From a virus: a stretch of 47,789 bases of DNA. Below the pieces are notes generated by a model, which saw only the letters and a list, made by a program, of their open reading frames with translations, did no database searches and was not told where the DNA came from. The position numbers and the translations under genes were made by a program. The DNA lies in the IMG/VR virus record IMGVR_UViG_3300010370_003461, positions 1 through 47,789 of that record; one strand, written 5' to 3'. Positions 1-47,789 of this stretch are shown one piece after another. Position 1 is the first letter of the stretch. The number at the start of each line of letters is the position of its first letter.

Positions 1-405
1 ACAACTAAAAATGATTTAAGAAATAACAGAGTAAATTTCTTTGTAAATTATACTCCAAGATTTTTGGGATCAGATTTGGTTGGAGCAACATATTCAGCTA
101 GTGCAACCACAGTAAATGATAGAGTTGGACCTGCAAGAATGAAAGCAGTTCTAACTAATAAGTTGAATGAAATAGGCCTCAAGTATTCGTTTGAAATAAA
201 CAATGCATCTACAAGAGATGCAGTTACTTCAGAAATACAAACAGCACTTGAACCTTATGCTGCATATCTTGATACAACAAGAACGCAGATTATATGTGAT
301 GGAAGCAATAATACAGACAATTCAAGTCAATTGAATATTAGCGTAATAGTAAAACCTCTATTGAGCATAGATTCATTCGTAATTGACCTAACCTTCACAC
401 AATAA
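1..405 (+). CDS. gp18: Tail sheath protein, C-terminal part (partial, 5' end outside window)
   Basis: The frame is open from base 1 to the TAA at 403-405, so only about 134 C-terminal residues are present; an internal TTG at 64 is not the start. The visible part has an N-N-R-V-N-F-F-V run, a P-R-F-L-G segment and a C-terminal strand-rich end (IVKPLLSIDSFVIDLTF). This resembles the C-terminal domain of T4-type sheath proteins, where the last strands contact the tube and the next ring. Position is the strongest support: the next genes are tail tube, then portal, the T4 order 18-19-20. The stop overlaps the next ATG by one base. A different baseplate or sheath-like protein cannot be excluded from this fragment. 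Confidence 0.6.
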   Translation, partial: TTKNDLRNNRVNFFVNYTPRFLGSDLVGATYSASATTVNDRVGPARMKAVLTNKLNEIGLKYSFEINNASTRDAVTSEIQTALEPYAAYLDTTRTQIICDGSNNTDNSSQLNISVIVKPLLSIDSFVIDLTFTQ

Positions 406-962
406 TGCCAAATAATTCAATCATAGATTTTAAAAATGCCTTTAAGGGCGGAAGTAGACCAAATAGGTTTAAAGTTGTACCAACATGGCCAACGGGCATA
501 TCACCACCAACCGATGATGGTACATTTAAAATTATTTCAGCATCGTTACCACAAGCAAAAGTAAATACAATTGGTGTTCCTTACAGAGGAAGAACCATAA
601 CTTTTGCTGGTGATCGCTCGTATGCTCCTTGGTTAGTTGGAGTTTATGATGATAATAATGCAAATGGATTGTGGAAAGCTTTTCACCAATGGAAAGAAGA
701 TTTAGACGGCCACAGAACCCACGAAGTTCAGAGAAATGATTTTGGCTATGATACCCTTCAAACAACGTGGACTGTCCATCAATATGATATTAATGGAACA
801 AATACAGTTAGAACAATAAGATTATTTAGATGTTGGCCCAGTGTAATAGGTGAAATAAATCTGAATATGGGAGAAAATAACTTTGTTGCATTTAATATCT
901 CTTTAACTTTTGATTATATGCACATTACAGATGGTTTAAGAACAACCACCGGAGGAATCTAA
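405..962 (+). CDS. gp19: Tail tube protein, gp19 family (copy 1)
   Basis: 185 residues, close to the 163 of T4 gp19. The N-terminus (F-K-N-A-F-K-G-G-S-R-P-N-R-F) and the C-terminal block with R-C-W-P-S, N-L-N-M-G-E-N-N and a final F-N-I-S-L-T-F-D-Y strand are typical of the gp19 tail-tube family, which polymerises as hexameric rings inside the sheath. The ATG overlaps the sheath stop by one base and the next gene starts one base after this stop, so the three are probably co-translated. A second, related copy follows directly. Which of the two is the bulk tube subunit cannot be told from sequence; one could be an initiator or terminator ring protein. Confidence 0.8.
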   Translation: MPNNSIIDFKNAFKGGSRPNRFKVVPTWPTGISPPTDDGTFKIISASLPQAKVNTIGVPYRGRTITFAGDRSYAPWLVGVYDDNNANGLWKAFHQWKEDLDGHRTHEVQRNDFGYDTLQTTWTVHQYDINGTNTVRTIRLFRCWPSVIGEINLNMGENNFVAFNISLTFDYMHITDGLRTTTGGI

Positions 963-963
963 T

Positions 964-1536
964 ATGCTAAACATATTTAAAACAAAATTTAACGGTGGAA
1001 CACGTTCAAACAGATTTGAAGTTACAGGTAATATCCCAACTGGTGGAAGTTTAACAAAATTTCATATTAGATCTACAATTATTCCACAGCTAACCAGTAC
1101 CACAATAGAATATTCTTATTTTGGAAGAAAATTTTATTATCCAGGTGAAAAACAATATTCAACTTGGTCATTCAATGTTTTAGATGATAATCCCAAAAAT
1201 CCAAGTTCCATAGAAAACTTATGGTCTATGTTCCACTCTTGGCAAAATAGAATAAATCAACATGAAACAAATAGATCATTTGATTTAAACAATACCCAAA
1301 ATAGCTATAAGGCAGACTCTTGGAGAATTAGACATTTAAATTTAAATGATGATGGTGCACCACTAAAAGAGTTTGTTATGCATGGTTGCTGGCCCACATC
1401 GGTGGAACCGTTACCATTAAACATGGGATCTAATAACTTGTTAAATAGTTTTAACGTTATTATGGTTTTTGACCATATTGAATTGTACAGTGGAGGTGGA
1501 ACTTCTAGTGGCTCCACAAGAATAACAAGGACTTAA
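964..1536 (+). CDS. Tail tube protein, gp19 family (copy 2)
   Basis: 190 residues, clearly paralogous to the preceding gene. It shares the N-terminal K-x-x-F-x-G-G-x-R-S-N-R-F block, the G-C-W-P-T segment, the L-N-M-G-S-N-N segment and a terminal F-N-V-I-M-V-F-D-H strand. It starts one base after the preceding TAA. The two sequences have diverged strongly between these blocks, so this is an old duplication and not a recent repeat. It may form the main tube or a specialised ring such as a tail terminator-proximal layer. The C-terminus adds a Ser/Thr/Gly-rich extension missing from copy 1. Confidence 0.75.
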   Translation: MLNIFKTKFNGGTRSNRFEVTGNIPTGGSLTKFHIRSTIIPQLTSTTIEYSYFGRKFYYPGEKQYSTWSFNVLDDNPKNPSSIENLWSMFHSWQNRINQHETNRSFDLNNTQNSYKADSWRIRHLNLNDDGAPLKEFVMHGCWPTSVEPLPLNMGSNNLLNSFNVIMVFDHIELYSGGGTSSGSTRITRT

Positions 1537-1540
1537 TATT

Positions 1541-3100
1541 ATGGAAATTGAAGTGTTTGGATTTCAGTTTGGTCAACAAAAACAAACCAAACAACAAAGT
1601 GAAACAAAGTCTCTACAAGCATTTGCTGCACCTGAAGTTTTTGATGGAACTGTAACAGTAGAAGCTGGTGGTTTTTTTGGCACAGCTTTAGATTATGCAT
1701 CAAATCTTAGAGATGAAAGTGCTTCTGTAGTACAATACAGAAACATGTCTATATATCCAGAAGTCGATAACGCTATCGATGAAATTGTAAATGCTTCAAT
1801 TGTAAGCGGAACACAAAATAGACCAGTAAAATTAAATTTAGATGAACTTCCTCTTTCAGACTCAATAAAAACAAAAATTTATAGAGAATTTGATAGAGTT
1901 CTTTATCTATTAGATTTTAATAGTAAATCATACGAAATTTTTAGAAGATGGTATATCGACTCTAAAGTTTTTTATAATTTAGTTATTAATAAAGATTTAC
2001 CAACCGAGGGCATTCAAGAGGTAATACCAATTGATCCCATGAAAATAAAGAAGGTAAGAAAACTCAAAAAAGAAATGGAAAAAGTCGAAGGACAATCCAT
2101 TTCTTTGATTAAAGATATTGAAGAATATTACCACTATACTAACACAGATAAAGAGAGCTACATGGTAACAGGCCCGGGTGGTCTTCACTTGTCTCTAGAC
2201 AGTGTTGTTTATGTCCCATCCGGTATCGTTGATTTAAATACAAAAAGAGTTTTGGGTTATCTGCACAAAGCAATTCGTCCACTTAACATGTTAAGACAAC
2301 TAGAAGATTCTCTTCTAGTTTACCGTGTTGCCAGAGCACCTGAAAGAAGAATTTTTTATGTAGACGTTGGTCAGTTACCAAAACAAAAGGCAGAGCAGTA
2401 CATGCGTGATATGATGAGCAGATTTAGAAATAAGCTCATCTACAATCAAGCTACTGGTGAAGTTCGTGATGAAAGAAATCATCTTTCAATTCTTGAAGAC
2501 TATTGGTTGCCCCGTCGTGAAGGATCCCGTGGAACAGAAATTGTTGCTCTACCAGGTGGTCAGGCAATGTCACAAATTGAAGACGTTGACTACTTCAAAA
2601 AGAAACTTTACAATTCTTTGAATGTCCCAATCAGTAGACTGACTTCAGAATCAACAGGTTTCAATATGGGAAGATCTGTTGAAATTACAAGAGAAGAAGT
2701 TAAGTTCTACAAGTTTATTGAACGTCTTCGCCATCAGTTTTCAAAATTATTCCTTGATATGTTGCGCGTGCAACTTCTCTTAAAAGGAGTTATGACAGAT
2801 AATGATTGGCATGCATTGAGATCAAACATCAAAGTAGTATTTAATACTGATAATTACTTCTGGGATTTGAAAGAATCTGAAATTCTTTCTGAGAGACTAA
2901 AAATGATTTCTTTTGTTGATCCGTATGTAGGTAAATACTTCTCAACAGAATATATCAGAAAGAACATTTTGAGACAGACTGAAGAAGATATGCAAATGAT
3001 GGATAAGGAAATGGAAGTCGATAGAGCTAGAATTAGGCAAGAAGAGATGGCAGCTTTGATGCAACAACAAGCAGCCGCAGGAGGGCAACCAGAGCAATGA
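1541..3100 (+). CDS. gp20: Portal vertex protein, gp20
   Basis: 519 residues, against 524 in T4 gp20. The portal is a dodecamer at one capsid vertex through which DNA is packaged and to which the tail attaches. Recognisable features are the early Y-P-E-V-D-N-A-I-D-E-I motif (about residue 71), the Y-R-V-A-R-A-P-E-R-R-I-F-Y-V-D-V-G block (about 262-278), the following R-N-K-L-I-Y-N segment and the F-N-M-G-R segment (about 375). These form the conserved core of T4-type portals. The C-terminus is an acidic and basic helix ending in a Gln/Ala-rich tail. Spacing is four bases after the tube gene, and the stop overlaps the next ATG (ATGA). Confidence 0.93.
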   Translation: MEIEVFGFQFGQQKQTKQQSETKSLQAFAAPEVFDGTVTVEAGGFFGTALDYASNLRDESASVVQYRNMSIYPEVDNAIDEIVNASIVSGTQNRPVKLNLDELPLSDSIKTKIYREFDRVLYLLDFNSKSYEIFRRWYIDSKVFYNLVINKDLPTEGIQEVIPIDPMKIKKVRKLKKEMEKVEGQSISLIKDIEEYYHYTNTDKESYMVTGPGGLHLSLDSVVYVPSGIVDLNTKRVLGYLHKAIRPLNMLRQLEDSLLVYRVARAPERRIFYVDVGQLPKQKAEQYMRDMMSRFRNKLIYNQATGEVRDERNHLSILEDYWLPRREGSRGTEIVALPGGQAMSQIEDVDYFKKKLYNSLNVPISRLTSESTGFNMGRSVEITREEVKFYKFIERLRHQFSKLFLDMLRVQLLLKGVMTDNDWHALRSNIKVVFNTDNYFWDLKESEILSERLKMISFVDPYVGKYFSTEYIRKNILRQTEEDMQMMDKEMEVDRARIRQEEMAALMQQQAAAGGQPEQ

Positions 3101-3510
3101 AAAATATAACACACACTCTTATAAAGCGTGGTTTAAATGAGCTTCTTGCTGAAAATGAATCTTATTTTAAGGAAAATGTTATTAAAACAATAACATTTAA
3201 ATTAAATGAATCAATCAAAGAAGTAAAAGGTAGCATACACAAAAATTTACTATTTACTCCAAAGTTTACAAAAAAGAATGATGATATTATAAAGTTTGTA
3301 AATTTTGTTGAAAACTTTATACCAGGAAAATATTCATTTAAAAATGGCATGAATATAAATATTTCAGATTCAGATATAGAAAAATTAAAAAAATTATTTG
3401 AATCATTGAGTCCAGAAAATAGACAGTTAATGGCAGAGACAATTTTTGAAAGCCCAGAATCATTGAAAGAACACATCAATTTTTCAAACAAAACTAAAGG
3501 AATTATATGA
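3097..3510 (+). CDS. Unknown protein in the prohead-core position
   Basis: 137 residues, rich in Lys, Glu, Phe and Asn, with no recognised motif or membrane segment. It overlaps the portal stop by four bases and its own stop overlaps the next ATG the same way, so it is translationally coupled inside the head operon. T4 has two small prohead-core genes (67 and 68) at this place between portal and protease. By position this could be an internal core or prohead protein, but sequence alone does not show homology. A late-expressed head-assembly role is an inference from context. Confidence 0.6.
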   Translation: MKNITHTLIKRGLNELLAENESYFKENVIKTITFKLNESIKEVKGSIHKNLLFTPKFTKKNDDIIKFVNFVENFIPGKYSFKNGMNINISDSDIEKLKKLFESLSPENRQLMAETIFESPESLKEHINFSNKTKGII

Positions 3511-3686
3511 AAAACGATATTAGACACATGATCAAGACTGCAATCGAAGAAGATGCTCTAAACTTCAAAGAACACACTTCAAAAGTTTTGTATGAAAAGG
3601 TTGGCAAAAAGTTAGACGAACAGTACAAAGTTGTATCAAACAAAGTATTCAAGGCACAAAATGAAGCTAATAACGGAACTAACTGA
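3507..3686 (+). CDS. Small prohead-core-like protein (59 aa)
   Basis: A short ORF starting at the ATG that overlaps the preceding TGA (ATGA at 3507-3510) and ending with TGA at 3684-3686, 26 bases inside the next gene. The predicted 59 residues are helical and charged, starting M-K-N-D-I-R-H-M-I-K and carrying a K-V-G-K-K-L-D-E-Q-Y segment. Short proteins of this style are common between portal and protease in T4-like phages and are usually taken as prohead core proteins (gp67/gp68 position). The coupled start and lack of other coding here make it likely real; its function is inferred from place only. Confidence 0.6.
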   Translation: MKNDIRHMIKTAIEEDALNFKEHTSKVLYEKVGKKLDEQYKVVSNKVFKAQNEANNGTN

Positions 3687-4305
3687 AGATATTAAATACG
3701 TCAAAGAAAACGTTGGCAATGGAGATAAACACTACTTCATTGAAGGCGTTTTCATGCAGTCAAATGTAAAGAATAAAAATGGTCGTATCTACCCACAGGG
3801 AACTCTCTTAAAAGAGTGCAAAAGATATATTAACGAATATGTTGATAAAGGTAGAGCTCTTGGTGAATTAAACCACCCAACAGGCCCAACAGTAAACCTT
3901 GACCGCGTTTCTCATATTGTTAAAGAACTAAGAGAAGATGGACATAATGTGTACGGTAAAGCAAAAGTTTTAGATACCCCAATGGGCAAAATTGTAAAAA
4001 ATCTTATCGATGAAGGTGCTCAACTTGGTGTTTCTACCCGTGGTATGGGATCTCTGAAAGCCAAAAATGGCTATCAAGAAGTACAAGAAGATTTTATGTT
4101 GGCTGCAATTGATATCGTAGCAGATCCTTCTGCGCCAAATGCATTTGTAAATGGTATCATGGAAGGTCGTGAATGGATTTTCCAAAACGGTATGTGGTCC
4201 GAAAGACAACATGAAGAAGCTAGACGATTGATTAAAAAATCTTCAAGCAGAAATTTAAATTCAAATATTGTTAAAATTTTTGAACAATACTTTAAGAATA
4301 TATGA
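3661..4305 (+). CDS. gp21: Prohead core protein protease, gp21
   Basis: 214 residues from the ATG at 3661 (T4 gp21 has 212). I prefer this start to the upstream alternative at 3631 because the family begins shortly before the Y-F-I-E-G-V-F-M-Q block. That block, the G-R-I-Y-P segment, the A-L-G-E-L-N-H-P segment with the likely catalytic His, and the L-G-V-S-T-R-G-M-G-S segment with the likely catalytic Ser all match T4 prohead protease. The enzyme cleaves scaffold, core proteins and the capsid precursor during maturation, mostly after Glu. Its start lies inside the small preceding ORF and its stop overlaps the next ATG. Confidence 0.93.
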   Translation: MKLITELTEDIKYVKENVGNGDKHYFIEGVFMQSNVKNKNGRIYPQGTLLKECKRYINEYVDKGRALGELNHPTGPTVNLDRVSHIVKELREDGHNVYGKAKVLDTPMGKIVKNLIDEGAQLGVSTRGMGSLKAKNGYQEVQEDFMLAAIDIVADPSAPNAFVNGIMEGREWIFQNGMWSERQHEEARRLIKKSSSRNLNSNIVKIFEQYFKNI

Positions 4306-4892
4306 TTAATATACCAACAGATACAAAATATTATCTAACGTCTTCTTTAAGATATAAGGCTGAAACAATTAAAGAAGACCGCGATATGTATGGTTTTGAT
4401 GAAAAATTTAAAGAAAATAAAGAAAGAGTGAGTCGAAATAAAGATTTCAATGCTCGGGTATCTGGCGGTGCCGGGTCTGGTGGAAGTGGTAAAGACGGAA
4501 GTAAAGTAGAAAATATAATGACAGGTGAAATGGGAGCGGGAGATGTAGCAGGCGCTGCCGCAATGTATGGTGGTGGAATGCTTGGTTCTTTGTTTGGAAA
4601 AGACTTAGCAAAGGCCACAAAAATTGCAGGACTAGGTGTTGCAAGAAAATTTGCTCCAGGTGGAATTGGAAGACTCGCTGGAAAAGTTGGCGCAGATTTG
4701 GCTACCAATATTGTTGACAGTCTAACAGGACAGCTTGTAAAGTTATCTGGTTATGATTTTGTAAACAAAAATTTGGGAAATATAGCAGACGAGCAAATGC
4801 ACAATATTATGCAGGGCTATGGTAAAAAATCATTTGTTATACCAAAAACAAGATCTTTTTTACCAAGATCTAAGAAAGAAAGAACTACGTAA
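4302..4892 (+). CDS. Unknown Gly/Ala-rich head-operon protein
   Basis: 196 residues beginning at the ATG that overlaps the protease stop (ATGA). The N-terminal 55 residues are charged. A Gly/Ser linker follows (about 53-68), then a Gly/Ala-rich, weakly hydrophobic middle (about 75-140) and a basic C-terminus ending S-K-K-E-R. The middle resembles amphipathic, glycine-zipper-like segments but no convincing membrane helix is seen. It sits between protease and scaffold, where T4 has no gene, so it is probably a head-associated or ejected internal protein. I do not recognise the family. Confidence 0.65.
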   Translation: MINIPTDTKYYLTSSLRYKAETIKEDRDMYGFDEKFKENKERVSRNKDFNARVSGGAGSGGSGKDGSKVENIMTGEMGAGDVAGAAAMYGGGMLGSLFGKDLAKATKIAGLGVARKFAPGGIGRLAGKVGADLATNIVDSLTGQLVKLSGYDFVNKNLGNIADEQMHNIMQGYGKKSFVIPKTRSFLPRSKKERTT

Positions 4893-4903
4893 AAAAAATT
4901 AGG

Positions 4904-4911
4904 TATAAATA
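4904..4911 (+). promoter_or_regulatory. T4-type late promoter box (TATAAATA)
   Basis: Exact match to the T4 late promoter consensus TATAAATA in the short gap before the scaffold gene. Transcription would begin around 4917, leaving a leader of about 23 bases with AAAGGAT before the ATG at 4940. The gp55 sigma and gp45 clamp that use such boxes in T4 are both encoded in this window. Confidence 0.75.
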
Positions 4912-4939
4912 TTTACAATCAATAAAGGATCCTTTGATT

Positions 4940-5944
4940 ATGAAAACTAACAATAAAAGAACAATTTCTGAAGCCGCTGCCGAAGCCATGGGCTTGGGCA
5001 CAGGCGACTACGATACATCTGGTCGTGGTTCTATTGACGGTACTGGAAAGGGCCCAGTTGTGCCAACACCAGTAGTAACAGGCGCACCCGCAATTACATC
5101 TGGAGTTCCGGGTGGTGGTGCAGCAGCCCCTGCTCCAATGGCAGGTGGTTCTCAAACAGAAGAAGCTGAAGAAACAGAAGAAACCGAAGAGGAATCCGAA
5201 GTTCAAGAAGAAGCCAGACAACAATTCCGCAACGCATTGGTATCTTTGCTAGGTGAAGATGTCGATGAAGACCTAGTTGTAAAACTAGAAGGAATTTTTG
5301 AAGCAGCTGTTACAGAAAGAGTTGAACAAACAGTTTCAACAATTGTTGAGGGGGTTGATGAAAACGTCAAGACATACCTTGATAATGTAACAGAAGCCTT
5401 GGTTGAAAAGGTCGATGACTACTTGGATTATGTTGTTGAAGAATGGATGCAAGAAAATGCTGTTTCCGTTGAACAAGGAATCAAGACACAGATTGCAGAA
5501 AACTTCATCACAGGTCTAAAAGATCTTTTTGAAAATCACTATATTGATGTTCCAAGTGAAAAATACAATGTCTTGGACGAACTCTATGCTGAAAATAGAG
5601 AGCTCCAAAACAAACTTAATGAAGCTATTAAGCACAATATTGAACTTGGAAAAGAAGTTTCACTAACAGAGTGTGCAGGAATTTTTGTTGCAGAAACAAG
5701 AGATTTGGCAGACACACAAGTTGCTAAACTTCAATCTTTGATGGAAAACGTTTCTTTTGGTTCGCCAGAAGAATACAGACAAAAATTGTCTGCAATCAAA
5801 GAAAATTACATTAATGGAACAAAAGCAGCTGCTCCAGCAAGAATCGCTGAGCCAGAGCAAACTTTTGCCTCAGTCAAAACAAACCCAACTACCCTCGTTG
5901 AGAGCTATGTTGGAGCTTTAGGTCGCTTAAATAAGAAGATTTAA
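4940..5944 (+). CDS. gp22: Prohead scaffold (core) protein, gp22
   Basis: 334 residues from the ATG at 4940, preceded by AAAGGAT; the TTG two codons upstream is less likely. Residues about 1-75 are Gly/Pro/Ala-rich and disordered, followed by a very acidic Glu run (about 73-95) and long helical, coiled-coil-like segments rich in Glu, Val and Leu. This profile, and the place between protease gp21 and capsid gp23, identify the scaffold that fills the prohead and is digested by gp21. Sequence conservation of scaffolds is low, so the call rests on composition and order. A T4-type late promoter precedes it. Confidence 0.82.
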   Translation: MKTNNKRTISEAAAEAMGLGTGDYDTSGRGSIDGTGKGPVVPTPVVTGAPAITSGVPGGGAAAPAPMAGGSQTEEAEETEETEEESEVQEEARQQFRNALVSLLGEDVDEDLVVKLEGIFEAAVTERVEQTVSTIVEGVDENVKTYLDNVTEALVEKVDDYLDYVVEEWMQENAVSVEQGIKTQIAENFITGLKDLFENHYIDVPSEKYNVLDELYAENRELQNKLNEAIKHNIELGKEVSLTECAGIFVAETRDLADTQVAKLQSLMENVSFGSPEEYRQKLSAIKENYINGTKAAAPARIAEPEQTFASVKTNPTTLVESYVGALGRLNKKI

Positions 5945-5947
5945 TTT

Positions 5948-5955
5948 TCTAAATA
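5948..5955 (+). promoter_or_regulatory. Candidate late promoter box before the capsid gene (TCTAAATA)
   Basis: TCTAAATA lies four bases after the scaffold stop and upstream of the CAGGAGAT ribosome site of the capsid gene. The same 8-mer occurs at 31409 and 43297, each time just before a virion gene, so it may be a variant late promoter of this phage. It differs from T4 TATAAATA at two positions; function is inferred. Confidence 0.45.
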
Positions 5956-5983
5956 ATTTTAACTCACAGGAGATACTTTTAAA

Positions 5984-7423
5984 ATGCAATTTGCAGAAAA
6001 CACACCATATGACGTATTAACCGAGAAGTGGGACCCCGTGCTCGGTCACGAGGCTCTTCCTTCTATCCAAGATGACTACCGTAAGAAAGTTACAGCAGTT
6101 CTTTTGGAGAACCAAGAACAAGCTCTTCGTTCTCAATATCTAACCGAGACCATGAGCTCCAACAACCTCGGAATGCCACAATCATTCAGCAATACACCAA
6201 ATGTTGCTGGTTATGATCCAGTGCTTATTTCCTTGGTTCGTCGTTCCATGCCAAACTTGATGGCTTATGATATCTGTGGCGTTCAACCAATGACCGCTCC
6301 AACAGGTCTAATCTTTGCCATGCGTTCACAATATCAAGTTAAGGGCCAAGCTGAATCTAGCTATGCTAATTCAGTTGAAGCAATGTTCCAAGAGCCACAA
6401 CCAAGCTTTGGTGGTTCTGGTTGGACACTTGGTTCAACATTCGCAGCTTCCAGAGGTTTGTCTGCTGCATGGAATTACACAGATGGTGTTAAGCCAGGAA
6501 CTGTTCAAGATATTCGTGGTATCTTGACAAACTATGGTGAAGGTATTGGAAATAACCCACTCGGCGTCTGTGCTGCACAGGGGCCTGGATTATTGTATCA
6601 AACCAACCCAACATATGCTAACTGGAATCAGATGGCATTCTCTATCGACCGCGTTGCAGTACAAGCCCGTACACGCGCAATGTCCAGCAACTACACAGTT
6701 GAATTGGCACAAGATCTCAAGGCCGTCCACGGTCTAGATGCTGAAGCCGAACTCGCTAACTTGCTCAGCACAGAAATTCTTGCTGAAATCAACCGCGAGA
6801 TCGTCAAGACAATTTACTTTGTTGCTAAGACTGGTTCGCAACAACGCGATCTAAATGCAGGTGGAGAATACGATTTGGATATTGATTCTGATGGTCGTTG
6901 GTCAGCAGAACGTTTCCGTGGTTTGAGCTTCCAAATTGAGCGCGAGTGCAATTATATCGCTAAGGAAACTCGTCGTGGCCGTGGAAACTTCATCATCTGC
7001 GACAGCGATACAGCTTCGGCTCTTGCCATGTCTGGCTTCATGAGCCTCAGCCCAGCCATTGCTCCTCAACTAAACGTTGATGATACACAAAGCACCTTTG
7101 CTGGTGTAATCAATGGCAAGATTCGCGTCTATATCGATCCATATAGTCCAGCAGGATACAACTTCTTCGTTGCTGGCTATAAGGGCGAGTCGCCATATGA
7201 TGCAGGTTTGTTCTACTGCCCATACGTTCCACTACAAATGGTCCGCGCCGTTGATCCAAATACTTTCCAACCAAGAATTGGATTCAAGACACGTTATGGA
7301 GTTGTTGCAAACCCATACGTTCTAAACAGCAACAGCGTACCAGACGGTGAAGCTCTCACAACAGGGCTAAACCAATACTACCGCTTCACAGCTGTAAAGA
7401 ACCTCCACGGTAACACACTCTGA
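5984..7423 (+). CDS. gp23: Major capsid protein, gp23
   Basis: 479 residues (T4 gp23 precursor 521) with the HK97-like T4 capsid signature: R-R-S-M-P-N-L-M-A-Y-D near 83, the Q-P-M-T-A-P-T-G-L-I-F-A-M-R block near 101, K-A-R-T/V-Q-A-R-T-R-A-type residues near 226-233, and T-E-I-L-A-E-I-N-R-E near 264. A likely protease site is L-T-E at 53-55, fitting the T4 prohead protease preference for cleavage after Glu two residues beyond Leu or Ile. A strong ribosome site (CAGGAGAT, 5967-5974) and more codon-optimised, GC-richer coding than its neighbours fit very high expression. A terminator follows. Confidence 0.96.
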   Translation: MQFAENTPYDVLTEKWDPVLGHEALPSIQDDYRKKVTAVLLENQEQALRSQYLTETMSSNNLGMPQSFSNTPNVAGYDPVLISLVRRSMPNLMAYDICGVQPMTAPTGLIFAMRSQYQVKGQAESSYANSVEAMFQEPQPSFGGSGWTLGSTFAASRGLSAAWNYTDGVKPGTVQDIRGILTNYGEGIGNNPLGVCAAQGPGLLYQTNPTYANWNQMAFSIDRVAVQARTRAMSSNYTVELAQDLKAVHGLDAEAELANLLSTEILAEINREIVKTIYFVAKTGSQQRDLNAGGEYDLDIDSDGRWSAERFRGLSFQIERECNYIAKETRRGRGNFIICDSDTASALAMSGFMSLSPAIAPQLNVDDTQSTFAGVINGKIRVYIDPYSPAGYNFFVAGYKGESPYDAGLFYCPYVPLQMVRAVDPNTFQPRIGFKTRYGVVANPYVLNSNSVPDGEALTTGLNQYYRFTAVKNLHGNTL

Positions 7424-7447
7424 TAGAGTAGTATAAATTAAAATTCG

Positions 7448-7482
7448 AAAACCTCCCGAGTAATCGGGAGGTTTTTGTTTTT
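7448..7482 (+). terminator. Rho-independent terminator after the capsid gene
   Basis: A perfect 9-bp GC-rich stem (ACCTCCCGA at 7451-7459, TCGGGAGGT at 7464-7472) with a GTAA tetraloop, extended by three A-T pairs and followed by a T-rich run to 7482. It would end the abundant capsid transcript. Confidence 0.92.
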
Positions 7483-7483
7483 C

Positions 7484-7491
7484 CATAAATA
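7484..7491 (+). promoter_or_regulatory. Candidate late promoter box (CATAAATA)
   Basis: CATAAATA lies directly behind the capsid terminator and before the next ATG at 7497. It is one base off the T4 consensus TATAAATA and recurs at 45131. By T4 spacing the transcript would start almost at the ATG, so the mRNA could be leaderless. Confidence 0.5.
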
Positions 7492-7496
7492 TTTTT

Positions 7497-8024
7497 ATGG
7501 CAGACTGTACAGAAAATTTAAATCCTCTTTATAATAATTACTTTCAACTATTCTTTGGGCGTGGAACGAAACGAATGGAATTAATGTGCCAAAAGGTGAG
7601 TCTGCCTGGTATTTCTATCGGAGATCAACCACAACCAACAACGCTGGGAACAACTATTCCAGTTCCAACTTTAGGTATTCAATTTGAACCTCTAACCGTA
7701 GAATTTATAGTAGATAGTGAGTTAAAAAATTGGAAAAGCCTATATTCATGGATACGAAATGTTACAAATATTAAAGATGCGACTAGCCATAATTTAGATT
7801 ATGAAGATTGGCATCACCAAGCCACATTAAATTTGTATAGTGCAACAGATAAATGCAGCCCAACATCAATATATTTTTGGCATATAATTCCAATTTCTCT
7901 AACTGGAATGTTGTTTCGATCAGATAGTGCAGATGCTTTACCACAGTCTGCGACTTGTAAATTTAAATATTCACATTACACAATAAGCCCAGACGCACCC
8001 ACAAATTTAAAAAATTCAATTTAA
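7497..8024 (+). CDS. Tail tube-like protein, gp19 family (copy 3)
   Basis: 175 residues, distantly resembling the gp19 tail-tube fold: an N-terminal N-x-Y-F-Q-L-F-F-G-R-G block, a central F-E-P-L-T-V-E-F-I-V-D-S-E segment followed by N-W-K-S-L-Y-S-W-I-R, and a C-terminal C-K-F-K-Y-S-H-Y strand. Such proteins in T4-like phages are usually tail tube or tube-initiation (baseplate) subunits. It has its own terminator-promoter gap upstream and no clear ribosome site. Its stop codon shares the palindrome TTAA with the stop of the opposite-strand gene. Confidence 0.65.
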   Translation: MADCTENLNPLYNNYFQLFFGRGTKRMELMCQKVSLPGISIGDQPQPTTLGTTIPVPTLGIQFEPLTVEFIVDSELKNWKSLYSWIRNVTNIKDATSHNLDYEDWHHQATLNLYSATDKCSPTSIYFWHIIPISLTGMLFRSDSADALPQSATCKFKYSHYTISPDAPTNLKNSI

Positions 8025-8668
8025 AGATAGTCGCTAGGGTTATCAGACCAACTTTCGGGATTTTCCGGTGGCTGCTCTGGATTATAAGGTAGTTTATTTG
8101 TTTCTGGTTTGATTTTACGGCGTTTCTTCTTCTTGGGTTGGGGTTCGGGCTCTTCTGGCTCAAAGGTCCCAGAAACGCTTTCTACAACTTCGTCATCAGT
8201 ATCTTCAAATACGTCTTCTATACCTTCAAATTGATCTACCATGTCATTTACAAAATTTACAAAGTCATCGTTATTAAATAATTCATTTAAAAGCTGCAAA
8301 CCAGGTACAACATCCTGAGACATATTTGATGTTGGAGCTATCGATTTTGGATCCGTTTGCATGGTTACAAAAAATACCTCATACATTTTTTCTAATTCTG
8401 TATTCGGTGGTCCGCTATAAACTAGAACTGATTTTGGTAAAATTATTTCATTACCTTTTATATTTGAAAGAAAATTTGTAAGCTTAATATATTCAACCAT
8501 GTTATTTTCTTGATCTCTTGTTACATATGTTTCAAGAGCAGCAGGAAAAGATACTTTGATTGAATCTGGGGCAACATCGTAAACTAGCGCAATTATTTCT
8601 TCGCCAGAAGTGAGTTTAAGAACCTTCAATGCGCCTGAGAACGAGTTCTCAAGAAGTGAATCGGACAT
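8021..8668 (-). CDS. Unknown conserved phage protein with Sm-like N-terminus and charged tail
   Basis: 215 residues starting at ATG 8668 with a strong GGAGG ribosome site. Residues about 12-90 form short alternating strands (V-L-K-L-T-S-G-E-E-I-I-A, later N-E-I-I-L-P-K-S-V-L-V), a pattern like small beta-barrel (LSm-type) phage proteins. Next comes an acidic helix region (about 120-160) and a disordered tail with E-P-E-E-P-E-P and a K-K-K-K-R-R-K basic patch. It is downstream of uvsW on the same strand. The function is unknown; nucleic-acid or protein binding through the basic patch is a guess. Confidence 0.6.
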   Translation of the reverse strand: MSDSLLENSFSGALKVLKLTSGEEIIALVYDVAPDSIKVSFPAALETYVTRDQENNMVEYIKLTNFLSNIKGNEIILPKSVLVYSGPPNTELEKMYEVFFVTMQTDPKSIAPTSNMSQDVVPGLQLLNELFNNDDFVNFVNDMVDQFEGIEDVFEDTDDEVVESVSGTFEPEEPEPQPKKKKRRKIKPETNKLPYNPEQPPENPESWSDNPSDYL

Positions 8669-8689
8669 ACAGATGTCCTCCCTTCCTTA

Positions 8690-10198
8690 CTATTTATCTT
8701 TTGGAAGATCGTCAAACCCCATTGAGAATACTCGGTGATCAAACTTTTCTTTTTTATAAATTTTTAAACGTTCTTCAAAATGTTTGAGTACATGATTTTT
8801 GTATGACTTCCATGAAAGATCATCAACGATATCATAAACTTTCAATGTCTTTTTTCTTGCGGAAACACGAAGACCACGACCTATACTTTGTAGAAGTCTT
8901 ATTACAGATTTAGTAGGCGAGGCAAATATGATATTATCCAAATTGACAATATTGATGCCAGCACTAGTAGTACCAAAACTAGCCACAAGGATTGCGTCTT
9001 TTTCTTTGTCGATAACCCTGCGGATGTATTCTCTTGATTCTGCTTCTGTTTTTCCAGAGATAAAATAAACTTTTCTATCGCCCGCTTCTGCCTCAATGAG
9101 AGACGCGAGGGGTCTTCCATGTATTTCAACGTAGTTGAATAAGATAAGGGTGTTTCCTTTTGTTTTAAGGGCGAGGTTTTTGATGAATTGGTTTCTTTTT
9201 TCATTTGTAACCACCCATTTAATCTCATCAACGTATTTTTGTTTTTTAAGTTCTTGTCGTTCTTTCTCTGTATATTTAAGAATTATACAATCTATACCCA
9301 GAGTGGCAAGCAAACCCTTAGCCATTAAATTTTTTGTTTGGATAAATTGAACTGCAGGCCCCAATATACCTTCTATGCTTAATCTATGTGCTTGTGTCTG
9401 TTGAAGAGTTCCGGTTGTACCAATTCTAAACCAGGCCTTTGAAAGCTTTTGCCCAATAAAGTTTATAGATTCTGCTTTTGCTTGATGGCATTCATCAAAA
9501 AAGATAGCATCAAATTGATCAAACCAAGTTTTTGGCAATTTGTATATTGATTGCCATGTAGATACTACAATCTGTTTATTTGTATCTTTGTCCGCCCCTG
9601 CAGATATTTTATGGATATATTTTTTACAAGACCAAGACTTATCTTGTGTAGAATAGTCAAAAAAATCGGCCTCCATCTGATTGACGAGGCCAACTGTCGG
9701 GACAAGAATCAAAATTTTGCGGTCTGTATTTAAAACCTTTTGAAGATATCGAACCAATACGTATATAATAAGACTTTTGCCTGAGCCAGTTGGTGATATT
9801 ATTACTGAACGATGATTGTTCAATGCGTGCAATATAGCCTGTTGCTGATGTTCGTGCATCTTCACATCCTGTTTGCGAACAGTAACTTTCAGTGTATTGT
9901 AGAATGCAGAAAGTCGATCCTCGTCCAAACATAATGGATTTTTGCTTTCCTTTATATTTATCGTGTATCCGCGATCTTTACAAAATTTTTCAAGATAAAC
10001 TTTTAAGCCTCTTGGTAACGTAGATGATAAAATATCATACAGTCTTATTTTTCCATCCCATAGTCGTTTTTTAAACATGGGCATATACTGTGCCCCGGGG
10101 ACCATAAAAGAAAAATAATCTCTCAATTCTTGTTTGAGTGCTTTTTCCGTTTTTACATAATAACGGACTTCATCAATAGACTCGACATCAATATCCAC
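8690..10198 (-). CDS. uvsW: UvsW-like ATP-dependent helicase
   Basis: 502 residues, near the 503 of T4 UvsW, a superfamily 2 helicase that unwinds branched DNA and R-loops and shifts replication from origin-dependent to recombination-dependent. Motifs seen: a T4-like N-terminal domain beginning M-D-I and containing L-R-D-Y-F-S-F; Walker A S-P-T-G-S-G-K-S (about 135); the D-E-C-H box (about 226); T-G-T (about 252); and motif VI Q-S-I-G-R-G-L-R (about 446). The start is GTG at 10198, supported by the M-D-I match to T4. A TATAAATA box overlaps the uvsY stop just upstream, fitting late expression as in T4. Confidence 0.95.
   Translation of the reverse strand: MDIDVESIDEVRYYVKTEKALKQELRDYFSFMVPGAQYMPMFKKRLWDGKIRLYDILSSTLPRGLKVYLEKFCKDRGYTINIKESKNPLCLDEDRLSAFYNTLKVTVRKQDVKMHEHQQQAILHALNNHRSVIISPTGSGKSLIIYVLVRYLQKVLNTDRKILILVPTVGLVNQMEADFFDYSTQDKSWSCKKYIHKISAGADKDTNKQIVVSTWQSIYKLPKTWFDQFDAIFFDECHQAKAESINFIGQKLSKAWFRIGTTGTLQQTQAHRLSIEGILGPAVQFIQTKNLMAKGLLATLGIDCIILKYTEKERQELKKQKYVDEIKWVVTNEKRNQFIKNLALKTKGNTLILFNYVEIHGRPLASLIEAEAGDRKVYFISGKTEAESREYIRRVIDKEKDAILVASFGTTSAGINIVNLDNIIFASPTKSVIRLLQSIGRGLRVSARKKTLKVYDIVDDLSWKSYKNHVLKHFEERLKIYKKEKFDHRVFSMGFDDLPKDK
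8691..8698 (-). promoter_or_regulatory. Candidate late promoter box (GATAAATA) inside the uvsW 3' end
   Basis: On the minus strand GATAAATA covers the last codons and most of the stop of uvsW (GAT AAA TAG), upstream of the strong ribosome site of the next minus-strand gene. It has one mismatch to T4 TATAAATA. Confidence 0.4.
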
Positions 10199-10202
10199 AT
10201 AA

Positions 10203-10210
10203 TATTTATA
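10203..10210 (-). promoter_or_regulatory. T4-type late promoter box for uvsW (TATAAATA)
   Basis: On the minus strand an exact TATAAATA overlaps the stop codon of uvsY (GTA TAA ATA), five bases before the GTG of uvsW. In T4 uvsW is a late gene, so the position makes sense. The predicted transcript start would be very near the GTG, so a leaderless or very short-leader mRNA is expected. Confidence 0.65.
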
Positions 10211-10643
10211 CGATGCCGTTCATCATTTTTTGCCAGTCTATAGCAGACTTTATCATAAAATTTCTATTATTCAAAGACTTTAAAAACTCCTCAATCATTC
10301 TTAACTTTATCTCATTTAAAGAAATTTTAGATTTTAGTTCTATAACTTTTTTATCGGCCTCAATAAACTGTTCAACATCACTCTTTAAAAGAGTAAAATC
10401 ACATGCATCTTCTCCCCATTCCTTTAGCTCATCTTGTGACGCTTTACCAGTATATATTTTCCATTTTCTAAGTTTAAGTTGAGCCAAATCGTTATTGTGT
10501 TTTGTTAAAATTAATTTTACATCAGCTAAAAAAGAAAGATACTTGCTGTGTATCTGTGGTATTTTAATAGACTCTATACCCAGTTCTGTAGAATCTATTT
10601 GAGAATCTTTTGTGATCTGTTGCTTTAGTTCGTCTATATTCAT
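10206..10643 (-). CDS. uvsY: UvsY recombination mediator
   Basis: 145 residues from the ATG at 10643 (T4 UvsY 137); an upstream GTG at 10688 would add 15 residues and is less likely. The family signature is a mostly helical protein with L-R-K-W-K-I-Y-T-G-K-A near 75-85 and D-W-Q-K-M-M-N-G near the end. UvsY loads the UvsX recombinase on gp32-covered single-stranded DNA; the position next to uvsW fits. A TTGACT-N16-TAATAT host-like promoter lies just before the ATG on this strand. uvsX and gp32 are not in the window. Confidence 0.9.
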   Translation of the reverse strand: MNIDELKQQITKDSQIDSTELGIESIKIPQIHSKYLSFLADVKLILTKHNNDLAQLKLRKWKIYTGKASQDELKEWGEDACDFTLLKSDVEQFIEADKKVIELKSKISLNEIKLRMIEEFLKSLNNRNFMIKSAIDWQKMMNGIV

Positions 10644-10650
10644 TAGTTCT

Positions 10651-10678
10651 ATATTAAAGTATCCTTTAAAAAAGTCAA
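10651..10678 (-). promoter_or_regulatory. Host-type promoter candidate for uvsY (TTGACT-N16-TAATAT)
   Basis: Minus strand: TTGACT at 10678-10673 and TAATAT at 10656-10651, 16 bases apart, immediately before the ATG at 10643. It stands back to back with the plus-strand promoter at 10689. Confidence 0.45.
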
Positions 10679-10680
10679 CT

Positions 10681-10727
10681 AAATACACTTGACAACTGAA
10701 TTTTTTATTTTATATTAAAGTGTATTT
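10681..10727. repeat. 10-bp inverted repeat around the divergent promoter region
   Basis: AAATACACTT at 10681-10690 is matched perfectly by AAGTGTATTT at 10718-10727, leaving 27 bases between the arms that hold the plus-strand promoter elements. An 11-bp direct repeat, TATATTAAAGT, also occurs at 10650-10660 and 10711-10721. The region may be an operator or simply AT-rich symmetry. Confidence 0.4.
10689..10716 (+). promoter_or_regulatory. Host-type promoter for the sugar cassette (TTGACA-N16-TATATT)
   Basis: A perfect TTGACA at 10689-10694 and TATATT at 10711-10716, spaced by 16 bases, 23 bases before the ATG of the first sugar gene. The same combination occurs before gp55 at 23132. No T4-type late box was seen here, so early or middle expression is inferred. 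Confidence 0.65.
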
Positions 10728-10739
10728 TGGATAAAAAAT

Positions 10740-11375
10740 ATGATTATAGATTTACGTGAGATACCAGTTATTTGGATCAATTTAGACTCAGCAACAAAAA
10801 ATGCTGAGGCCATGGAAAAAAAACTAAAAGATCATGGTTTCAAATATACTTTTAGAAAATCTGCAAGAGTTATAGAGCCACCAGCGGACACGCATCCGTC
10901 ACTTAGGCACTACGTTGGTTGTGGTCAATCGCATTTAGATATTTTAGAAAATAAAGATTACAAGACTCCATTTTTAATTTTAGAAGATGATGCTGAATTT
11001 ACTCCAGCATTTAATCCAATTTTAAATATACCAGATGATGTAGATGGAGTTTATCTTGGTATTTCCAAAGGAAACATCTACTATCAAACCAGAAGATATG
11101 GTCCAGATTATCTTAGAATTTCTGGAATATTGGCAACACACGCAATTCTTTATATAACTGAAAAGTATAGAGAAGAAATGGCAGCTGTAGATAAACATTG
11201 CATCTATACATTAAAAAAACCATGGGACATAGGCTCTGCTGGTCTACAACAAAAATTTAAAGTATTTACTCCCAGTAAACCATTCTTTTATCAGGCGGAT
11301 GATAGAGAGTCTGCTAATAAATGGGAAGCTTTGACTGACACTCCACTTGAAAATAGAAATAGCCCAGACCTATGA
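10740..11375 (+). CDS. Glycosyltransferase family 25-like protein
   Basis: 211 residues. The I-P-V-I-W-I-N-L-D start, the G-C-G-Q-S-H-L-D-I-L-E motif (about 60-70) and the L-I-L-E-D-D-A-E-F motif (about 79-87) are the hallmarks of GT25 enzymes, which include bacterial lipopolysaccharide galactosyltransferases and eukaryotic collagen galactosyltransferases. The acidic E-D-D is the expected nucleotide-sugar/metal site. It is the first gene after the host-type promoter and overlaps the next gene by four bases. The sugar and acceptor are unknown. The C-terminal D-I-G-S-A-G region is shorter than in many family members. Confidence 0.8.
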   Translation: MIIDLREIPVIWINLDSATKNAEAMEKKLKDHGFKYTFRKSARVIEPPADTHPSLRHYVGCGQSHLDILENKDYKTPFLILEDDAEFTPAFNPILNIPDDVDGVYLGISKGNIYYQTRRYGPDYLRISGILATHAILYITEKYREEMAAVDKHCIYTLKKPWDIGSAGLQQKFKVFTPSKPFFYQADDRESANKWEALTDTPLENRNSPDL

Positions 11376-12160
11376 TAACCTTCAATACAATAGGAAAATA
11401 TGGAAGGTTTGGAAACCAGATGTTCCAATATGCAACTTTATATTCTATTGCAAAAGAAAAGGGTTATGAATTTGGAGTTCCTTTAACAAATCGCAGTGCA
11501 GATGAATATGAAGATTTTTGTTTACAAGATTGTTTTAAAAATTTAAGTGCTAAAAATTCTACTGGTACACAACAAAAACATTTTATTCAAGAAAAATCTT
11601 TTTCTTTTGAGCCAGGATTTTTTGGTATACCTGATAACTCTGACATTGCTGGTTATTTTCAAAGTGAAAAATATTTTAAAAACTATAAAAATGAACTATT
11701 GAAAGAGTTTACTTTTTATCATGATATAAAAAACAAAGCAGAAGATATAAGATCTTTAACAAAAGAACCTGTTATAAGTCTTCATATTAGATTGGGTGAT
11801 TACCTCTACCTACCGAACAGTCACCCAGTTTGTTCTTTAGAATATTATAAAAATGCTTTAGATGCATTACCAAAAGATGTTTTAATTTTTATTTTTAGCG
11901 ATGATATAATAAAAGCAAAAGAAATGTTTTCTTTTATAGAACAAAAACACGTATTTCCAGAAACAAACGATAAATATATTGATATGTGTTTAATGAATAT
12001 GTGCGACTATCATATTATAGCAAATAGTTCTTTTAGTTGGTGGGGTGCTTGGTTAAGCAATTCACAAAAAATTATAGCTCCATCTAAATGGTTTGGTGGG
12101 GCACCAAATATGCCAAAAAATTGGTCAGATGTATATTGTGATGATTGGATAATAATATGA
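11372..12160 (+). CDS. Alpha-1,2-fucosyltransferase-like glycosyltransferase (GT11)
   Basis: 262 residues. Motifs typical of GT11 are G-R-F-G-N-Q-M-F-Q-Y-A (11-21), the GDP-fucose-binding H-I-R-L-G-D-Y (138-144) and the C-terminal N-S-S-F-S-W-W-G-A-W-L segment. Family members move fucose from GDP-fucose to the 2-position of galactose. The donor pathway is only partly present here: a GDP-mannose 4,6-dehydratase is encoded at 23726, but no obvious GDP-fucose synthase is seen, so the host may supply it or the donor may differ. Start and stop overlap both neighbours as ATGA. Confidence 0.88.
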   Translation: MITFNTIGKYGRFGNQMFQYATLYSIAKEKGYEFGVPLTNRSADEYEDFCLQDCFKNLSAKNSTGTQQKHFIQEKSFSFEPGFFGIPDNSDIAGYFQSEKYFKNYKNELLKEFTFYHDIKNKAEDIRSLTKEPVISLHIRLGDYLYLPNSHPVCSLEYYKNALDALPKDVLIFIFSDDIIKAKEMFSFIEQKHVFPETNDKYIDMCLMNMCDYHIIANSSFSWWGAWLSNSQKIIAPSKWFGGAPNMPKNWSDVYCDDWIII

Positions 12161-12933
12161 AATCTACAGTTATAACTGCTTTGTATGATATAGGTAGAGA
12201 CAAAAATGGTGATGGGAGAACTATAGATCAATATCTTGAATGGTTTGCAAAAACACTTAAGTTAAATGTTCCCATGGTCATTTATACTGAAGAAAAATTT
12301 CAAACTTTTATAGAAAAACAAAAACAAAATAATTTAAAAATTATTGTTAAACCTTTATCTCAAATACCATATTACAAATATAATTCTAAAATAATTTCTA
12401 TATTAAATGACCCAATTTACAAATCTAAAATTGTAGATCCAAATCGGATTGAGTGTAATCTATCATTATATAATATTATTCAATATTCAAAATTTGATTG
12501 GATTGTTGAAGCAATTCAAAATAACTATTTTGATACTGATTACTATTTTTGGATGGATGCTGGATGTAGTAGATTTTTTCAAGATGTTAATTTAGATAAA
12601 GAGTGGCCAAATAATTACAATATATTATCTAAAGATAAATTTAATATTCAAGGAAACTCAAACACAGTTTTTTACAAAATTAACGATATTGAAAACTATG
12701 TTTGGGACTCAAACTGCATACTAGTAGGAACTCTTTTTGGTGGAACAAAAAATGTGTGCATTGATATGGCTAGGAGAGTTAACGAGCAATTTGAATTGTA
12801 TTTAAATAATAATATAGTAAACAATGAACAAATAATATTGGGATATATTTACAAAAATAATCCAGAATTGTTTAATGTATATATTGAATTGTCTGGAAAT
12901 CATTTACCAATATTTAAAAAATTAGGAGAATAA
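12157..12933 (+). CDS. HtrL/YibB-like protein, putative glycosyltransferase
   Basis: 258 residues from the ATG at 12157, chosen because it overlaps the previous stop (ATGA); a TTG four codons upstream is possible. The family pattern is visible: V-I-T-A-L-Y-D-I-G-R at the N-terminus, P-M-V-I-Y-T-E-E near 39, and Y-Y-F-W-M-D-A-G-C-S-R-F-F near 130. HtrL/YibB proteins are found in lipopolysaccharide and capsule loci and are regarded as glycosyltransferases with poorly known specificity. It is embedded in the sugar cassette and is followed by a clear ribosome site (AGGAG) for the next gene. Confidence 0.78.
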   Translation: MKSTVITALYDIGRDKNGDGRTIDQYLEWFAKTLKLNVPMVIYTEEKFQTFIEKQKQNNLKIIVKPLSQIPYYKYNSKIISILNDPIYKSKIVDPNRIECNLSLYNIIQYSKFDWIVEAIQNNYFDTDYYFWMDAGCSRFFQDVNLDKEWPNNYNILSKDKFNIQGNSNTVFYKINDIENYVWDSNCILVGTLFGGTKNVCIDMARRVNEQFELYLNNNIVNNEQIILGYIYKNNPELFNVYIELSGNHLPIFKKLGE

Positions 12934-12936
12934 AAA

Positions 12937-14502
12937 ATGAAAATTGTTAGTATTTTTGGTGGTCATGATGCAAATGTAACTTTTGTCGATACAGAAAAAA
13001 ATAAATATCATGTCATTGAAATAGAAAGACTAGTAAAAAAAAGATATTATCGTTTACATGGTGATTCACCTCAAACTATATTTGAAATTTTTTATAATTG
13101 TCAAAAAATTGCAGAAAAATATTGGAATTTTGATAATGATTATGATACATTAGTATTTGTAAAAGATGGTTGGATAGATTTACAAATTGTTTCTTCGGTT
13201 TTTAAATTTAAAAATATACAAGTTGAAGACCATCACCATTCACATGCAGCGTGTGCATTTTATCAATCCCCCTTTTCAGAATCAATGATAATATCGTATG
13301 ATGGAGGTGGTAATGATGGATTTTTTAATATTTATTTGGCAACAGATAACGGAATTACTCTGGTAGAAAAAATTAATTCTGATTTTGGTGGTGGTTATTT
13401 ATTGTTATCCTCTTGCTGTTCCGAAATAGCAAAGAGCAGTAAACACATGTTATCACTTGCGGGAAAAATGATGGGATTGTGCGCATATGGTAAAACAGAT
13501 TCAAAAAAAATAAAAATTATGAGAAATCTTTTTATAGATAAAAATTATAAAAAAGTTTCAGAATTAGGAAATTATAATTTAAAAAATGTAGATAATCCTT
13601 GGGACAATCCTTTAGAAAATTATATTTTTGAAGGTCAAGAGTCATTTGATTTTGCAGCAAATGCCCAAAAAGCATATGAAGATATGTTTTTAGAAATTTT
13701 TAATTTATTACTTAATAAGTATAATCCAAAAAATATTTGTTTGACTGGTGGTGGTGGACTAAATGTTTTATTAAATCAATATATTAAAAATAATTTTAAT
13801 TTAAATATATTTGTACCACCAAATCCAAATGACTGTGGTTTATCAATAGGTGCAGCATTTTTAACACACAAGCCAACAAATAAAATTAATATTGCATATA
13901 AAGGAATACCTTTATTGGATATTGATTATAAAGAAAAATTATTACAAAATAGAAAGACTGAACCAGTTAATTTAGAAAAAGTATGTCAATTGTTAAAATC
14001 AGGAAAAATAATTGGTGTATGTCAGGGTGATTCTGAAGTTGGACCAAGGGCATTAGGTAATAGAAGTATTATATGTGACCCTTCATATAAAAATATGAAA
14101 GATATTTTAAATGCAAAAGTAAAATTTAGAGAGTGGTATCGACCATTTGCTCCATTTTGTCTAGAAGAGGACGCCTCAACATATTTTGAAAGTAAAGACT
14201 TTAACAATATGGAATTTATGGGATACGCGCCAATTGTAAAAAAAGAATATAGAGAATCTTTGCCCTCTATAACTCACGTAGATAACAGCTCACGACTGCA
14301 AACAGTATCAGAATCCTCCCATAAATTTTTCTATGATCTATTAAGAGTTTACAAAAATTTTTCAAATATTCCAGTTTTGTTAAATACCTCATTTAATATA
14401 AGAGGAAATCCAATATTGACAACCATCGAAGATGCTTTGTATGTGTTAGATAATACGGAATTAGATTACGTCATCATCGAAGAGACTTTAGTGTGCAAAT
14501 GA
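12937..14502 (+). CDS. Carbamoyltransferase of the NodU/CmcH family
   Basis: 521 residues. The N-terminal Kae1-like half shows G-G-H-D-A-N near 9-14, the H-H-H-S-H-A-A-C motif near 99 with the expected catalytic His, and I-S-Y-D-G-G-G-N-D near 120. The C-terminal YrdC-like half has D-S-E-V-G-P-R-A-L-G-N-R-S near 364-376, W-Y-R-P-F-A-P near 401 and L-L-N-T-S-F-N near 488. Family enzymes use carbamoyl phosphate and ATP to carbamoylate a hydroxyl, often on a sugar (as on Nod factors). It lies in the sugar cassette, so a glycan substituent is likely. It overlaps the next gene by ATGA. Confidence 0.92.
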   Translation: MKIVSIFGGHDANVTFVDTEKNKYHVIEIERLVKKRYYRLHGDSPQTIFEIFYNCQKIAEKYWNFDNDYDTLVFVKDGWIDLQIVSSVFKFKNIQVEDHHHSHAACAFYQSPFSESMIISYDGGGNDGFFNIYLATDNGITLVEKINSDFGGGYLLLSSCCSEIAKSSKHMLSLAGKMMGLCAYGKTDSKKIKIMRNLFIDKNYKKVSELGNYNLKNVDNPWDNPLENYIFEGQESFDFAANAQKAYEDMFLEIFNLLLNKYNPKNICLTGGGGLNVLLNQYIKNNFNLNIFVPPNPNDCGLSIGAAFLTHKPTNKINIAYKGIPLLDIDYKEKLLQNRKTEPVNLEKVCQLLKSGKIIGVCQGDSEVGPRALGNRSIICDPSYKNMKDILNAKVKFREWYRPFAPFCLEEDASTYFESKDFNNMEFMGYAPIVKKEYRESLPSITHVDNSSRLQTVSESSHKFFYDLLRVYKNFSNIPVLLNTSFNIRGNPILTTIEDALYVLDNTELDYVIIEETLVCK

Positions 14503-15464
14503 AATTTAAAAAAATAATTATTTGGGGACATCCACTTTATTCCCATACACATTCTTATATTCACGAAGCATATTATAAAGCCTTTAAACATTTAAATTAT
14601 GATGTTTATTGGTTCGATGATAATAATTATCCAAAAAATTTTGATTATACTAATTGTTTATATATCACTGAGGGATTTGCAGATAAAAATATACCCATAA
14701 ATAATACTTCTTCTTATTTTGTAATGTATTGTCCGTCACCGATAAAATATCAAGAAGCTAAAAAATTTATTGATGTTAGAACAACAGGAATTGATATAAA
14801 AGATCATATATATGATTATTCTGTTGATTATAAAAATTTTAAAAATGTAGGTTGTGGTTGCTATTATCAAGAAAAAACAAAAGAAAAAATTCATTTAAAA
14901 AACAATTATCATGATTATATTATAGAAGATTATGATAAGTTTTATATAAGCTGGGCTACAAATCTACTACCACATGAAATTGATTTTAATTCTATGTATA
15001 AAGAAAGAACTAATAAAATTTATTATTGTGGAACTATTTCTGGAGGCGGTGTATGTGAAAATTATTCTGTTTTTATTCCTTTTATAGAAGAATGTGTTAA
15101 AAATAATATAAATTTTATTCATAATGATCCTTGGAAAAATCCAATCCCTTCCGAGAAAGTAATTCAAAGAATACAACAATCAATATTAGGAATTGATTTA
15201 AGAGGACCAGAACATATAAAAACTAAAATTATTACTTGTAGAGTATTTAAAAATATAAGTTATGGACATTTGGGTTTAACAAATTCGGAAACAATATATA
15301 ATATTATGGATGGAAATTGTGTTTTTAATTCAGATGTTAAAGAATTATTTTATCAAGGATTAAAAAATAAAGACAATTACAAATTAATTAAAAAAGGTAT
15401 GGAATACGTAAAAGAAAACCATACGTACATCAATAGAATAAATTCATTACTTTCAATTTTATGA
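14499..15464 (+). CDS. Putative glycosyltransferase (unassigned family)
   Basis: 321 residues from the ATG at 14499, which overlaps the carbamoyltransferase stop. The protein opens with a beta strand and G-H-P (I-I-I-W-G-H-P), and has a central N-K-I-Y-Y-C-G-T-I-S-G-G-G segment (about 170-182) and a C-terminal L-G-L-T-N-S-E-T-I-Y segment (about 261-270). This layout resembles a two-domain GT-B glycosyltransferase, but no family-specific signature was recognised. It is strongly AT-rich. Its stop overlaps the next start (ATGA). The role is inferred from context. Confidence 0.55.
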   Translation: MKFKKIIIWGHPLYSHTHSYIHEAYYKAFKHLNYDVYWFDDNNYPKNFDYTNCLYITEGFADKNIPINNTSSYFVMYCPSPIKYQEAKKFIDVRTTGIDIKDHIYDYSVDYKNFKNVGCGCYYQEKTKEKIHLKNNYHDYIIEDYDKFYISWATNLLPHEIDFNSMYKERTNKIYYCGTISGGGVCENYSVFIPFIEECVKNNINFIHNDPWKNPIPSEKVIQRIQQSILGIDLRGPEHIKTKIITCRVFKNISYGHLGLTNSETIYNIMDGNCVFNSDVKELFYQGLKNKDNYKLIKKGMEYVKENHTYINRINSLLSIL

Positions 15465-16402
15465 AAAATATATTAATAATAAATCATACTGTTCAAAATT
15501 GTGGTGTATATCAATATGGAAAAAGATTTGCTCATATAGCCAAAAAATCAAATAAAATAAATTTTTTATATTACGAATTATCTAACTACGACGATTTAAA
15601 AAATGTAATAAAAGAAACCAATCCTTGTGCAATAATTTATAATCATTTGAGAGGGACTATGCCATGGGTGACAGACATTCAAGTTAAAGAAATAAGAAAA
15701 CAAAATATAAAACAAGGTTTAATTGTTCATAATGTAGGTTATGAAACTTTTTTTGATTTTTATCTGCACCAAAATCCAGATTATAAAGAAATAGAAAATA
15801 ATTTTTCTTTGTGTAGACCTTTGTTTGATTACAAGCCAAATAAAAAAATAGTAGAACCAGATGTCATAAACATTGGAACTTTTGGTTTTGGATTTCACAC
15901 AAAGCACTTTGATGCAATTGTCGGAATAGTGAATAATGAATTTAAAAATGAAAAAGTTAATTTAAATTTTCATTTAACAATATCACATTTTTGTCCAAAT
16001 GAAAATATTATCGGTAACATAAAAAATAAATGTTTAAGTTATATTACAAATAAAAATATTAAATTAAACATGACAAACAATTTTATAACTGATGAAGAAT
16101 TGTTGGATAGATTATATAATAACGATTTGAATATCTTTCTGTATGAAAAGTATACATCGTACAATGGGATATCATCATCTATAGATTATGCGCTTTCTGT
16201 CAAAAAACCAATCGCAATATGCAAGAGCAACATGTTTTCTCACATATATAATGTAGAACCTTCTATATGTGTGGAAGATAGCTCATTAAATAACATAATA
16301 GCAAATGGATTTGAGCCATTAGAAAAAAAATATAATAGTTGGACGCATGACAATTTTGTGAATAAATTAGAAAATGTAATGGGAAAAATTTTATATGTAT
16401 AA
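15461..16402 (+). CDS. Putative GT-B glycosyltransferase
   Basis: 313 residues. The N-terminus (N-I-L-I-I-N-H-T) with G-V-Y-Q-Y-G-K-R and the second-domain opening I-G-T-F-G-F-G-F (about 145-152) match the two Rossmann halves of GT-B enzymes such as GT4. Near the C-terminus S-S-I-D-Y-A-L-S-V-K-K-P corresponds to the donor-binding region. The usual E-x-x-G-x-x-x-x-E motif is not intact (S-S-S-I-D replaces it), so activity or specificity is unclear. The next gene starts eight bases before this stop. Confidence 0.6.
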   Translation: MKNILIINHTVQNCGVYQYGKRFAHIAKKSNKINFLYYELSNYDDLKNVIKETNPCAIIYNHLRGTMPWVTDIQVKEIRKQNIKQGLIVHNVGYETFFDFYLHQNPDYKEIENNFSLCRPLFDYKPNKKIVEPDVINIGTFGFGFHTKHFDAIVGIVNNEFKNEKVNLNFHLTISHFCPNENIIGNIKNKCLSYITNKNIKLNMTNNFITDEELLDRLYNNDLNIFLYEKYTSYNGISSSIDYALSVKKPIAICKSNMFSHIYNVEPSICVEDSSLNNIIANGFEPLEKKYNSWTHDNFVNKLENVMGKILYV

Positions 16403-17000
16403 TTCAGATGCAAAACAAGATGAATTTGTTGCAAACATTTTAAATTTTAAAAAGGATGGTACATACGTTGATATTGGGAGCTGTGGTTCCAGAGAATCAA
16501 ACAACTCTTATTATTTTGATACCGAACTTAATTGGAAAGGTATATGCGTAGAAATAGAAAAATCTTACGAGCCATCATATACTTCAAGAAAAAATTGTAA
16601 ACTCATTATTGGTGATGCTACCAAATTAGATTACAAAAAAATATTTGAAGAACAAAATTTTTCAAAACAAATCGACTATCTTTCGCTTGATGTTGACACA
16701 TTAAGCCTTTCTGTTTTAAAAATACTACCATTTGATGAATATGATTTTAAAGTAATAACAATTGAACACGACTCATATCTTTATGGGGATACTTACAAAA
16801 AACCACAAAGAGATTTTTTGCAAAATAAAGGTTATACCGTATTATGTTCAGATGTTTATGTAGAACAGCCGGGTTATTATGGGAAACAGTATTCATTTGA
16901 AGATTGGTATGTTTATCCAAATTTTTTTGAAAATGATTTAATAACAAAATTAAAATGTGAGTCAATATATCCTTCAAAAATAATTAATAAATTTAATTAA
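16395..17000 (+). CDS. FkbM-like methyltransferase (copy 1)
   Basis: 201 residues. The start T-Y-V-D-I-G-S-C-G-S-R-E-S-N-N-S-Y (about 24-40) and G-I-C-V-E-I-E (about 50-56) are the SAM-binding strands of FkbM-type methyltransferases, which often O-methylate sugars. S-L-D-V-D follows near 99. It overlaps the previous gene by eight bases; no strong ribosome site is seen, so translation may depend on coupling. It lies inside the sugar cassette with a second FkbM-like gene at 21556, so two separate methylations are possible. Confidence 0.75.
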   Translation: MYNSDAKQDEFVANILNFKKDGTYVDIGSCGSRESNNSYYFDTELNWKGICVEIEKSYEPSYTSRKNCKLIIGDATKLDYKKIFEEQNFSKQIDYLSLDVDTLSLSVLKILPFDEYDFKVITIEHDSYLYGDTYKKPQRDFLQNKGYTVLCSDVYVEQPGYYGKQYSFEDWYVYPNFFENDLITKLKCESIYPSKIINKFN

Positions 17001-17001
17001 T

Positions 17002-17721
17002 ATGAGTTTAGGTGCTTTTTATACTTGTTATAATGAACAAAAGGCTGTAGAATATTCAGTCGTAAATTTAAATATCCATTATCCGGGTATTAAAACTTAT
17101 TTAGTAACAGAAGGAAATATAGACTATTCTTATTTATCAAAACCATATCCAAATTTAATTTCTATTAATGAAGAAGACACACTAAGTTTTAATAAAAAAA
17201 TTACAGATCAAAATTATAAAAAAGAATATTTTCAAACTGCAATTTTAAAATCGACAGAGGCAACAATCAATAGATTAAAAAAAGCAATTGATTATTGTAA
17301 AACAGAATATATACTTATGTTGGATCCAGATACACTTGTTAATGGAAAACTAAACATACCATCAAATAGTAAACTTTTAGGTTCTAGAATAAATTCTGGA
17401 TTTCCAACAGATTTTAAAAATCTTCTTTCCTCTATAGAGGGAGCAAAAGTAATAAACAATTGGGGAGCAACCCCTGCAATATTTAACTGTGAATATTTTT
17501 TAAAAGCATGCAATAAATTAGAAATGCATCCAGATTTATTAAAGGAATTTTGTAAAACTTTTTATGCAATTTTTGCTCATGATGTTTTACTTCCTTTACT
17601 TTTTGCCTTAATAGGAGAAGAAGAAACGTTTAATCCAGATATTATAGAATGTTCTAGAACTCCAGGGTGGCAGTCATCGGACAAACCTTTAATTCACCAA
17701 TTTAGAAAGTATTATAATTAA
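17002..17721 (+). CDS. Putative GT-A fold glycosyltransferase
   Basis: 239 residues. It begins like a nucleotide-sugar enzyme (L-G-A-F-Y-T-C-Y-N-E) and carries Y-I-L-M-L-D-P-D-T-L-V (about 105-115), where D-P-D is a plausible metal-binding D-X-D. The C-terminal acidic H-D-V-L-L-P segment near 194 could hold a catalytic residue. I could not assign a CAZy family. It starts one base after the preceding stop and ends one base into the next ATG, so it belongs to the same operon. Confidence 0.6.
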   Translation: MSLGAFYTCYNEQKAVEYSVVNLNIHYPGIKTYLVTEGNIDYSYLSKPYPNLISINEEDTLSFNKKITDQNYKKEYFQTAILKSTEATINRLKKAIDYCKTEYILMLDPDTLVNGKLNIPSNSKLLGSRINSGFPTDFKNLLSSIEGAKVINNWGATPAIFNCEYFLKACNKLEMHPDLLKEFCKTFYAIFAHDVLLPLLFALIGEEETFNPDIIECSRTPGWQSSDKPLIHQFRKYYN

Positions 17722-18626
17722 TGAAAACAGCATTTATTACTGGTATAATGGGGCAAGATGGCACATATTTAAAAAAAATTCTTTTAGAAAAAGGATACAA
17801 GATTGTCGGTTTTGATAAATTTGTTTATAATAATTTTGATATTGAGTATGAGTGTGTAGATTTGAGCGACTATAAAACGGTTTTATTTTTAATAAAAAAA
17901 TATAAACCACAAGTTATATTTAATTTGGCTGGTGTATCAGATGTTTTTGATCCTTGGAATAACATTTCTGAAATAACTTCAAGCAATATTTTGATTCCAC
18001 AAAATTTTATAAAGGCTATAATATATCAAAATCCAGAAATAATATTTTGTCAAGCCTCATCTTGTTTGGTTTTTGGAAAAACTAAAACAAAAATACAGTC
18101 AGAAACAACACCTAGAGAGCCGATTTATCCGTATGGATTTTCTAAAAATTTTATAGATGGTATAATAAAAGAATACCGCGAAGAAAAGGGATTTAATTTT
18201 TGCTCTGGTATATTTTATAATCACGATTCTCCTTATAGAGGAGAAAATTTTTTTATAAAAAAAATAATTTCTTTTGCAAAACAAATAAACCAAAATACCA
18301 AAAAAATAAATTTTTATAATTTAAATGTAAAAAAAGATTTAGGTTATGCAGAGGATTATATGGAAGCTTTTTATTTAATGTCACAAGAAAAAAAAGTTGA
18401 TGATTATATTATATCAAGTAGTAAGTTAACAAATCTAATGGATGTTGTACAACAAGTTTCATCTTTGTCTGGTCATAATCTGTTGGATTATATTGAAATA
18501 CATACTGATGTAAAGCATAGCGATAATTGTTTATTTGGTGATAATACTAAAATACAAAAAAAATTAGGATGGTCTCCAAAAACAGCTTATGCTGATGTTG
18601 TAGAAAAAATATGGAATAATTTTTGA
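17721..18626 (+). CDS. NAD(P)-dependent sugar dehydratase/epimerase, divergent GDP-mannose dehydratase paralogue
   Basis: 301 residues. It begins with T-G-I-M-G-Q-D-G-T-Y-L, nearly the same as the gmd product at 23726, and keeps the Y-x-x-x-K motif (Y-G-F-S-K, about 137), S-S-C near 115 and a degenerate N-H-D-S-P-Y-R-G-E block (about 172). It lacks the R-R-S-S-S-F segment that gmd enzymes use for NADP binding and oligomer contacts. It is therefore an extended short-chain dehydrogenase acting on a nucleotide sugar. A GDP-6-deoxy-sugar reductase or epimerase is one possibility. Function is inferred from similarity and context. Confidence 0.72.
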   Translation: MKTAFITGIMGQDGTYLKKILLEKGYKIVGFDKFVYNNFDIEYECVDLSDYKTVLFLIKKYKPQVIFNLAGVSDVFDPWNNISEITSSNILIPQNFIKAIIYQNPEIIFCQASSCLVFGKTKTKIQSETTPREPIYPYGFSKNFIDGIIKEYREEKGFNFCSGIFYNHDSPYRGENFFIKKIISFAKQINQNTKKINFYNLNVKKDLGYAEDYMEAFYLMSQEKKVDDYIISSSKLTNLMDVVQQVSSLSGHNLLDYIEIHTDVKHSDNCLFGDNTKIQKKLGWSPKTAYADVVEKIWNNF

Positions 18627-18650
18627 TATTTTCTAGATTTAAGTTATATT
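18623..18650 (+). promoter_or_regulatory. Host-type promoter candidate inside the cassette (TTGATA-N16-TATATT)
   Basis: TTGATA at 18623-18628 and TATATT at 18645-18650 with a 16-base spacer, in the 40-base gap before the methyltransferase at 18667. The 11-mer TATATTATAAT here is identical to the one before gp55 at 23154. A ribosome site AAAGGA follows. Confidence 0.45.
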
Positions 18651-18666
18651 ATAATAAAGGATAAAC

Positions 18667-19896
18667 ATGGATACAGAATGCAATTTATTGTCGCTTCAGA
18701 GTCTTTATGTCTCAGATTTTTTAAATGATAATGAAAAACCAAGAGGTGGAAAATACCCTCTGGATATTATTTTGGATGAAACCATAAGCGCCCCTAGATT
18801 AAAAACTGTTGCCCCATCTGGGGTAATGTATGGAAAATACTGGTATAGATCTGGAATAAACAATTCGATGAAAATAGAATTGAATAATATTGTTGAAACA
18901 ATTAAATCACGATTTAAATTGGTAGAAAATGATATTTGGCTTGATATTGCTTGTAATGATGGAACATTACTTTCTTATGTTCCAAAAACTTGCATACGTA
19001 TAGGTATTGATCCAGCAGATGATTCATATGTTAATGAATCAAAGCAGCATGCAAATGTAATTATTCAAGATTATTTTTCACTTAATGCTTGGCAAAAAAC
19101 CTCATTTGCCCAACAAAAAGCAAAAATAATAACATCTATTGCGGTATTTTATGATTTAGATGATCCGATCTCATTCGTAAATGATATCAAAAAAGTACTG
19201 TCAAAAGATGGATTATGGGTTTTGCAATTAAGTTATACTCCACTCATGATAAAGCAATTAGCATTTGACAATATTTGCCATGAACACGTATATTATTATT
19301 CTGTAGAAAATTTAAAAATACTTTTTGAAAAATGCGGAATGGAAATAGTTGATGTTGAATTAAATGATGTTAACGGCGGATCTTTCCGAGTATTTGTTAT
19401 GCATAAAGATGGGGATAAAACAAAGTATGGAACTGCCCCACTCAGAGATGTTGCATCATACAGAGTAGAATCAACACTGCAATATGAAAAATTATTAAAT
19501 CTCTCATCTCCACAAACTTGGAATAATTTTAAAAAGGAAATTGATTCTCTAAAAGAACAGGTTGTTTCTTTCATCAAAGAAGCAAAAAAACAAGGAAAAA
19601 CAGTTTGGGGATACGGTGCATCAACAAAGGGCAATACATTACTTCAATATTTTGGTTTAGACCATACCACAATTGATGCAATAGCAGAAAGAAGCCCATA
19701 TAAATGGGGACTAAAAACTGTTGGAACAAATATTCCAATTAAATCTGAAGCTGAAATGCGAACAGCGCAACCAGATTATTTGTTAGTATTGCCTTGGCAT
19801 TTTATTTCAGAATTTATAGAAAGAGAAAAAAATTATCTTGGAAGGGGTGGAAAATTTATAGTTCCATGCCCAAGTTTCAAAATAATAACTTTATAA
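18667..19896 (+). CDS. C-methyltransferase-like sugar methyltransferase
   Basis: 409 residues. A central class I SAM domain shows W-L-D-I-A-C-N-D-G-T-L-L (about 91-102) and H-E-H-V-Y-Y-Y near 206. The C-terminal domain has W-G-Y-G-A-S-T-K-G-N-T (about 315-325), as in C-methyltransferases of deoxysugar pathways (TylC3-like). Family members usually open with a short Zn-binding domain containing several Cys; here the N-terminus has one Cys (C5) and no obvious Zn cluster. The gap of 40 bases upstream is the largest in the cassette and holds a promoter candidate. Confidence 0.8.
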   Translation: MDTECNLLSLQSLYVSDFLNDNEKPRGGKYPLDIILDETISAPRLKTVAPSGVMYGKYWYRSGINNSMKIELNNIVETIKSRFKLVENDIWLDIACNDGTLLSYVPKTCIRIGIDPADDSYVNESKQHANVIIQDYFSLNAWQKTSFAQQKAKIITSIAVFYDLDDPISFVNDIKKVLSKDGLWVLQLSYTPLMIKQLAFDNICHEHVYYYSVENLKILFEKCGMEIVDVELNDVNGGSFRVFVMHKDGDKTKYGTAPLRDVASYRVESTLQYEKLLNLSSPQTWNNFKKEIDSLKEQVVSFIKEAKKQGKTVWGYGASTKGNTLLQYFGLDHTTIDAIAERSPYKWGLKTVGTNIPIKSEAEMRTAQPDYLLVLPWHFISEFIEREKNYLGRGGKFIVPCPSFKIITL

Positions 19897-19902
19897 TTTT
19901 TT

Positions 19903-20871
19903 ATGAAAATAGCTTTAATCGGTCCCGGTATTATGCCCATCCCCCCACAAAACTGGGGGGCCGTAGAAAGCCTTATATGGGATCAATATGAATATTTAAA
20001 ACAACTAGGACATGAAGTTGAAATTATTAATACTAGAGATTTACATTCTGTAGCAAATTACTTAAATAGTTCGGATCATGATTTTATTCATGTTCAATAC
20101 GATGATCATGCAGATTTTTTAAGTAATGCATTAAAAAAACCTTTTTGTACTACAACACATTATGGTTATATTAAAGAGCATTATCCAGAATATCATGGTT
20201 GGAAACATATCTTTGAAGGTGTGTTAAAAAGCACAGGTATAATAGCTCTTTCACCAGAAATAGAAACTTTATTTAAAAATGCTGGTTATTCTAAGTTTAT
20301 AAAAACATTAAGAAATGGTGCAAGAACAAAAGATTTTAGATTTAGTACATGTGCACCAAAAAATGCTTTATGTTTAGGTAAAGTAGAACCAAGAAAACGG
20401 CAATCAGATTTATCAAATATTTGTTCTGATAAATGTAATATAGATTTTATAGGTCCTGTTATTGACTATAATTTTAAAGAAAATAATACATGCAAATATG
20501 CTGGTGTATGGGACAAACCAACACTTTATAATAATCTTACAGAATATAAATGTTTAATTTTATTAAGCGATGGTGAAGCTGCACCATTAGTTGTTCCAGA
20601 AGCTTTGTCTGCTGGTTTGAGTTTAGTTGTGTCTAAAACGGCAGCAGCAAATTTGGATACATCTTTACCATTTATACATGTTCTTGAAAATGGTTTAGAC
20701 GAAACATCTCCAGAAATAATAAACAAAGCAATAAATGAAAACGCTCAGTACAGACAAAGTATAAGAAATTACGCAGTCTCTTATTTTGATTGGTCTGTTA
20801 TTTGCAACGAATACATAGATATAGTGAAAGAATTTATAAATGAAAATAGCATTTGTAACAATAGCAACTAA
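19903..20871 (+). CDS. Glycosyltransferase family 4-like protein
   Basis: 322 residues. The N-terminus I-G-P-G-I-M-P-I-P-P followed by G-A-V-E-S-L is typical of GT4 enzymes, as is the C-terminal donor domain with L-G-K-V-E-P-R-K-R (about 155-165) and P-L-V-V-P-E-A-L-S-A-G (about 228-238). The latter includes the E-x(7)-E-like region, with the first Glu in S-D-G-E-A. GT4 enzymes transfer sugars from nucleotide donors with retention. Its last 32 bases overlap the next gene, a tight arrangement. Confidence 0.82.
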   Translation: MKIALIGPGIMPIPPQNWGAVESLIWDQYEYLKQLGHEVEIINTRDLHSVANYLNSSDHDFIHVQYDDHADFLSNALKKPFCTTTHYGYIKEHYPEYHGWKHIFEGVLKSTGIIALSPEIETLFKNAGYSKFIKTLRNGARTKDFRFSTCAPKNALCLGKVEPRKRQSDLSNICSDKCNIDFIGPVIDYNFKENNTCKYAGVWDKPTLYNNLTEYKCLILLSDGEAAPLVVPEALSAGLSLVVSKTAAANLDTSLPFIHVLENGLDETSPEIINKAINENAQYRQSIRNYAVSYFDWSVICNEYIDIVKEFINENSICNNSN

Positions 20872-21547
20872 TAAATATATTAGTTTAGCTGAAAATTTAT
20901 TAAATTCTATGAGTAGATTTGCATTCATGGATGCAAATATAAAAACAGATTTATTTGTGTTTTCAAATATTCCACAAATATTTGAATTAAAAAACGGAAG
21001 AATAAAAACTAAAGGGATAATGACAACACACGTCCCATTTCCTTTAATTTCTTTACTGAGATATCATTATTACTCTAGTTGTCAAGAATTAGAAGAATAT
21101 GATTATATATTTCATATAGACTGTGATATGCAAATGGTTGATAATGTTGGTAGTGAAATTCTAGGGGAACGTGTATGCGTACTGCATCCAGGATTTGCAA
21201 CTAGACAGAATCCAGAAATATACCCATATGATAGAAATGAATCTAGCAATGCCTATGTAAAAAATGGAGATGGGGTGTTATATTATCAAAATTGCTTTCA
21301 GGGTGGATCGTCTAAAGAATTTTTAAAAATGTGTAATGCCATTAAAGATAGATGCGAAGAAGATTTAAGAAAAAATTATATTGCATTGTGGCATGATGAA
21401 AGTTATATGAATAAATATATGATAGAAAATACACCAACAAATATTTTACCACCAACATACGCACAGCCACAAAACTGGCCTCCTTACGGTAAAACAAAAA
21501 TATTACATATAGTTAAAAATCACTTACAAATAAGAAAAACAAATTAA
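20840..21547 (+). CDS. GT6 (ABO-type) glycosyltransferase-like protein
   Basis: 235 residues, about the size of the compact GT6 catalytic domains found in bacteria. The Y-D-Y-I-F-H-I-D-C-D-M-Q segment holds a D-X-D (D94 and D96) as in animal GT6 enzymes. R-Y-H-Y-Y near 74-78, H-P-G-F near 115, Y-Y-Q-N-C-F-Q-G-G near 147 and W-H-D-E-S near 184-188 also agree with GT6 (alpha-1,3-galactosyl/GalNAc transferases related to the ABO blood-group enzymes). I recall that most bacterial members have N-X-N instead and that a cyanophage GT6 has been described. The specific sugar and acceptor are not visible. Confidence 0.82.
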   Translation: MKIAFVTIATNKYISLAENLLNSMSRFAFMDANIKTDLFVFSNIPQIFELKNGRIKTKGIMTTHVPFPLISLLRYHYYSSCQELEEYDYIFHIDCDMQMVDNVGSEILGERVCVLHPGFATRQNPEIYPYDRNESSNAYVKNGDGVLYYQNCFQGGSSKEFLKMCNAIKDRCEEDLRKNYIALWHDESYMNKYMIENTPTNILPPTYAQPQNWPPYGKTKILHIVKNHLQIRKTN

Positions 21548-21555
21548 AGGTTTAA

Positions 21556-22212
21556 ATGTATAATATTTCAAAAACATGCCAAATTCAAAATTTAAATAAA
21601 ATTTATGAAAAATATTTTGGATATAGGTCTAGCGGCCATTTTGTTGAAGTTGGTGCATATGATGGAGAATCTTTTTCAAATACTTCTTGTCTAGCTGATA
21701 GTGGCTGGCAGGGCTTATATATAGAGCCAATTAAAGATTTTTATTTACATTGTATCGATAGACACAAAAATAATAATGTAATATGTGAAAATTATGCTAT
21801 TGGTCCTGAAGAAAATATAAAAGAAATAATAAAATATGGCCCTTTATCTACGCTAAGTGATAGGCAGTATGAAATGTTTAAAACAGTTGGTTGGATAGAT
21901 GATGCTTTTGCTACAAAAGAAACTTGTAATATTATTAGATTAGATAAACTTATGGAAAAAAATGGTATACCCAAAGAATTTGATTTACTTGTTGTTGATA
22001 CAGAGGGAAATGAAAATGAAGTGTTTAAGTCGTTTGATCTTAATATATGGAAGCCAAAAATGATGATTGTTGAAATAGAAGACGAACATGAAAGTTTTCA
22101 ACAATTTAAAAAATATGTTTTTGAAATGGAAACTTTGACAGAAACTCTTATAAATTATAATTATAAAATAGTTTACAAAGATCAAATAAATACAATTTTT
22201 ATAAAAAAATAA
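21556..22212 (+). CDS. FkbM-like methyltransferase (copy 2)
   Basis: 218 residues. The SAM-binding start F-V-E-V-G-A-Y-D-G-E-S-F-S-N-T (about 30-44), G-L-Y-I-E-P-I near 54 and the L-L-V-V-D-T-E-G-N-E motif (about 144-153) match the FkbM family. It is only distantly like the copy at 16395. It has a good ribosome site (AAAGG) and sits between the GT6-like gene and the epimerase. A sugar O-methyltransferase is likely; the target is unknown. Confidence 0.82.
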   Translation: MYNISKTCQIQNLNKIYEKYFGYRSSGHFVEVGAYDGESFSNTSCLADSGWQGLYIEPIKDFYLHCIDRHKNNNVICENYAIGPEENIKEIIKYGPLSTLSDRQYEMFKTVGWIDDAFATKETCNIIRLDKLMEKNGIPKEFDLLVVDTEGNENEVFKSFDLNIWKPKMMIVEIEDEHESFQQFKKYVFEMETLTETLINYNYKIVYKDQINTIFIKK

Positions 22213-22226
22213 ATTAGGAAAAAAAT

Positions 22227-23135
22227 ATGAATTGTCTAGTAACAGGTGGAGCAGGATTTATAGGATCAAATTTAGTAGATACACTGTTAAAACAGGGTCA
22301 CACGGTAGTTGTAATAGATAACGAGTCATCTGATGCACACGATCAGTTTTACTGGAATGAGCAGGCTTACAATTACAAATATAATGTTTGTGATTATGTT
22401 ATGTGTTCTGAGGTATTTGAACGTCACTCACCCGATGTGGTTTTTCATATAGCCGCAGAAGCAAGAATACAGCCTTGTATCGAAGATCCATTAAAAGCAG
22501 TTGAGGCAAATGTTTTAGGCACGGCAACTATATTGGAACTTTCTAGAAGATATAAAGTAAAGAGAGTTATGTATTCATCAACATCTTCTGCATATGGTTT
22601 AGTGAATGACTCTCCATCAAAAGAGGAAATGAAGAATGATTGTTTGAATCCTTATTCAGTAACAAAAGTTGCTGGAGAAGAACTCTGTAAAATGTATACA
22701 AATCTTTTTAATTTAAATACTGTAATTTTTAGATATTTTAATGTTTATGGAGAGCGACAACCAATCAAGGGACAATATGCACCAGTCATTGGTATATTTC
22801 AAAGACAAAAAAGAAATAATGAAACTATGACAATTGTTGGTGATGGAGAACAAAAACGAGACTTTGTTCATGTTTCTGATGTTGTTGCCGCAAATATAAT
22901 AGCAGCAACAAAAAATTTTGGAGAGGATTATAACTTTGGTCAACTCTATAATGTTGGCACGGGAGTAAATTACTCTGTAAATGAGATAGCAAAGATGCTA
23001 GGTGGACCAACAATGAATATTACTCCAAGACCCGGAGAAGCCAGAATAACATTGGCAGATAACACAAAAATAAAAAGAGATTTGGGTTGGGAACCAAGGA
23101 TTTCTTTGGAACAATGGTTATCACCTAATGGTTGA
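22227..23135 (+). CDS. NAD-dependent sugar-nucleotide epimerase (GalE-like)
   Basis: 302 residues. The N-terminal G-G-A-G-F-I-G-S-N (7-15), the catalytic S-T-S-S-A-Y and Y-S-V-T-K (about 148-152), Y-F-N-V-Y-G near 170 and the R-D-F-V-H-V-S-D-V motif near 212 are those of extended short-chain dehydrogenases acting on UDP- or dTDP-sugars, such as UDP-glucose 4-epimerase or a 5-epimerase. It is the last gene of the cassette and ends just before the gp55 promoter. It may supply a galactose- or GalNAc-type donor for the GT6- or GT25-like enzymes. The exact epimerisation is not determined. Confidence 0.85.
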   Translation: MNCLVTGGAGFIGSNLVDTLLKQGHTVVVIDNESSDAHDQFYWNEQAYNYKYNVCDYVMCSEVFERHSPDVVFHIAAEARIQPCIEDPLKAVEANVLGTATILELSRRYKVKRVMYSSTSSAYGLVNDSPSKEEMKNDCLNPYSVTKVAGEELCKMYTNLFNLNTVIFRYFNVYGERQPIKGQYAPVIGIFQRQKRNNETMTIVGDGEQKRDFVHVSDVVAANIIAATKNFGEDYNFGQLYNVGTGVNYSVNEIAKMLGGPTMNITPRPGEARITLADNTKIKRDLGWEPRISLEQWLSPNG

Positions 23136-23159
23136 CATATACAATATATCCTGTATATT
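23132..23159 (+). promoter_or_regulatory. Host-type promoter for gp55 (TTGACA-N16-TATATT)
   Basis: TTGACA at 23132-23137 overlaps the stop of the preceding epimerase gene, with TATATT at 23154-23159 and 16 bases between. TATAAT at 23159-23164 overlaps it but has a poor spacer. The predicted start is near 23166, the GTG of gp55, so the mRNA may be leaderless. Confidence 0.65.
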
Positions 23160-23165
23160 ATAATT

Positions 23166-23729
23166 GTGAAAAAGAAGAAAAAGAAAAAGTCAAAGCCATC
23201 TGATGCTGATTATGTAGATAATCAGGCTCTGTATGGTGCTTTAGTAGACTATAAAAAAAAGTGTAAAGATGCAGACTCCAATGGAAAAAAGAAACCAAAG
23301 CTTCCAGATTATATTGGTGACTGCATACTAAAAATAGCAACCCGATTATCATACAGACCAAATTTTGCAAACTACCCATATAGAGAAGAAATGGTTTCTG
23401 ATGGTGTACTAAACTGCATAACCTATATTGATAATTTTGATCCAAAACTTTCAACCAGCCCATTTGGTTATCTAACCCAAATATGCTGGTTTTCTTTTGT
23501 TCGTATAATAAATAAAGAGAAGAAAGAAAAATACACACAATACAAATTTGCAGAACAGCAAAATAATAAAGACTTCCAAAATTGGTTTAATGAAGTTTAT
23601 GCTGGTGTTGATGTGGGCCGAAAAGACTTTTTTGGTTTGACAGATTCAGACATGGAAAGATTTGATAAACTCTGTGTACCAAAAAAAGCTAAAAAAACAA
23701 GAATAAAGAAAAATTCATTAGATATATGA
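23166..23729 (+). CDS. gp55: Late-transcription sigma factor, gp55
   Basis: 187 residues, similar to the 185 of T4 gp55, the divergent sigma that directs RNA polymerase to TATAAATA late promoters together with gp33 and the gp45 clamp. The [11 protein letters not shown] start, [10 protein letters not shown] near 60, E-E-M-V-S-D-G-V near 73-80, N-F-D-P-K near 90, and [10 protein letters not shown] near 102 match the family. The N-terminus is a poly-Lys run; the likely start is GTG 23166. Its last bases overlap the ATG of gmd. T4-like boxes elsewhere in the window are consistent with its role. Confidence 0.93.
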
Positions 23730-24745
23730 AAACAGCATTTATTACCGGAATTTCTGGACAAGATGGTAGTTACCTTACGGATTTGTTATTAACAAAGGGA
23801 TATACTGTTCACGGTTTATTAAGAAGAAGTTCTTCTTTTAATACGGGTCGTTTGGAACATATTATTAATGATCCTGATGTTTATAATAAAACTTTTTTTC
23901 TTCATTATGGTGACTTGACTGATTATAATAGCATTCAAAGTATTGTTTCAAAAATAGAACCCGATGAAGTGTACAATCTCGGAGCACAAAGTCATGTAAA
24001 AGTATCATTTGACATGCCAATTTACACTGGTATTGCCGATGGTATCGGCACACTCAATACTTTAGAAGCTGTAAAAGAGCAACAAAATATTTCTAAAAAA
24101 CAAATAAAATATTATCAAGCATCTAGCAGCGAGATGTTTGGAAAAGTGCAAGAAGTACCTCAAAAGGAAACAACGCCATTTTACCCAAGATCTCCGTATG
24201 GATGTGCAAAAGTATATGGGCATCAGCTTACTGTAAATTACAGAGAAAGTTATAATTTACATGCATCTTGTGGTATACTGTTTAATCATGAAAGTCCAAG
24301 ACGGGGAGAAACATTTGTTACAAGAAAAATTACAAGAGCCGTTGGAAGAATTTATTATGGACTACAAAGTGATTTAAGATTGGGAAATTTAGAAGCATTG
24401 CGTGACTGGGGTTATGCTGGTGATTATGTTGATGCCATGTGGAGAATAGTACAACAAGATACTCCCGATGATTATGTTATAGCTACAGGAAAAATGATAT
24501 CTGTAAAAGAGTTTTGTCATTATGCATTTGGTTTAGTTGGGTTAGACTATAATAAGTATGTTATAGTAGATTCAAAATATTTTAGACCAGCTGAAGTAGA
24601 TGAACTTTTGGGCGATTCTTCAAAAGCAAGACAAAAACTTAATTGGATGGCAACAACAGATGTATTTCAATTAGCAAAAATGATGGTTGATTCTGATATG
24701 GAATTAGCAAAAAAAGAATACGTGTTAAAGAAAAACGGACTCTAA
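23726..24745 (+). CDS. gmd: GDP-mannose 4,6-dehydratase
   Basis: 339 residues, the normal Gmd size. It converts GDP-mannose to GDP-4-keto-6-deoxymannose, the precursor of GDP-fucose, GDP-rhamnose and related donors. Visible motifs: [11 protein letters not shown] (7-17), R-R-S-S-S-F-N-T near 33-40, S-S-S-E-M-F-G near 133, Y-G-C-A-K near 155-159 and N-H-E-S-P-R-R-G-E near 186. The start overlaps the gp55 stop (ATGA), so expression is probably coupled to late sigma synthesis, which is unusual for a metabolic gene. The GT11-like enzyme in the cassette could use its product after reduction. A more divergent paralogue lies at 17721. Confidence 0.95.
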
Positions 24746-24755
24746 AAATAAAATT

Positions 24756-25802
24756 ATGAAAGCTGTACTATTAAATGATACCCATTTTGGGTATAAAGCT
24801 GATTCCCCAATCGTATTAGAATACTTTCTTTCATTTATGGAAAACCAACTGTTTCCTTATATGAAAGAAAACAATATAACTACAATTTTTCATTTGGGAG
24901 ATGTATTTGACAGAAGAAAATACATCAATTTTAAAACATTGAATGAAGTTAGAACTAGATTTTTTGAACCCTTGCGTGATATGGGAGTCAAAGTTATTGC
25001 AATATGTGGTAACCACGATACATATTACAAAAACAATAATAGAGTAAATTCATTAGATGAATTAATTTTTGGATATGGCAATTGGGAAATATATTCAGAG
25101 CCAACAGAAATAAAAACTAGCTCAGGGTGTGTGGCTCTCATTCCGTGGATTAACCCAGAGAATGAAGAAAAAACTGCAGACTTTATAATAAACACAACCT
25201 GCCCAATATTATTTGGGCATTTGGAATTACTTGGATTTCAGAGTATTCGTGGCATATTTGTAGACCAAGGTTATGACCCGAGACATTTTAACAAGTTTGA
25301 ATACGTTCTTACTGGTCACTATCACGTTAAGTCTAGTCGTGATAATATTCACTATTTGGGTACGCAATACCAGATGGCTTTCTCAGACGTTTGGGAAGAC
25401 AAGGGCTTCCACGTATTTGACTTCAAGGATCGTACTTTATCGTTTATTAAAAATCCAAGAAAGCTTTTCTACACGCTTGATTATAACGAGGACGAGCCAC
25501 AAAAACTCAATTATGAAGATTTTAAAGATTGCTATGTTAAGGTCTTTATCAAGAAGCGTACTAAGGCTCCAGCTTTTGAAAAGTACGTGGATAAATTCTA
25601 TGAGGCAGGCGTGGCAGAATTGGCAATAACAGATGAAGTAACAACTAATCCAGAATTGGTTGCTGTTGATGTCCATAAAGATACATTGCAGCTATTGCAC
25701 GAAGAAATAGAAATAATAAACGATAATTCTGTTGATAAAAAAATACTTGCCAAGATCATCGATGAGGCTTATAATTCGGCATTGTCAAAGGATGAAGAGT
25801 GA
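24756..25802 (+). CDS. gp47: Recombination nuclease subunit gp47 (Mre11/SbcD-like)
   Basis: 348 residues (T4 gp47 339). The metallophosphoesterase motifs are in order: N-D-T-H-F-G at 8-13, H-L-G-D-V-F-D-R near 46-53, C-G-N-H-D near 85-89 and T-G-H-Y-H near 186-190. With gp46 it forms the Mre11-Rad50-type complex that resects broken DNA ends for recombination-dependent replication. Its stop overlaps the GTG start of gp46 (GTGA), ensuring balanced synthesis. Confidence 0.95.
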   Translation: MKAVLLNDTHFGYKADSPIVLEYFLSFMENQLFPYMKENNITTIFHLGDVFDRRKYINFKTLNEVRTRFFEPLRDMGVKVIAICGNHDTYYKNNNRVNSLDELIFGYGNWEIYSEPTEIKTSSGCVALIPWINPENEEKTADFIINTTCPILFGHLELLGFQSIRGIFVDQGYDPRHFNKFEYVLTGHYHVKSSRDNIHYLGTQYQMAFSDVWEDKGFHVFDFKDRTLSFIKNPRKLFYTLDYNEDEPQKLNYEDFKDCYVKVFIKKRTKAPAFEKYVDKFYEAGVAELAITDEVTTNPELVAVDVHKDTLQLLHEEIEIINDNSVDKKILAKIIDEAYNSALSKDEE

Positions 25803-27520
25803 TTGAATTTTTAAAAGTCCGATTTAAAAACTTTGGATCGTTTGGAAACAACTTTTCAGAAATTGATTTAAACAGCAGAAAAACGGTTCTTGTCACGGGA
25901 ACAAATGGACATGGCAAGTCTTTTGCTCTGTTAGATTCTCTGTGCTTTGGGCTGTTTGGCAAACCTTTTAGGCCAATCAATATTCCGCAGTTGGTAAATA
26001 CGGTCAATGGGAAAAATTGTTTAGTTGAGATAGAATTTAAAAAATCAAATTCTCATTATCTCATTAGAAGAGGCTTGTCTCCTAAAATTTTTGAAATACA
26101 CAAGGATGGCAAACTTTTAGACCAAAATGCTAAGTCTAAAGACTACCAAGAGATGTTTGAAGAACAGATCCTGGGATTCGATTACTCTGCCTTTAAACAG
26201 GTCGTAATCCTTGGTAAATCGAACTTCATACCATTTATGCAATTGACCCCTATGGAGCGAAGAAAGATCATAGAAGGGCTCCTAGAACTTGATATACTTG
26301 CTGATATGAATGTATATGTAAAGGGACAGTTGGGATCTTTAAAGGTAGATATTGCTGAACAAAATAGTCTTTTAAAGATTTCTCATGAAAAAATTAAATC
26401 TCAGAAAGAATTTATTGAACAAGTAAAAACCAGTAATGCTGGAGATATAAAAATTCTTGAGGAAAGAATTTTACAGTATAAGAGTGAAATAAAAGAAGAT
26501 AATGAAAGTTTAAAAATTTTACTTGTATCACATTCCAACAAAACAACTCAAATTTTAGATTTAAAAAAGAAAATTGGATCCCTTAAAGATGTTCCCGGAA
26601 TGTTAATTAAACTGGAAACTTTAAAAACTACATTGCTTGAAGATATACAGGCTTTGGAAGAGAATGCAACTTGTAAGTGTTGCTTACAGGTTCTTCCGGA
26701 AGAACAAAAACAAAAACATATTCAAGAAAAAAGAATAAAATCAAAAGAATGTTTTGATGCGTTAAAGGTTGCAACAAAAAAGAATCAAGATCTAGAACAA
26801 TATACTAAAGATTTAGAAAAAATATCAGATGAAGTAGAAACACTAGTAAATGACATTAATGGAATCAAGTACAGAATTGGAAATTCCGAATCCAATATTA
26901 AAATTTTGGAGAAAGATATAAAAGAAAAACAAGCAGCTAACAATCTGACTACTTTACTAGCCAGCTTGACTGATTCAGAAAGAAAAAAAGATGAAATTGC
27001 AAAACATGTTGAAAAACTTATTCAAGAACAGATTCACCATGACATTGTATATGATATTCTCAAGGATGGTGGACTTAAAAGCCGTATTATCAAGCATTAT
27101 GTTCCCATCATCAATGGACTCGTCAATAAATTCCTCGGAAAACTTAATCTCTATGTTGACTTCACCATCGATGAGGAGTTCAAGGAAACAATCAAATCCA
27201 GATACCGAGATGCATTCTCATATTCCTCTTTCTCTGAGGGAGAGAAGCAGCGTATCGATCTGGCCATACTGCTGACTTGGCGTGAAGTAGCCAAGATGAA
27301 GAACAGCTTGAACTGCAATCTTTTAATATTTGATGAAATTCTTGATTCATCGTTGGATGCATCTGGCACAGAATCTTTTCTTAAAATATTAAATAAAATG
27401 AAGAGCAAGTGTTCTATTTTTATTATCAGTCACAAAGCAGATCAACTGGTTGACAAATTTGACCAATCACTACAGTTTGAAAAGAAAAATAATTTTTCTA
27501 AGATTAAATCTCTTGTATAA
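25799..27520 (+). CDS. gp46: Recombination nuclease subunit gp46 (Rad50/SbcC-like)
   Basis: 573 residues (T4 gp46 560), starting at the GTG overlapping the gp47 stop. Walker A G-T-N-G-H-G-K-S (about 34-41), a coiled-coil middle with the Zn-hook C-x-x-C (C-K-C-C near 298), the ABC signature F-S-E-G-E-K-Q-R (about 478) and Walker B L-L-I-F-D-E near 508 make the assignment firm. The ATPase regulates the gp47 nuclease and DNA-end processing. The stop codon is part of a TATAAATA box. Confidence 0.95.
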   Translation: MIEFLKVRFKNFGSFGNNFSEIDLNSRKTVLVTGTNGHGKSFALLDSLCFGLFGKPFRPINIPQLVNTVNGKNCLVEIEFKKSNSHYLIRRGLSPKIFEIHKDGKLLDQNAKSKDYQEMFEEQILGFDYSAFKQVVILGKSNFIPFMQLTPMERRKIIEGLLELDILADMNVYVKGQLGSLKVDIAEQNSLLKISHEKIKSQKEFIEQVKTSNAGDIKILEERILQYKSEIKEDNESLKILLVSHSNKTTQILDLKKKIGSLKDVPGMLIKLETLKTTLLEDIQALEENATCKCCLQVLPEEQKQKHIQEKRIKSKECFDALKVATKKNQDLEQYTKDLEKISDEVETLVNDINGIKYRIGNSESNIKILEKDIKEKQAANNLTTLLASLTDSERKKDEIAKHVEKLIQEQIHHDIVYDILKDGGLKSRIIKHYVPIINGLVNKFLGKLNLYVDFTIDEEFKETIKSRYRDAFSYSSFSEGEKQRIDLAILLTWREVAKMKNSLNCNLLIFDEILDSSLDASGTESFLKILNKMKSKCSIFIISHKADQLVDKFDQSLQFEKKNNFSKIKSLV

Positions 27521-27523
27521 ATA
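27516..27523 (+). promoter_or_regulatory. T4-type late promoter box at the gp46 stop (TATAAATA)
   Basis: An exact TATAAATA overlaps the gp46 stop (GTA TAA ATA), upstream of the small basic ORF and the clamp gene. A further weak TTGTAT-N16-TATAAT arrangement follows at 27527-27554. Late expression of the downstream replication genes, in addition to earlier expression, is a guess. Confidence 0.5.
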
Positions 27524-27561
27524 TATTTGTATTGAAGAAGAATGGAGTTATAATAAAGGTT

Positions 27562-27714
27562 ATGAACGAAGAGAGTTTTGAAAAGTTTACTAATCGTCGC
27601 AAGAACAAGCCTTCAGGCTTCAGCAAAAAGCAACAGAATAGAAACAAGCGTGGAAACCGCCATGAACAGAAACAGCGGTTGAATGATTCAATGTATAAAA
27701 AAGACTTTGACTAA
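27562..27714 (+). CDS. Small basic protein between gp46 and gp45
   Basis: 50 residues from the ATG at 27562 with AAAGG upstream; an alternative TTG at 27532 would add ten residues. Nearly every other residue in the middle is Lys, Arg, Gln or Asn (R-R-K-N-K-P, K-K-Q-Q-N-R-N-K-R). It probably binds nucleic acid or RNA polymerase. T4 also has small genes between 46 and 45, including rpbA, but the sequence here is too short to match. It is a credible gene because of its ribosome site and because it fills the gap between gp46 and gp45. Confidence 0.65.
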   Translation: MNEESFEKFTNRRKNKPSGFSKKQQNRNKRGNRHEQKQRLNDSMYKKDFD

Positions 27715-27731
27715 ATTAGGAACATCTATAT

Positions 27732-28403
27732 ATGACAACTGTGACAAAAATGCGTCTCTCAAAAGAGACATACGCAATCCTTAAAAACTTCGCATCTATT
27801 AATTCTAACATCATTATCAAGCCAGGGAATACTTTAAAAACAAAGTCTCCTGGTGGAAACATGTATGTTGAGGCAAAGGTCTCAGAAGACTTTGATGTTG
27901 ATGTACCTATCTGGGATCTAAACCAGTTCTTGGGAGTTGCTAGTCTATTCAACAACCCGGATCTTGAGTTCCATGATACCCATGTTGTAATTACAAACGG
28001 TAGATCCAGCATTGAGTATTACTATGCTGAGCCTTCTCTCCTTGATGTTCCAAAGAAGGATATCAAGATGCCGAAGACTGTTATTAAGTTTGATCTAGAG
28101 GAAAAGGATCTTAACGAAATCTATAAGGCAGCAAATATCCTTCAGGTTAACGATCTTAAACTTGTAGCAGAAGATGGTACAATTAAGATTGTAGTTGAAG
28201 ACGAGAGCAAGGGGTCTTCAAATAATTTTGAAATTGTTATTCAAGAGAAGTATTCTGGACCAGATTTTGAAGGTATTGTTGAGGTATCGGAACTAAAGCT
28301 TCTTCCAGGTGCTTACTCAGTAGAACTGACAGAGACCATCTTGGCAAAGTTTAATCACAAAACTCTTGATCTATCTTATTATGTTGCCGTAAAGAGGAAC
28401 TAA
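27732..28403 (+). CDS. gp45: DNA polymerase sliding clamp, gp45
   Basis: 223 residues (T4 gp45 228). The M-R-L-S-K-E-T-Y-A-I-L-K-N-F-A-S-I-N start, the I-K-P-G-N segment near 34, the W-D-L-N-Q-F-L near 61 and the C-terminal L-S-Y-Y-V-A end fit T4-like clamps. The trimeric ring tethers the polymerase to DNA and also acts as the mobile enhancer of late transcription with gp55. It is followed closely by the loader genes gp44 and gp62. Confidence 0.93.
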   Translation: MTTVTKMRLSKETYAILKNFASINSNIIIKPGNTLKTKSPGGNMYVEAKVSEDFDVDVPIWDLNQFLGVASLFNNPDLEFHDTHVVITNGRSSIEYYYAEPSLLDVPKKDIKMPKTVIKFDLEEKDLNEIYKAANILQVNDLKLVAEDGTIKIVVEDESKGSSNNFEIVIQEKYSGPDFEGIVEVSELKLLPGAYSVELTETILAKFNHKTLDLSYYVAVKRN

Positions 28404-28404
28404 C

Positions 28405-29349
28405 TTGAACACTCCAAGTGACCTTCTTTGGGTTGAAAAGTATCGACCCAAAACTTTGTCTGATTGTATCCTTCCTACTGATTTGGGTATCGTCTTTTCC
28501 GGTATGGTAAAAGAGGGCAAGATACCCAATTTAATTCTTTATGGTAAGGCTGGCACTGGTAAAACCACAGTTGCAAAGGCTCTGGCCAACGATATTGGTT
28601 CAGATAGTCTTTTGATTAACTGCTCAGAAGAAAATGGTATTGATACTCTAAGGACCAAGATTCGCCACTATGCATCTACCATTTCTCTTAATGGTAATGT
28701 AAAGGTTGTAATTTTGGATGAGTTTGATTATGCAAACGCACAGTCTATACAGCCAGCATTGCGTGGAGCAATAGAGGAGTTTGCCAAGAACTGCAGGTTT
28801 ATAATGACCTGTAACTATAAAAATAGAATCATCGAACCTCTGCATTCTCGTTGCAGCGGTATTGACTTTACTATTCCCAATGCAGAAAAAGCTCAACTGG
28901 CTTCTATGGTAATGAAGCGCCTAGAGTATATTTTGAATACGGAAAACATCCCGTATGAAACACCAGTTTTGGTAAATCTAGTTAAAAAGCATTTTCCAGA
29001 TATTCGTAGAATCATCAATGAACTTCAGCGCTATTCTTCTTCTGGAAAAATTGATGTTGGCATCCTTGCTCAAGGTAGCAGTGAATCATATAAAGAGTTG
29101 CTGGGTTTTATGAAGAAAAAGGAGTTTGTTGCATGCAGAAAGTGGGTAGTTCAAAATCTAGATTTAAACACTGCCGATTTCTTCAAGCGTCTTTATAATG
29201 AGCTATATACCGCACTGAAGCCAAGTTCCATTCCTACCGCCATTTTGATTATAGGTGAGTACCAGTACAAATCTGCATTTGCTGCAGACCAGGAAATCAA
29301 CACAATGGCTTTGATTGTCCAATTGATGATGGAATGTGAGTTTAACTAA
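28405..29349 (+). CDS. gp44: Clamp loader large subunit, gp44
   Basis: 314 residues (T4 gp44 319). The start is TTG at 28405, preceded by AGAGGAAC; the next Met is past the conserved W-V-E-K-Y-R-P-K block (9-16), so TTG is chosen. Walker A G-K-A-G-T-G-K-T (about 48-55), D-E-F-D (about 110-113) and the S-R-C segment near 149 are those of AAA+ clamp loaders. Four gp44 and one gp62 load gp45. It overlaps the next gene by one base (TAATG). Confidence 0.95.
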   Translation: MNTPSDLLWVEKYRPKTLSDCILPTDLGIVFSGMVKEGKIPNLILYGKAGTGKTTVAKALANDIGSDSLLINCSEENGIDTLRTKIRHYASTISLNGNVKVVILDEFDYANAQSIQPALRGAIEEFAKNCRFIMTCNYKNRIIEPLHSRCSGIDFTIPNAEKAQLASMVMKRLEYILNTENIPYETPVLVNLVKKHFPDIRRIINELQRYSSSGKIDVGILAQGSSESYKELLGFMKKKEFVACRKWVVQNLDLNTADFFKRLYNELYTALKPSSIPTAILIIGEYQYKSAFAADQEINTMALIVQLMMECEFN

Positions 29350-29732
29350 TGGAGCTTAAACACTTTCTTTCAAGTATCAACTATGACAAAAAGCCACTTC
29401 TAGATTCTGACGAGAATGCAAAGAAGTATTATCCTGCATTTGTTGTAAATAGGTGTCTTTCCTATTTTCCTGATACTATATTCCATTCCAATGAAATGAA
29501 CTGTGCACCATGGTTAGACAATAAAACACAGTTTGATTATTATCTTCATGGAGTGAGAAAAAAGAAAAGATACTCTTCTTGGCTTAAAAAGGAAACAGAG
29601 GAGAATATAGCCATAATTCGCGCAGTTTATGGTTATACAGAAGCAAAGGCGCAGGAAGTACTAAATATACTTGGTCCCCGAGATATTGAAAAATTGAAGA
29701 AATATCTTGAAAAGGGTGGATGTAATCAGTAA
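29349..29732 (+). CDS. gp62: Clamp loader small subunit, gp62
   Basis: 127 residues, shorter than T4 gp62 (187). The call rests on position directly behind gp44 and before regA and on a recognisable N-terminal half (N-Y-D-K-K-P-L-L, P-A-F-V-V-N-R-C-L-S). The short length suggests that the C-terminal domain seen in T4 is reduced. It ends nine bases before the regA start. Confidence 0.85.
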   Translation: MELKHFLSSINYDKKPLLDSDENAKKYYPAFVVNRCLSYFPDTIFHSNEMNCAPWLDNKTQFDYYLHGVRKKKRYSSWLKKETEENIAIIRAVYGYTEAKAQEVLNILGPRDIEKLKKYLEKGGCNQ

Positions 29733-29741
29733 GGATGTGAA

Positions 29742-30167
29742 ATGTCACAAATCTCAGATCAAGTATTTAAAGGCGTTGGCGTACAGGTAAAATTACAAGA
29801 ACCAGATGATTTTATGGTTGTAAGAGAAACCCTATCAAGAATGGGTGTTTCTCCAAAAGGAAAAAACATACTGTACCAATCCTGCCATTTAATACATAAA
29901 AACGAAGTTTATATAATTGCCCATTTTAAAGAATTATTTTCTTTAGATGGGCTTCCGTCTAATATTACAGAAGAGGATTTAAAACGCAGAAATGCGATCA
30001 TTTCTCTTTTGGAAGAATGGGACCTTTTAGATATTGTTGACAAAGAAAAGATTAAAGATAAGATGCCTCTTAATGCAATTAAAATTATCAAGCATGAGGA
30101 AAAAGCAAACTGGCAACTTATTCCTAAATTTAATCCAGGTTCTTTGCGTAAATTTTTTAATTCATAA
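29742..30167 (+). CDS. regA: Translational repressor RegA
   Basis: 141 residues (T4 RegA 122). The K-L-Q-E-P-D-D-F-M-V-V-R-E-T-L-S-R-M-G block (about 18-36) and L-Y-Q-S-C-H-L near 46-52 match T4 RegA closely. RegA binds near start codons of several phage early mRNAs, including clamp and loader messages in T4, and blocks ribosomes. The ribosome site AAGGATG precedes the ATG. T4 places DNA polymerase gene 43 next; here a glycosyltransferase follows instead. Confidence 0.93.
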   Translation: MSQISDQVFKGVGVQVKLQEPDDFMVVRETLSRMGVSPKGKNILYQSCHLIHKNEVYIIAHFKELFSLDGLPSNITEEDLKRRNAIISLLEEWDLLDIVDKEKIKDKMPLNAIKIIKHEEKANWQLIPKFNPGSLRKFFNS

Positions 30168-30175
30168 GGATGACT

Positions 30176-31396
30176 ATGCACAATTTAACTCTTACTATGA
30201 TCGTCAAAAACGAGGCACCAAATATCAAGCGGTGCCTAGAATCAGTCGCAAAATACATCGATTACTATGTGATCGCTGATACAGGATCCATCGATAATAC
30301 CAAGCAGATCATCAAAGAATTCTTTGATGAAAAAGGTATTCCTGGAGAAATCTTGGATCACAAGTGGGAAGACTTCGGAACAAACAGAACGAATGTTCTA
30401 AAGCACTGCTACGGCAAGACAAAGTGGGCACTGATGATTGATGCCGATGATAATATCGAAGGCACTCTTCCAGTAGATAAGTTTGATGACAATCTTGATG
30501 GTTATGTTGTTAAGATTGTACGGGGAAATATGATTTGGTATCGTGCACAACTATTCAATCTTGGAAAGAAACAGTGGTGGTTTGAAGAGCCTCTGCACGA
30601 ATATGCTATTTGCGACCAACCCATGAATGTTCAACGTTTGGAAGGAGATTACTCTTGGAACGTTAGAACCGAAGGTTGTAGATCCAGAGAGGTAAACAGT
30701 GATCGTGAAAAATATGCAAGAGACTACTTCTTATTGAAGAAGTTTCTTGAAAAAGATCCTCAGTCAGTCCGCAAGCAATTCTATGCAGCACAGTCTGCGT
30801 TTGATGCTCAACTTTATGATGTAGCTGAAAAGGAATATCTTAAGAGAATTGAAATGGGCAATTGGCCAGAAGAGGTGTTCTACTCTTGGATTCGTGTGGG
30901 AATTTGCAGAGAAATTTTAGGTCGTCCATTGCCAGAAGTTGCTGATGCTTTTATGGCAGCATATGATGTCAGACCAAACAGAGCAGAAGCCCTTTATCAT
31001 CTTTCCTGTGTTTACAGAAAGCATGAAAGACCAAGAAATGCATTTATGATCGCCTCACATGCAATTACGATTGCTCCTCCAAAGGAAGATATTCTGTTTG
31101 TAGACCATGCAGTTTACAATTGGGGAATTTTGGATGAGATCGCAACCACAGCCTTCTATGTTGGTAGGATGCATATCGGTCTGGCAGCATGTGAAAAGCT
31201 ACTTTCTGAAAATCATCTCCCAGAAGAACATAGAGAAAGAATTAAGAAGAACAAAGAAGTTTATTTGAAAGCTGTTGCAGAATTTAATGAACAACAGCAA
31301 AAAGCTCTAGCAGAAAAGCACAAAATGATAGAGCAAAATTCAAATAAGACTACTTTGGGCGTAGATTTGAAGAAGGCAGAAGCCGTGACACTTTAA
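30176..31396 (+). CDS. GT2-type glycosyltransferase with TPR-like C-terminus
   Basis: 406 residues from the ATG at 30176, preferred because AAGGA lies at proper spacing; an earlier in-frame ATG at 30170 overlaps that site. The N-terminal T-M-I-V-K-N-E-A-P-N-I-K-R-C-L-E-S-V motif, I-A-D-T-G-S-I-D-N-T-K and L-M-I-D-A-D-D-N (D-A-D-D likely metal site) identify a GT-A family 2 enzyme. The C-terminal half is helical with Ala/Leu repeats like tetratricopeptides, as in SunS-like protein S/O-glycosyltransferases. It is directly before a terminator and the fibre genes. A protein target is possible. Confidence 0.82.
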   Translation: MHNLTLTMIVKNEAPNIKRCLESVAKYIDYYVIADTGSIDNTKQIIKEFFDEKGIPGEILDHKWEDFGTNRTNVLKHCYGKTKWALMIDADDNIEGTLPVDKFDDNLDGYVVKIVRGNMIWYRAQLFNLGKKQWWFEEPLHEYAICDQPMNVQRLEGDYSWNVRTEGCRSREVNSDREKYARDYFLLKKFLEKDPQSVRKQFYAAQSAFDAQLYDVAEKEYLKRIEMGNWPEEVFYSWIRVGICREILGRPLPEVADAFMAAYDVRPNRAEALYHLSCVYRKHERPRNAFMIASHAITIAPPKEDILFVDHAVYNWGILDEIATTAFYVGRMHIGLAACEKLLSENHLPEEHRERIKKNKEVYLKAVAEFNEQQQKALAEKHKMIEQNSNKTTLGVDLKKAEAVTL

Positions 31397-31408
31397 TGGT
31401 TTAAAACA

Positions 31409-31416
31409 TCTAAATA
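31409..31416 (+). promoter_or_regulatory. Candidate late promoter box before the fibre genes (TCTAAATA)
   Basis: Third copy of the TCTAAATA 8-mer, here immediately upstream of the hairpin at 31421. If used, the transcript would start within the hairpin, forming a stem at the 5' end. Function is inferred from recurrence and position. Confidence 0.4.
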
Positions 31417-31420
31417 TTTA

Positions 31421-31453
31421 ATAATAGCCTAGTAACATAGGCTATTATTTTTT
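31421..31453 (+). terminator. Rho-independent terminator after the GT2 gene
   Basis: An 11-bp stem (ATAATAGCCTA at 31421-31431 and TAGGCTATTAT at 31438-31448) with a six-base loop and a run of six T at 31448-31453. It separates the replication/GT2 transcript from the virion-fibre genes. Confidence 0.85.
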
Positions 31454-31462
31454 GGAGCATCC

Positions 31463-31858
31463 ATGAGCGCAAACTACGACATTTCTATCATCCAAGGAGA
31501 CAGTATTCGCTGGGCCATGTATTTTTCAGAAGGAAGCACAGCATACAATCTTTCTGGTTGCACGCTATCCATGCAATTAAGAAAGGGCTACTATCCGTCG
31601 TCTTTAGTTGCATCATATGTTATAAATGTTCCAAGTGGATTTACTGGTGCAACTATGCCAGAAGGCATATACGGTGGTTTATGCGCATCAGCAACAGGTG
31701 GAACGATTTATGTGTCAATTGGAGCTACTTATACGGGCCAGTTAACACCAAATTCTACACCAAAATATGATATCCAATTAATCGAACCAGTAGGAAATAC
31801 AGTTACCACAATTTTGAGAGGAACTATAGAAGTTCTAGATGAGGTTACAAGACTATAA
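31463..31858 (+). CDS. Virion structural protein (unknown), first of the fibre cluster
   Basis: 131 residues, with short strands and Ser/Thr/Gly-rich turns (I-S-I-I-Q-G-D-S-I, F-S-E-G-S-T-A-Y-N-L-S-G-C-T-L, M-Q-L-R-K-G). It resembles small phage baseplate or fibre-associated beta-sandwich proteins. It has a strong GGAG site, lies behind a terminator, and overlaps the next gene by one base. No specific family is assigned. It probably connects or precedes the fibre proteins. Confidence 0.6.
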   Translation: MSANYDISIIQGDSIRWAMYFSEGSTAYNLSGCTLSMQLRKGYYPSSLVASYVINVPSGFTGATMPEGIYGGLCASATGGTIYVSIGATYTGQLTPNSTPKYDIQLIEPVGNTVTTILRGTIEVLDEVTRL

Positions 31859-33246
31859 TGCCAGACGTTACTGTGAGTAATGATGGTCCATACCCACAAA
31901 TTAATGTTCAGATTGTTCCAGAAAAACCATCATTTACAGCCAACACAACTGTTAACCAACTAACTGTAGAAAATACAGGCGATTATCCCTCTTTAAATTT
32001 AAATACTGGAACTCAGTATCCAAGTTTAACAATTCTTCCACCCAGAGAAATTATTTTGGGTGGCGGTGGAGGTGGTGGTGCGGCTGGTACAGACGGTGCT
32101 CAAGGAACCCAAGGAACTCAGGGAACACAGGGATTACAAGGTATTCAGGGGCTTGTTGGCTTACAAGGAGATGCTGGGGATAGGTATAAAACAAACTCTT
32201 CTACTAGCCTAACAGTGGGAGCTCTGTCATCTGTTACATTAACAGTAACAGATAATAATCTCGCATATACACCAAAACAAGAAGTAATTGTTGTAAGTAC
32301 ATCTAATACAGCAGTTTATTTTAATGGAATAGTAAGTTCGTATTCTGGTTATACTTTAATTTTGTCGGTAACTAGTCAAACTGGAAGTGGAACATACGAT
32401 TCTTGGTCTATAAATTTAACTGGATTACAAGGTCCAGCAGGCAATACTGGTGCTACAGGTTCTATTAGTATAAATGAACAGCTATTTGATACAAATACAG
32501 GAATAACAAAATCTTCAAATTTTGTTAATGGAACTAGTGGTCTTGCAAGAAAATTGGTATTCTTAGCCCAAGATGGAAGTTTAACTTTTGATTATATAAG
32601 AAACTATGATGTGTTTAATCCAGCAGATTTAACATTTGCAATTTCAAGTTTTACCACAACAATTCCTTCTAATAACTTGATTGGTTCTGGAAACTTTACT
32701 TTAAATACAAGAACCGCAACAATTGCATATACAGCTGTTAGCATTCCTACTGGATTAACGTTATCTATATCGTCGGGATTTGGTTTCCCGATTACCGTTA
32801 ATTCACCTTACACTTCTTATTCATTTACCAGTGCTGCTGGAGTCACATATACAAGTCCACCACAAACAATAACATTAACAGCAACTGCTAGAAATGGTTC
32901 TGGGTCCAGTTCAGTTGCCACAACAACTTTTAGTTTTATAAACAATATTTACTATGGCATTTCAAGTTTAATATCTTTAACTTCCTCCGATGTAATAGCT
33001 TTAACTCCAGTTCTACAAAATTCTAAATCTTATACATTTACTATTACTTCTGGGGCTGGCCAGTATGTTTACTATGCCTATCCTTCAAGGCTGGGGACAG
33101 CAACGTTTACTGTTGGGGGTTTTGCAGGTGGTTTTGAGCCACCTGTAACTTTAAGTGTAACAAATTCAAATGGTTATGCAGAAAACTACTACATATATAG
33201 GAGTACAAACGCTAACTTGGGAACAAGAAACGTGGTTGTAACATAA
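31858..33246 (+). CDS. Collagen-like virion protein with a beta-rich C-terminus
   Basis: 462 residues. The N-terminus has repeated short strands with Y-P-x-(I/L)-N-(V/L) and a Gly run (about 68-74), then a collagen-like segment of G-T-Q, G-L-Q and G-I-Q triplets (about 79-105). The rest is beta-rich and Ser/Thr-rich and ends with Y-Y-A-Y-P-S-R-L-G-T, F-A-G-G-F and Y-Y-I-Y-R-S-T-N, a pattern common to phage fibre and adhesin C-termini. It directly follows the 31463 gene (one-base overlap) and precedes the giant fibre, so it is probably part of the same tail-fibre assembly. Confidence 0.75.
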   Translation: MPDVTVSNDGPYPQINVQIVPEKPSFTANTTVNQLTVENTGDYPSLNLNTGTQYPSLTILPPREIILGGGGGGGAAGTDGAQGTQGTQGTQGLQGIQGLVGLQGDAGDRYKTNSSTSLTVGALSSVTLTVTDNNLAYTPKQEVIVVSTSNTAVYFNGIVSSYSGYTLILSVTSQTGSGTYDSWSINLTGLQGPAGNTGATGSISINEQLFDTNTGITKSSNFVNGTSGLARKLVFLAQDGSLTFDYIRNYDVFNPADLTFAISSFTTTIPSNNLIGSGNFTLNTRTATIAYTAVSIPTGLTLSISSGFGFPITVNSPYTSYSFTSAAGVTYTSPPQTITLTATARNGSGSSSVATTTFSFINNIYYGISSLISLTSSDVIALTPVLQNSKSYTFTITSGAGQYVYYAYPSRLGTATFTVGGFAGGFEPPVTLSVTNSNGYAENYYIYRSTNANLGTRNVVVT

Positions 33247-33263
33247 TTTAATTTTTCTTAAAA

Positions 33264-36200
33264 ATGCCAATAGAACTTATTGACATAATCAAACAGGCAA
33301 ATCGCGCTGCAAACATAAGCGGGGCAGACTTCTTTTATCTGCTAGATTCTGTTGATATTGATTTTAAAATTGATGGTATACAGACAGACAATACTTTAGT
33401 TCCAGAATTAATTAAAAATAAAAAATATCTTATTAAAAATGCATCAAATTTGCATGCATCATTTGGAACTATAACTGGGCTCCAGAATAATGATATCGTA
33501 TTTTATAATTCAATTACACCGGGATTTGAGCTTTTTGTTGATGTAAGTAATTCTTTAACTCGTGGTGGCCAAATTGTTTATAATAAACCGGAAGGCCAGC
33601 TCTATTATTATGATGGAACAACCGGGAGCCAGCAATGGAAAGTTGTTGGGGTTGGAAGTGGAACTACGGGTGCTACCGGGGCTACGGGTGCAACAGGACC
33701 TGTAGGAAACACAGGAGCATCAATTACAAGTTTGTTCATAAATGATGGACACCTTTATTACATTATAACAGACGAAAATGGTGAAGCAGTTGTAGGTGAC
33801 GCTGGACTGCTTCCATTGGGTGCCACTGGTGCTCAGGGAGTCCAGGGTGTTCAGGGATATAGAGGCCATACTGGTTCTGTTGGTCCCGTGGGTTATGATG
33901 GTCGTAGAGGTGCACAAGGAACTCAGGGTGTACAAGGAATTCAAGGTCTCTTTGGTATACAAGGTTTCCAAGGGATTCAGGGTTTAGTTGGTTCACAGGG
34001 CATTCAAGGTATTCAAGGAATTTTGGGCTCTCAGGGTATTCAGGGTATTCAGGGATCGCAGGGTATTCAGGGGATTCAGGGATCACAAGGTATACAGGGA
34101 ATACAGTCCCCACAAGGATTGCAAGGTTTACAAGGACTTGCTGGATCTCAGGGAACTCAAGGTATTCAAGGAAATCAAGGAAACAGAGGCACAACAGGTT
34201 CAGTTGGTCCCGTGGGATACGACGGTCGTCGTGGTGCGCAAGGTATCCAAGGAACTCAAGGAGTACAAGGAAGACAAGGACTTCAAGGGTCTCAAGGTGT
34301 TCAGGGAATTCAGGGAGCAAAAGGTGATCCGGGATCAGGTAGTTCTGCTGGATACCACACAGGTTTAGTATATCAATATGACGAACCAGTTGGAAGTCCA
34401 GATTATCCGCAGCCCGGTGAATTCCAATTTAATATATGTGGAGGTCAAATTCCAGGAGACCCAACTCCAGCTCCATGTGTAAATAATGACTATACTCAAG
34501 TAACTTTACTTTTTATTCATAGTAAAGATTATCAAACAATTGGAATTTCTGGTTATATAGAAACTTGGTGGGGATCACCAAAAGATGTAAAAGGTTACAT
34601 CTACATTAAAGATAGAACTTTTACCACACCAGATTATAATCTTGTTTTTGAGGTGTATGATCAGGGAACTGGAACATACTATGAGTATAATAGTGCAAAT
34701 GATTATTTTGCAATTCCCATTCGTTATGTTGGTGGTTCAGCATTCCCCACGGATGGAAATCTTTATTCTATAAATTTTTATCCAACAGGATTTAGTGGTT
34801 TTACTGGTGGCAGTGGATCGGGGACACAGGGTTTACAGGGAGCTCAAGGACTACAAGGAAATCAAGGAATACAAGGACTCCAAGGAAGACAAGGGGTTCA
34901 AGGTATACAAGGTATACTTGGTACAAGAGGAAATACTGGTTCCGTAGGTCCTGTGGGTTATGATGGTCGTCGTGGTGCTCAAGGCGTACAAGGTATTCAG
35001 GGAATGTTTGGTGTTCAGGGTGTTCAAGGCATTCAGGGCTTACAGGGAACCCCGGGACAAGCTGCAGCACAAGGAATACAAGGTATTCAGGGTATTCTTG
35101 GTATTCAAGGCTTGCAGGGTATCCAAGGAATTCAAGGCCGTCAAGGAATTCAAGGAACACAGGGAATACAGGGAACTCAGGGTCTTCTTGGAATCCAAGG
35201 AATCCAAGGTATTCAAGGTATAGTTGGACCACAGGGTACGCAGGGTGTTCATGGTTCTCAAGGTTTAGTTGGTATACAGGGTATACAGGGAATACAGGGA
35301 GTTCAAGGAATACAAGGATACAAGGGAACCACAGGTTCAGTTGGTCCTGTAGGTTATGACGGTCGTCGTGGTGCCCAAGGTGTTCAAGGTATTCAGGGAA
35401 TGTTTGGTGTTCAGGGCATCCAAGGTATCCAAGGTCCACAAGGAACACCGGGACTGGCTGCGGCCCAAGGAATTCAAGGACTCCAAGGAATTCAAGGATT
35501 GCTTGGTATTCAAGGAATTCAAGGTATTCAAGGAATACAGGGAACGCAGGGAAGACAAGGAATCCAAGGAATTCAGGGAAACCAAGGATCCCAGGGAATC
35601 CAAGGAATTCAAGGAAACCAGGGTGCACAGGGCATTCAAGGAATTCTTGGTACTCAAGGTATTCAAGGTTTATTTGGTCCTCAAGGAACACAGGGTGTTC
35701 AAGGAATACAGGGTAACCGTGGCACAACAGGTTCAGTTGGTCCTGTAGGCTATGATGGTCGCAGAGGTCTACAGGGAGCACAAGGAGTTCAGGGACTACA
35801 AGGAACTTCTGGAACAGGAACACAAGGAATTCAGGGAATTCGGGGTTCTCAAGGAATTGTTGGTTCGCAGGGAATACAAGGAATTCGTGGCAATGATGGT
35901 CTACAGGGATTACAGGGAATTCAAGGTTCTCAAGGAATTATTGGTTCTCAAGGAATTCAAGGTATTTTTGGTATACAAGGTTTCCAAGGAATTCAAGGTT
36001 TAGTTGGTTCTCAGGGTGTTCAAGGTATACAAGGTATACTTGGTATAAGAGGAAATACGGGTTCAGTTGGTCCTGTAGGATACGACGGTCGCCGTGGTGC
36101 TCAGGGTATACAGGGTTTACAGGGCGTACAGGGCCGTCAAGGAATTCAGGGTATTCAAGGAAATCAAGGTTCACAGGGTATTCAAGGTATTCAGGGAACA

Positions 36201-39200
36201 AATGGTACCCAAGGTCTCCAAGGTATTGCTGGATCACAAGGAATCCAAGGTTTGCAAGGAAACCAAGGATCACAGGGCATACAAGGAATTCAAGGATTGC
36301 GTGGTTCCCAAGGCTTACAGGGATCGCAAGGAATTCAAGGAACACAAGGTCTTCAAGGTCCAAAGGGAGATTCTAGCTCAGGTTCTTCTGGTTATAATAC
36401 TGGTCTTCTATTCCAATATGAAGATCCAGCATTAATAATAAATCCTGGAAAATTCCAGTTTAACAACTGTGGATATCAATTACCTGGACCAGCAACAGGA
36501 TTGTGTCCACTTGGTGGCTCTGTAAATCCAGATGATCCATCTTTAATATTCATTCATAGCAGAGATGCAGATGCAATTGGATTGTCTGGTTATTTGAAGA
36601 CTTGGTGGGGATCGCCAGACGATGTTAAGGGGTATCTCTATATAAGAGAAAGAAAATTTGATACAGATAATTATATTCTTGCATATGAATTTTATGATGC
36701 AGACCCATCAAGTGGTGTTTATTATGAATATAATTCCACAGATGATTATTTTGCATTCCCAATCCGTTTTGTAGCGGGAACAACATTACCTACAGCTGGT
36801 ATAACATATACATTAAATTTTTATCCTACTGGATTTAGTGGTGCAACATCTGGTGGTATACAGGGAATTCAAGGAATTCAAGGATTTGATGGTGCACAGG
36901 GAATACAAGGCACTCAAGGAATCCAAGGTCGTCAAGGTATTCAGGGTATTCTTGGAATACAGGGTATACAGGGAATTCAAGGTATACAAGGTCGTCAAGG
37001 AATTCAAGGCATACAGGGAATTCGCGGTTTCCAAGGAATACAGGGCATCCAAGGCTTCCAAGGTTCACAGGGTATTCAAGGTATTCAAGGAATCCAAGGT
37101 ATTCTAGGAAATAGAGGAACAACTGGTTCTGTAGGTCCTGTTGGGTATGATGGTCGTAGGGGATTACAGGGAACTCAAGGAATTCAAGGAATTCAAGGAA
37201 TTCAGGGAAACCAGGGCTCACAAGGCATTCAAGGTATTCTTGGCTCACAAGGTTTACAAGGAATTCAAGGAAACCAAGGTTCGCAGGGCATTCAGGGAAT
37301 TCAAGGGAACCAAGGATCACAAGGCGTTCAAGGAATCCAAGGAATTAAAGGTGATAATGGAACTCAGGGTGTTCAAGGAATCCAAGGTTTAGCTGGAACT
37401 GGAACTCAAGGTCTTCAGGGAATTCGTGGTAATGATGGCTCTCAAGGTTTGCAGGGTATCCGTGGTAATGATGGCTCTCAAGGTTTGCAAGGAATTCAAG
37501 GTCGCCAAGGAATTCAGGGAATCCAAAGTCCACAGGGTATTCAAGGTATACAGGGTTTCCAAGGGTCACAAGGAATTCAAGGAATTCGTGGAAGTGACGG
37601 AACTCAGGGTGTACAAGGTATACAAGGAATTCGTGGAAATGATGGTTCTCAGGGAATTCAAGGAATACAAGGAACTATTGGTTCTCAGGGCATCCAAGGA
37701 ATTCAAGGCTTCCAAGGTGCTCAGGGCATCCAAGGAATTCAAGGAACTATTGGTTCACAAGGAATTCAAGGTATTGTAGGAAGTCGTGGAACTACAGGTT
37801 CTGTTGGTCCTGTAGGATACGATGGAAGAAGAGGTCTCCAAGGTCTTCAGGGGTTGCAGGGGGTACAGGGTAGACAAGGAATTCAAGGAATTATTGGTTC
37901 TCAGGGAACTCAAGGTTTACAGGGAATTCAAAGTCCTCAAGGAACTCAAGGTATTCAAGGTATCGCTGGTTCTCAGGGAACTCAAGGTCTCCAAGGAATT
38001 ATTGGCTCTCAAGGAACTCAAGGTCTCCAAGGAATTATTGGCTCTCAGGGAACTCAAGGTGTTCAAGGTATCATTGGCTCTCAGGGAATTCAGGGCACGC
38101 AGGGTATACAGGGAATCCAAGGAAATAGAGGAACAACTGGTTCTGTAGGTCCTGTTGGGTATGATGGTCGTAGAGGTTTACAAGGTATACAAGGAATTAT
38201 TGGAAGCCAGGGAATTCAAGGCATTCAGGGTATCCAGGGTCGTCAGGGTACACAGGGTCTTCAAGGTATACAAAGTCCCCAAGGAATACAAGGTATCCAG
38301 GGTATAGCTGGCTCCCAGGGAACTCAAGGTCTCCAAGGAATTATTGGTTCTCAGGGAACTCAGGGTTTACAGGGAATTCAAAGCCCTCAAGGAACTCAAG
38401 GTATTCAAGGTATTGCTGGGGCACAGGGAGCTCAGGGTGTACAAGGAATCCAAGGAATTCAAAGCCCCCAAGGGATACAAGGCATCCAAGGTATTCAGGG
38501 TCGTCAAGGAACTCAAGGTCTTCAAGGAATTATTGGTTCTCAGGGAACACAAGGTATCCAAGGTATTATTGGTTCTCAGGGAACACAGGGAATTCAAGGT
38601 ATTCAGAGTCCCCAAGGAACCCAGGGTCTACAAGGAATTATTGGTTCGCAAGGAACTCAAGGTCTACAAGGAATTGTTGGTTCGCAAGGAACTCAAGGTC
38701 TACAAGGAATTATTGGTTCTCAAGGAACGCAGGGAATTCAAGGAATTATTGGTTCTCAGGGAATACAAGGTATCCAAGGAATACTTGGCGCAAGAGGTAT
38801 AACAGGTTCAGTTGGTCCTGTAGGATATGATGGTCGTCGTGGTTTGCAGGGAATTCAAGGTATCCAAGGCCATCAAGGTATTCAGGGTATCCAAGGAAAT
38901 AATGGTGCTCAAGGTATTCAAGGAATTCAAGGGACAACCGGAACACAGGGTCTACAGGGAATCCAAGGAAATAATGGTGCTCAAGGTATTCAAGGTATCC
39001 AGGGAATTAGAGGCACTAACGGAACTCAGGGCATCCAAGGAATACAAGGTCTAGTTGGAATTGGAACTCAGGGTATTCAGGGAACCCAAGGAATTATTGG
39101 TTCTCAAGGTGTTCAGGGAATACAGGGAAATCGTGGGATTACTGGATCTGTAGGACCAGTTGGCTATGATGGCCGTAGAGGTCTCCAAGGTATTCAAGGA

Positions 39201-42200
39201 ATTATTGGTTCGCAGGGAATTCAAGGAACTGTTGGACCACAAGGAATTCAAGGTATACAGGGAATTCGCGGTTTCCAAGGAATACAGGGCATACAGGGAA
39301 TTCAAAGTCCCCAAGGAACTCAAGGTCTACAAGGAATTATTGGTTCTCAAGGAATACAAGGCATCCAAGGATTCCAAGGTTCACAGGGCATTCAAGGTAT
39401 TCAAGGTACTGTTGGTTCTCAAGGAATTCAAGGAATACAAGGAATTCAAAGTCCACAAGGAATACAAGGTATTCAAGGTAGTGTTGGTTCTCAAGGAATT
39501 CAAGGTATTCGTGGAAACACAGGAACACAAGGTGTCCAAGGTATTGTTGGATCTCAAGGAATACAAGGTATTCAAGGTAGTGTTGGTTCTCAAGGAATAC
39601 AAGGTATCCAAGGAACTTCTGGTTCTCAAGGAATACAAGGTATCCAGGGTAGTGTTGGTTCTCAGGGAATACAGGGAATTCAAGGGATTCAAAGCCCGCA
39701 AGGAACGCAGGGCATCCAAGGATTCCAAGGTTCGCAAGGAATTCAAGGAACTATTGGTTCACAAGGAATTCAAGGAATTCAAGGAAATCGTGGCACAACA
39801 GGATCTGTTGGTCCTGTAGGATATGATGGTCGTAGAGGTCTTCAAGGTATTCAGGGAATTCAAGGAATTCAAGGTCGTCAAGGAATTCAAGGAATTCAAG
39901 GTCAACAAGGGCAGCAGGGAATCCAAGGAATCCAAGGAATCCAAGGAACAACGGGAGTCCAAGGAATACAAGGTATCCAGGGAACAAATGGTGCTCAGGG
40001 TGTTCAAGGTATTAAAGGCGATAATGGAACACAAGGAATACAAGGTATTGCTGGTAGTGGATCGCAGGGTATACAAGGAATTCGTGGTGCAACTGGTTCA
40101 CAGGGAATACAAGGTATTCAAGGAAACCGTGGTACTACAGGTTCTGTAGGTCCAATTGGTTATGACGGTCGTAGAGGTCTTCAAGGAATTCAGGGAATTC
40201 AGGGTATCCAAGGTCGCCAAGGAATTCAAGGAATTCAAGGACAACAGGGAATACAAGGACTGATTGGAACTGGTACTCAAGGTATACAGGGTATACAAGG
40301 AATTATAGGGCAGCAAGGTATACAAGGAATTGCTGGTGGGGCTATACCAATCAGCGGTCCAAGTGGAAAAATTCTTTATAATAATAGTGGTACTGCTGTT
40401 GGTATTGATGGATTTGCATATGACAGTGCAACAAATACTATAAGTGGAACAGGCGTAACGATAAATGTAGGAAAACTAACGTCCCAAGAACTGGAAACAT
40501 TATACCCCGTCCCAGATCAAGCTAATTATTATGATTACTACAATCCAGATTATTATTCTACAACAGCAACAACGAAAGTTGCTCCTAGAAAATATTCTGA
40601 TATGGCTGGTGGAAATGTAAGTATTCCTGCAGTTTCATTGTATTCTTCTGGTTCAAATATAAGCCAAAGAGTAATACAATTAACAATTCAAGATCCAGAC
40701 CTTACTTTCCCAACAACATTTAATACTGGAGATACATTATGGGTTTCCAGAACAGCGTTTTCAACTACAACTGGAAGCACGGGTTATAGATCATATCTAA
40801 ATGAATATTTGGGTTCGACCTTTATAAATGATGGTATAACAAAAACTGTTTACCTCTATCAAACTAAAAAGTATACAATTGGTTTAGGTGGAAATCCAAG
40901 TTCATTTGAAGAGATTTTGGTTTCCGGTTTTACCGCGATGGTTGATACCACACTTGGTGAAACTGGATGGGTACGATATAATCTATTCAATAGTGGTGCA
41001 ACATATAACGTTTACATAGATTCTATAAATCCTTCTTATATTGATTGCAATGATATAATAACACCAGGTACATATCTGGTAAAACCAAAACTAGCTGGTA
41101 CAAATTCGAATATTTTGGAACAAATGAATACTGTTTATTGGTTACAAACAGTTCCTCCAGCTCCAGCAATATTCGATTTTAATAATGATCGTGTAATAAA
41201 TGGCAGTGACGTAGGATTACTGTTGGGTGCATGGGGTTCTGGTACGGATATTCAATATGAAAGATTTGCAAATTATCCTGGATCTACCTATACGCTACCA
41301 TTTAGCGTAATAACTAGTGGAATTTTCTTTATAGAAAATAAATGGTATGATTATAACATTGTAGCAGAAACTACAGCAAATAGTATTTATAGAATAGTAC
41401 ACCAAACAAGCCATAAATTTAGTATTGTAGGTGATCCAGTATCATCAGACGGATTTACAGCTTCTGTTGAAAAATATGAAAGATTTGGTAAATGGGTTTC
41501 TGAAGCTGATGGAGTAAAGGGATCCACAATATATTGGTCTTATTGGAATATTGCAGGAATTTCAGCACCAAGTGGATCGGGTACACAAGGAACGCAAGGT
41601 CTTCAAGGTACACAAGGATTTGATGGCGCACAGGGAATCCAAGGTATTCAAGGTATTATTGGTGGTCAAGGCATCCAAGGTATTCAAGGAAACCGTGGTA
41701 CTACTGGATCTGTTGGACCAATCGGTTATGATGGTCGTAGAGGTTTACAAGGCATCCAAGGCATCCAAGGAATTCAAGGTCGTCAAGGAATTCAAGGAAT
41801 TCAAGGTCAACAAGGGCAACAGGGAATACAGGGAATCCAAGGAAATCAAGGTTCTCAAGGAATTCAAGGAATTCAAGGAACAAATGGTACCCAAGGTATT
41901 CAAGGTATCAAAGGAGATAATGGAACACAGGGTGTTCAAGGAATAATTGGAAGCGGCATACAAGGCATTCAAGGAATAAAAGGTGATATTGGTCTTCAGG
42001 GAATCCAAGGTATTCAAGGAAACCGTGGTACTACTGGATCTGTTGGACCAATCGGTTATGATGGTCGCAGAGGTCTCCAAGGCATCCAAGGCATCCAAGG
42101 AATTCAAGGCCGTCAGGGTGTCCAAGGAATTCAAGGACAACAAGGAAATGCTGGAACTGGTTCTCAAGGTTTACAGGGAATTCAAGGTTTTGATGGAAGA

Positions 42201-43301
42201 CAAGGTATCCAAGGAATTCAAGGTTCTGTTGGTACGGCTACACAGGGCATTCAAGGCATTCAAGGTCCTTCTGGAACGGGTTCCCAAGGTATTCAGGGAA
42301 TTCAGGGTATTCAAGGTCGCCAAGGAATTCAAGGAATTCAAGGAATTATTGGAAGAGGTGTTACAGGTTCTGTAGGTCCAATCGGTTATGATGGTCGTAG
42401 AGGTCTTCAAGGCATCCAAGGCATCCAAGGTAGCCAAGGAATCCAAGGAATTCAAGGACAACAAGGAAATCCTGGAACCGGGTCACAGGGATTGCAAGGC
42501 ATCCAAGGCATCCAAGGTCGCCAAGGTATCCAAGGAATTCAAGGTTCTGTTGGTTCTGGAACACAGGGTGTTCAGGGTGTTCAGGGCATGGTTGGTCCTC
42601 AAGGAACCCAAGGTATATCTGGACAAGCTGCTTCACAGGGAATACAAGGTTCTCAAGGAATTCAGGGGATTCTTGGAAGAGGTGTTACAGGTTCTGTAGG
42701 TCCAATTGGTTATGATGGTCGCAGAGGTTTACAAGGAGTCCAAGGAATTCAAGGTCGTCAGGGAATTTCTGGTGTTACATTTATTCGCGATTTGCGACCA
42801 GTTGGTATTACAGCAGATGTAATTGGCGTACAAAATGGAGGATGGACTTTAGCTAAACCCAACGCAGCTTCTAAGCCTTTAGATGTTGGTCCAATATTAA
42901 CATGGGATTCAGGAACAAATACTTTACGCGATGCCACAACAACTGGACTAACTTTAACAAAAATTGGACAGGTTGCAAATATAGATGGATTTAATAATTA
43001 CGGTACTCCAAGTTTAATAATCGGTAGCGGAACATTTTTAGTTGATGTTATTGGATGGCTTTTTGCAGGATTAGGATCTAATGTTTTAAATAGAAGCATA
43101 TCACTCTATCAAGGTACAAATATTGATATTGTAAATACAAACCCTGTTTCTCCAGTGCCTGGACAGCCTGGATTCCAGTGGATAAACGACTGGAGTTTTA
43201 ACACGAGATATGTTACTGGTTATATAATAAAAATTAGCAATGATACAACAGGTGGAGTAACTGGCGGCGGTAACTACGGAAGATTCATACAACCCTTCTA
43301 A
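33264..43301 (+). CDS. Giant collagen-like fibre protein, 3,345 residues
   Basis: A single uninterrupted ORF of 10,038 bases. Residues 1-about 133 form an N-terminal head, probably the virion attachment end. Most of the rest is Gly-X-Gln collagen repeat (mainly G-I-Q, G-T-Q, G-L-Q and G-S-Q), poor in Pro and nearly free of charge. Seventeen copies of the module GSVGP(V/I)GYDGRRG punctuate it. Three globular inserts lie at residues about 360-519, 1037-1197 (paralogous pair) and 2359-2772 (with a dockerin-like Ca-binding motif). Residues about 3170-3345 form a non-collagen C-terminus, a likely trimerisation or receptor-binding domain. Start ATG has no clear ribosome site. It could be a long tail fibre; host attachment or glycosylation is inferred. 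Confidence 0.9.
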   Translation: MPIELIDIIKQANRAANISGADFFYLLDSVDIDFKIDGIQTDNTLVPELIKNKKYLIKNASNLHASFGTITGLQNNDIVFYNSITPGFELFVDVSNSLTRGGQIVYNKPEGQLYYYDGTTGSQQWKVVGVGSGTTGATGATGATGPVGNTGASITSLFINDGHLYYIITDENGEAVVGDAGLLPLGATGAQGVQGVQGYRGHTGSVGPVGYDGRRGAQGTQGVQGIQGLFGIQGFQGIQGLVGSQGIQGIQGILGSQGIQGIQGSQGIQGIQGSQGIQGIQSPQGLQGLQGLAGSQGTQGIQGNQGNRGTTGSVGPVGYDGRRGAQGIQGTQGVQGRQGLQGSQGVQGIQGAKGDPGSGSSAGYHTGLVYQYDEPVGSPDYPQPGEFQFNICGGQIPGDPTPAPCVNNDYTQVTLLFIHSKDYQTIGISGYIETWWGSPKDVKGYIYIKDRTFTTPDYNLVFEVYDQGTGTYYEYNSANDYFAIPIRYVGGSAFPTDGNLYSINFYPTGFSGFTGGSGSGTQGLQGAQGLQGNQGIQGLQGRQGVQGIQGILGTRGNTGSVGPVGYDGRRGAQGVQGIQGMFGVQGVQGIQGLQGTPGQAAAQGIQGIQGILGIQGLQGIQGIQGRQGIQGTQGIQGTQGLLGIQGIQGIQGIVGPQGTQGVHGSQGLVGIQGIQGIQGVQGIQGYKGTTGSVGPVGYDGRRGAQGVQGIQGMFGVQGIQGIQGPQGTPGLAAAQGIQGLQGIQGLLGIQGIQGIQGIQGTQGRQGIQGIQGNQGSQGIQGIQGNQGAQGIQGILGTQGIQGLFGPQGTQGVQGIQGNRGTTGSVGPVGYDGRRGLQGAQGVQGLQGTSGTGTQGIQGIRGSQGIVGSQGIQGIRGNDGLQGLQGIQGSQGIIGSQGIQGIFGIQGFQGIQGLVGSQGVQGIQGILGIRGNTGSVGPVGYDGRRGAQGIQGLQGVQGRQGIQGIQGNQGSQGIQGIQGTNGTQGLQGIAGSQGIQGLQGNQGSQGIQGIQGLRGSQGLQGSQGIQGTQGLQGPKGDSSSGSSGYNTGLLFQYEDPALIINPGKFQFNNCGYQLPGPATGLCPLGGSVNPDDPSLIFIHSRDADAIGLSGYLKTWWGSPDDVKGYLYIRERKFDTDNYILAYEFYDADPSSGVYYEYNSTDDYFAFPIRFVAGTTLPTAGITYTLNFYPTGFSGATSGGIQGIQGIQGFDGAQGIQGTQGIQGRQGIQGILGIQGIQGIQGIQGRQGIQGIQGIRGFQGIQGIQGFQGSQGIQGIQGIQGILGNRGTTGSVGPVGYDGRRGLQGTQGIQGIQGIQGNQGSQGIQGILGSQGLQGIQGNQGSQGIQGIQGNQGSQGVQGIQGIKGDNGTQGVQGIQGLAGTGTQGLQGIRGNDGSQGLQGIRGNDGSQGLQGIQGRQGIQGIQSPQGIQGIQGFQGSQGIQGIRGSDGTQGVQGIQGIRGNDGSQGIQGIQGTIGSQGIQGIQGFQGAQGIQGIQGTIGSQGIQGIVGSRGTTGSVGPVGYDGRRGLQGLQGLQGVQGRQGIQGIIGSQGTQGLQGIQSPQGTQGIQGIAGSQGTQGLQGIIGSQGTQGLQGIIGSQGTQGVQGIIGSQGIQGTQGIQGIQGNRGTTGSVGPVGYDGRRGLQGIQGIIGSQGIQGIQGIQGRQGTQGLQGIQSPQGIQGIQGIAGSQGTQGLQGIIGSQGTQGLQGIQSPQGTQGIQGIAGAQGAQGVQGIQGIQSPQGIQGIQGIQGRQGTQGLQGIIGSQGTQGIQGIIGSQGTQGIQGIQSPQGTQGLQGIIGSQGTQGLQGIVGSQGTQGLQGIIGSQGTQGIQGIIGSQGIQGIQGILGARGITGSVGPVGYDGRRGLQGIQGIQGHQGIQGIQGNNGAQGIQGIQGTTGTQGLQGIQGNNGAQGIQGIQGIRGTNGTQGIQGIQGLVGIGTQGIQGTQGIIGSQGVQGIQGNRGITGSVGPVGYDGRRGLQGIQGIIGSQGIQGTVGPQGIQGIQGIRGFQGIQGIQGIQSPQGTQGLQGIIGSQGIQGIQGFQGSQGIQGIQGTVGSQGIQGIQGIQSPQGIQGIQGSVGSQGIQGIRGNTGTQGVQGIVGSQGIQGIQGSVGSQGIQGIQGTSGSQGIQGIQGSVGSQGIQGIQGIQSPQGTQGIQGFQGSQGIQGTIGSQGIQGIQGNRGTTGSVGPVGYDGRRGLQGIQGIQGIQGRQGIQGIQGQQGQQGIQGIQGIQGTTGVQGIQGIQGTNGAQGVQGIKGDNGTQGIQGIAGSGSQGIQGIRGATGSQGIQGIQGNRGTTGSVGPIGYDGRRGLQGIQGIQGIQGRQGIQGIQGQQGIQGLIGTGTQGIQGIQGIIGQQGIQGIAGGAIPISGPSGKILYNNSGTAVGIDGFAYDSATNTISGTGVTINVGKLTSQELETLYPVPDQANYYDYYNPDYYSTTATTKVAPRKYSDMAGGNVSIPAVSLYSSGSNISQRVIQLTIQDPDLTFPTTFNTGDTLWVSRTAFSTTTGSTGYRSYLNEYLGSTFINDGITKTVYLYQTKKYTIGLGGNPSSFEEILVSGFTAMVDTTLGETGWVRYNLFNSGATYNVYIDSINPSYIDCNDIITPGTYLVKPKLAGTNSNILEQMNTVYWLQTVPPAPAIFDFNNDRVINGSDVGLLLGAWGSGTDIQYERFANYPGSTYTLPFSVITSGIFFIENKWYDYNIVAETTANSIYRIVHQTSHKFSIVGDPVSSDGFTASVEKYERFGKWVSEADGVKGSTIYWSYWNIAGISAPSGSGTQGTQGLQGTQGFDGAQGIQGIQGIIGGQGIQGIQGNRGTTGSVGPIGYDGRRGLQGIQGIQGIQGRQGIQGIQGQQGQQGIQGIQGNQGSQGIQGIQGTNGTQGIQGIKGDNGTQGVQGIIGSGIQGIQGIKGDIGLQGIQGIQGNRGTTGSVGPIGYDGRRGLQGIQGIQGIQGRQGVQGIQGQQGNAGTGSQGLQGIQGFDGRQGIQGIQGSVGTATQGIQGIQGPSGTGSQGIQGIQGIQGRQGIQGIQGIIGRGVTGSVGPIGYDGRRGLQGIQGIQGSQGIQGIQGQQGNPGTGSQGLQGIQGIQGRQGIQGIQGSVGSGTQGVQGVQGMVGPQGTQGISGQAASQGIQGSQGIQGILGRGVTGSVGPIGYDGRRGLQGVQGIQGRQGISGVTFIRDLRPVGITADVIGVQNGGWTLAKPNAASKPLDVGPILTWDSGTNTLRDATTTGLTLTKIGQVANIDGFNNYGTPSLIIGSGTFLVDVIGWLFAGLGSNVLNRSISLYQGTNIDIVNTNPVSPVPGQPGFQWINDWSFNTRYVTGYIIKISNDTTGGVTGGGNYGRFIQPF
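34341..34820 (+). other. Globular insert 1 of the giant fibre
   Basis: About 160 residues without Gly-X-Y register: W-G-S-P near 432, then Y-I-Y-I-K-D-R, Y-Y-E-Y-N-S and F-Y-P-T-G-F-S-G strands. It is clearly paralogous to the insert at 36372 and is probably a beta-sandwich knob exposed on the fibre. Confidence 0.75.
36372..36854 (+). other. Globular insert 2 of the giant fibre (paralogue of insert 1)
   Basis: About 161 residues sharing F-Q-F-N, T-W-W-G-S-P, D-V-K-G-Y, Y-Y-E-Y-N-S, D-D-Y-F-A and F-Y-P-T-G-F-S-G-(F/A)-T with insert 1, with different loops. This looks like duplication of a domain within the fibre, followed by divergence. Confidence 0.75.
37991..38744 (+). repeat. Local near-identical 36-base tandem repeats in the collagen gene
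   Basis: Units coding I-(I/V)-G-S-Q-G-T-Q-G-L-Q-G repeat nearly exactly around 37991-38090 and again at 38637-38672 and 38673-38708, continuing into 38709-38744. The two middle units differ at one base in an Ile/Val codon. Elsewhere the repeats are scrambled by synonymous changes, so these blocks look like recent slippage or recombination copies. Confidence 0.75.
40338..41579 (+). other. Globular insert 3 of the giant fibre
   Basis: About 414 residues, opening with G-G-A-I-P-I-S-G-P-S-G-K-I-L-Y-N, then many Ser/Thr and aromatic strands, a dockerin-like Ca-binding motif at 41175 and a C-terminal part with W-Y-D-Y-N-I-V. It probably forms one or more folded domains exposed on the fibre and may carry receptor or partner binding. 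Confidence 0.65.
41175..41237 (+). other. Dockerin-type Ca-binding motif in insert 3
   Basis: Residues 2638-2658 read D-F-N-N-D-R-V-I-N-G-S-D-V-G-L-L-L-G-A-W-G. Acidic or Asn residues at positions 1, 3, 5, 9 and 12 and the following L-L-L-G-A-W-G are typical of a single dockerin type I repeat. True dockerins carry two such repeats; only one is seen. Confidence 0.7.
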
Positions 43302-43304
43302 ATA
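43297..43304 (+). promoter_or_regulatory. Candidate late promoter box overlapping the giant-fibre stop (TCTAAATA)
   Basis: TCTAAATA spans the stop codon of the giant fibre gene (TTC TAA ATA) just before the ribosome site (TAGGAG) of the next gene. Confidence 0.4.
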
Positions 43305-43317
43305 GGAGACAAACTTA

Positions 43318-45129
43318 ATGTTCTTTGGAAAGAACAAAAAAACTCTAAAACTGATAAAGCAACACCCAGAAATGTTGTCGGGTGCTACTTATCATATTAT
43401 AGAGTCTGCTTCAAATCCAAAGATTGTAAAAATTGGCTCTGGTATCAGCCAGCTTTATTTGCGTGATGAGTATGGTGAAACATATCTTATTGAAGGAAAC
43501 GCAACAAAAATTAAAGATCATTTTCAGCCAGTTTTAATGTTTGAAAATATCGAAGGTCCGATATTTAAAGTAAAAAGACCAATTGGTTCGCTTCTTCAAA
43601 ATTCTTTACTAAAAGAAACAACAGCACTTACTGCAGATGAAAAAATATATGCGGGAAATGGAGTAACTGAAAGGTACTTCATAGAAAAAAATACCAATAA
43701 AGTTGTCAAATTTATTGGAAACTCTTCACATATTAAAAATTTAATTGAAGAGCAGATTGTACCAAAGCCAAAACCAATTATAGAAAAGCCTGCTGAAAAA
43801 CCACTAATCCAGATTGTTGAAAAAACTGTCGTAAAAGAAATAATTCCACAAGCAGGATCTCAGGGCATTCAAGGAGAAAGGGGAACTCAAGGTGATGTTG
43901 GACCAATTGGGCCCAGAGGCGAGCAAGGAATTCAAGGACCAGTTGGACCAAAGGGAGATAAAGGCGATAGAGGAGAAATTGGTCCACATGGCGAGCGTGG
44001 AACCAAAGGTGAAAAAGGAGATCCTGGACTAAAAGGAGAGAAAGGTGATAAAGGCGATAAGGGGGATGTTGGAGAAATTGGTCCACAGGGTCCTGTTGGT
44101 CCTGTCGGAGCACAGGGACCACAAGGTGTGCCAGGAGAACAAGGCATACCCGGTCAAGATGGAATTCAAGGTGAAGTTGGTCCTGCGGGGGCAGCTGGTC
44201 CCCAAGGTCCGCGTGGAGAAAAAGGAGATAAAGGTGATAGAGGACTTGTGGGCCCTCAAGGTCCTATTGGACCAAGAGGCGAGGTTGGCCCAGCTGGACC
44301 ACCAGGACAAGATGGAAATGCACCTGTAATTGAAGCTCAGTTTCCGCTTATATTAGAGGATGGTGTTCTTTCTTTTGATTCAGAACATGTTTCAAATGTT
44401 CTTGATAAATTTAAAAACACGGATATACAGAATGCAATAAATAAACTTTCAAACATGAGCACACCAGGTGGCGGTGGTGCGGTTGATATTGCATTGAATG
44501 GTGATAAGGTTATTCGTTCAGTAAATACAATTAATTTTACTGGAAATAATATAACAATAACAAGAAGAAGAAAAAATGTTGACATAGGAATTTCTGGTGG
44601 TGCCTCTAATATTTCTGTTAAAGGCACACAGGGAATGATTCAGGTTGCGGACAATGCTGGTGATCTTGCGGTAAACACAAACTTTAAATTAGATACGGCA
44701 ACAGAAAATTTAACTGTACCTAATGGAATAAAATTATTAGCTGGATATTGTGGTTATATTGAATTCCCCGATGGAACAACCCAATCAACAGCAGCATTTA
44801 GCTCTGCTGGTGCAACAGGACCACAGGGAAACACTGGTGCAACTGGGCCAATTGGTAATACTGGTGGCACAGGTTCAATAGGTGAAACTGGGCCACAAGG
44901 AAACACTGGTGCAACTGGTTCTCAGGGACCACAAGGAAACACTGGTGCAACTGGTTCTCAGGGGCCACAAGGAAATACAGGAAACACGGGTGCAACTGGT
45001 TCTCAGGGACCGCAAGGAAACACTGGTGCTACCGGAGCAATCCCAACAGACTATGTAATTTCTGTAGATGGAGTTACTGGAGCCGTAAATTTAAAACCCT
45101 TTATTATAGCAATGTCCATCGCATTATGA
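43318..45129 (+). CDS. Charged collagen-like fibre protein
   Basis: 603 residues. About 1-179 is a folded N-terminal region (start M-F-F-G-K-N-K-K, later Y-L-I-E-G-N-A-T). Residues about 180-336 are a classical charged collagen (G-E-K, G-D-K, G-P-Q, G-E-R triplets), unlike the neutral Gln-rich giant fibre. After a beta-rich part (about 337-495) a second run of G-A-T-G and G-P-Q-G-N-T repeats (about 497-573) leads to a C-terminal end [15 protein letters not shown], a pattern common at the tip of phage fibres. A strong TAGGAG site precedes the ATG. It is probably a second fibre or fibre tip. Confidence 0.82.
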
Positions 45130-45130
45130 G

Positions 45131-45138
45131 CATAAATA
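45131..45138 (+). promoter_or_regulatory. Candidate late promoter box (CATAAATA)
   Basis: CATAAATA begins two bases after the stop of the charged collagen gene and lies just before AGGA and the ATG at 45149. The same box precedes the tail-tube-like gene at 7497. Confidence 0.5.
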
Positions 45139-45148
45139 GGATAGATAT

Positions 45149-45796
45149 ATGAAAAAGCTTCTTGGTGTAGATACAGTAGGTTCTTATACCTTCGACCCCA
45201 CTGCAAAAACAGTGACATTTTCAAATTTGGCTCAATCTTTGACTTTAGCCAATATTTTGTTAATAACCAATACCACGGCAAACACTATAATTTACAATTT
45301 TGCAGACCCAACCAGTGGAGCTGTAAGTTTTAATAATAATGTTCTGACTTTGGATTATAATACAACATCCATGAATGCCTCTGATGTTTTGCAAATTTAT
45401 GTTGATGTAGAATCATATGAAGAAAGTTTGCATAATTTATTAAGAAGAATGAATAAATTGCTTGAGAGCAATGCGGTTGTTGATACTCGTTTACGCCAGA
45501 GAATCACCATTGACGCAATAGGCAGCAGTACGGCAGGCTCTTCCCCCACAGAAATCACGACAACCATTCCCATTTCTGGCACCGTTGCATCCTCCACTCC
45601 ATCAACCACAACACTTTCCATAGGTGCAAACGACATACAGTATGTGCAGAGCGGTCAAGTAAGCCCGTATGGAGTCACATCTAATATGACATTCTGGCGT
45701 GTGATGAGTGGAATTGTAGACGAGCGTTGGCGCATTATTGAAGAAGCACGAACTTCATATGGAACCGCAATTCGTCCAAACTTAATATTTACATAA
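45149..45796 (+). CDS. Unknown virion protein with composition change
   Basis: 215 residues. The first half (about 1-110) is beta-rich and AT-rich coding (S-Y-T-F-D-P-T-A-K-T-V-T-F). From about 45470 the coding becomes visibly richer in G and C, and the C-terminal half ends with F-W-R-V-M-S-G-I-V-D-E-R-W-R-I-I. It has an AGGA site and lies between the collagen and the last ORF. It is probably a fibre-chaperone, connector or baseplate-associated structural protein; I do not recognise the family. Confidence 0.6.
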   Translation: MKKLLGVDTVGSYTFDPTAKTVTFSNLAQSLTLANILLITNTTANTIIYNFADPTSGAVSFNNNVLTLDYNTTSMNASDVLQIYVDVESYEESLHNLLRRMNKLLESNAVVDTRLRQRITIDAIGSSTAGSSPTEITTTIPISGTVASSTPSTTTLSIGANDIQYVQSGQVSPYGVTSNMTFWRVMSGIVDERWRIIEEARTSYGTAIRPNLIFT

Positions 45797-45810
45797 TAGG
45801 AAATTAATAT

Positions 45811-47789
45811 ATGGCACTTCAAAATTTATTAAAACCACAAGTTGATCTTCCAGTATTTGAGTGGATGCGCTTTGCGCCAGTCGCAACAGCCAGCACTTCT
45901 GTTTTGGTGTCTTCAGATGAAAAAGCACGGTATATGTACTACATCAACGCCCAAGCCATGTGGCGCTATGACACATACAGTGATTCTTGGCAGGAATGCG
46001 CTCCCCCAAATATTGCGCCCGTTACTGCTGTCGCAGCTAAATACGGAGCTTACTCAGGCAGCAGAGGACACACCATCAGCGCAACCTCCACCACTATTAC
46101 AGTTGGTGGGCTTGGTAGACTTGGTAACCTGTGCATTGGGAACAAAATTCGTATAATTGCAGGCACAGGAGCAGGACAAGAGAGAACCATTACGGCTGTT
46201 TCTGATGGTGTCATCCACGATAACGGATTGGCAACAACCGCAAGTGCAACCCAAATTGGTGACTCCACAAAGAAGTGGCGAGTAAATCAGTGGGATGGAT
46301 ACAATGTTAGGCTTACCTATAGCACTGGTCAGTCACAGATTCGCAGAATTCTGTACAACGACACCACCACGCTTACCCTTTCCGACACTAACCACCAGGC
46401 AGTTGACTCATTCAACAACACAGGCTTCTCTGCGGTGGCTCCGTTTGCGGTTCCTGTCACTACTGCTGGATCACAGACTCACTTTGTCATAGAGTCCACT
46501 GAACTTACCGTGAACACCTCTTGGAATGTCACACCAGATGCAAGTTCCATCTACCAGATTATGACAGGTGGAATATGGCTGCTTTCAGCAGCATCCGCAA
46601 CACCGTTTGCGTCTTGGCAGTTCTACGACATTCTGCTGGACACATGGTTTACCAAGACTCCCGGTGGTCCAATGCATTTTGCTGCTGCACTGGGCACGGA
46701 TTTTGCAATAGACCGCACAGGCGAGGCAGGCGGGGTGTTTGTAAGTGGTGTCACTGCTTCTTCGGCTACTGCAAAAACTTTGGTGCATAGTGGAGCAACC
46801 TACGATTACAACCGATACACCAATCACCAGATACGAATTGTGTCAGGCACAGGAGTCGGTCAACGCAGACGCATTGCTGCACACACCGCAGATACATTCT
46901 ATATTGACCACAAGTGGGACATCACCCCCGACAATACATCAGGTTATGCCGTATACGGTGATACGGACAAGATGTGGTTGGCAGGCAACGGTTCTGCTGC
47001 CCTGCTTCAGTATTCAGTGGAAAAAGACTTGTGGGCAAGCGCACCGATAGTGGATTCAGGCGTTGCTCGTCAGATATCCGCCACCCCCGCTGCGGGAAAC
47101 ACGGGTTCATATGGTCCTCCCCACGAAGGATACGCAATCACAAGCATTACCTATTCTGCAAGCGGTATTTTGACTGTTGCGGTAAATGCGGGCGGCACGA
47201 ACTATGTGGTTGGTGACTTGGTTACTTGTTCCACCACAGGTTCAGGCGGTCAAGCATATGTTACTTCTGTTAGTTCTACAGGTGCAGTAACAGGACTTCA
47301 ACTTGCAGCATCAGGTAGCGGATACTCTAACGGATCATCTAACACCACAGGCGGCAGCGGTTCCGGTCTTACCATAACCCTGACAGTTGGAAAGGTCGGA
47401 AATGTGGTAACCGCAGTAAACCACGATTTCCGTCATGGTGAGTATGCAACCATTGCAGGATGTGCCACCGAAACCACATTTAATGCCACTTTCCAAATTA
47501 TAGGCACATCATCTCTGACCACATTCAGCATTGCTGCAAACGCTTCTGCCGCAGCAAGCCCTACGGCTGCAAGTTCGCTGACCACATCCTTGATTGTGGA
47601 TGCGGCTCAAAATTGGACAACAAACGAGCATGTTGGTCGTGTAGTGTTTGTACAGACTGCGGGCACATCTCCAACCAACTTGGGAGCAAGACGCATTACT
47701 GCAAATACTGCAACAACATTAACTTTGTCCTCTGCAATTTCGGCAATGACGAACGGCCAGTCTCGTTATGTGATTCAGGAAGCACGACC
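45811..47789 (+). CDS. Long repeat-containing virion protein (partial, 3' end outside window)
   Basis: The frame from the ATG at 45811 (ribosome site TAGGAAAT) has no stop to the end of the window, giving 659 residues and two leftover bases. It is not one of several short ORFs that appear in other frames here. It contains four degenerate strand repeats of the pattern x-V-R-I-x-x-G-T-G-x-G-Q-x-R-x-I followed by T-x-T-x-L, centred at about residues 115, 170, 350 and 625, and Gly/Ser-rich linkers. G+C is much higher than in the rest of the window (32 of 60 bases at 46981-47040). A beta-rich baseplate or fibre protein is likely; the function is unknown. Confidence 0.78.
   Translation, partial: MALQNLLKPQVDLPVFEWMRFAPVATASTSVLVSSDEKARYMYYINAQAMWRYDTYSDSWQECAPPNIAPVTAVAAKYGAYSGSRGHTISATSTTITVGGLGRLGNLCIGNKIRIIAGTGAGQERTITAVSDGVIHDNGLATTASATQIGDSTKKWRVNQWDGYNVRLTYSTGQSQIRRILYNDTTTLTLSDTNHQAVDSFNNTGFSAVAPFAVPVTTAGSQTHFVIESTELTVNTSWNVTPDASSIYQIMTGGIWLLSAASATPFASWQFYDILLDTWFTKTPGGPMHFAAALGTDFAIDRTGEAGGVFVSGVTASSATAKTLVHSGATYDYNRYTNHQIRIVSGTGVGQRRRIAAHTADTFYIDHKWDITPDNTSGYAVYGDTDKMWLAGNGSAALLQYSVEKDLWASAPIVDSGVARQISATPAAGNTGSYGPPHEGYAITSITYSASGILTVAVNAGGTNYVVGDLVTCSTTGSGGQAYVTSVSSTGAVTGLQLAASGSGYSNGSSNTTGGSGSGLTITLTVGKVGNVVTAVNHDFRHGEYATIAGCATETTFNATFQIIGTSSLTTFSIAANASAAASPTAASSLTTSLIVDAAQNWTTNEHVGRVVFVQTAGTSPTNLGARRITANTATTLTLSSAISAMTNGQSRYVIQEAR

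Follow-up and report, generated by a model that had tools for sequence, protein, structure and literature searches.

What does a block of about 12 kb of glycan genes do for the T4-like water phage that carries it, and which molecule receives the glycan? For two decades, T4-like cyanophages have been known to carry glycan gene clusters, but as of 2010 it was described as unknown whether these are functional or represent stuffer DNA (PMC3037559). The block studied here lies in the window, the whole stretch of 47,789 nucleotides that was analysed (IMG/VR record IMGVR_UViG_3300010370_003461). The genome has a T4-type core, with profile matches to Gp23 (4e-130), Portal_T4 (7e-168), UvsY, and a Gp44-type clamp loader.

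Organization of the cassette

As the sequence-only reading described, 14 consecutive intact glycan genes occupy positions 10740-23135 on the + strand, between uvsY and the late sigma factor gene gp55. Their ORFs encode 201-521 aa. The intergenic gaps range from -32 to +14 nt with a single exception (+40), in agreement with the ATGA or near-overlapping joins noted earlier. The reported AT-richness was reproduced: the GC content is 28.0% in the cassette versus 36.0% in the whole window, and the 60 bases at 12421-12480 include exactly 13 that are G or C. The features of the locus are as follows.

10206..10688, - strand: uvsY, fixed left anchor, divergent to the cassette (Pfam UvsY 1.1e-27)
10689..10716, + strand: sigma70-type promoter TTGACA-16-TATATT, starts the cassette
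10740..11375, + strand: g01, GT25-like glycosyltransferase with LEDD motif; most conserved cassette gene (17/21 cassettes)
11372..12160, + strand: g02, GT11, alpha-1,2-fucosyltransferase-type (Pfam 1.1e-25; HxRxGDY motif)
12145..12933, + strand: g03, HtrL/YibB-like, probable glycosyltransferase (Pfam HtrL_YibB 2.9e-20)
12937..14502, + strand: g04, NodU/TobZ-type O-carbamoyltransferase (Pfam carbamoyltransferase C-terminus 1.1e-59)
14493..15464, + strand: g05, GT-B-like glycosyltransferase (Pfam Glyco_trans_1_2, weak, 0.005)
15461..16402, + strand: g06, GT-B glycosyltransferase, no Pfam family (AlphaFold model, pLDDT 66)
16395..17000, + strand: g07, FkbM-like methyltransferase (Pfam Methyltransf_21 1.3e-4, slightly below cut-off)
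17002..17721, + strand: g08, GT-A glycosyltransferase with DPD motif, no Pfam family (predicted fold, pLDDT 90.6)
17721..18626, + strand: g09, GMD-like SDR in which the dehydratase Glu is replaced (ASSCLVFG; SDR profile ~1e-60)
18667..19896, + strand: g10, sugar C-methyltransferase (Pfam Methyltransf_14 6.8e-48)
19903..20871, + strand: g11, GT4-type glycosyltransferase (Pfam 1.6e-5, under cut-off)
20840..21547, + strand: g12, GT6, ABO/alpha-1,3-Gal(NAc)-transferase-type (Pfam 2.4e-33; DXD motif)
21556..22212, + strand: g13, FkbM methyltransferase (Pfam 1.6e-19)
22227..23135, + strand: g14, GalE-like nucleotide-sugar 4-epimerase (STSSAYG and YSVTK motifs; SDR profile ~1e-60)
23132..23159, + strand: second sigma70-type promoter TTGACA-16-TATATT, 34 nt before gp55
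23166..23729, + strand: gp55, late sigma factor and right anchor of the locus (tblastn matches late sigma factors of Kyanoviridae, among others)
23726..24745, + strand: gmd, GDP-mannose 4,6-dehydratase (TIGR01472, 503 bits vs cut-off 415)

The uvsY gene adjoins the cassette in every relative covering the site. It was also correct that uvsY and gp55 are otherwise near neighbours, since they lie 2.6 kb apart in P-SSM2. The location given for the block holds, but its description as inserted needs revision: uvsW, uvsY, and the gene at 8021-8668 have the opposite orientation to that in cyanophages, so the event was not a simple insertion. Likewise, the 14-gene block stands, although its outer limit missed gmd, a member of the system. 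This gene has an ATGA overlap with gp55, so that gp55 is embedded inside the glycan run, with 14 genes before it and gmd after.

The host-type promoter described at the cassette start was confirmed, and its position is fixed. A matching promoter lies 42-51 nt upstream of the first cassette gene in relatives, including those in which gene 1 is not GT25 (L003, L096, L132). Its sigma70-type sequence suggests that the host polymerase expresses the cassette early. Because of the second promoter, read-through from the cassette promoter was rejected as the sole route of gp55 expression in the window. A similar element is located at equal distance from gp55 in many, but not all, relatives.

Gene assignments

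Pfam supported the proposed GT11, HtrL, carbamoyltransferase, C-methyltransferase, GT6, one FkbM, and two SDR types; several glycosyltransferase assignments are weak by Pfam, and the GT4-type, GT-B, and second FkbM matches are of this weaker kind. The g01 gene alone matched GT25 weakly (E 0.007, 16.6 bits vs cut-off 24), though as a family it matches the CAZy GT25 profile: PF01755 was matched by 15 of its 17 members (best 8.3e-7). The family profile had a sole PDB match, Mimivirus R655 (9crz, E 1.8e-9). The g02 family occurs in 16/21 cassettes with a conserved HxRxGDY motif. In the PDB search, g04 matched TobZ (9.9e-45), and its HHHSH, GPRALGNRS, and NTSFN motifs are present. Homologues of g05 with 58-65% identity were found both in unrelated phages and in relatives. 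For CAZy GT6, defined by its profile and a DXD/NXN site, g12 has both the profile match and a DXD, which is kept in 21/21 of the family sequences listed; its PDB search identified BoGT6a and the human ABO transferases.

Two cassette genes, g06 and g08, have no Pfam match, and their sequence profiles gave only chance matches against the PDB; therefore, fold prediction was applied. Foldseek matched the g06 model mainly to GT-B enzymes, and the top PDB matches of the g08 model were GT6, followed by GT8/glycogenin. The GT25, GT-A (g08), and GT-B (g06) types of the sequence-only reading were thus recovered by family profile or predicted fold. From its altered active-site motif, g09 is probably a 4-keto-6-deoxysugar reductase or epimerase, while gmd keeps the catalytic Glu. 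No GDP-fucose synthase was identified for the system.

Variation among relatives

The uvsY-gp55 region was compared across 20 distinct IMG/VR relatives, mostly contig fragments, which together with the window give 21 distinct cassettes. The site is occupied in all 20 relatives (block of 6.4-13.9 kb), and its contents differ in nearly every one; the block is not a core fixed in the clade. The 21 cassettes contain 260 ORFs, all on one strand, in 97 families including 54 singletons, with a coding fraction of 91-101%. They share a fixed frame, in which the promoter is usually followed by GT25 and GT11, and sugar-nucleotide enzymes usually come last before gp55. The gmd gene is placed before or after gp55 among relatives.

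Between close relatives the variable middle is exchanged as a whole, and a large part of it reappears in unrelated phages. L002, with a 95% identical gp55, has GT11 in common with the window, and 0/10 variable families. Of these ten families, 0-1 are found in each of ten loci whose gp55 is at least 88% identical to that of the window. L166-L172 have 4-8 of them, and L024 has five. The g09-g10 pair is also adjacent in L181 and L184 (g10 81-87% identical), and g11-g12 are neighbours in 18 loci. The same sugar-nucleotide logic is seen in L166, L167, and L171, where genes for a C-methyltransferase and an SDR come after gmd. Moreover, 7-8 of the ten variable families recur in unrelated phages at other sites, including psbA/psbD cyanophages, in which the cassette has a different genomic location. 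G010 and G008 have psbA/psbD or a psbA-type end, and G009 (126.8 kb) gave no Gp23 or UvsW match; hosts or lineages thus differ among the cassette carriers.

To look for hosts of the window clade, 84,980 genomes were screened for Gp23; the single match (49%), on a Chloroherpeton MAG contig, was uninformative. No psbA-type match was found in three relatives of 126-137 kb. One relative carries tRNAs and a permuted tmRNA.

Evidence for function

The stuffer explanation, raised for the cyanophage LPS clusters (PMC3037559), would make the block neutral passenger DNA gained for headful packaging. The AT-rich composition and high variability of the cassette fit such an origin. However, the single orientation of 260/260 ORFs and the dense coding are hard to reconcile with it, and the conserved genes are under purifying selection (dN/dS median 0.13, maximum 0.45, 220 pairs; many of the underlying dS values are large, reaching about 3). 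Catalytic motifs are kept, and many of the same enzyme families occur together in unrelated phages. Stuffer DNA is therefore extremely unlikely. The genes are not mostly inactive, and the view that they form a coherent modified-glycan pathway, not a random set, is best supported by the recurrence of the variable families elsewhere. Function is thus favoured by the selection pattern, by the promoter frame that stays fixed, and by this recurrence; different sets in close relatives and a similar set in unrelated phages point to a working, exchangeable pathway. The cassette is very probably a functional, swappable pathway.

Proposed pathway and glycan acceptor

The locus is proposed, with about even confidence, to be a modular set of cytosolic enzymes whose product is a variable glycan with branched deoxysugars, methyl groups, and carbamoyl groups, most likely attached to virion proteins. 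Gmd would generate GDP-4-keto-6-deoxymannose, which g10 may C-methylate and g09 may reduce to a branched GDP-6-deoxyhexose; g14 would provide UDP-Gal(NAc). The GT25, GT11, GT6, and five further glycosyltransferase-like proteins would build an oligosaccharide, which may end in an ABO/H-like structure (6-deoxyhexosyl-Gal capped by alpha-Gal(NAc)). The FkbM-type methyltransferases and the NodU/TobZ-type enzyme might act last, adding methyl and carbamoyl groups. Early in infection, sugars would be added one after another to surface proteins of the virion, either fibres or capsid, so that every phage would display its own exchangeable surface 'serotype'.

Assembly is probably cytosolic, because genes for a flippase, an initiating phosphoglycosyltransferase, or a clear membrane protein were not found. 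PF01943 (flippase) matched 0/12 contigs (control 13/14), and PF02397 (initiating phosphoglycosyltransferase) 0/12 (control 9/14), which sets the locus apart from Wzx/Wzy-type polysaccharide loci. Only 3/260 cassette proteins have a TM-like stretch, so Gtr-type serotype conversion, with its membrane flippase and membrane transferases, is not matched. Among 84 other clusters, the 25 Pfam families that occur most often include no flippase, initiating transferase, or membrane protein. Glycans on the capsid and tail tube have been reported in mycobacteriophages (Freeman et al. 2023, as cited in PMC12619734), and the chlorovirus glycosyltransferases are mostly soluble and cytosolic (PMC9614988). The virion as acceptor is the leading candidate, at slightly under even confidence.

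The glycan might instead remodel the host surface, altering LPS or O-chains during infection and blocking superinfection or progeny re-adsorption. This is how the authors read P-SSM2 (PMC2984593) and the pelagimyophage islands (PMC7029224), and the promoter type, suggesting early expression, would suit it. GT25 is LPS-associated by annotation, and LPS gene clusters contain GT25, GT11, and HtrL as well. However, the membrane-anchored transferase and flippase of Gtr-type seroconversion modules are missing, although this is not decisive, since phage sugars could enter the host's own flippase and ligase. A common LPS acceptor would also seem less natural because psbA/psbD cyanophages and other phage lineages carry much the same pathway. 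Host-surface remodelling is thus the main rival, possible but doubtful, and an acceptor other than virion or host surface is unlikely.

Some T4-like phages glucosylate their DNA, and carbamoyltransferases that act on DNA are known from phages, so the sugars might be placed on modified phage bases for restriction evasion. DNA hypermodification was ruled against by PF00303 (thymidylate-synthase/dCMP-hydroxymethylase family), which matched 0/7 clade contigs of up to 137 kb (control 9/14 genomes), unlike T4-type DNA glucosylation. In addition, cyanomyovirus DNA gives no indication of modification or glycosylation (PMC2984593), and 6-deoxysugar and methylation enzymes suit cell- or virion-surface glycans better; this reading is very unlikely. 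As a special case of virion glycosylation, GT25 might start glycosylation of the genome's own giant collagen-like tail fibres, which would be the counterpart in a bacterial virus of collagen glycosylation in Mimivirus. Its sole PDB match, R655, is a putative collagen glycosyltransferase (PMC9546862), and collagen-like ORFs were found in 8/8 clade members checked, with up to 576 consecutive GXY triplets. The window's fibre, however, contains few lysines and has GXQ triplets, only 1/10 contigs gave a 2OG-Fe(II) hydroxylase match (one family tested), and G001 has a giant collagen-like fibre yet no GT25; the hydroxylysine route was rejected on these grounds. The fibres of L024 are of GXT type, yet it shares five variable families with the window, and the GT25 family includes LPS enzymes as well. 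The collagen fibre is a minor rival only, and rather improbable.

Comparison with known systems

The T4-like cyanophage LPS/glycan clusters (P-SSM2, S-SSM7, S-SM2, ACG-2014f) likewise consist of same-strand glycosyltransferases, nucleotide-sugar SDRs, and methyltransferases, with only about 27-60% identity to the window genes. P-SSM2 has homologues of GT6 (39% identity), GT25 (32%), GT11 (39%), the GalE-like SDR (52%), and gmd (55%), and its GT6 and GT25 overlap. These clusters lie near hli03/psbA or phoH, whereas the window's lies between uvsY and gp55; the fixed promoter and edge-gene frame present here is not described in the available excerpt of PMC3037559. The pelagimyophage host recognition cluster is also a hypervariable, replaced island with LPS-type genes in T4-like phages (PMC7029224), but it is located between VrlC and gp14, intermingled with tail fibres, whereas the window locus contains only glycan genes and has a conserved left edge. 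Bacterial O-antigen and capsule loci share its anatomy: flanks and edge genes are fixed, the glycosyltransferases in the centre are swapped, nucleotide-sugar genes sit at an edge, and GC is low. The window locus differs in being phage-borne and in the lack of Wzx-type and initiating-transferase matches.

Chloroviruses, Mimivirus, and mycobacteriophages likewise encode soluble glycosyltransferases, nucleotide-sugar enzymes, and methyltransferases (PMC9614988, PMC4691112, and Freeman et al. 2023 as cited in PMC12619734), and in Mimivirus such genes are clustered as in the window (PMC9614988, PMC4691112). The enzyme families of the window differ from those of these virion glycosylation systems.

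Glycan clusters in T4-like phages were already known from P-SSM2 and pelagimyophages; the uvsY-gp55 site, the fixed frame, and the pathway swapping are new. By analogy with bacterial O-antigen loci and with particle glycosylation in Mimivirus or chloroviruses, we tentatively suggest that T4-like phages may keep a dedicated serotype locus, in which phage-encoded cytosolic enzymes would glycosylate the phages' own virion surface proteins, possibly the giant collagen-like fibres, with whole pathways exchanged among phage lineages that have different hosts. New soluble enzymes can also be drawn from the GT6, GT11, and C-methyltransferase sets. The locus defines a place where the question of the glycan acceptor becomes testable, and if the virion is the acceptor, these phages would possess their own O-antigen-like serotype system.

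Gene content and extent of the cassette

The window, a 47.8-kb IMG/VR record, carries the genes of a T4-like phage, with portal, Gp23, UvsW-like helicase, UvsY, late sigma gp55, gp47/46 and clamp loader present. A block of glycan genes (g01 to g14, the cassette) has a GC content of 28.0%, against 36.0% for the whole window, and intergenic gaps of -32 to +40 nt. The features are:

8021-10688: block of uvsY, uvsW and a phrog_527/phrog_471-like gene, in inverted orientation compared with cyanophages
10740-23135, plus strand: cassette of fourteen genes, flanked by uvsY on the minus strand and gp55 on the plus strand
10740-15464 region, plus strand: g01-g05, GT25, GT11, HtrL/YibB, O-carbamoyltransferase and GT-B-like (family searches)
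Within the cassette, plus strand: g06 and g08, no family from family searches
Within the cassette, plus strand: g07, g09 and g10, FkbM, GMD-like SDR and C-methyltransferase (family searches)
Within the cassette, plus strand: g11-g14, GT4-like, GT6, FkbM and GalE-like SDR (family searches)
23726-24745: gmd, a true GDP-mannose 4,6-dehydratase (503 bits, cut-off 415), in ATGA overlap with the preceding gp55
33264-43301: collagen-like fibre gene, 3345 aa, 727 Gly-X-Y triplets, GIQ dominant

The GT25 assignment is weak for the single gene but sound across the family. The folds of g06 and g08 were predicted together with the sequences of their relatives. For the g08 protein the model is a confident GT-A fold (pLDDT 90.6) that most resembles GT6 and GT8/glycogenin and has a conserved DPD; g06 gave a moderate GT-B model (pLDDT 66), matched mainly by GT-B enzymes. 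These predictions and the family searches agree with the gene types listed in the sequence-only reading. Its count of fourteen genes also stands; its right boundary does not, since the glycan system runs on past gp55 to gmd, which lies either before or after gp55 in relatives. A separate GT2 glycosyltransferase gene (30170-31396) adjoins the collagen-like fibre genes and is well away from the cassette.

The uvsY-gp55 site in relatives

Using gp55 and uvsY as queries, 160 loci were gathered, and the site was spanned in twenty distinct relatives plus the window (21 cassettes). None of the 21 sites was empty. The intervals measure 6.4-13.9 kb, usually with lower GC than their flanks and a coding density of 91-101%. 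The 260 ORFs (90 aa or longer) all lie on the plus strand; they form 97 clusters, 54 of them singletons. GT25 (17/21 cassettes) and GT11 (16/21) are typically genes 1 and 2, and SDR enzymes (18/21) are typically close to gp55. A representative of every one of the 84 clusters missing from the window was searched against Pfam; 73 families were matched, including GT2, GT10, GT15, NeuB, UDP-GlcNAc 2-epimerase, DegT aminotransferase, TPP enzymes and many methyltransferases. The cassette of one relative includes a gene whose product strongly matches ketopantoate hydroxymethyltransferase (5.6e-96), which is not expected among glycan genes. Deeper relatives (L188 and L190-L192; uvsY about 50%) have 2-3 GT25 paralogues at this site, close to GT11 and GT6 (about 3370-7300).

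A TTGACA-16-TATATT/TATAAT element lies 42-51 nt upstream of gene 1 in most relatives, and the element also precedes gene 1 where this is not GT25 (L003, L096, L132). A second such element is located 34 nt upstream of gp55 in the window, with similar ones in many relatives. The cassette is thus bracketed by sigma70-type promoters, which persist while the genes between them change.

In more distant T4-like phages, uvsY, uvsW, a small gene and gp55 all share one orientation, and no cassette separates them. The small gene (phrog_527/phrog_471-like) is 'methylamine utilization' in cyanophage records. As the trio is inverted in the window clade, the origin of the locus was evidently accompanied by an inversion. 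Such more distant phages can also carry the GT25-GT11 pair as a unit, placed some 5-6 kb past gp47 and not beside uvsY (L033 8988-10368; L037 16500-17880).

Exchange of pathways

Ten variable-middle families were scored across the collected loci. Ten loci whose gp55 shares 88% identity or more with that of the window (some of them short) hold 0-1 of the ten families; L002 (gp55 95%) has only GT11 in common with the window. Loci L166-L172 hold 4-8 of the ten at 28-65% identity, in a related but shuffled order, the g06 and g08 families being ascertained through the searches that found these loci and the remaining ones not. They additionally carry GT11 and often gmd. Among the contigs compared, two are cyanophages, G010 and G008, which contain psbA/psbD or a psbA-type end and have their cassette at a site other than uvsY-gp55. 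G007 has Gp23 and a UvsW at 45%; neither Gp23 nor UvsW was matched in G009 (126.8 kb). L111 and L024 share part of the set (g03, g05, g08, g11 and g12, with g11-g12 adjacent); in L111, g11 and g12 are 79% and 75% identical to the window, and uvsY 72%. This partial sharing shows that exchange within the clade also proceeds module by module.

Function and likely chemistry

The median dN/dS was 0.13 and the maximum 0.45 over 220 unsaturated gene pairs; many dS values are high, and clusters having pairs with dS <0.8 likewise stay below 0.45. Motifs are conserved: EDD in the GT25 set, an HxRxGDY-type motif in GT11 and DXD in the GT6 set. These measures argue that the cassette genes are functional, not filler DNA. 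Nearly all bacterial GT6 enzymes have NXN and are metal-independent, and two members from cyanophages were known in 2014 (PMC3961637). For the phage GT6 set, metal dependence is predicted.

The pathway chemistry is inferred from families and residues. Gmd retains the dehydratase Glu (ASSSEMFG). Because g09 has Leu at this position (ASSCLVFG), a role as reductase or epimerase acting on the product of Gmd is more likely. The g10 gene adjoins g09 in L181 and L184, and gmd is followed by a C-methyltransferase and then an SDR in L166, L167 and L171. Gmd, C-methylation and 4-keto reduction might yield a branched GDP-6-deoxyhexose, which fits the gene order and residues; the kind of deoxyhexose is left general because no GDP-fucose synthase was identified. 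The g14 protein, with an epimerase residue pattern, may be the source of the UDP-Gal(NAc) used by GT6 and perhaps by GT25. GT11 and GT6 are neighbours in L167, L171, L172 and the cyanophages DSL-LC02, DSL-LC03 and B23, an arrangement to be expected if the two build an ABO/H-like glycan terminus.

Relation to known glycan clusters

Glycan clusters of T4-like phages are already known in P-SSM2 and related phages, where they are located at hli03/psbA or phoH; whether they are functional or stuffer DNA was left undecided there (PMC3037559). Pelagimyophages have glycan islands between VrlC and gp14 (PMC7029224), whereas the window clade uses the uvsY-gp55 site. Within an incomplete literature coverage, no description was found of this site as a glycan locus, of the fixed frame of promoter and edge genes, or of whole pathways shared with unrelated phages; these three features, rather than glycan clusters themselves, appear to be new.

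The glycan acceptor

None of the 260 cassette proteins has a clear membrane segment (three have one borderline stretch), and flippase and initiating phosphoglycosyltransferase families had no match in 12 contigs, with positive controls, which argues against a self-contained membrane polysaccharide. T4-type DNA glucosylation is likewise disfavoured, as dCMP hydroxymethylase had no match in seven contigs. The cassette enzymes might instead feed the LPS assembly of the host, as is usually proposed in the literature (PMC2984593, PMC7029224); we consider this the less probable of two serious candidates, because the same enzyme set recurs in phages of different lineages, which tilts toward the virion.

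As a special case of a virion acceptor, the giant collagen-like fibre is a minor candidate. Mimivirus R655 is the sole PDB match of the GT25 profile; however, the fibre has few Lys, a 2OG oxygenase match is rare, and the contig G001 has the fibre and lacks GT25. A relative (L209 4451-11461) has 576 consecutive GXY triplets, mostly Thr-ending. G001, a 137-kb relative, also carries a permuted tmRNA (RF04321, 81.8 bits; L197 18637-18915) and about ten tRNA genes.

Most chlorovirus GTs are predicted to be soluble, with cytosolic glycosylation (PMC9614988), and glycosylation of the capsid and tail tube is described for mycobacteriophages (work cited in PMC12619734). For the window clade, cytosolic glycosylation of virion proteins is our leading, still tentative, reading.

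Follow-up and report, generated by a model that had tools for sequence, protein, structure and literature searches.

Modules spaced mostly by about 111 or 222 residues in the giant collagen-like fibre of a T4-like phage

The locus described here raises the question of what keeps a triple helix in register when it comes from a bacterium or virus, runs to thousands of residues and is poor in proline. It lies in IMG/VR virus record IMGVR_UViG_3300010370_003461, whose 47,789 bases were analysed as a whole and are called the window below. The window carries T4-type genes (portal, major head protein and gp46/47-like genes) and its major head protein finds its best matches, of about 52-53%, in marine Synechococcus myophages. 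Photosystem genes were searched for in a relative of 137 kb and none were found there, by which a cyanobacterial host is neither shown nor ruled out.

Among these structural genes and next to a second collagen fibre, in an order that is syntenic in relatives, a single open frame (Table 1) matches PF01391 with 128.1 bits against a cut-off of 27.2 (stretch 36000-37200). Judged from its sequence, the product is a collagen-like fibre protein of giant size from a T4-like phage. Globular parts form its N and C termini, and between them runs a Gly-X-Y shaft of about 2266 residues that three globular inserts interrupt. We infer that this is the long shaft of a trimeric host-recognition fibre with triple-helical fold. 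The rise per residue in an extended collagen helix is 0.286 nm, which would give a fully extended shaft of about 648 nm. Over 715 triplets the X position is occupied by Ile in 41% and by Pro in 3.4%, and the Y position by Gln in 69%. Because Gly-Ile-Gln-type repeats give little to fix register, a rare conserved node could set it.

Relatives, terminal domains and neighbouring genes

Pattern scans of viral contigs for the module described below led to three records with a module fibre, besides unrelated matches to the loosest pattern. These IMG/VR relatives are L013 (3300047550_001945, close), L014 (3300043772_003410, diverged, with the gene cut by the contig end) and L009 (3300042453_003743, distant), and by synteny the fibres of all four phages are orthologous. 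They differ in unit number, in the presence of insert 1 (absent in L014), in the length of insert 3 and, for L009, in looser spacing. Six further viral matches to a relaxed pattern were unrelated collagens or another cyanophage-type fibre, and the one match in a genome contig (L030) arose by chance, in Caldilineaceae DNA that has no collagen frame at that place. Searching phage records with the module unit by tblastn gave no match, which is no proof of absence since BLAST filters low-complexity sequence. The downstream gene led to 56 loci, all scanned for the module fibre and 11 of them listed; where upstream DNA suffices, the module fibre occurs only in these phages and different fibres occupy the slot elsewhere. 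L014 is missing from these loci, since its contig breaks off within the fibre gene.

The C-terminal domain as query led to six loci, namely L013 and five others of the same clade. In the fibres of these five the shaft is of the proline/threonine type, counts 63-660 collagen residues and lacks modules. The node thus goes with the proline-poor shaft, because fibres with the same ends and proline-rich shafts are without it. One of the five (L079/L090, IMG/VR 3300044608_000548) encodes a fibre of 1597 residues with the same N- and C-terminal domains and a GPTGATGQTG shaft, which by its sequence is a case of shaft swapping between conserved ends.

The non-collagen sequence at both fibre ends is conserved between phages. 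The N-terminal domain weakly resembles (32-43%) structural proteins from the virions of Erwinia phage Y3, Pseudomonas phage PaBG and Bacillus phage PBS1 and is presumed to be the virion-attachment end, the C-terminal domain being presumably the receptor-binding or trimerising end. Inserts 1 and 2 are paralogous in sequence, as would follow from a domain copied or moved within the shaft. No Pfam match was obtained for insert 1 or insert 3, and none for insert 3 among phage records; the insert lengths follow boundaries drawn in this analysis. AlphaFold2 gave a mean pLDDT of 41 for insert 1 and of 34 for the N-terminal domain. Insert 3 contains at 41175-41234 (+ strand) a dockerin- or EF-hand-like stretch, DFNNDRVINGSDVGLLLGAW, the form of which is conserved in the inserts of L013 and L009; we take this DxNxDxxINxxDxxxxxxxW stretch to be dockerin-like, and calcium binding by it is possible.

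Directly upstream of the giant fibre (31858-33246, + strand) a shorter fibre-like protein of 462 residues with a short collagen stretch is encoded, 87% identical in L013 and 77% in L014; the L009 contig matches it only over the short collagen stretch. Downstream (43318-45129, + strand) follows the second collagen-like fibre of 603 residues, a module-free protein with many Pro, Lys, Glu and Arg residues, which is conserved in 56 syntenic virus loci and may belong to the same virion fibre system. A Nol-like carbamoyltransferase gene (12937-14502, + strand) and a beta-1,4-glycosyltransferase-like gene (30170-31396, + strand) lie near the fibre region and resemble in this the host-recognition islands of other aquatic T4-like phages.

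Table 1. Features of the giant fibre gene (positions in the window)
Feature	Position	Strand	Remark
Giant collagen-like fibre gene	33264..43301	+	3345 aa, single open frame
N-terminal globular domain	33264..33659	+	residues ~1-132; 99% identical in L013, 80% in L014
Module 1	33870..33911	+	TGSVGPVGYDGRRG
Module 2	34194..34235	+	
Domain insert 1	34341..34787	+	149 aa; absent from L014
Module 3	34935..34976	+	
GQAAAQG break, first 132-residue unit	35055..35075	+	GLAAAQG in second unit at 35451-35471
Module 4	35331..35372	+	
Module 5	35727..35768	+	
Module 6	36057..36098	+	
Domain insert 2	36375..36854	+	160 aa; insert 1 paralogue, 59% identical
Module 7	37122..37163	+	
Arg near midpoint module site, 224-residue interval	37461..37463	+	second Arg at 37503-37505
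Module 8	37794..37835	+	
Module 9	38136..38177	+	
Arg at midpoint module site, 222-residue interval	38502..38504	+	
Module 10	38802..38843	+	
Module 11	39141..39182	+	
Arg at midpoint module site, 219-residue interval	39510..39512	+	
Module 12	39798..39839	+	
Module 13	40137..40178	+	first with Ile
Domain insert 3	40344..41579	+	412 aa
Module 14	41703..41744	+	
Module 15	42033..42074	+	
Module 16	42363..42404	+	
Module 17	42687..42728	+	
C-terminal globular domain	42774..43301	+	homologous in L013 and five other fibres of same clade

The module and its spacing

A preliminary description of this DNA had counted seventeen copies of a module, and all seventeen are present, from the first GSVGP at 33873 to the end of the last module at 42728. 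Its core, TGSVGP[V/I]GYDGRRG, is identical in all window copies save for V/I at one position. The conserved part is longer than first described, since an invariant Gly lies two residues before TGSVGP and the residue that precedes this Gly is Arg in 16 copies and Lys in one, giving a full module of 19 residues, G-x-R-G-x-T-G-S-V-G-P-(V/I)-G-Y-D-G-R-R-G. Both that residue (position -3) and the second R of RR (Arg in 17/17) are at Y of Gly-X-Y, and each module has two Gly-x-Arg/Lys-Gly sites 15 residues apart. That the module is the main positively charged site of the shaft was likewise borne out: windows of 18 residues on the modules contain 50 of the 81 shaft Arg, together with all 19 Tyr and 17 of the 38 Pro.

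Most intervals between modules are about 111 or 222 residues, as expected from the spacing of about 330 bases or its double that had been proposed. In residues they read 108, 247, 132, 132, 110, 355, 224, 114, 222, 113, 219, 113, 522, 110, 110 and 108, and after subtraction of the three inserts 108, 98, 132, 132, 110, 195, 224, 114, 222, 113, 219, 113, 110, 110, 110 and 108. The two 132-residue intervals, already noticed as 396-base gaps off the simple multiple, are true exceptions. The best period is 110.5-111 residues. None of 4000 random placements was as regular by the gap statistic at any of four minimum gaps, and by the lattice statistic 0, 0, 1 and 4 of 4000 were; with the first 12 modules alone, 7/4000 reach the regularity.

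The autocorrelation suggested earlier as a check gave a divided answer. Plain residue identity lacks a peak near 110, its signal being drowned by G, Q and I; Tyr, Arg plus Tyr, charged residues and nine rarer residues peak near 110 and 220. For Tyr, Arg plus Tyr or charged residues the peaks lie at 109-112 and 218-223, which 0/200 shuffles reach. When the modules are masked no peak near 110 remains, and therefore the superperiod is carried by the modules and not by the whole shaft; a 111-residue periodicity of the body between modules is ruled out by this. A super-repeat of 222+114 residues in intervals 7-12 was also rejected, the bodies of intervals 7, 9 and 11 being no more alike than other pairs.

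The relatives have comparable intervals. L013, with 16 modules, has 108, 248, 135, 132, 113, 352, 224, 114, 222, 113, 219, 110, 601, 110 and 108 residues, and L014, with 13 modules before the contig end, has 108, 111, 135, 135, 110, 351, 222, 114, 222, 114, 222 and 111. The eight variant modules of L009 are separated by 110, 190, 217, 205, 203, 225 and, with an insert, 710 residues. In the tests across phages intervals with inserts were dropped, so that 13/16 intervals of the window, 11/12 of L014 and 6/7 of L009 were used; the regularity of L014 is reached by 3/5000 random sets and that of L009, which is weak (best period 105), by 209/5000.

In the long intervals a trace of the missing middle module is found. 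Its RR would fall at the midpoint plus 10.5 residues, and an Arg lies within 3.5 residues of this position in 10 of 11 insert-free intervals of 190-225 residues (three in the window, three in L014 and five in L009, L013 being left out as near-identical to the window), and at 10 residues in the remaining one. This is reached by 0/20000 random placements, by 0/300 when any position may be chosen, and with single-genome P of 0.017, 0.047 and 0.023 after correction for position choice, for a pattern that was noticed before it was tested.

The inserts sit within units. Interval 6 has its insert in the window, L013 and L014 (355, 352 and 351 residues). Interval 2 has 247 residues in the window with insert 1 and 111 in L014 without it, and insertion 1 thus added 136 residues to a unit of 111. 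The summed collagen residues flanking inserts are 106, 201 and 111 in the window, 106, 198 and 126 in L013, 195 in L014 and 219 in L009, only roughly 111 or 222. Besides the inserts the shaft contains Gly-to-Ser breaks of the form GIQSPQG, ten in the window (34107-39701, + strand), nine in L013, eleven in L014 and none in L009, some of which are at the same distance (45, 102 or 108 residues) from the module in the window and in L014.

Conservation, copying and exchange

In the window, L013 and L014 all 46 modules have the same 14 residues save V/I, and in L009 all eight conform to G[SA]VGP[VAI]G[YF]DGRRG. Their DNA is very diverged. Synonymous distances (dS, NG86, globular parts) are 1.2-1.7 between the window and L014, that is saturated, and 0.06-0.15 between the window and L013. 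Orthologous modules of the window and L014 have 5.9 of 14 codons in common, non-orthologous ones 6.4, and 6.0 are expected from codon usage. Between units of the window residue identity peaks on the module alignment (after the module 0.63 vs 0.58-0.61 one triplet off, before it 0.53 vs 0.45-0.46), and codon identity is no higher at aligned than at shifted places. What is conserved in the modules is the protein, not the DNA.

The lengths are conserved as well. Comparison of the spacing in homologues, which the preliminary description had called for, came out in two ways: L014 keeps lengths and order, and L009 is looser with 190-225 residues. Between the window and L014 the intervals differ by 0, -3, -3, 0, 4, 2, 0, 0, -1, -3 and 2 residues in the same order (11 of 12 intervals, interval 2 with insert 1 being dropped), and the identity of the bodies is no higher in orthologous (0.57-0.76) than in non-orthologous intervals (0.63-0.79). 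Interval lengths are thus conserved beyond what saturation would leave. Triplet indels do occur in the collagen parts, since six are seen between the window and L013 at about 10% synonymous change, including in interval 1 one of +3 and one of -3, which together bring the length back to 108. A random walk at this rate, scaled 11-15-fold, gives a sum of squares of about 600-800 vs 52 observed, with P of 0.00135 at 11-fold and 0.00035 at 15-fold divergence, and of 0.21 at 2-fold and 0.09 at 3-fold, all resting on six indels from one alignment of repeats. This result fits alike a requirement for spacing and a shaft that in general tolerates no change of length, and SPQ breaks within some intervals (45, 108 and 102) have kept their places too.

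The earlier alternative of a structural ruler or a history of copying is therefore only partly decided. For a ruler speak the lengths and order kept between the window and L014 and the midpoint Arg. Against its strict form with 111 residues speak the conserved 132/135 units, L009 and the globular domains of 149-412 residues that interrupt the lattice. The 132/132 pair of the window is 135/132 in L013 and 135/135 in L014, and because all three closer phages keep these units at 132-135, 111 is not required. Apparently the spacing is an inherited and protected design feature.

Copying has left its marks in the unit number, in a shared break and in exact runs. The window has 17 modules and L013 has 16, the extra unit being C-terminal, and a PG(Q/L)AAAQG break is common to both 132-residue units of the window and both 135-residue units of L014. 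Window units 12 and 14 are alike in 89% of amino acids, and 66% of the residues that they share use the same codon. At modules the longest exact runs measure 65 nt (14-15 in the window), 54 nt (7-9 in the window) and 77 nt (5-7 in L014); such runs coincide with modules or extend across them, in units that are neighbours or lie further apart. Otherwise the units are not near-identical at the DNA level (body identity 0.61-0.89 in amino acids, codon identity mostly at baseline), so that copying is visible only in the C-terminal units and some modules, and recent copying as sole cause of the period is ruled out by the scrambled codons. A gross assembly artefact is unlikely because the longest exact direct repeats in the genes have 53-77 nt, as judged from assembled sequence.

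Between the window and L013 synonymous mismatches are more frequent in modules (33/182) than in bodies (126/1287; Fisher P 0.0013), as counted in the first 13 of the 16 L013 modules, the later ones not being orthologous one to one, and in 10 of 12 body intervals, 2 and 6 being dropped. A raised mismatch is expected if modules are overwritten from other units. Modules 2, 6 and 13 carry 18 of the 33 mismatches, and modules 3 and 6 share 13/14 codons in L013 and six in the window. It looks like module DNA is exchanged between units.

Origin and role of the lattice, and comparison with known collagens

The account that we prefer joins what was observed, namely regular spacing, a module and interval lengths conserved as protein, units gained or lost, and a signal of exchange. 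The shaft would have grown by copying an old unit of some 110 residues (330 bases), or about 37 Gly-X-Y triplets, with one 19-residue module, which selection on the protein would keep. In most intervals of about 220 residues the middle module would have been lost with only an Arg left, and selection against length change would preserve the distances from module to module. Whole units could still be gained or lost and module DNA swapped between units. As a whole we consider this probable, and any single function of the module much less so. The three chains may zip into a triple helix from one end, and in a shaft that is elsewhere nearly without proline or charge the module may be a register or folding clamp, or a docking point via Tyr and the Y-position Arg; a node that combines Tyr, Asp and Arg at Y could hold the chains in register, nucleate folding or bind a partner. 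An alignment of the Arg pairs in a trimer model, proposed earlier as a check, would be trivially true in any in-register homotrimer. In host-guest peptides NR, PV and RR triplets are favourable for stability and YD is poor, so that simple stabilisation by a general clamp is an incomplete answer.

The strongest competitor is history alone, in which a 330-base unit was copied often, the spacing persists since shaft indels are rare or generally harmful, and the function of the module needs no fixed distance. It accommodates the gain or loss of units, the residual copy signal of units 12 and 14, the conserved odd lengths of 132/135 and the loose spacing of L009, but it has to face the triplet indels that do occur, with the pair restoring 108, and the midpoint Arg of the long intervals. 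We regard it as possible, though on the whole unlikely.

Less credit still can be given to docking, in which a phage or host protein, for example an HSP47-like folding helper that reads Y-position Arg, would bind the module. The paired Gly-x-Arg/Lys-Gly sites of each module would suit it, as would the five clade fibres with the same C-terminal domain, proline/threonine-rich shafts and no modules; Arg at Y of Gly-X-Y is described as the key residue for HSP47 binding on collagen in the cited part of PMC8301893. The module has such an Arg, but binding is an analogy only as no HSP47 is known for this phage and no partner is known, and L009 does not retain the GxRG site that precedes the module.

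An improbable further reading is lateral assembly, with fibres that bundle or fold back, staggered by some 111 residues (about 32 nm), and modules pairing with modules; the quantised single and double spacing, the Arg left at the missing position and the confinement of aromatic and charged residues to the module would agree with it, but three globular inserts interrupt the lattice, and neither the 132 class nor L009 fits a common stagger. That the repeats are recombination or regulatory sites with the protein motif as a by-product is very improbable and already largely refuted, for in spite of the exact runs on modules and their raised synonymous divergence, which suggest DNA exchange, the module codons are scrambled as if chosen at random (between paralogues and between window and L014) while the residues are unchanged.

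Going beyond the preferred account of copied and selected units, one may suspect a phage-evolved, sequence-encoded axial repeat in a shaft of up to about 650 nm, where an aromatic-plus-arginine node in every 37 triplets (about 32 nm), kept through saturated divergence, sets register or partner binding in sequence almost devoid of proline, and doubles as DNA anchor for unit gain or loss; this wider picture we hold to be doubtful. The four related phages with near-fixed motif spacing offer natural experiments in their unit insertions, domain insertions and intervals with missing modules. The role of the module is testable in short recombinant collagen segments with and without it, and a possible route to long synthetic collagens without hydroxyproline would follow the same lines.

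Fibrillar animal collagens have a D-period of 234 residues, and their charge and hydrophobic patterns set the stagger. Like them the window fibre would be a long helix with a sequence-encoded repeat of charged sites; unlike them its period is about 111 and is carried by one discrete motif, known here from sequence and not from fibrils. In the full text of open-licence PubMed Central papers, a body outside which most subscription papers lie, no description of a comparable module lattice was found.

Closer in kind are the side-tail-fibre proteins EPclA-D of E. coli O157:H7 prophages, which according to the cited part of PMC3368898 are trimeric, with Gly-X-Y shafts between globular domains and triplet breaks. 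The window fibre shares phage origin, shaft between globular domains and breaks with them, and its trimer is inferred. It differs from them in its shaft of about 2266 vs 322 residues, the longest collagen part among EPclA-D, in an X-position proline of 3.4% vs 48% (22% in viral collagens) and in the presence of Tyr, that part of EPclA-D having no Tyr or Phe; nor does the same part of that paper mention a periodic module. The host-recognition cluster of pelagimyophages and cyanomyophages is described in part of PMC7029224 as a hypervariable structural region with triple-collagen-repeat proteins. With it the window has in common a T4-like phage with fibres, glycosyltransferases and collagen repeats, a likeness by features that does not imply membership of the group, and a module or superperiod is, unlike in the window, not described in that part. 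Collagen-like fibres are already known and common in phages; the module lattice would be new.
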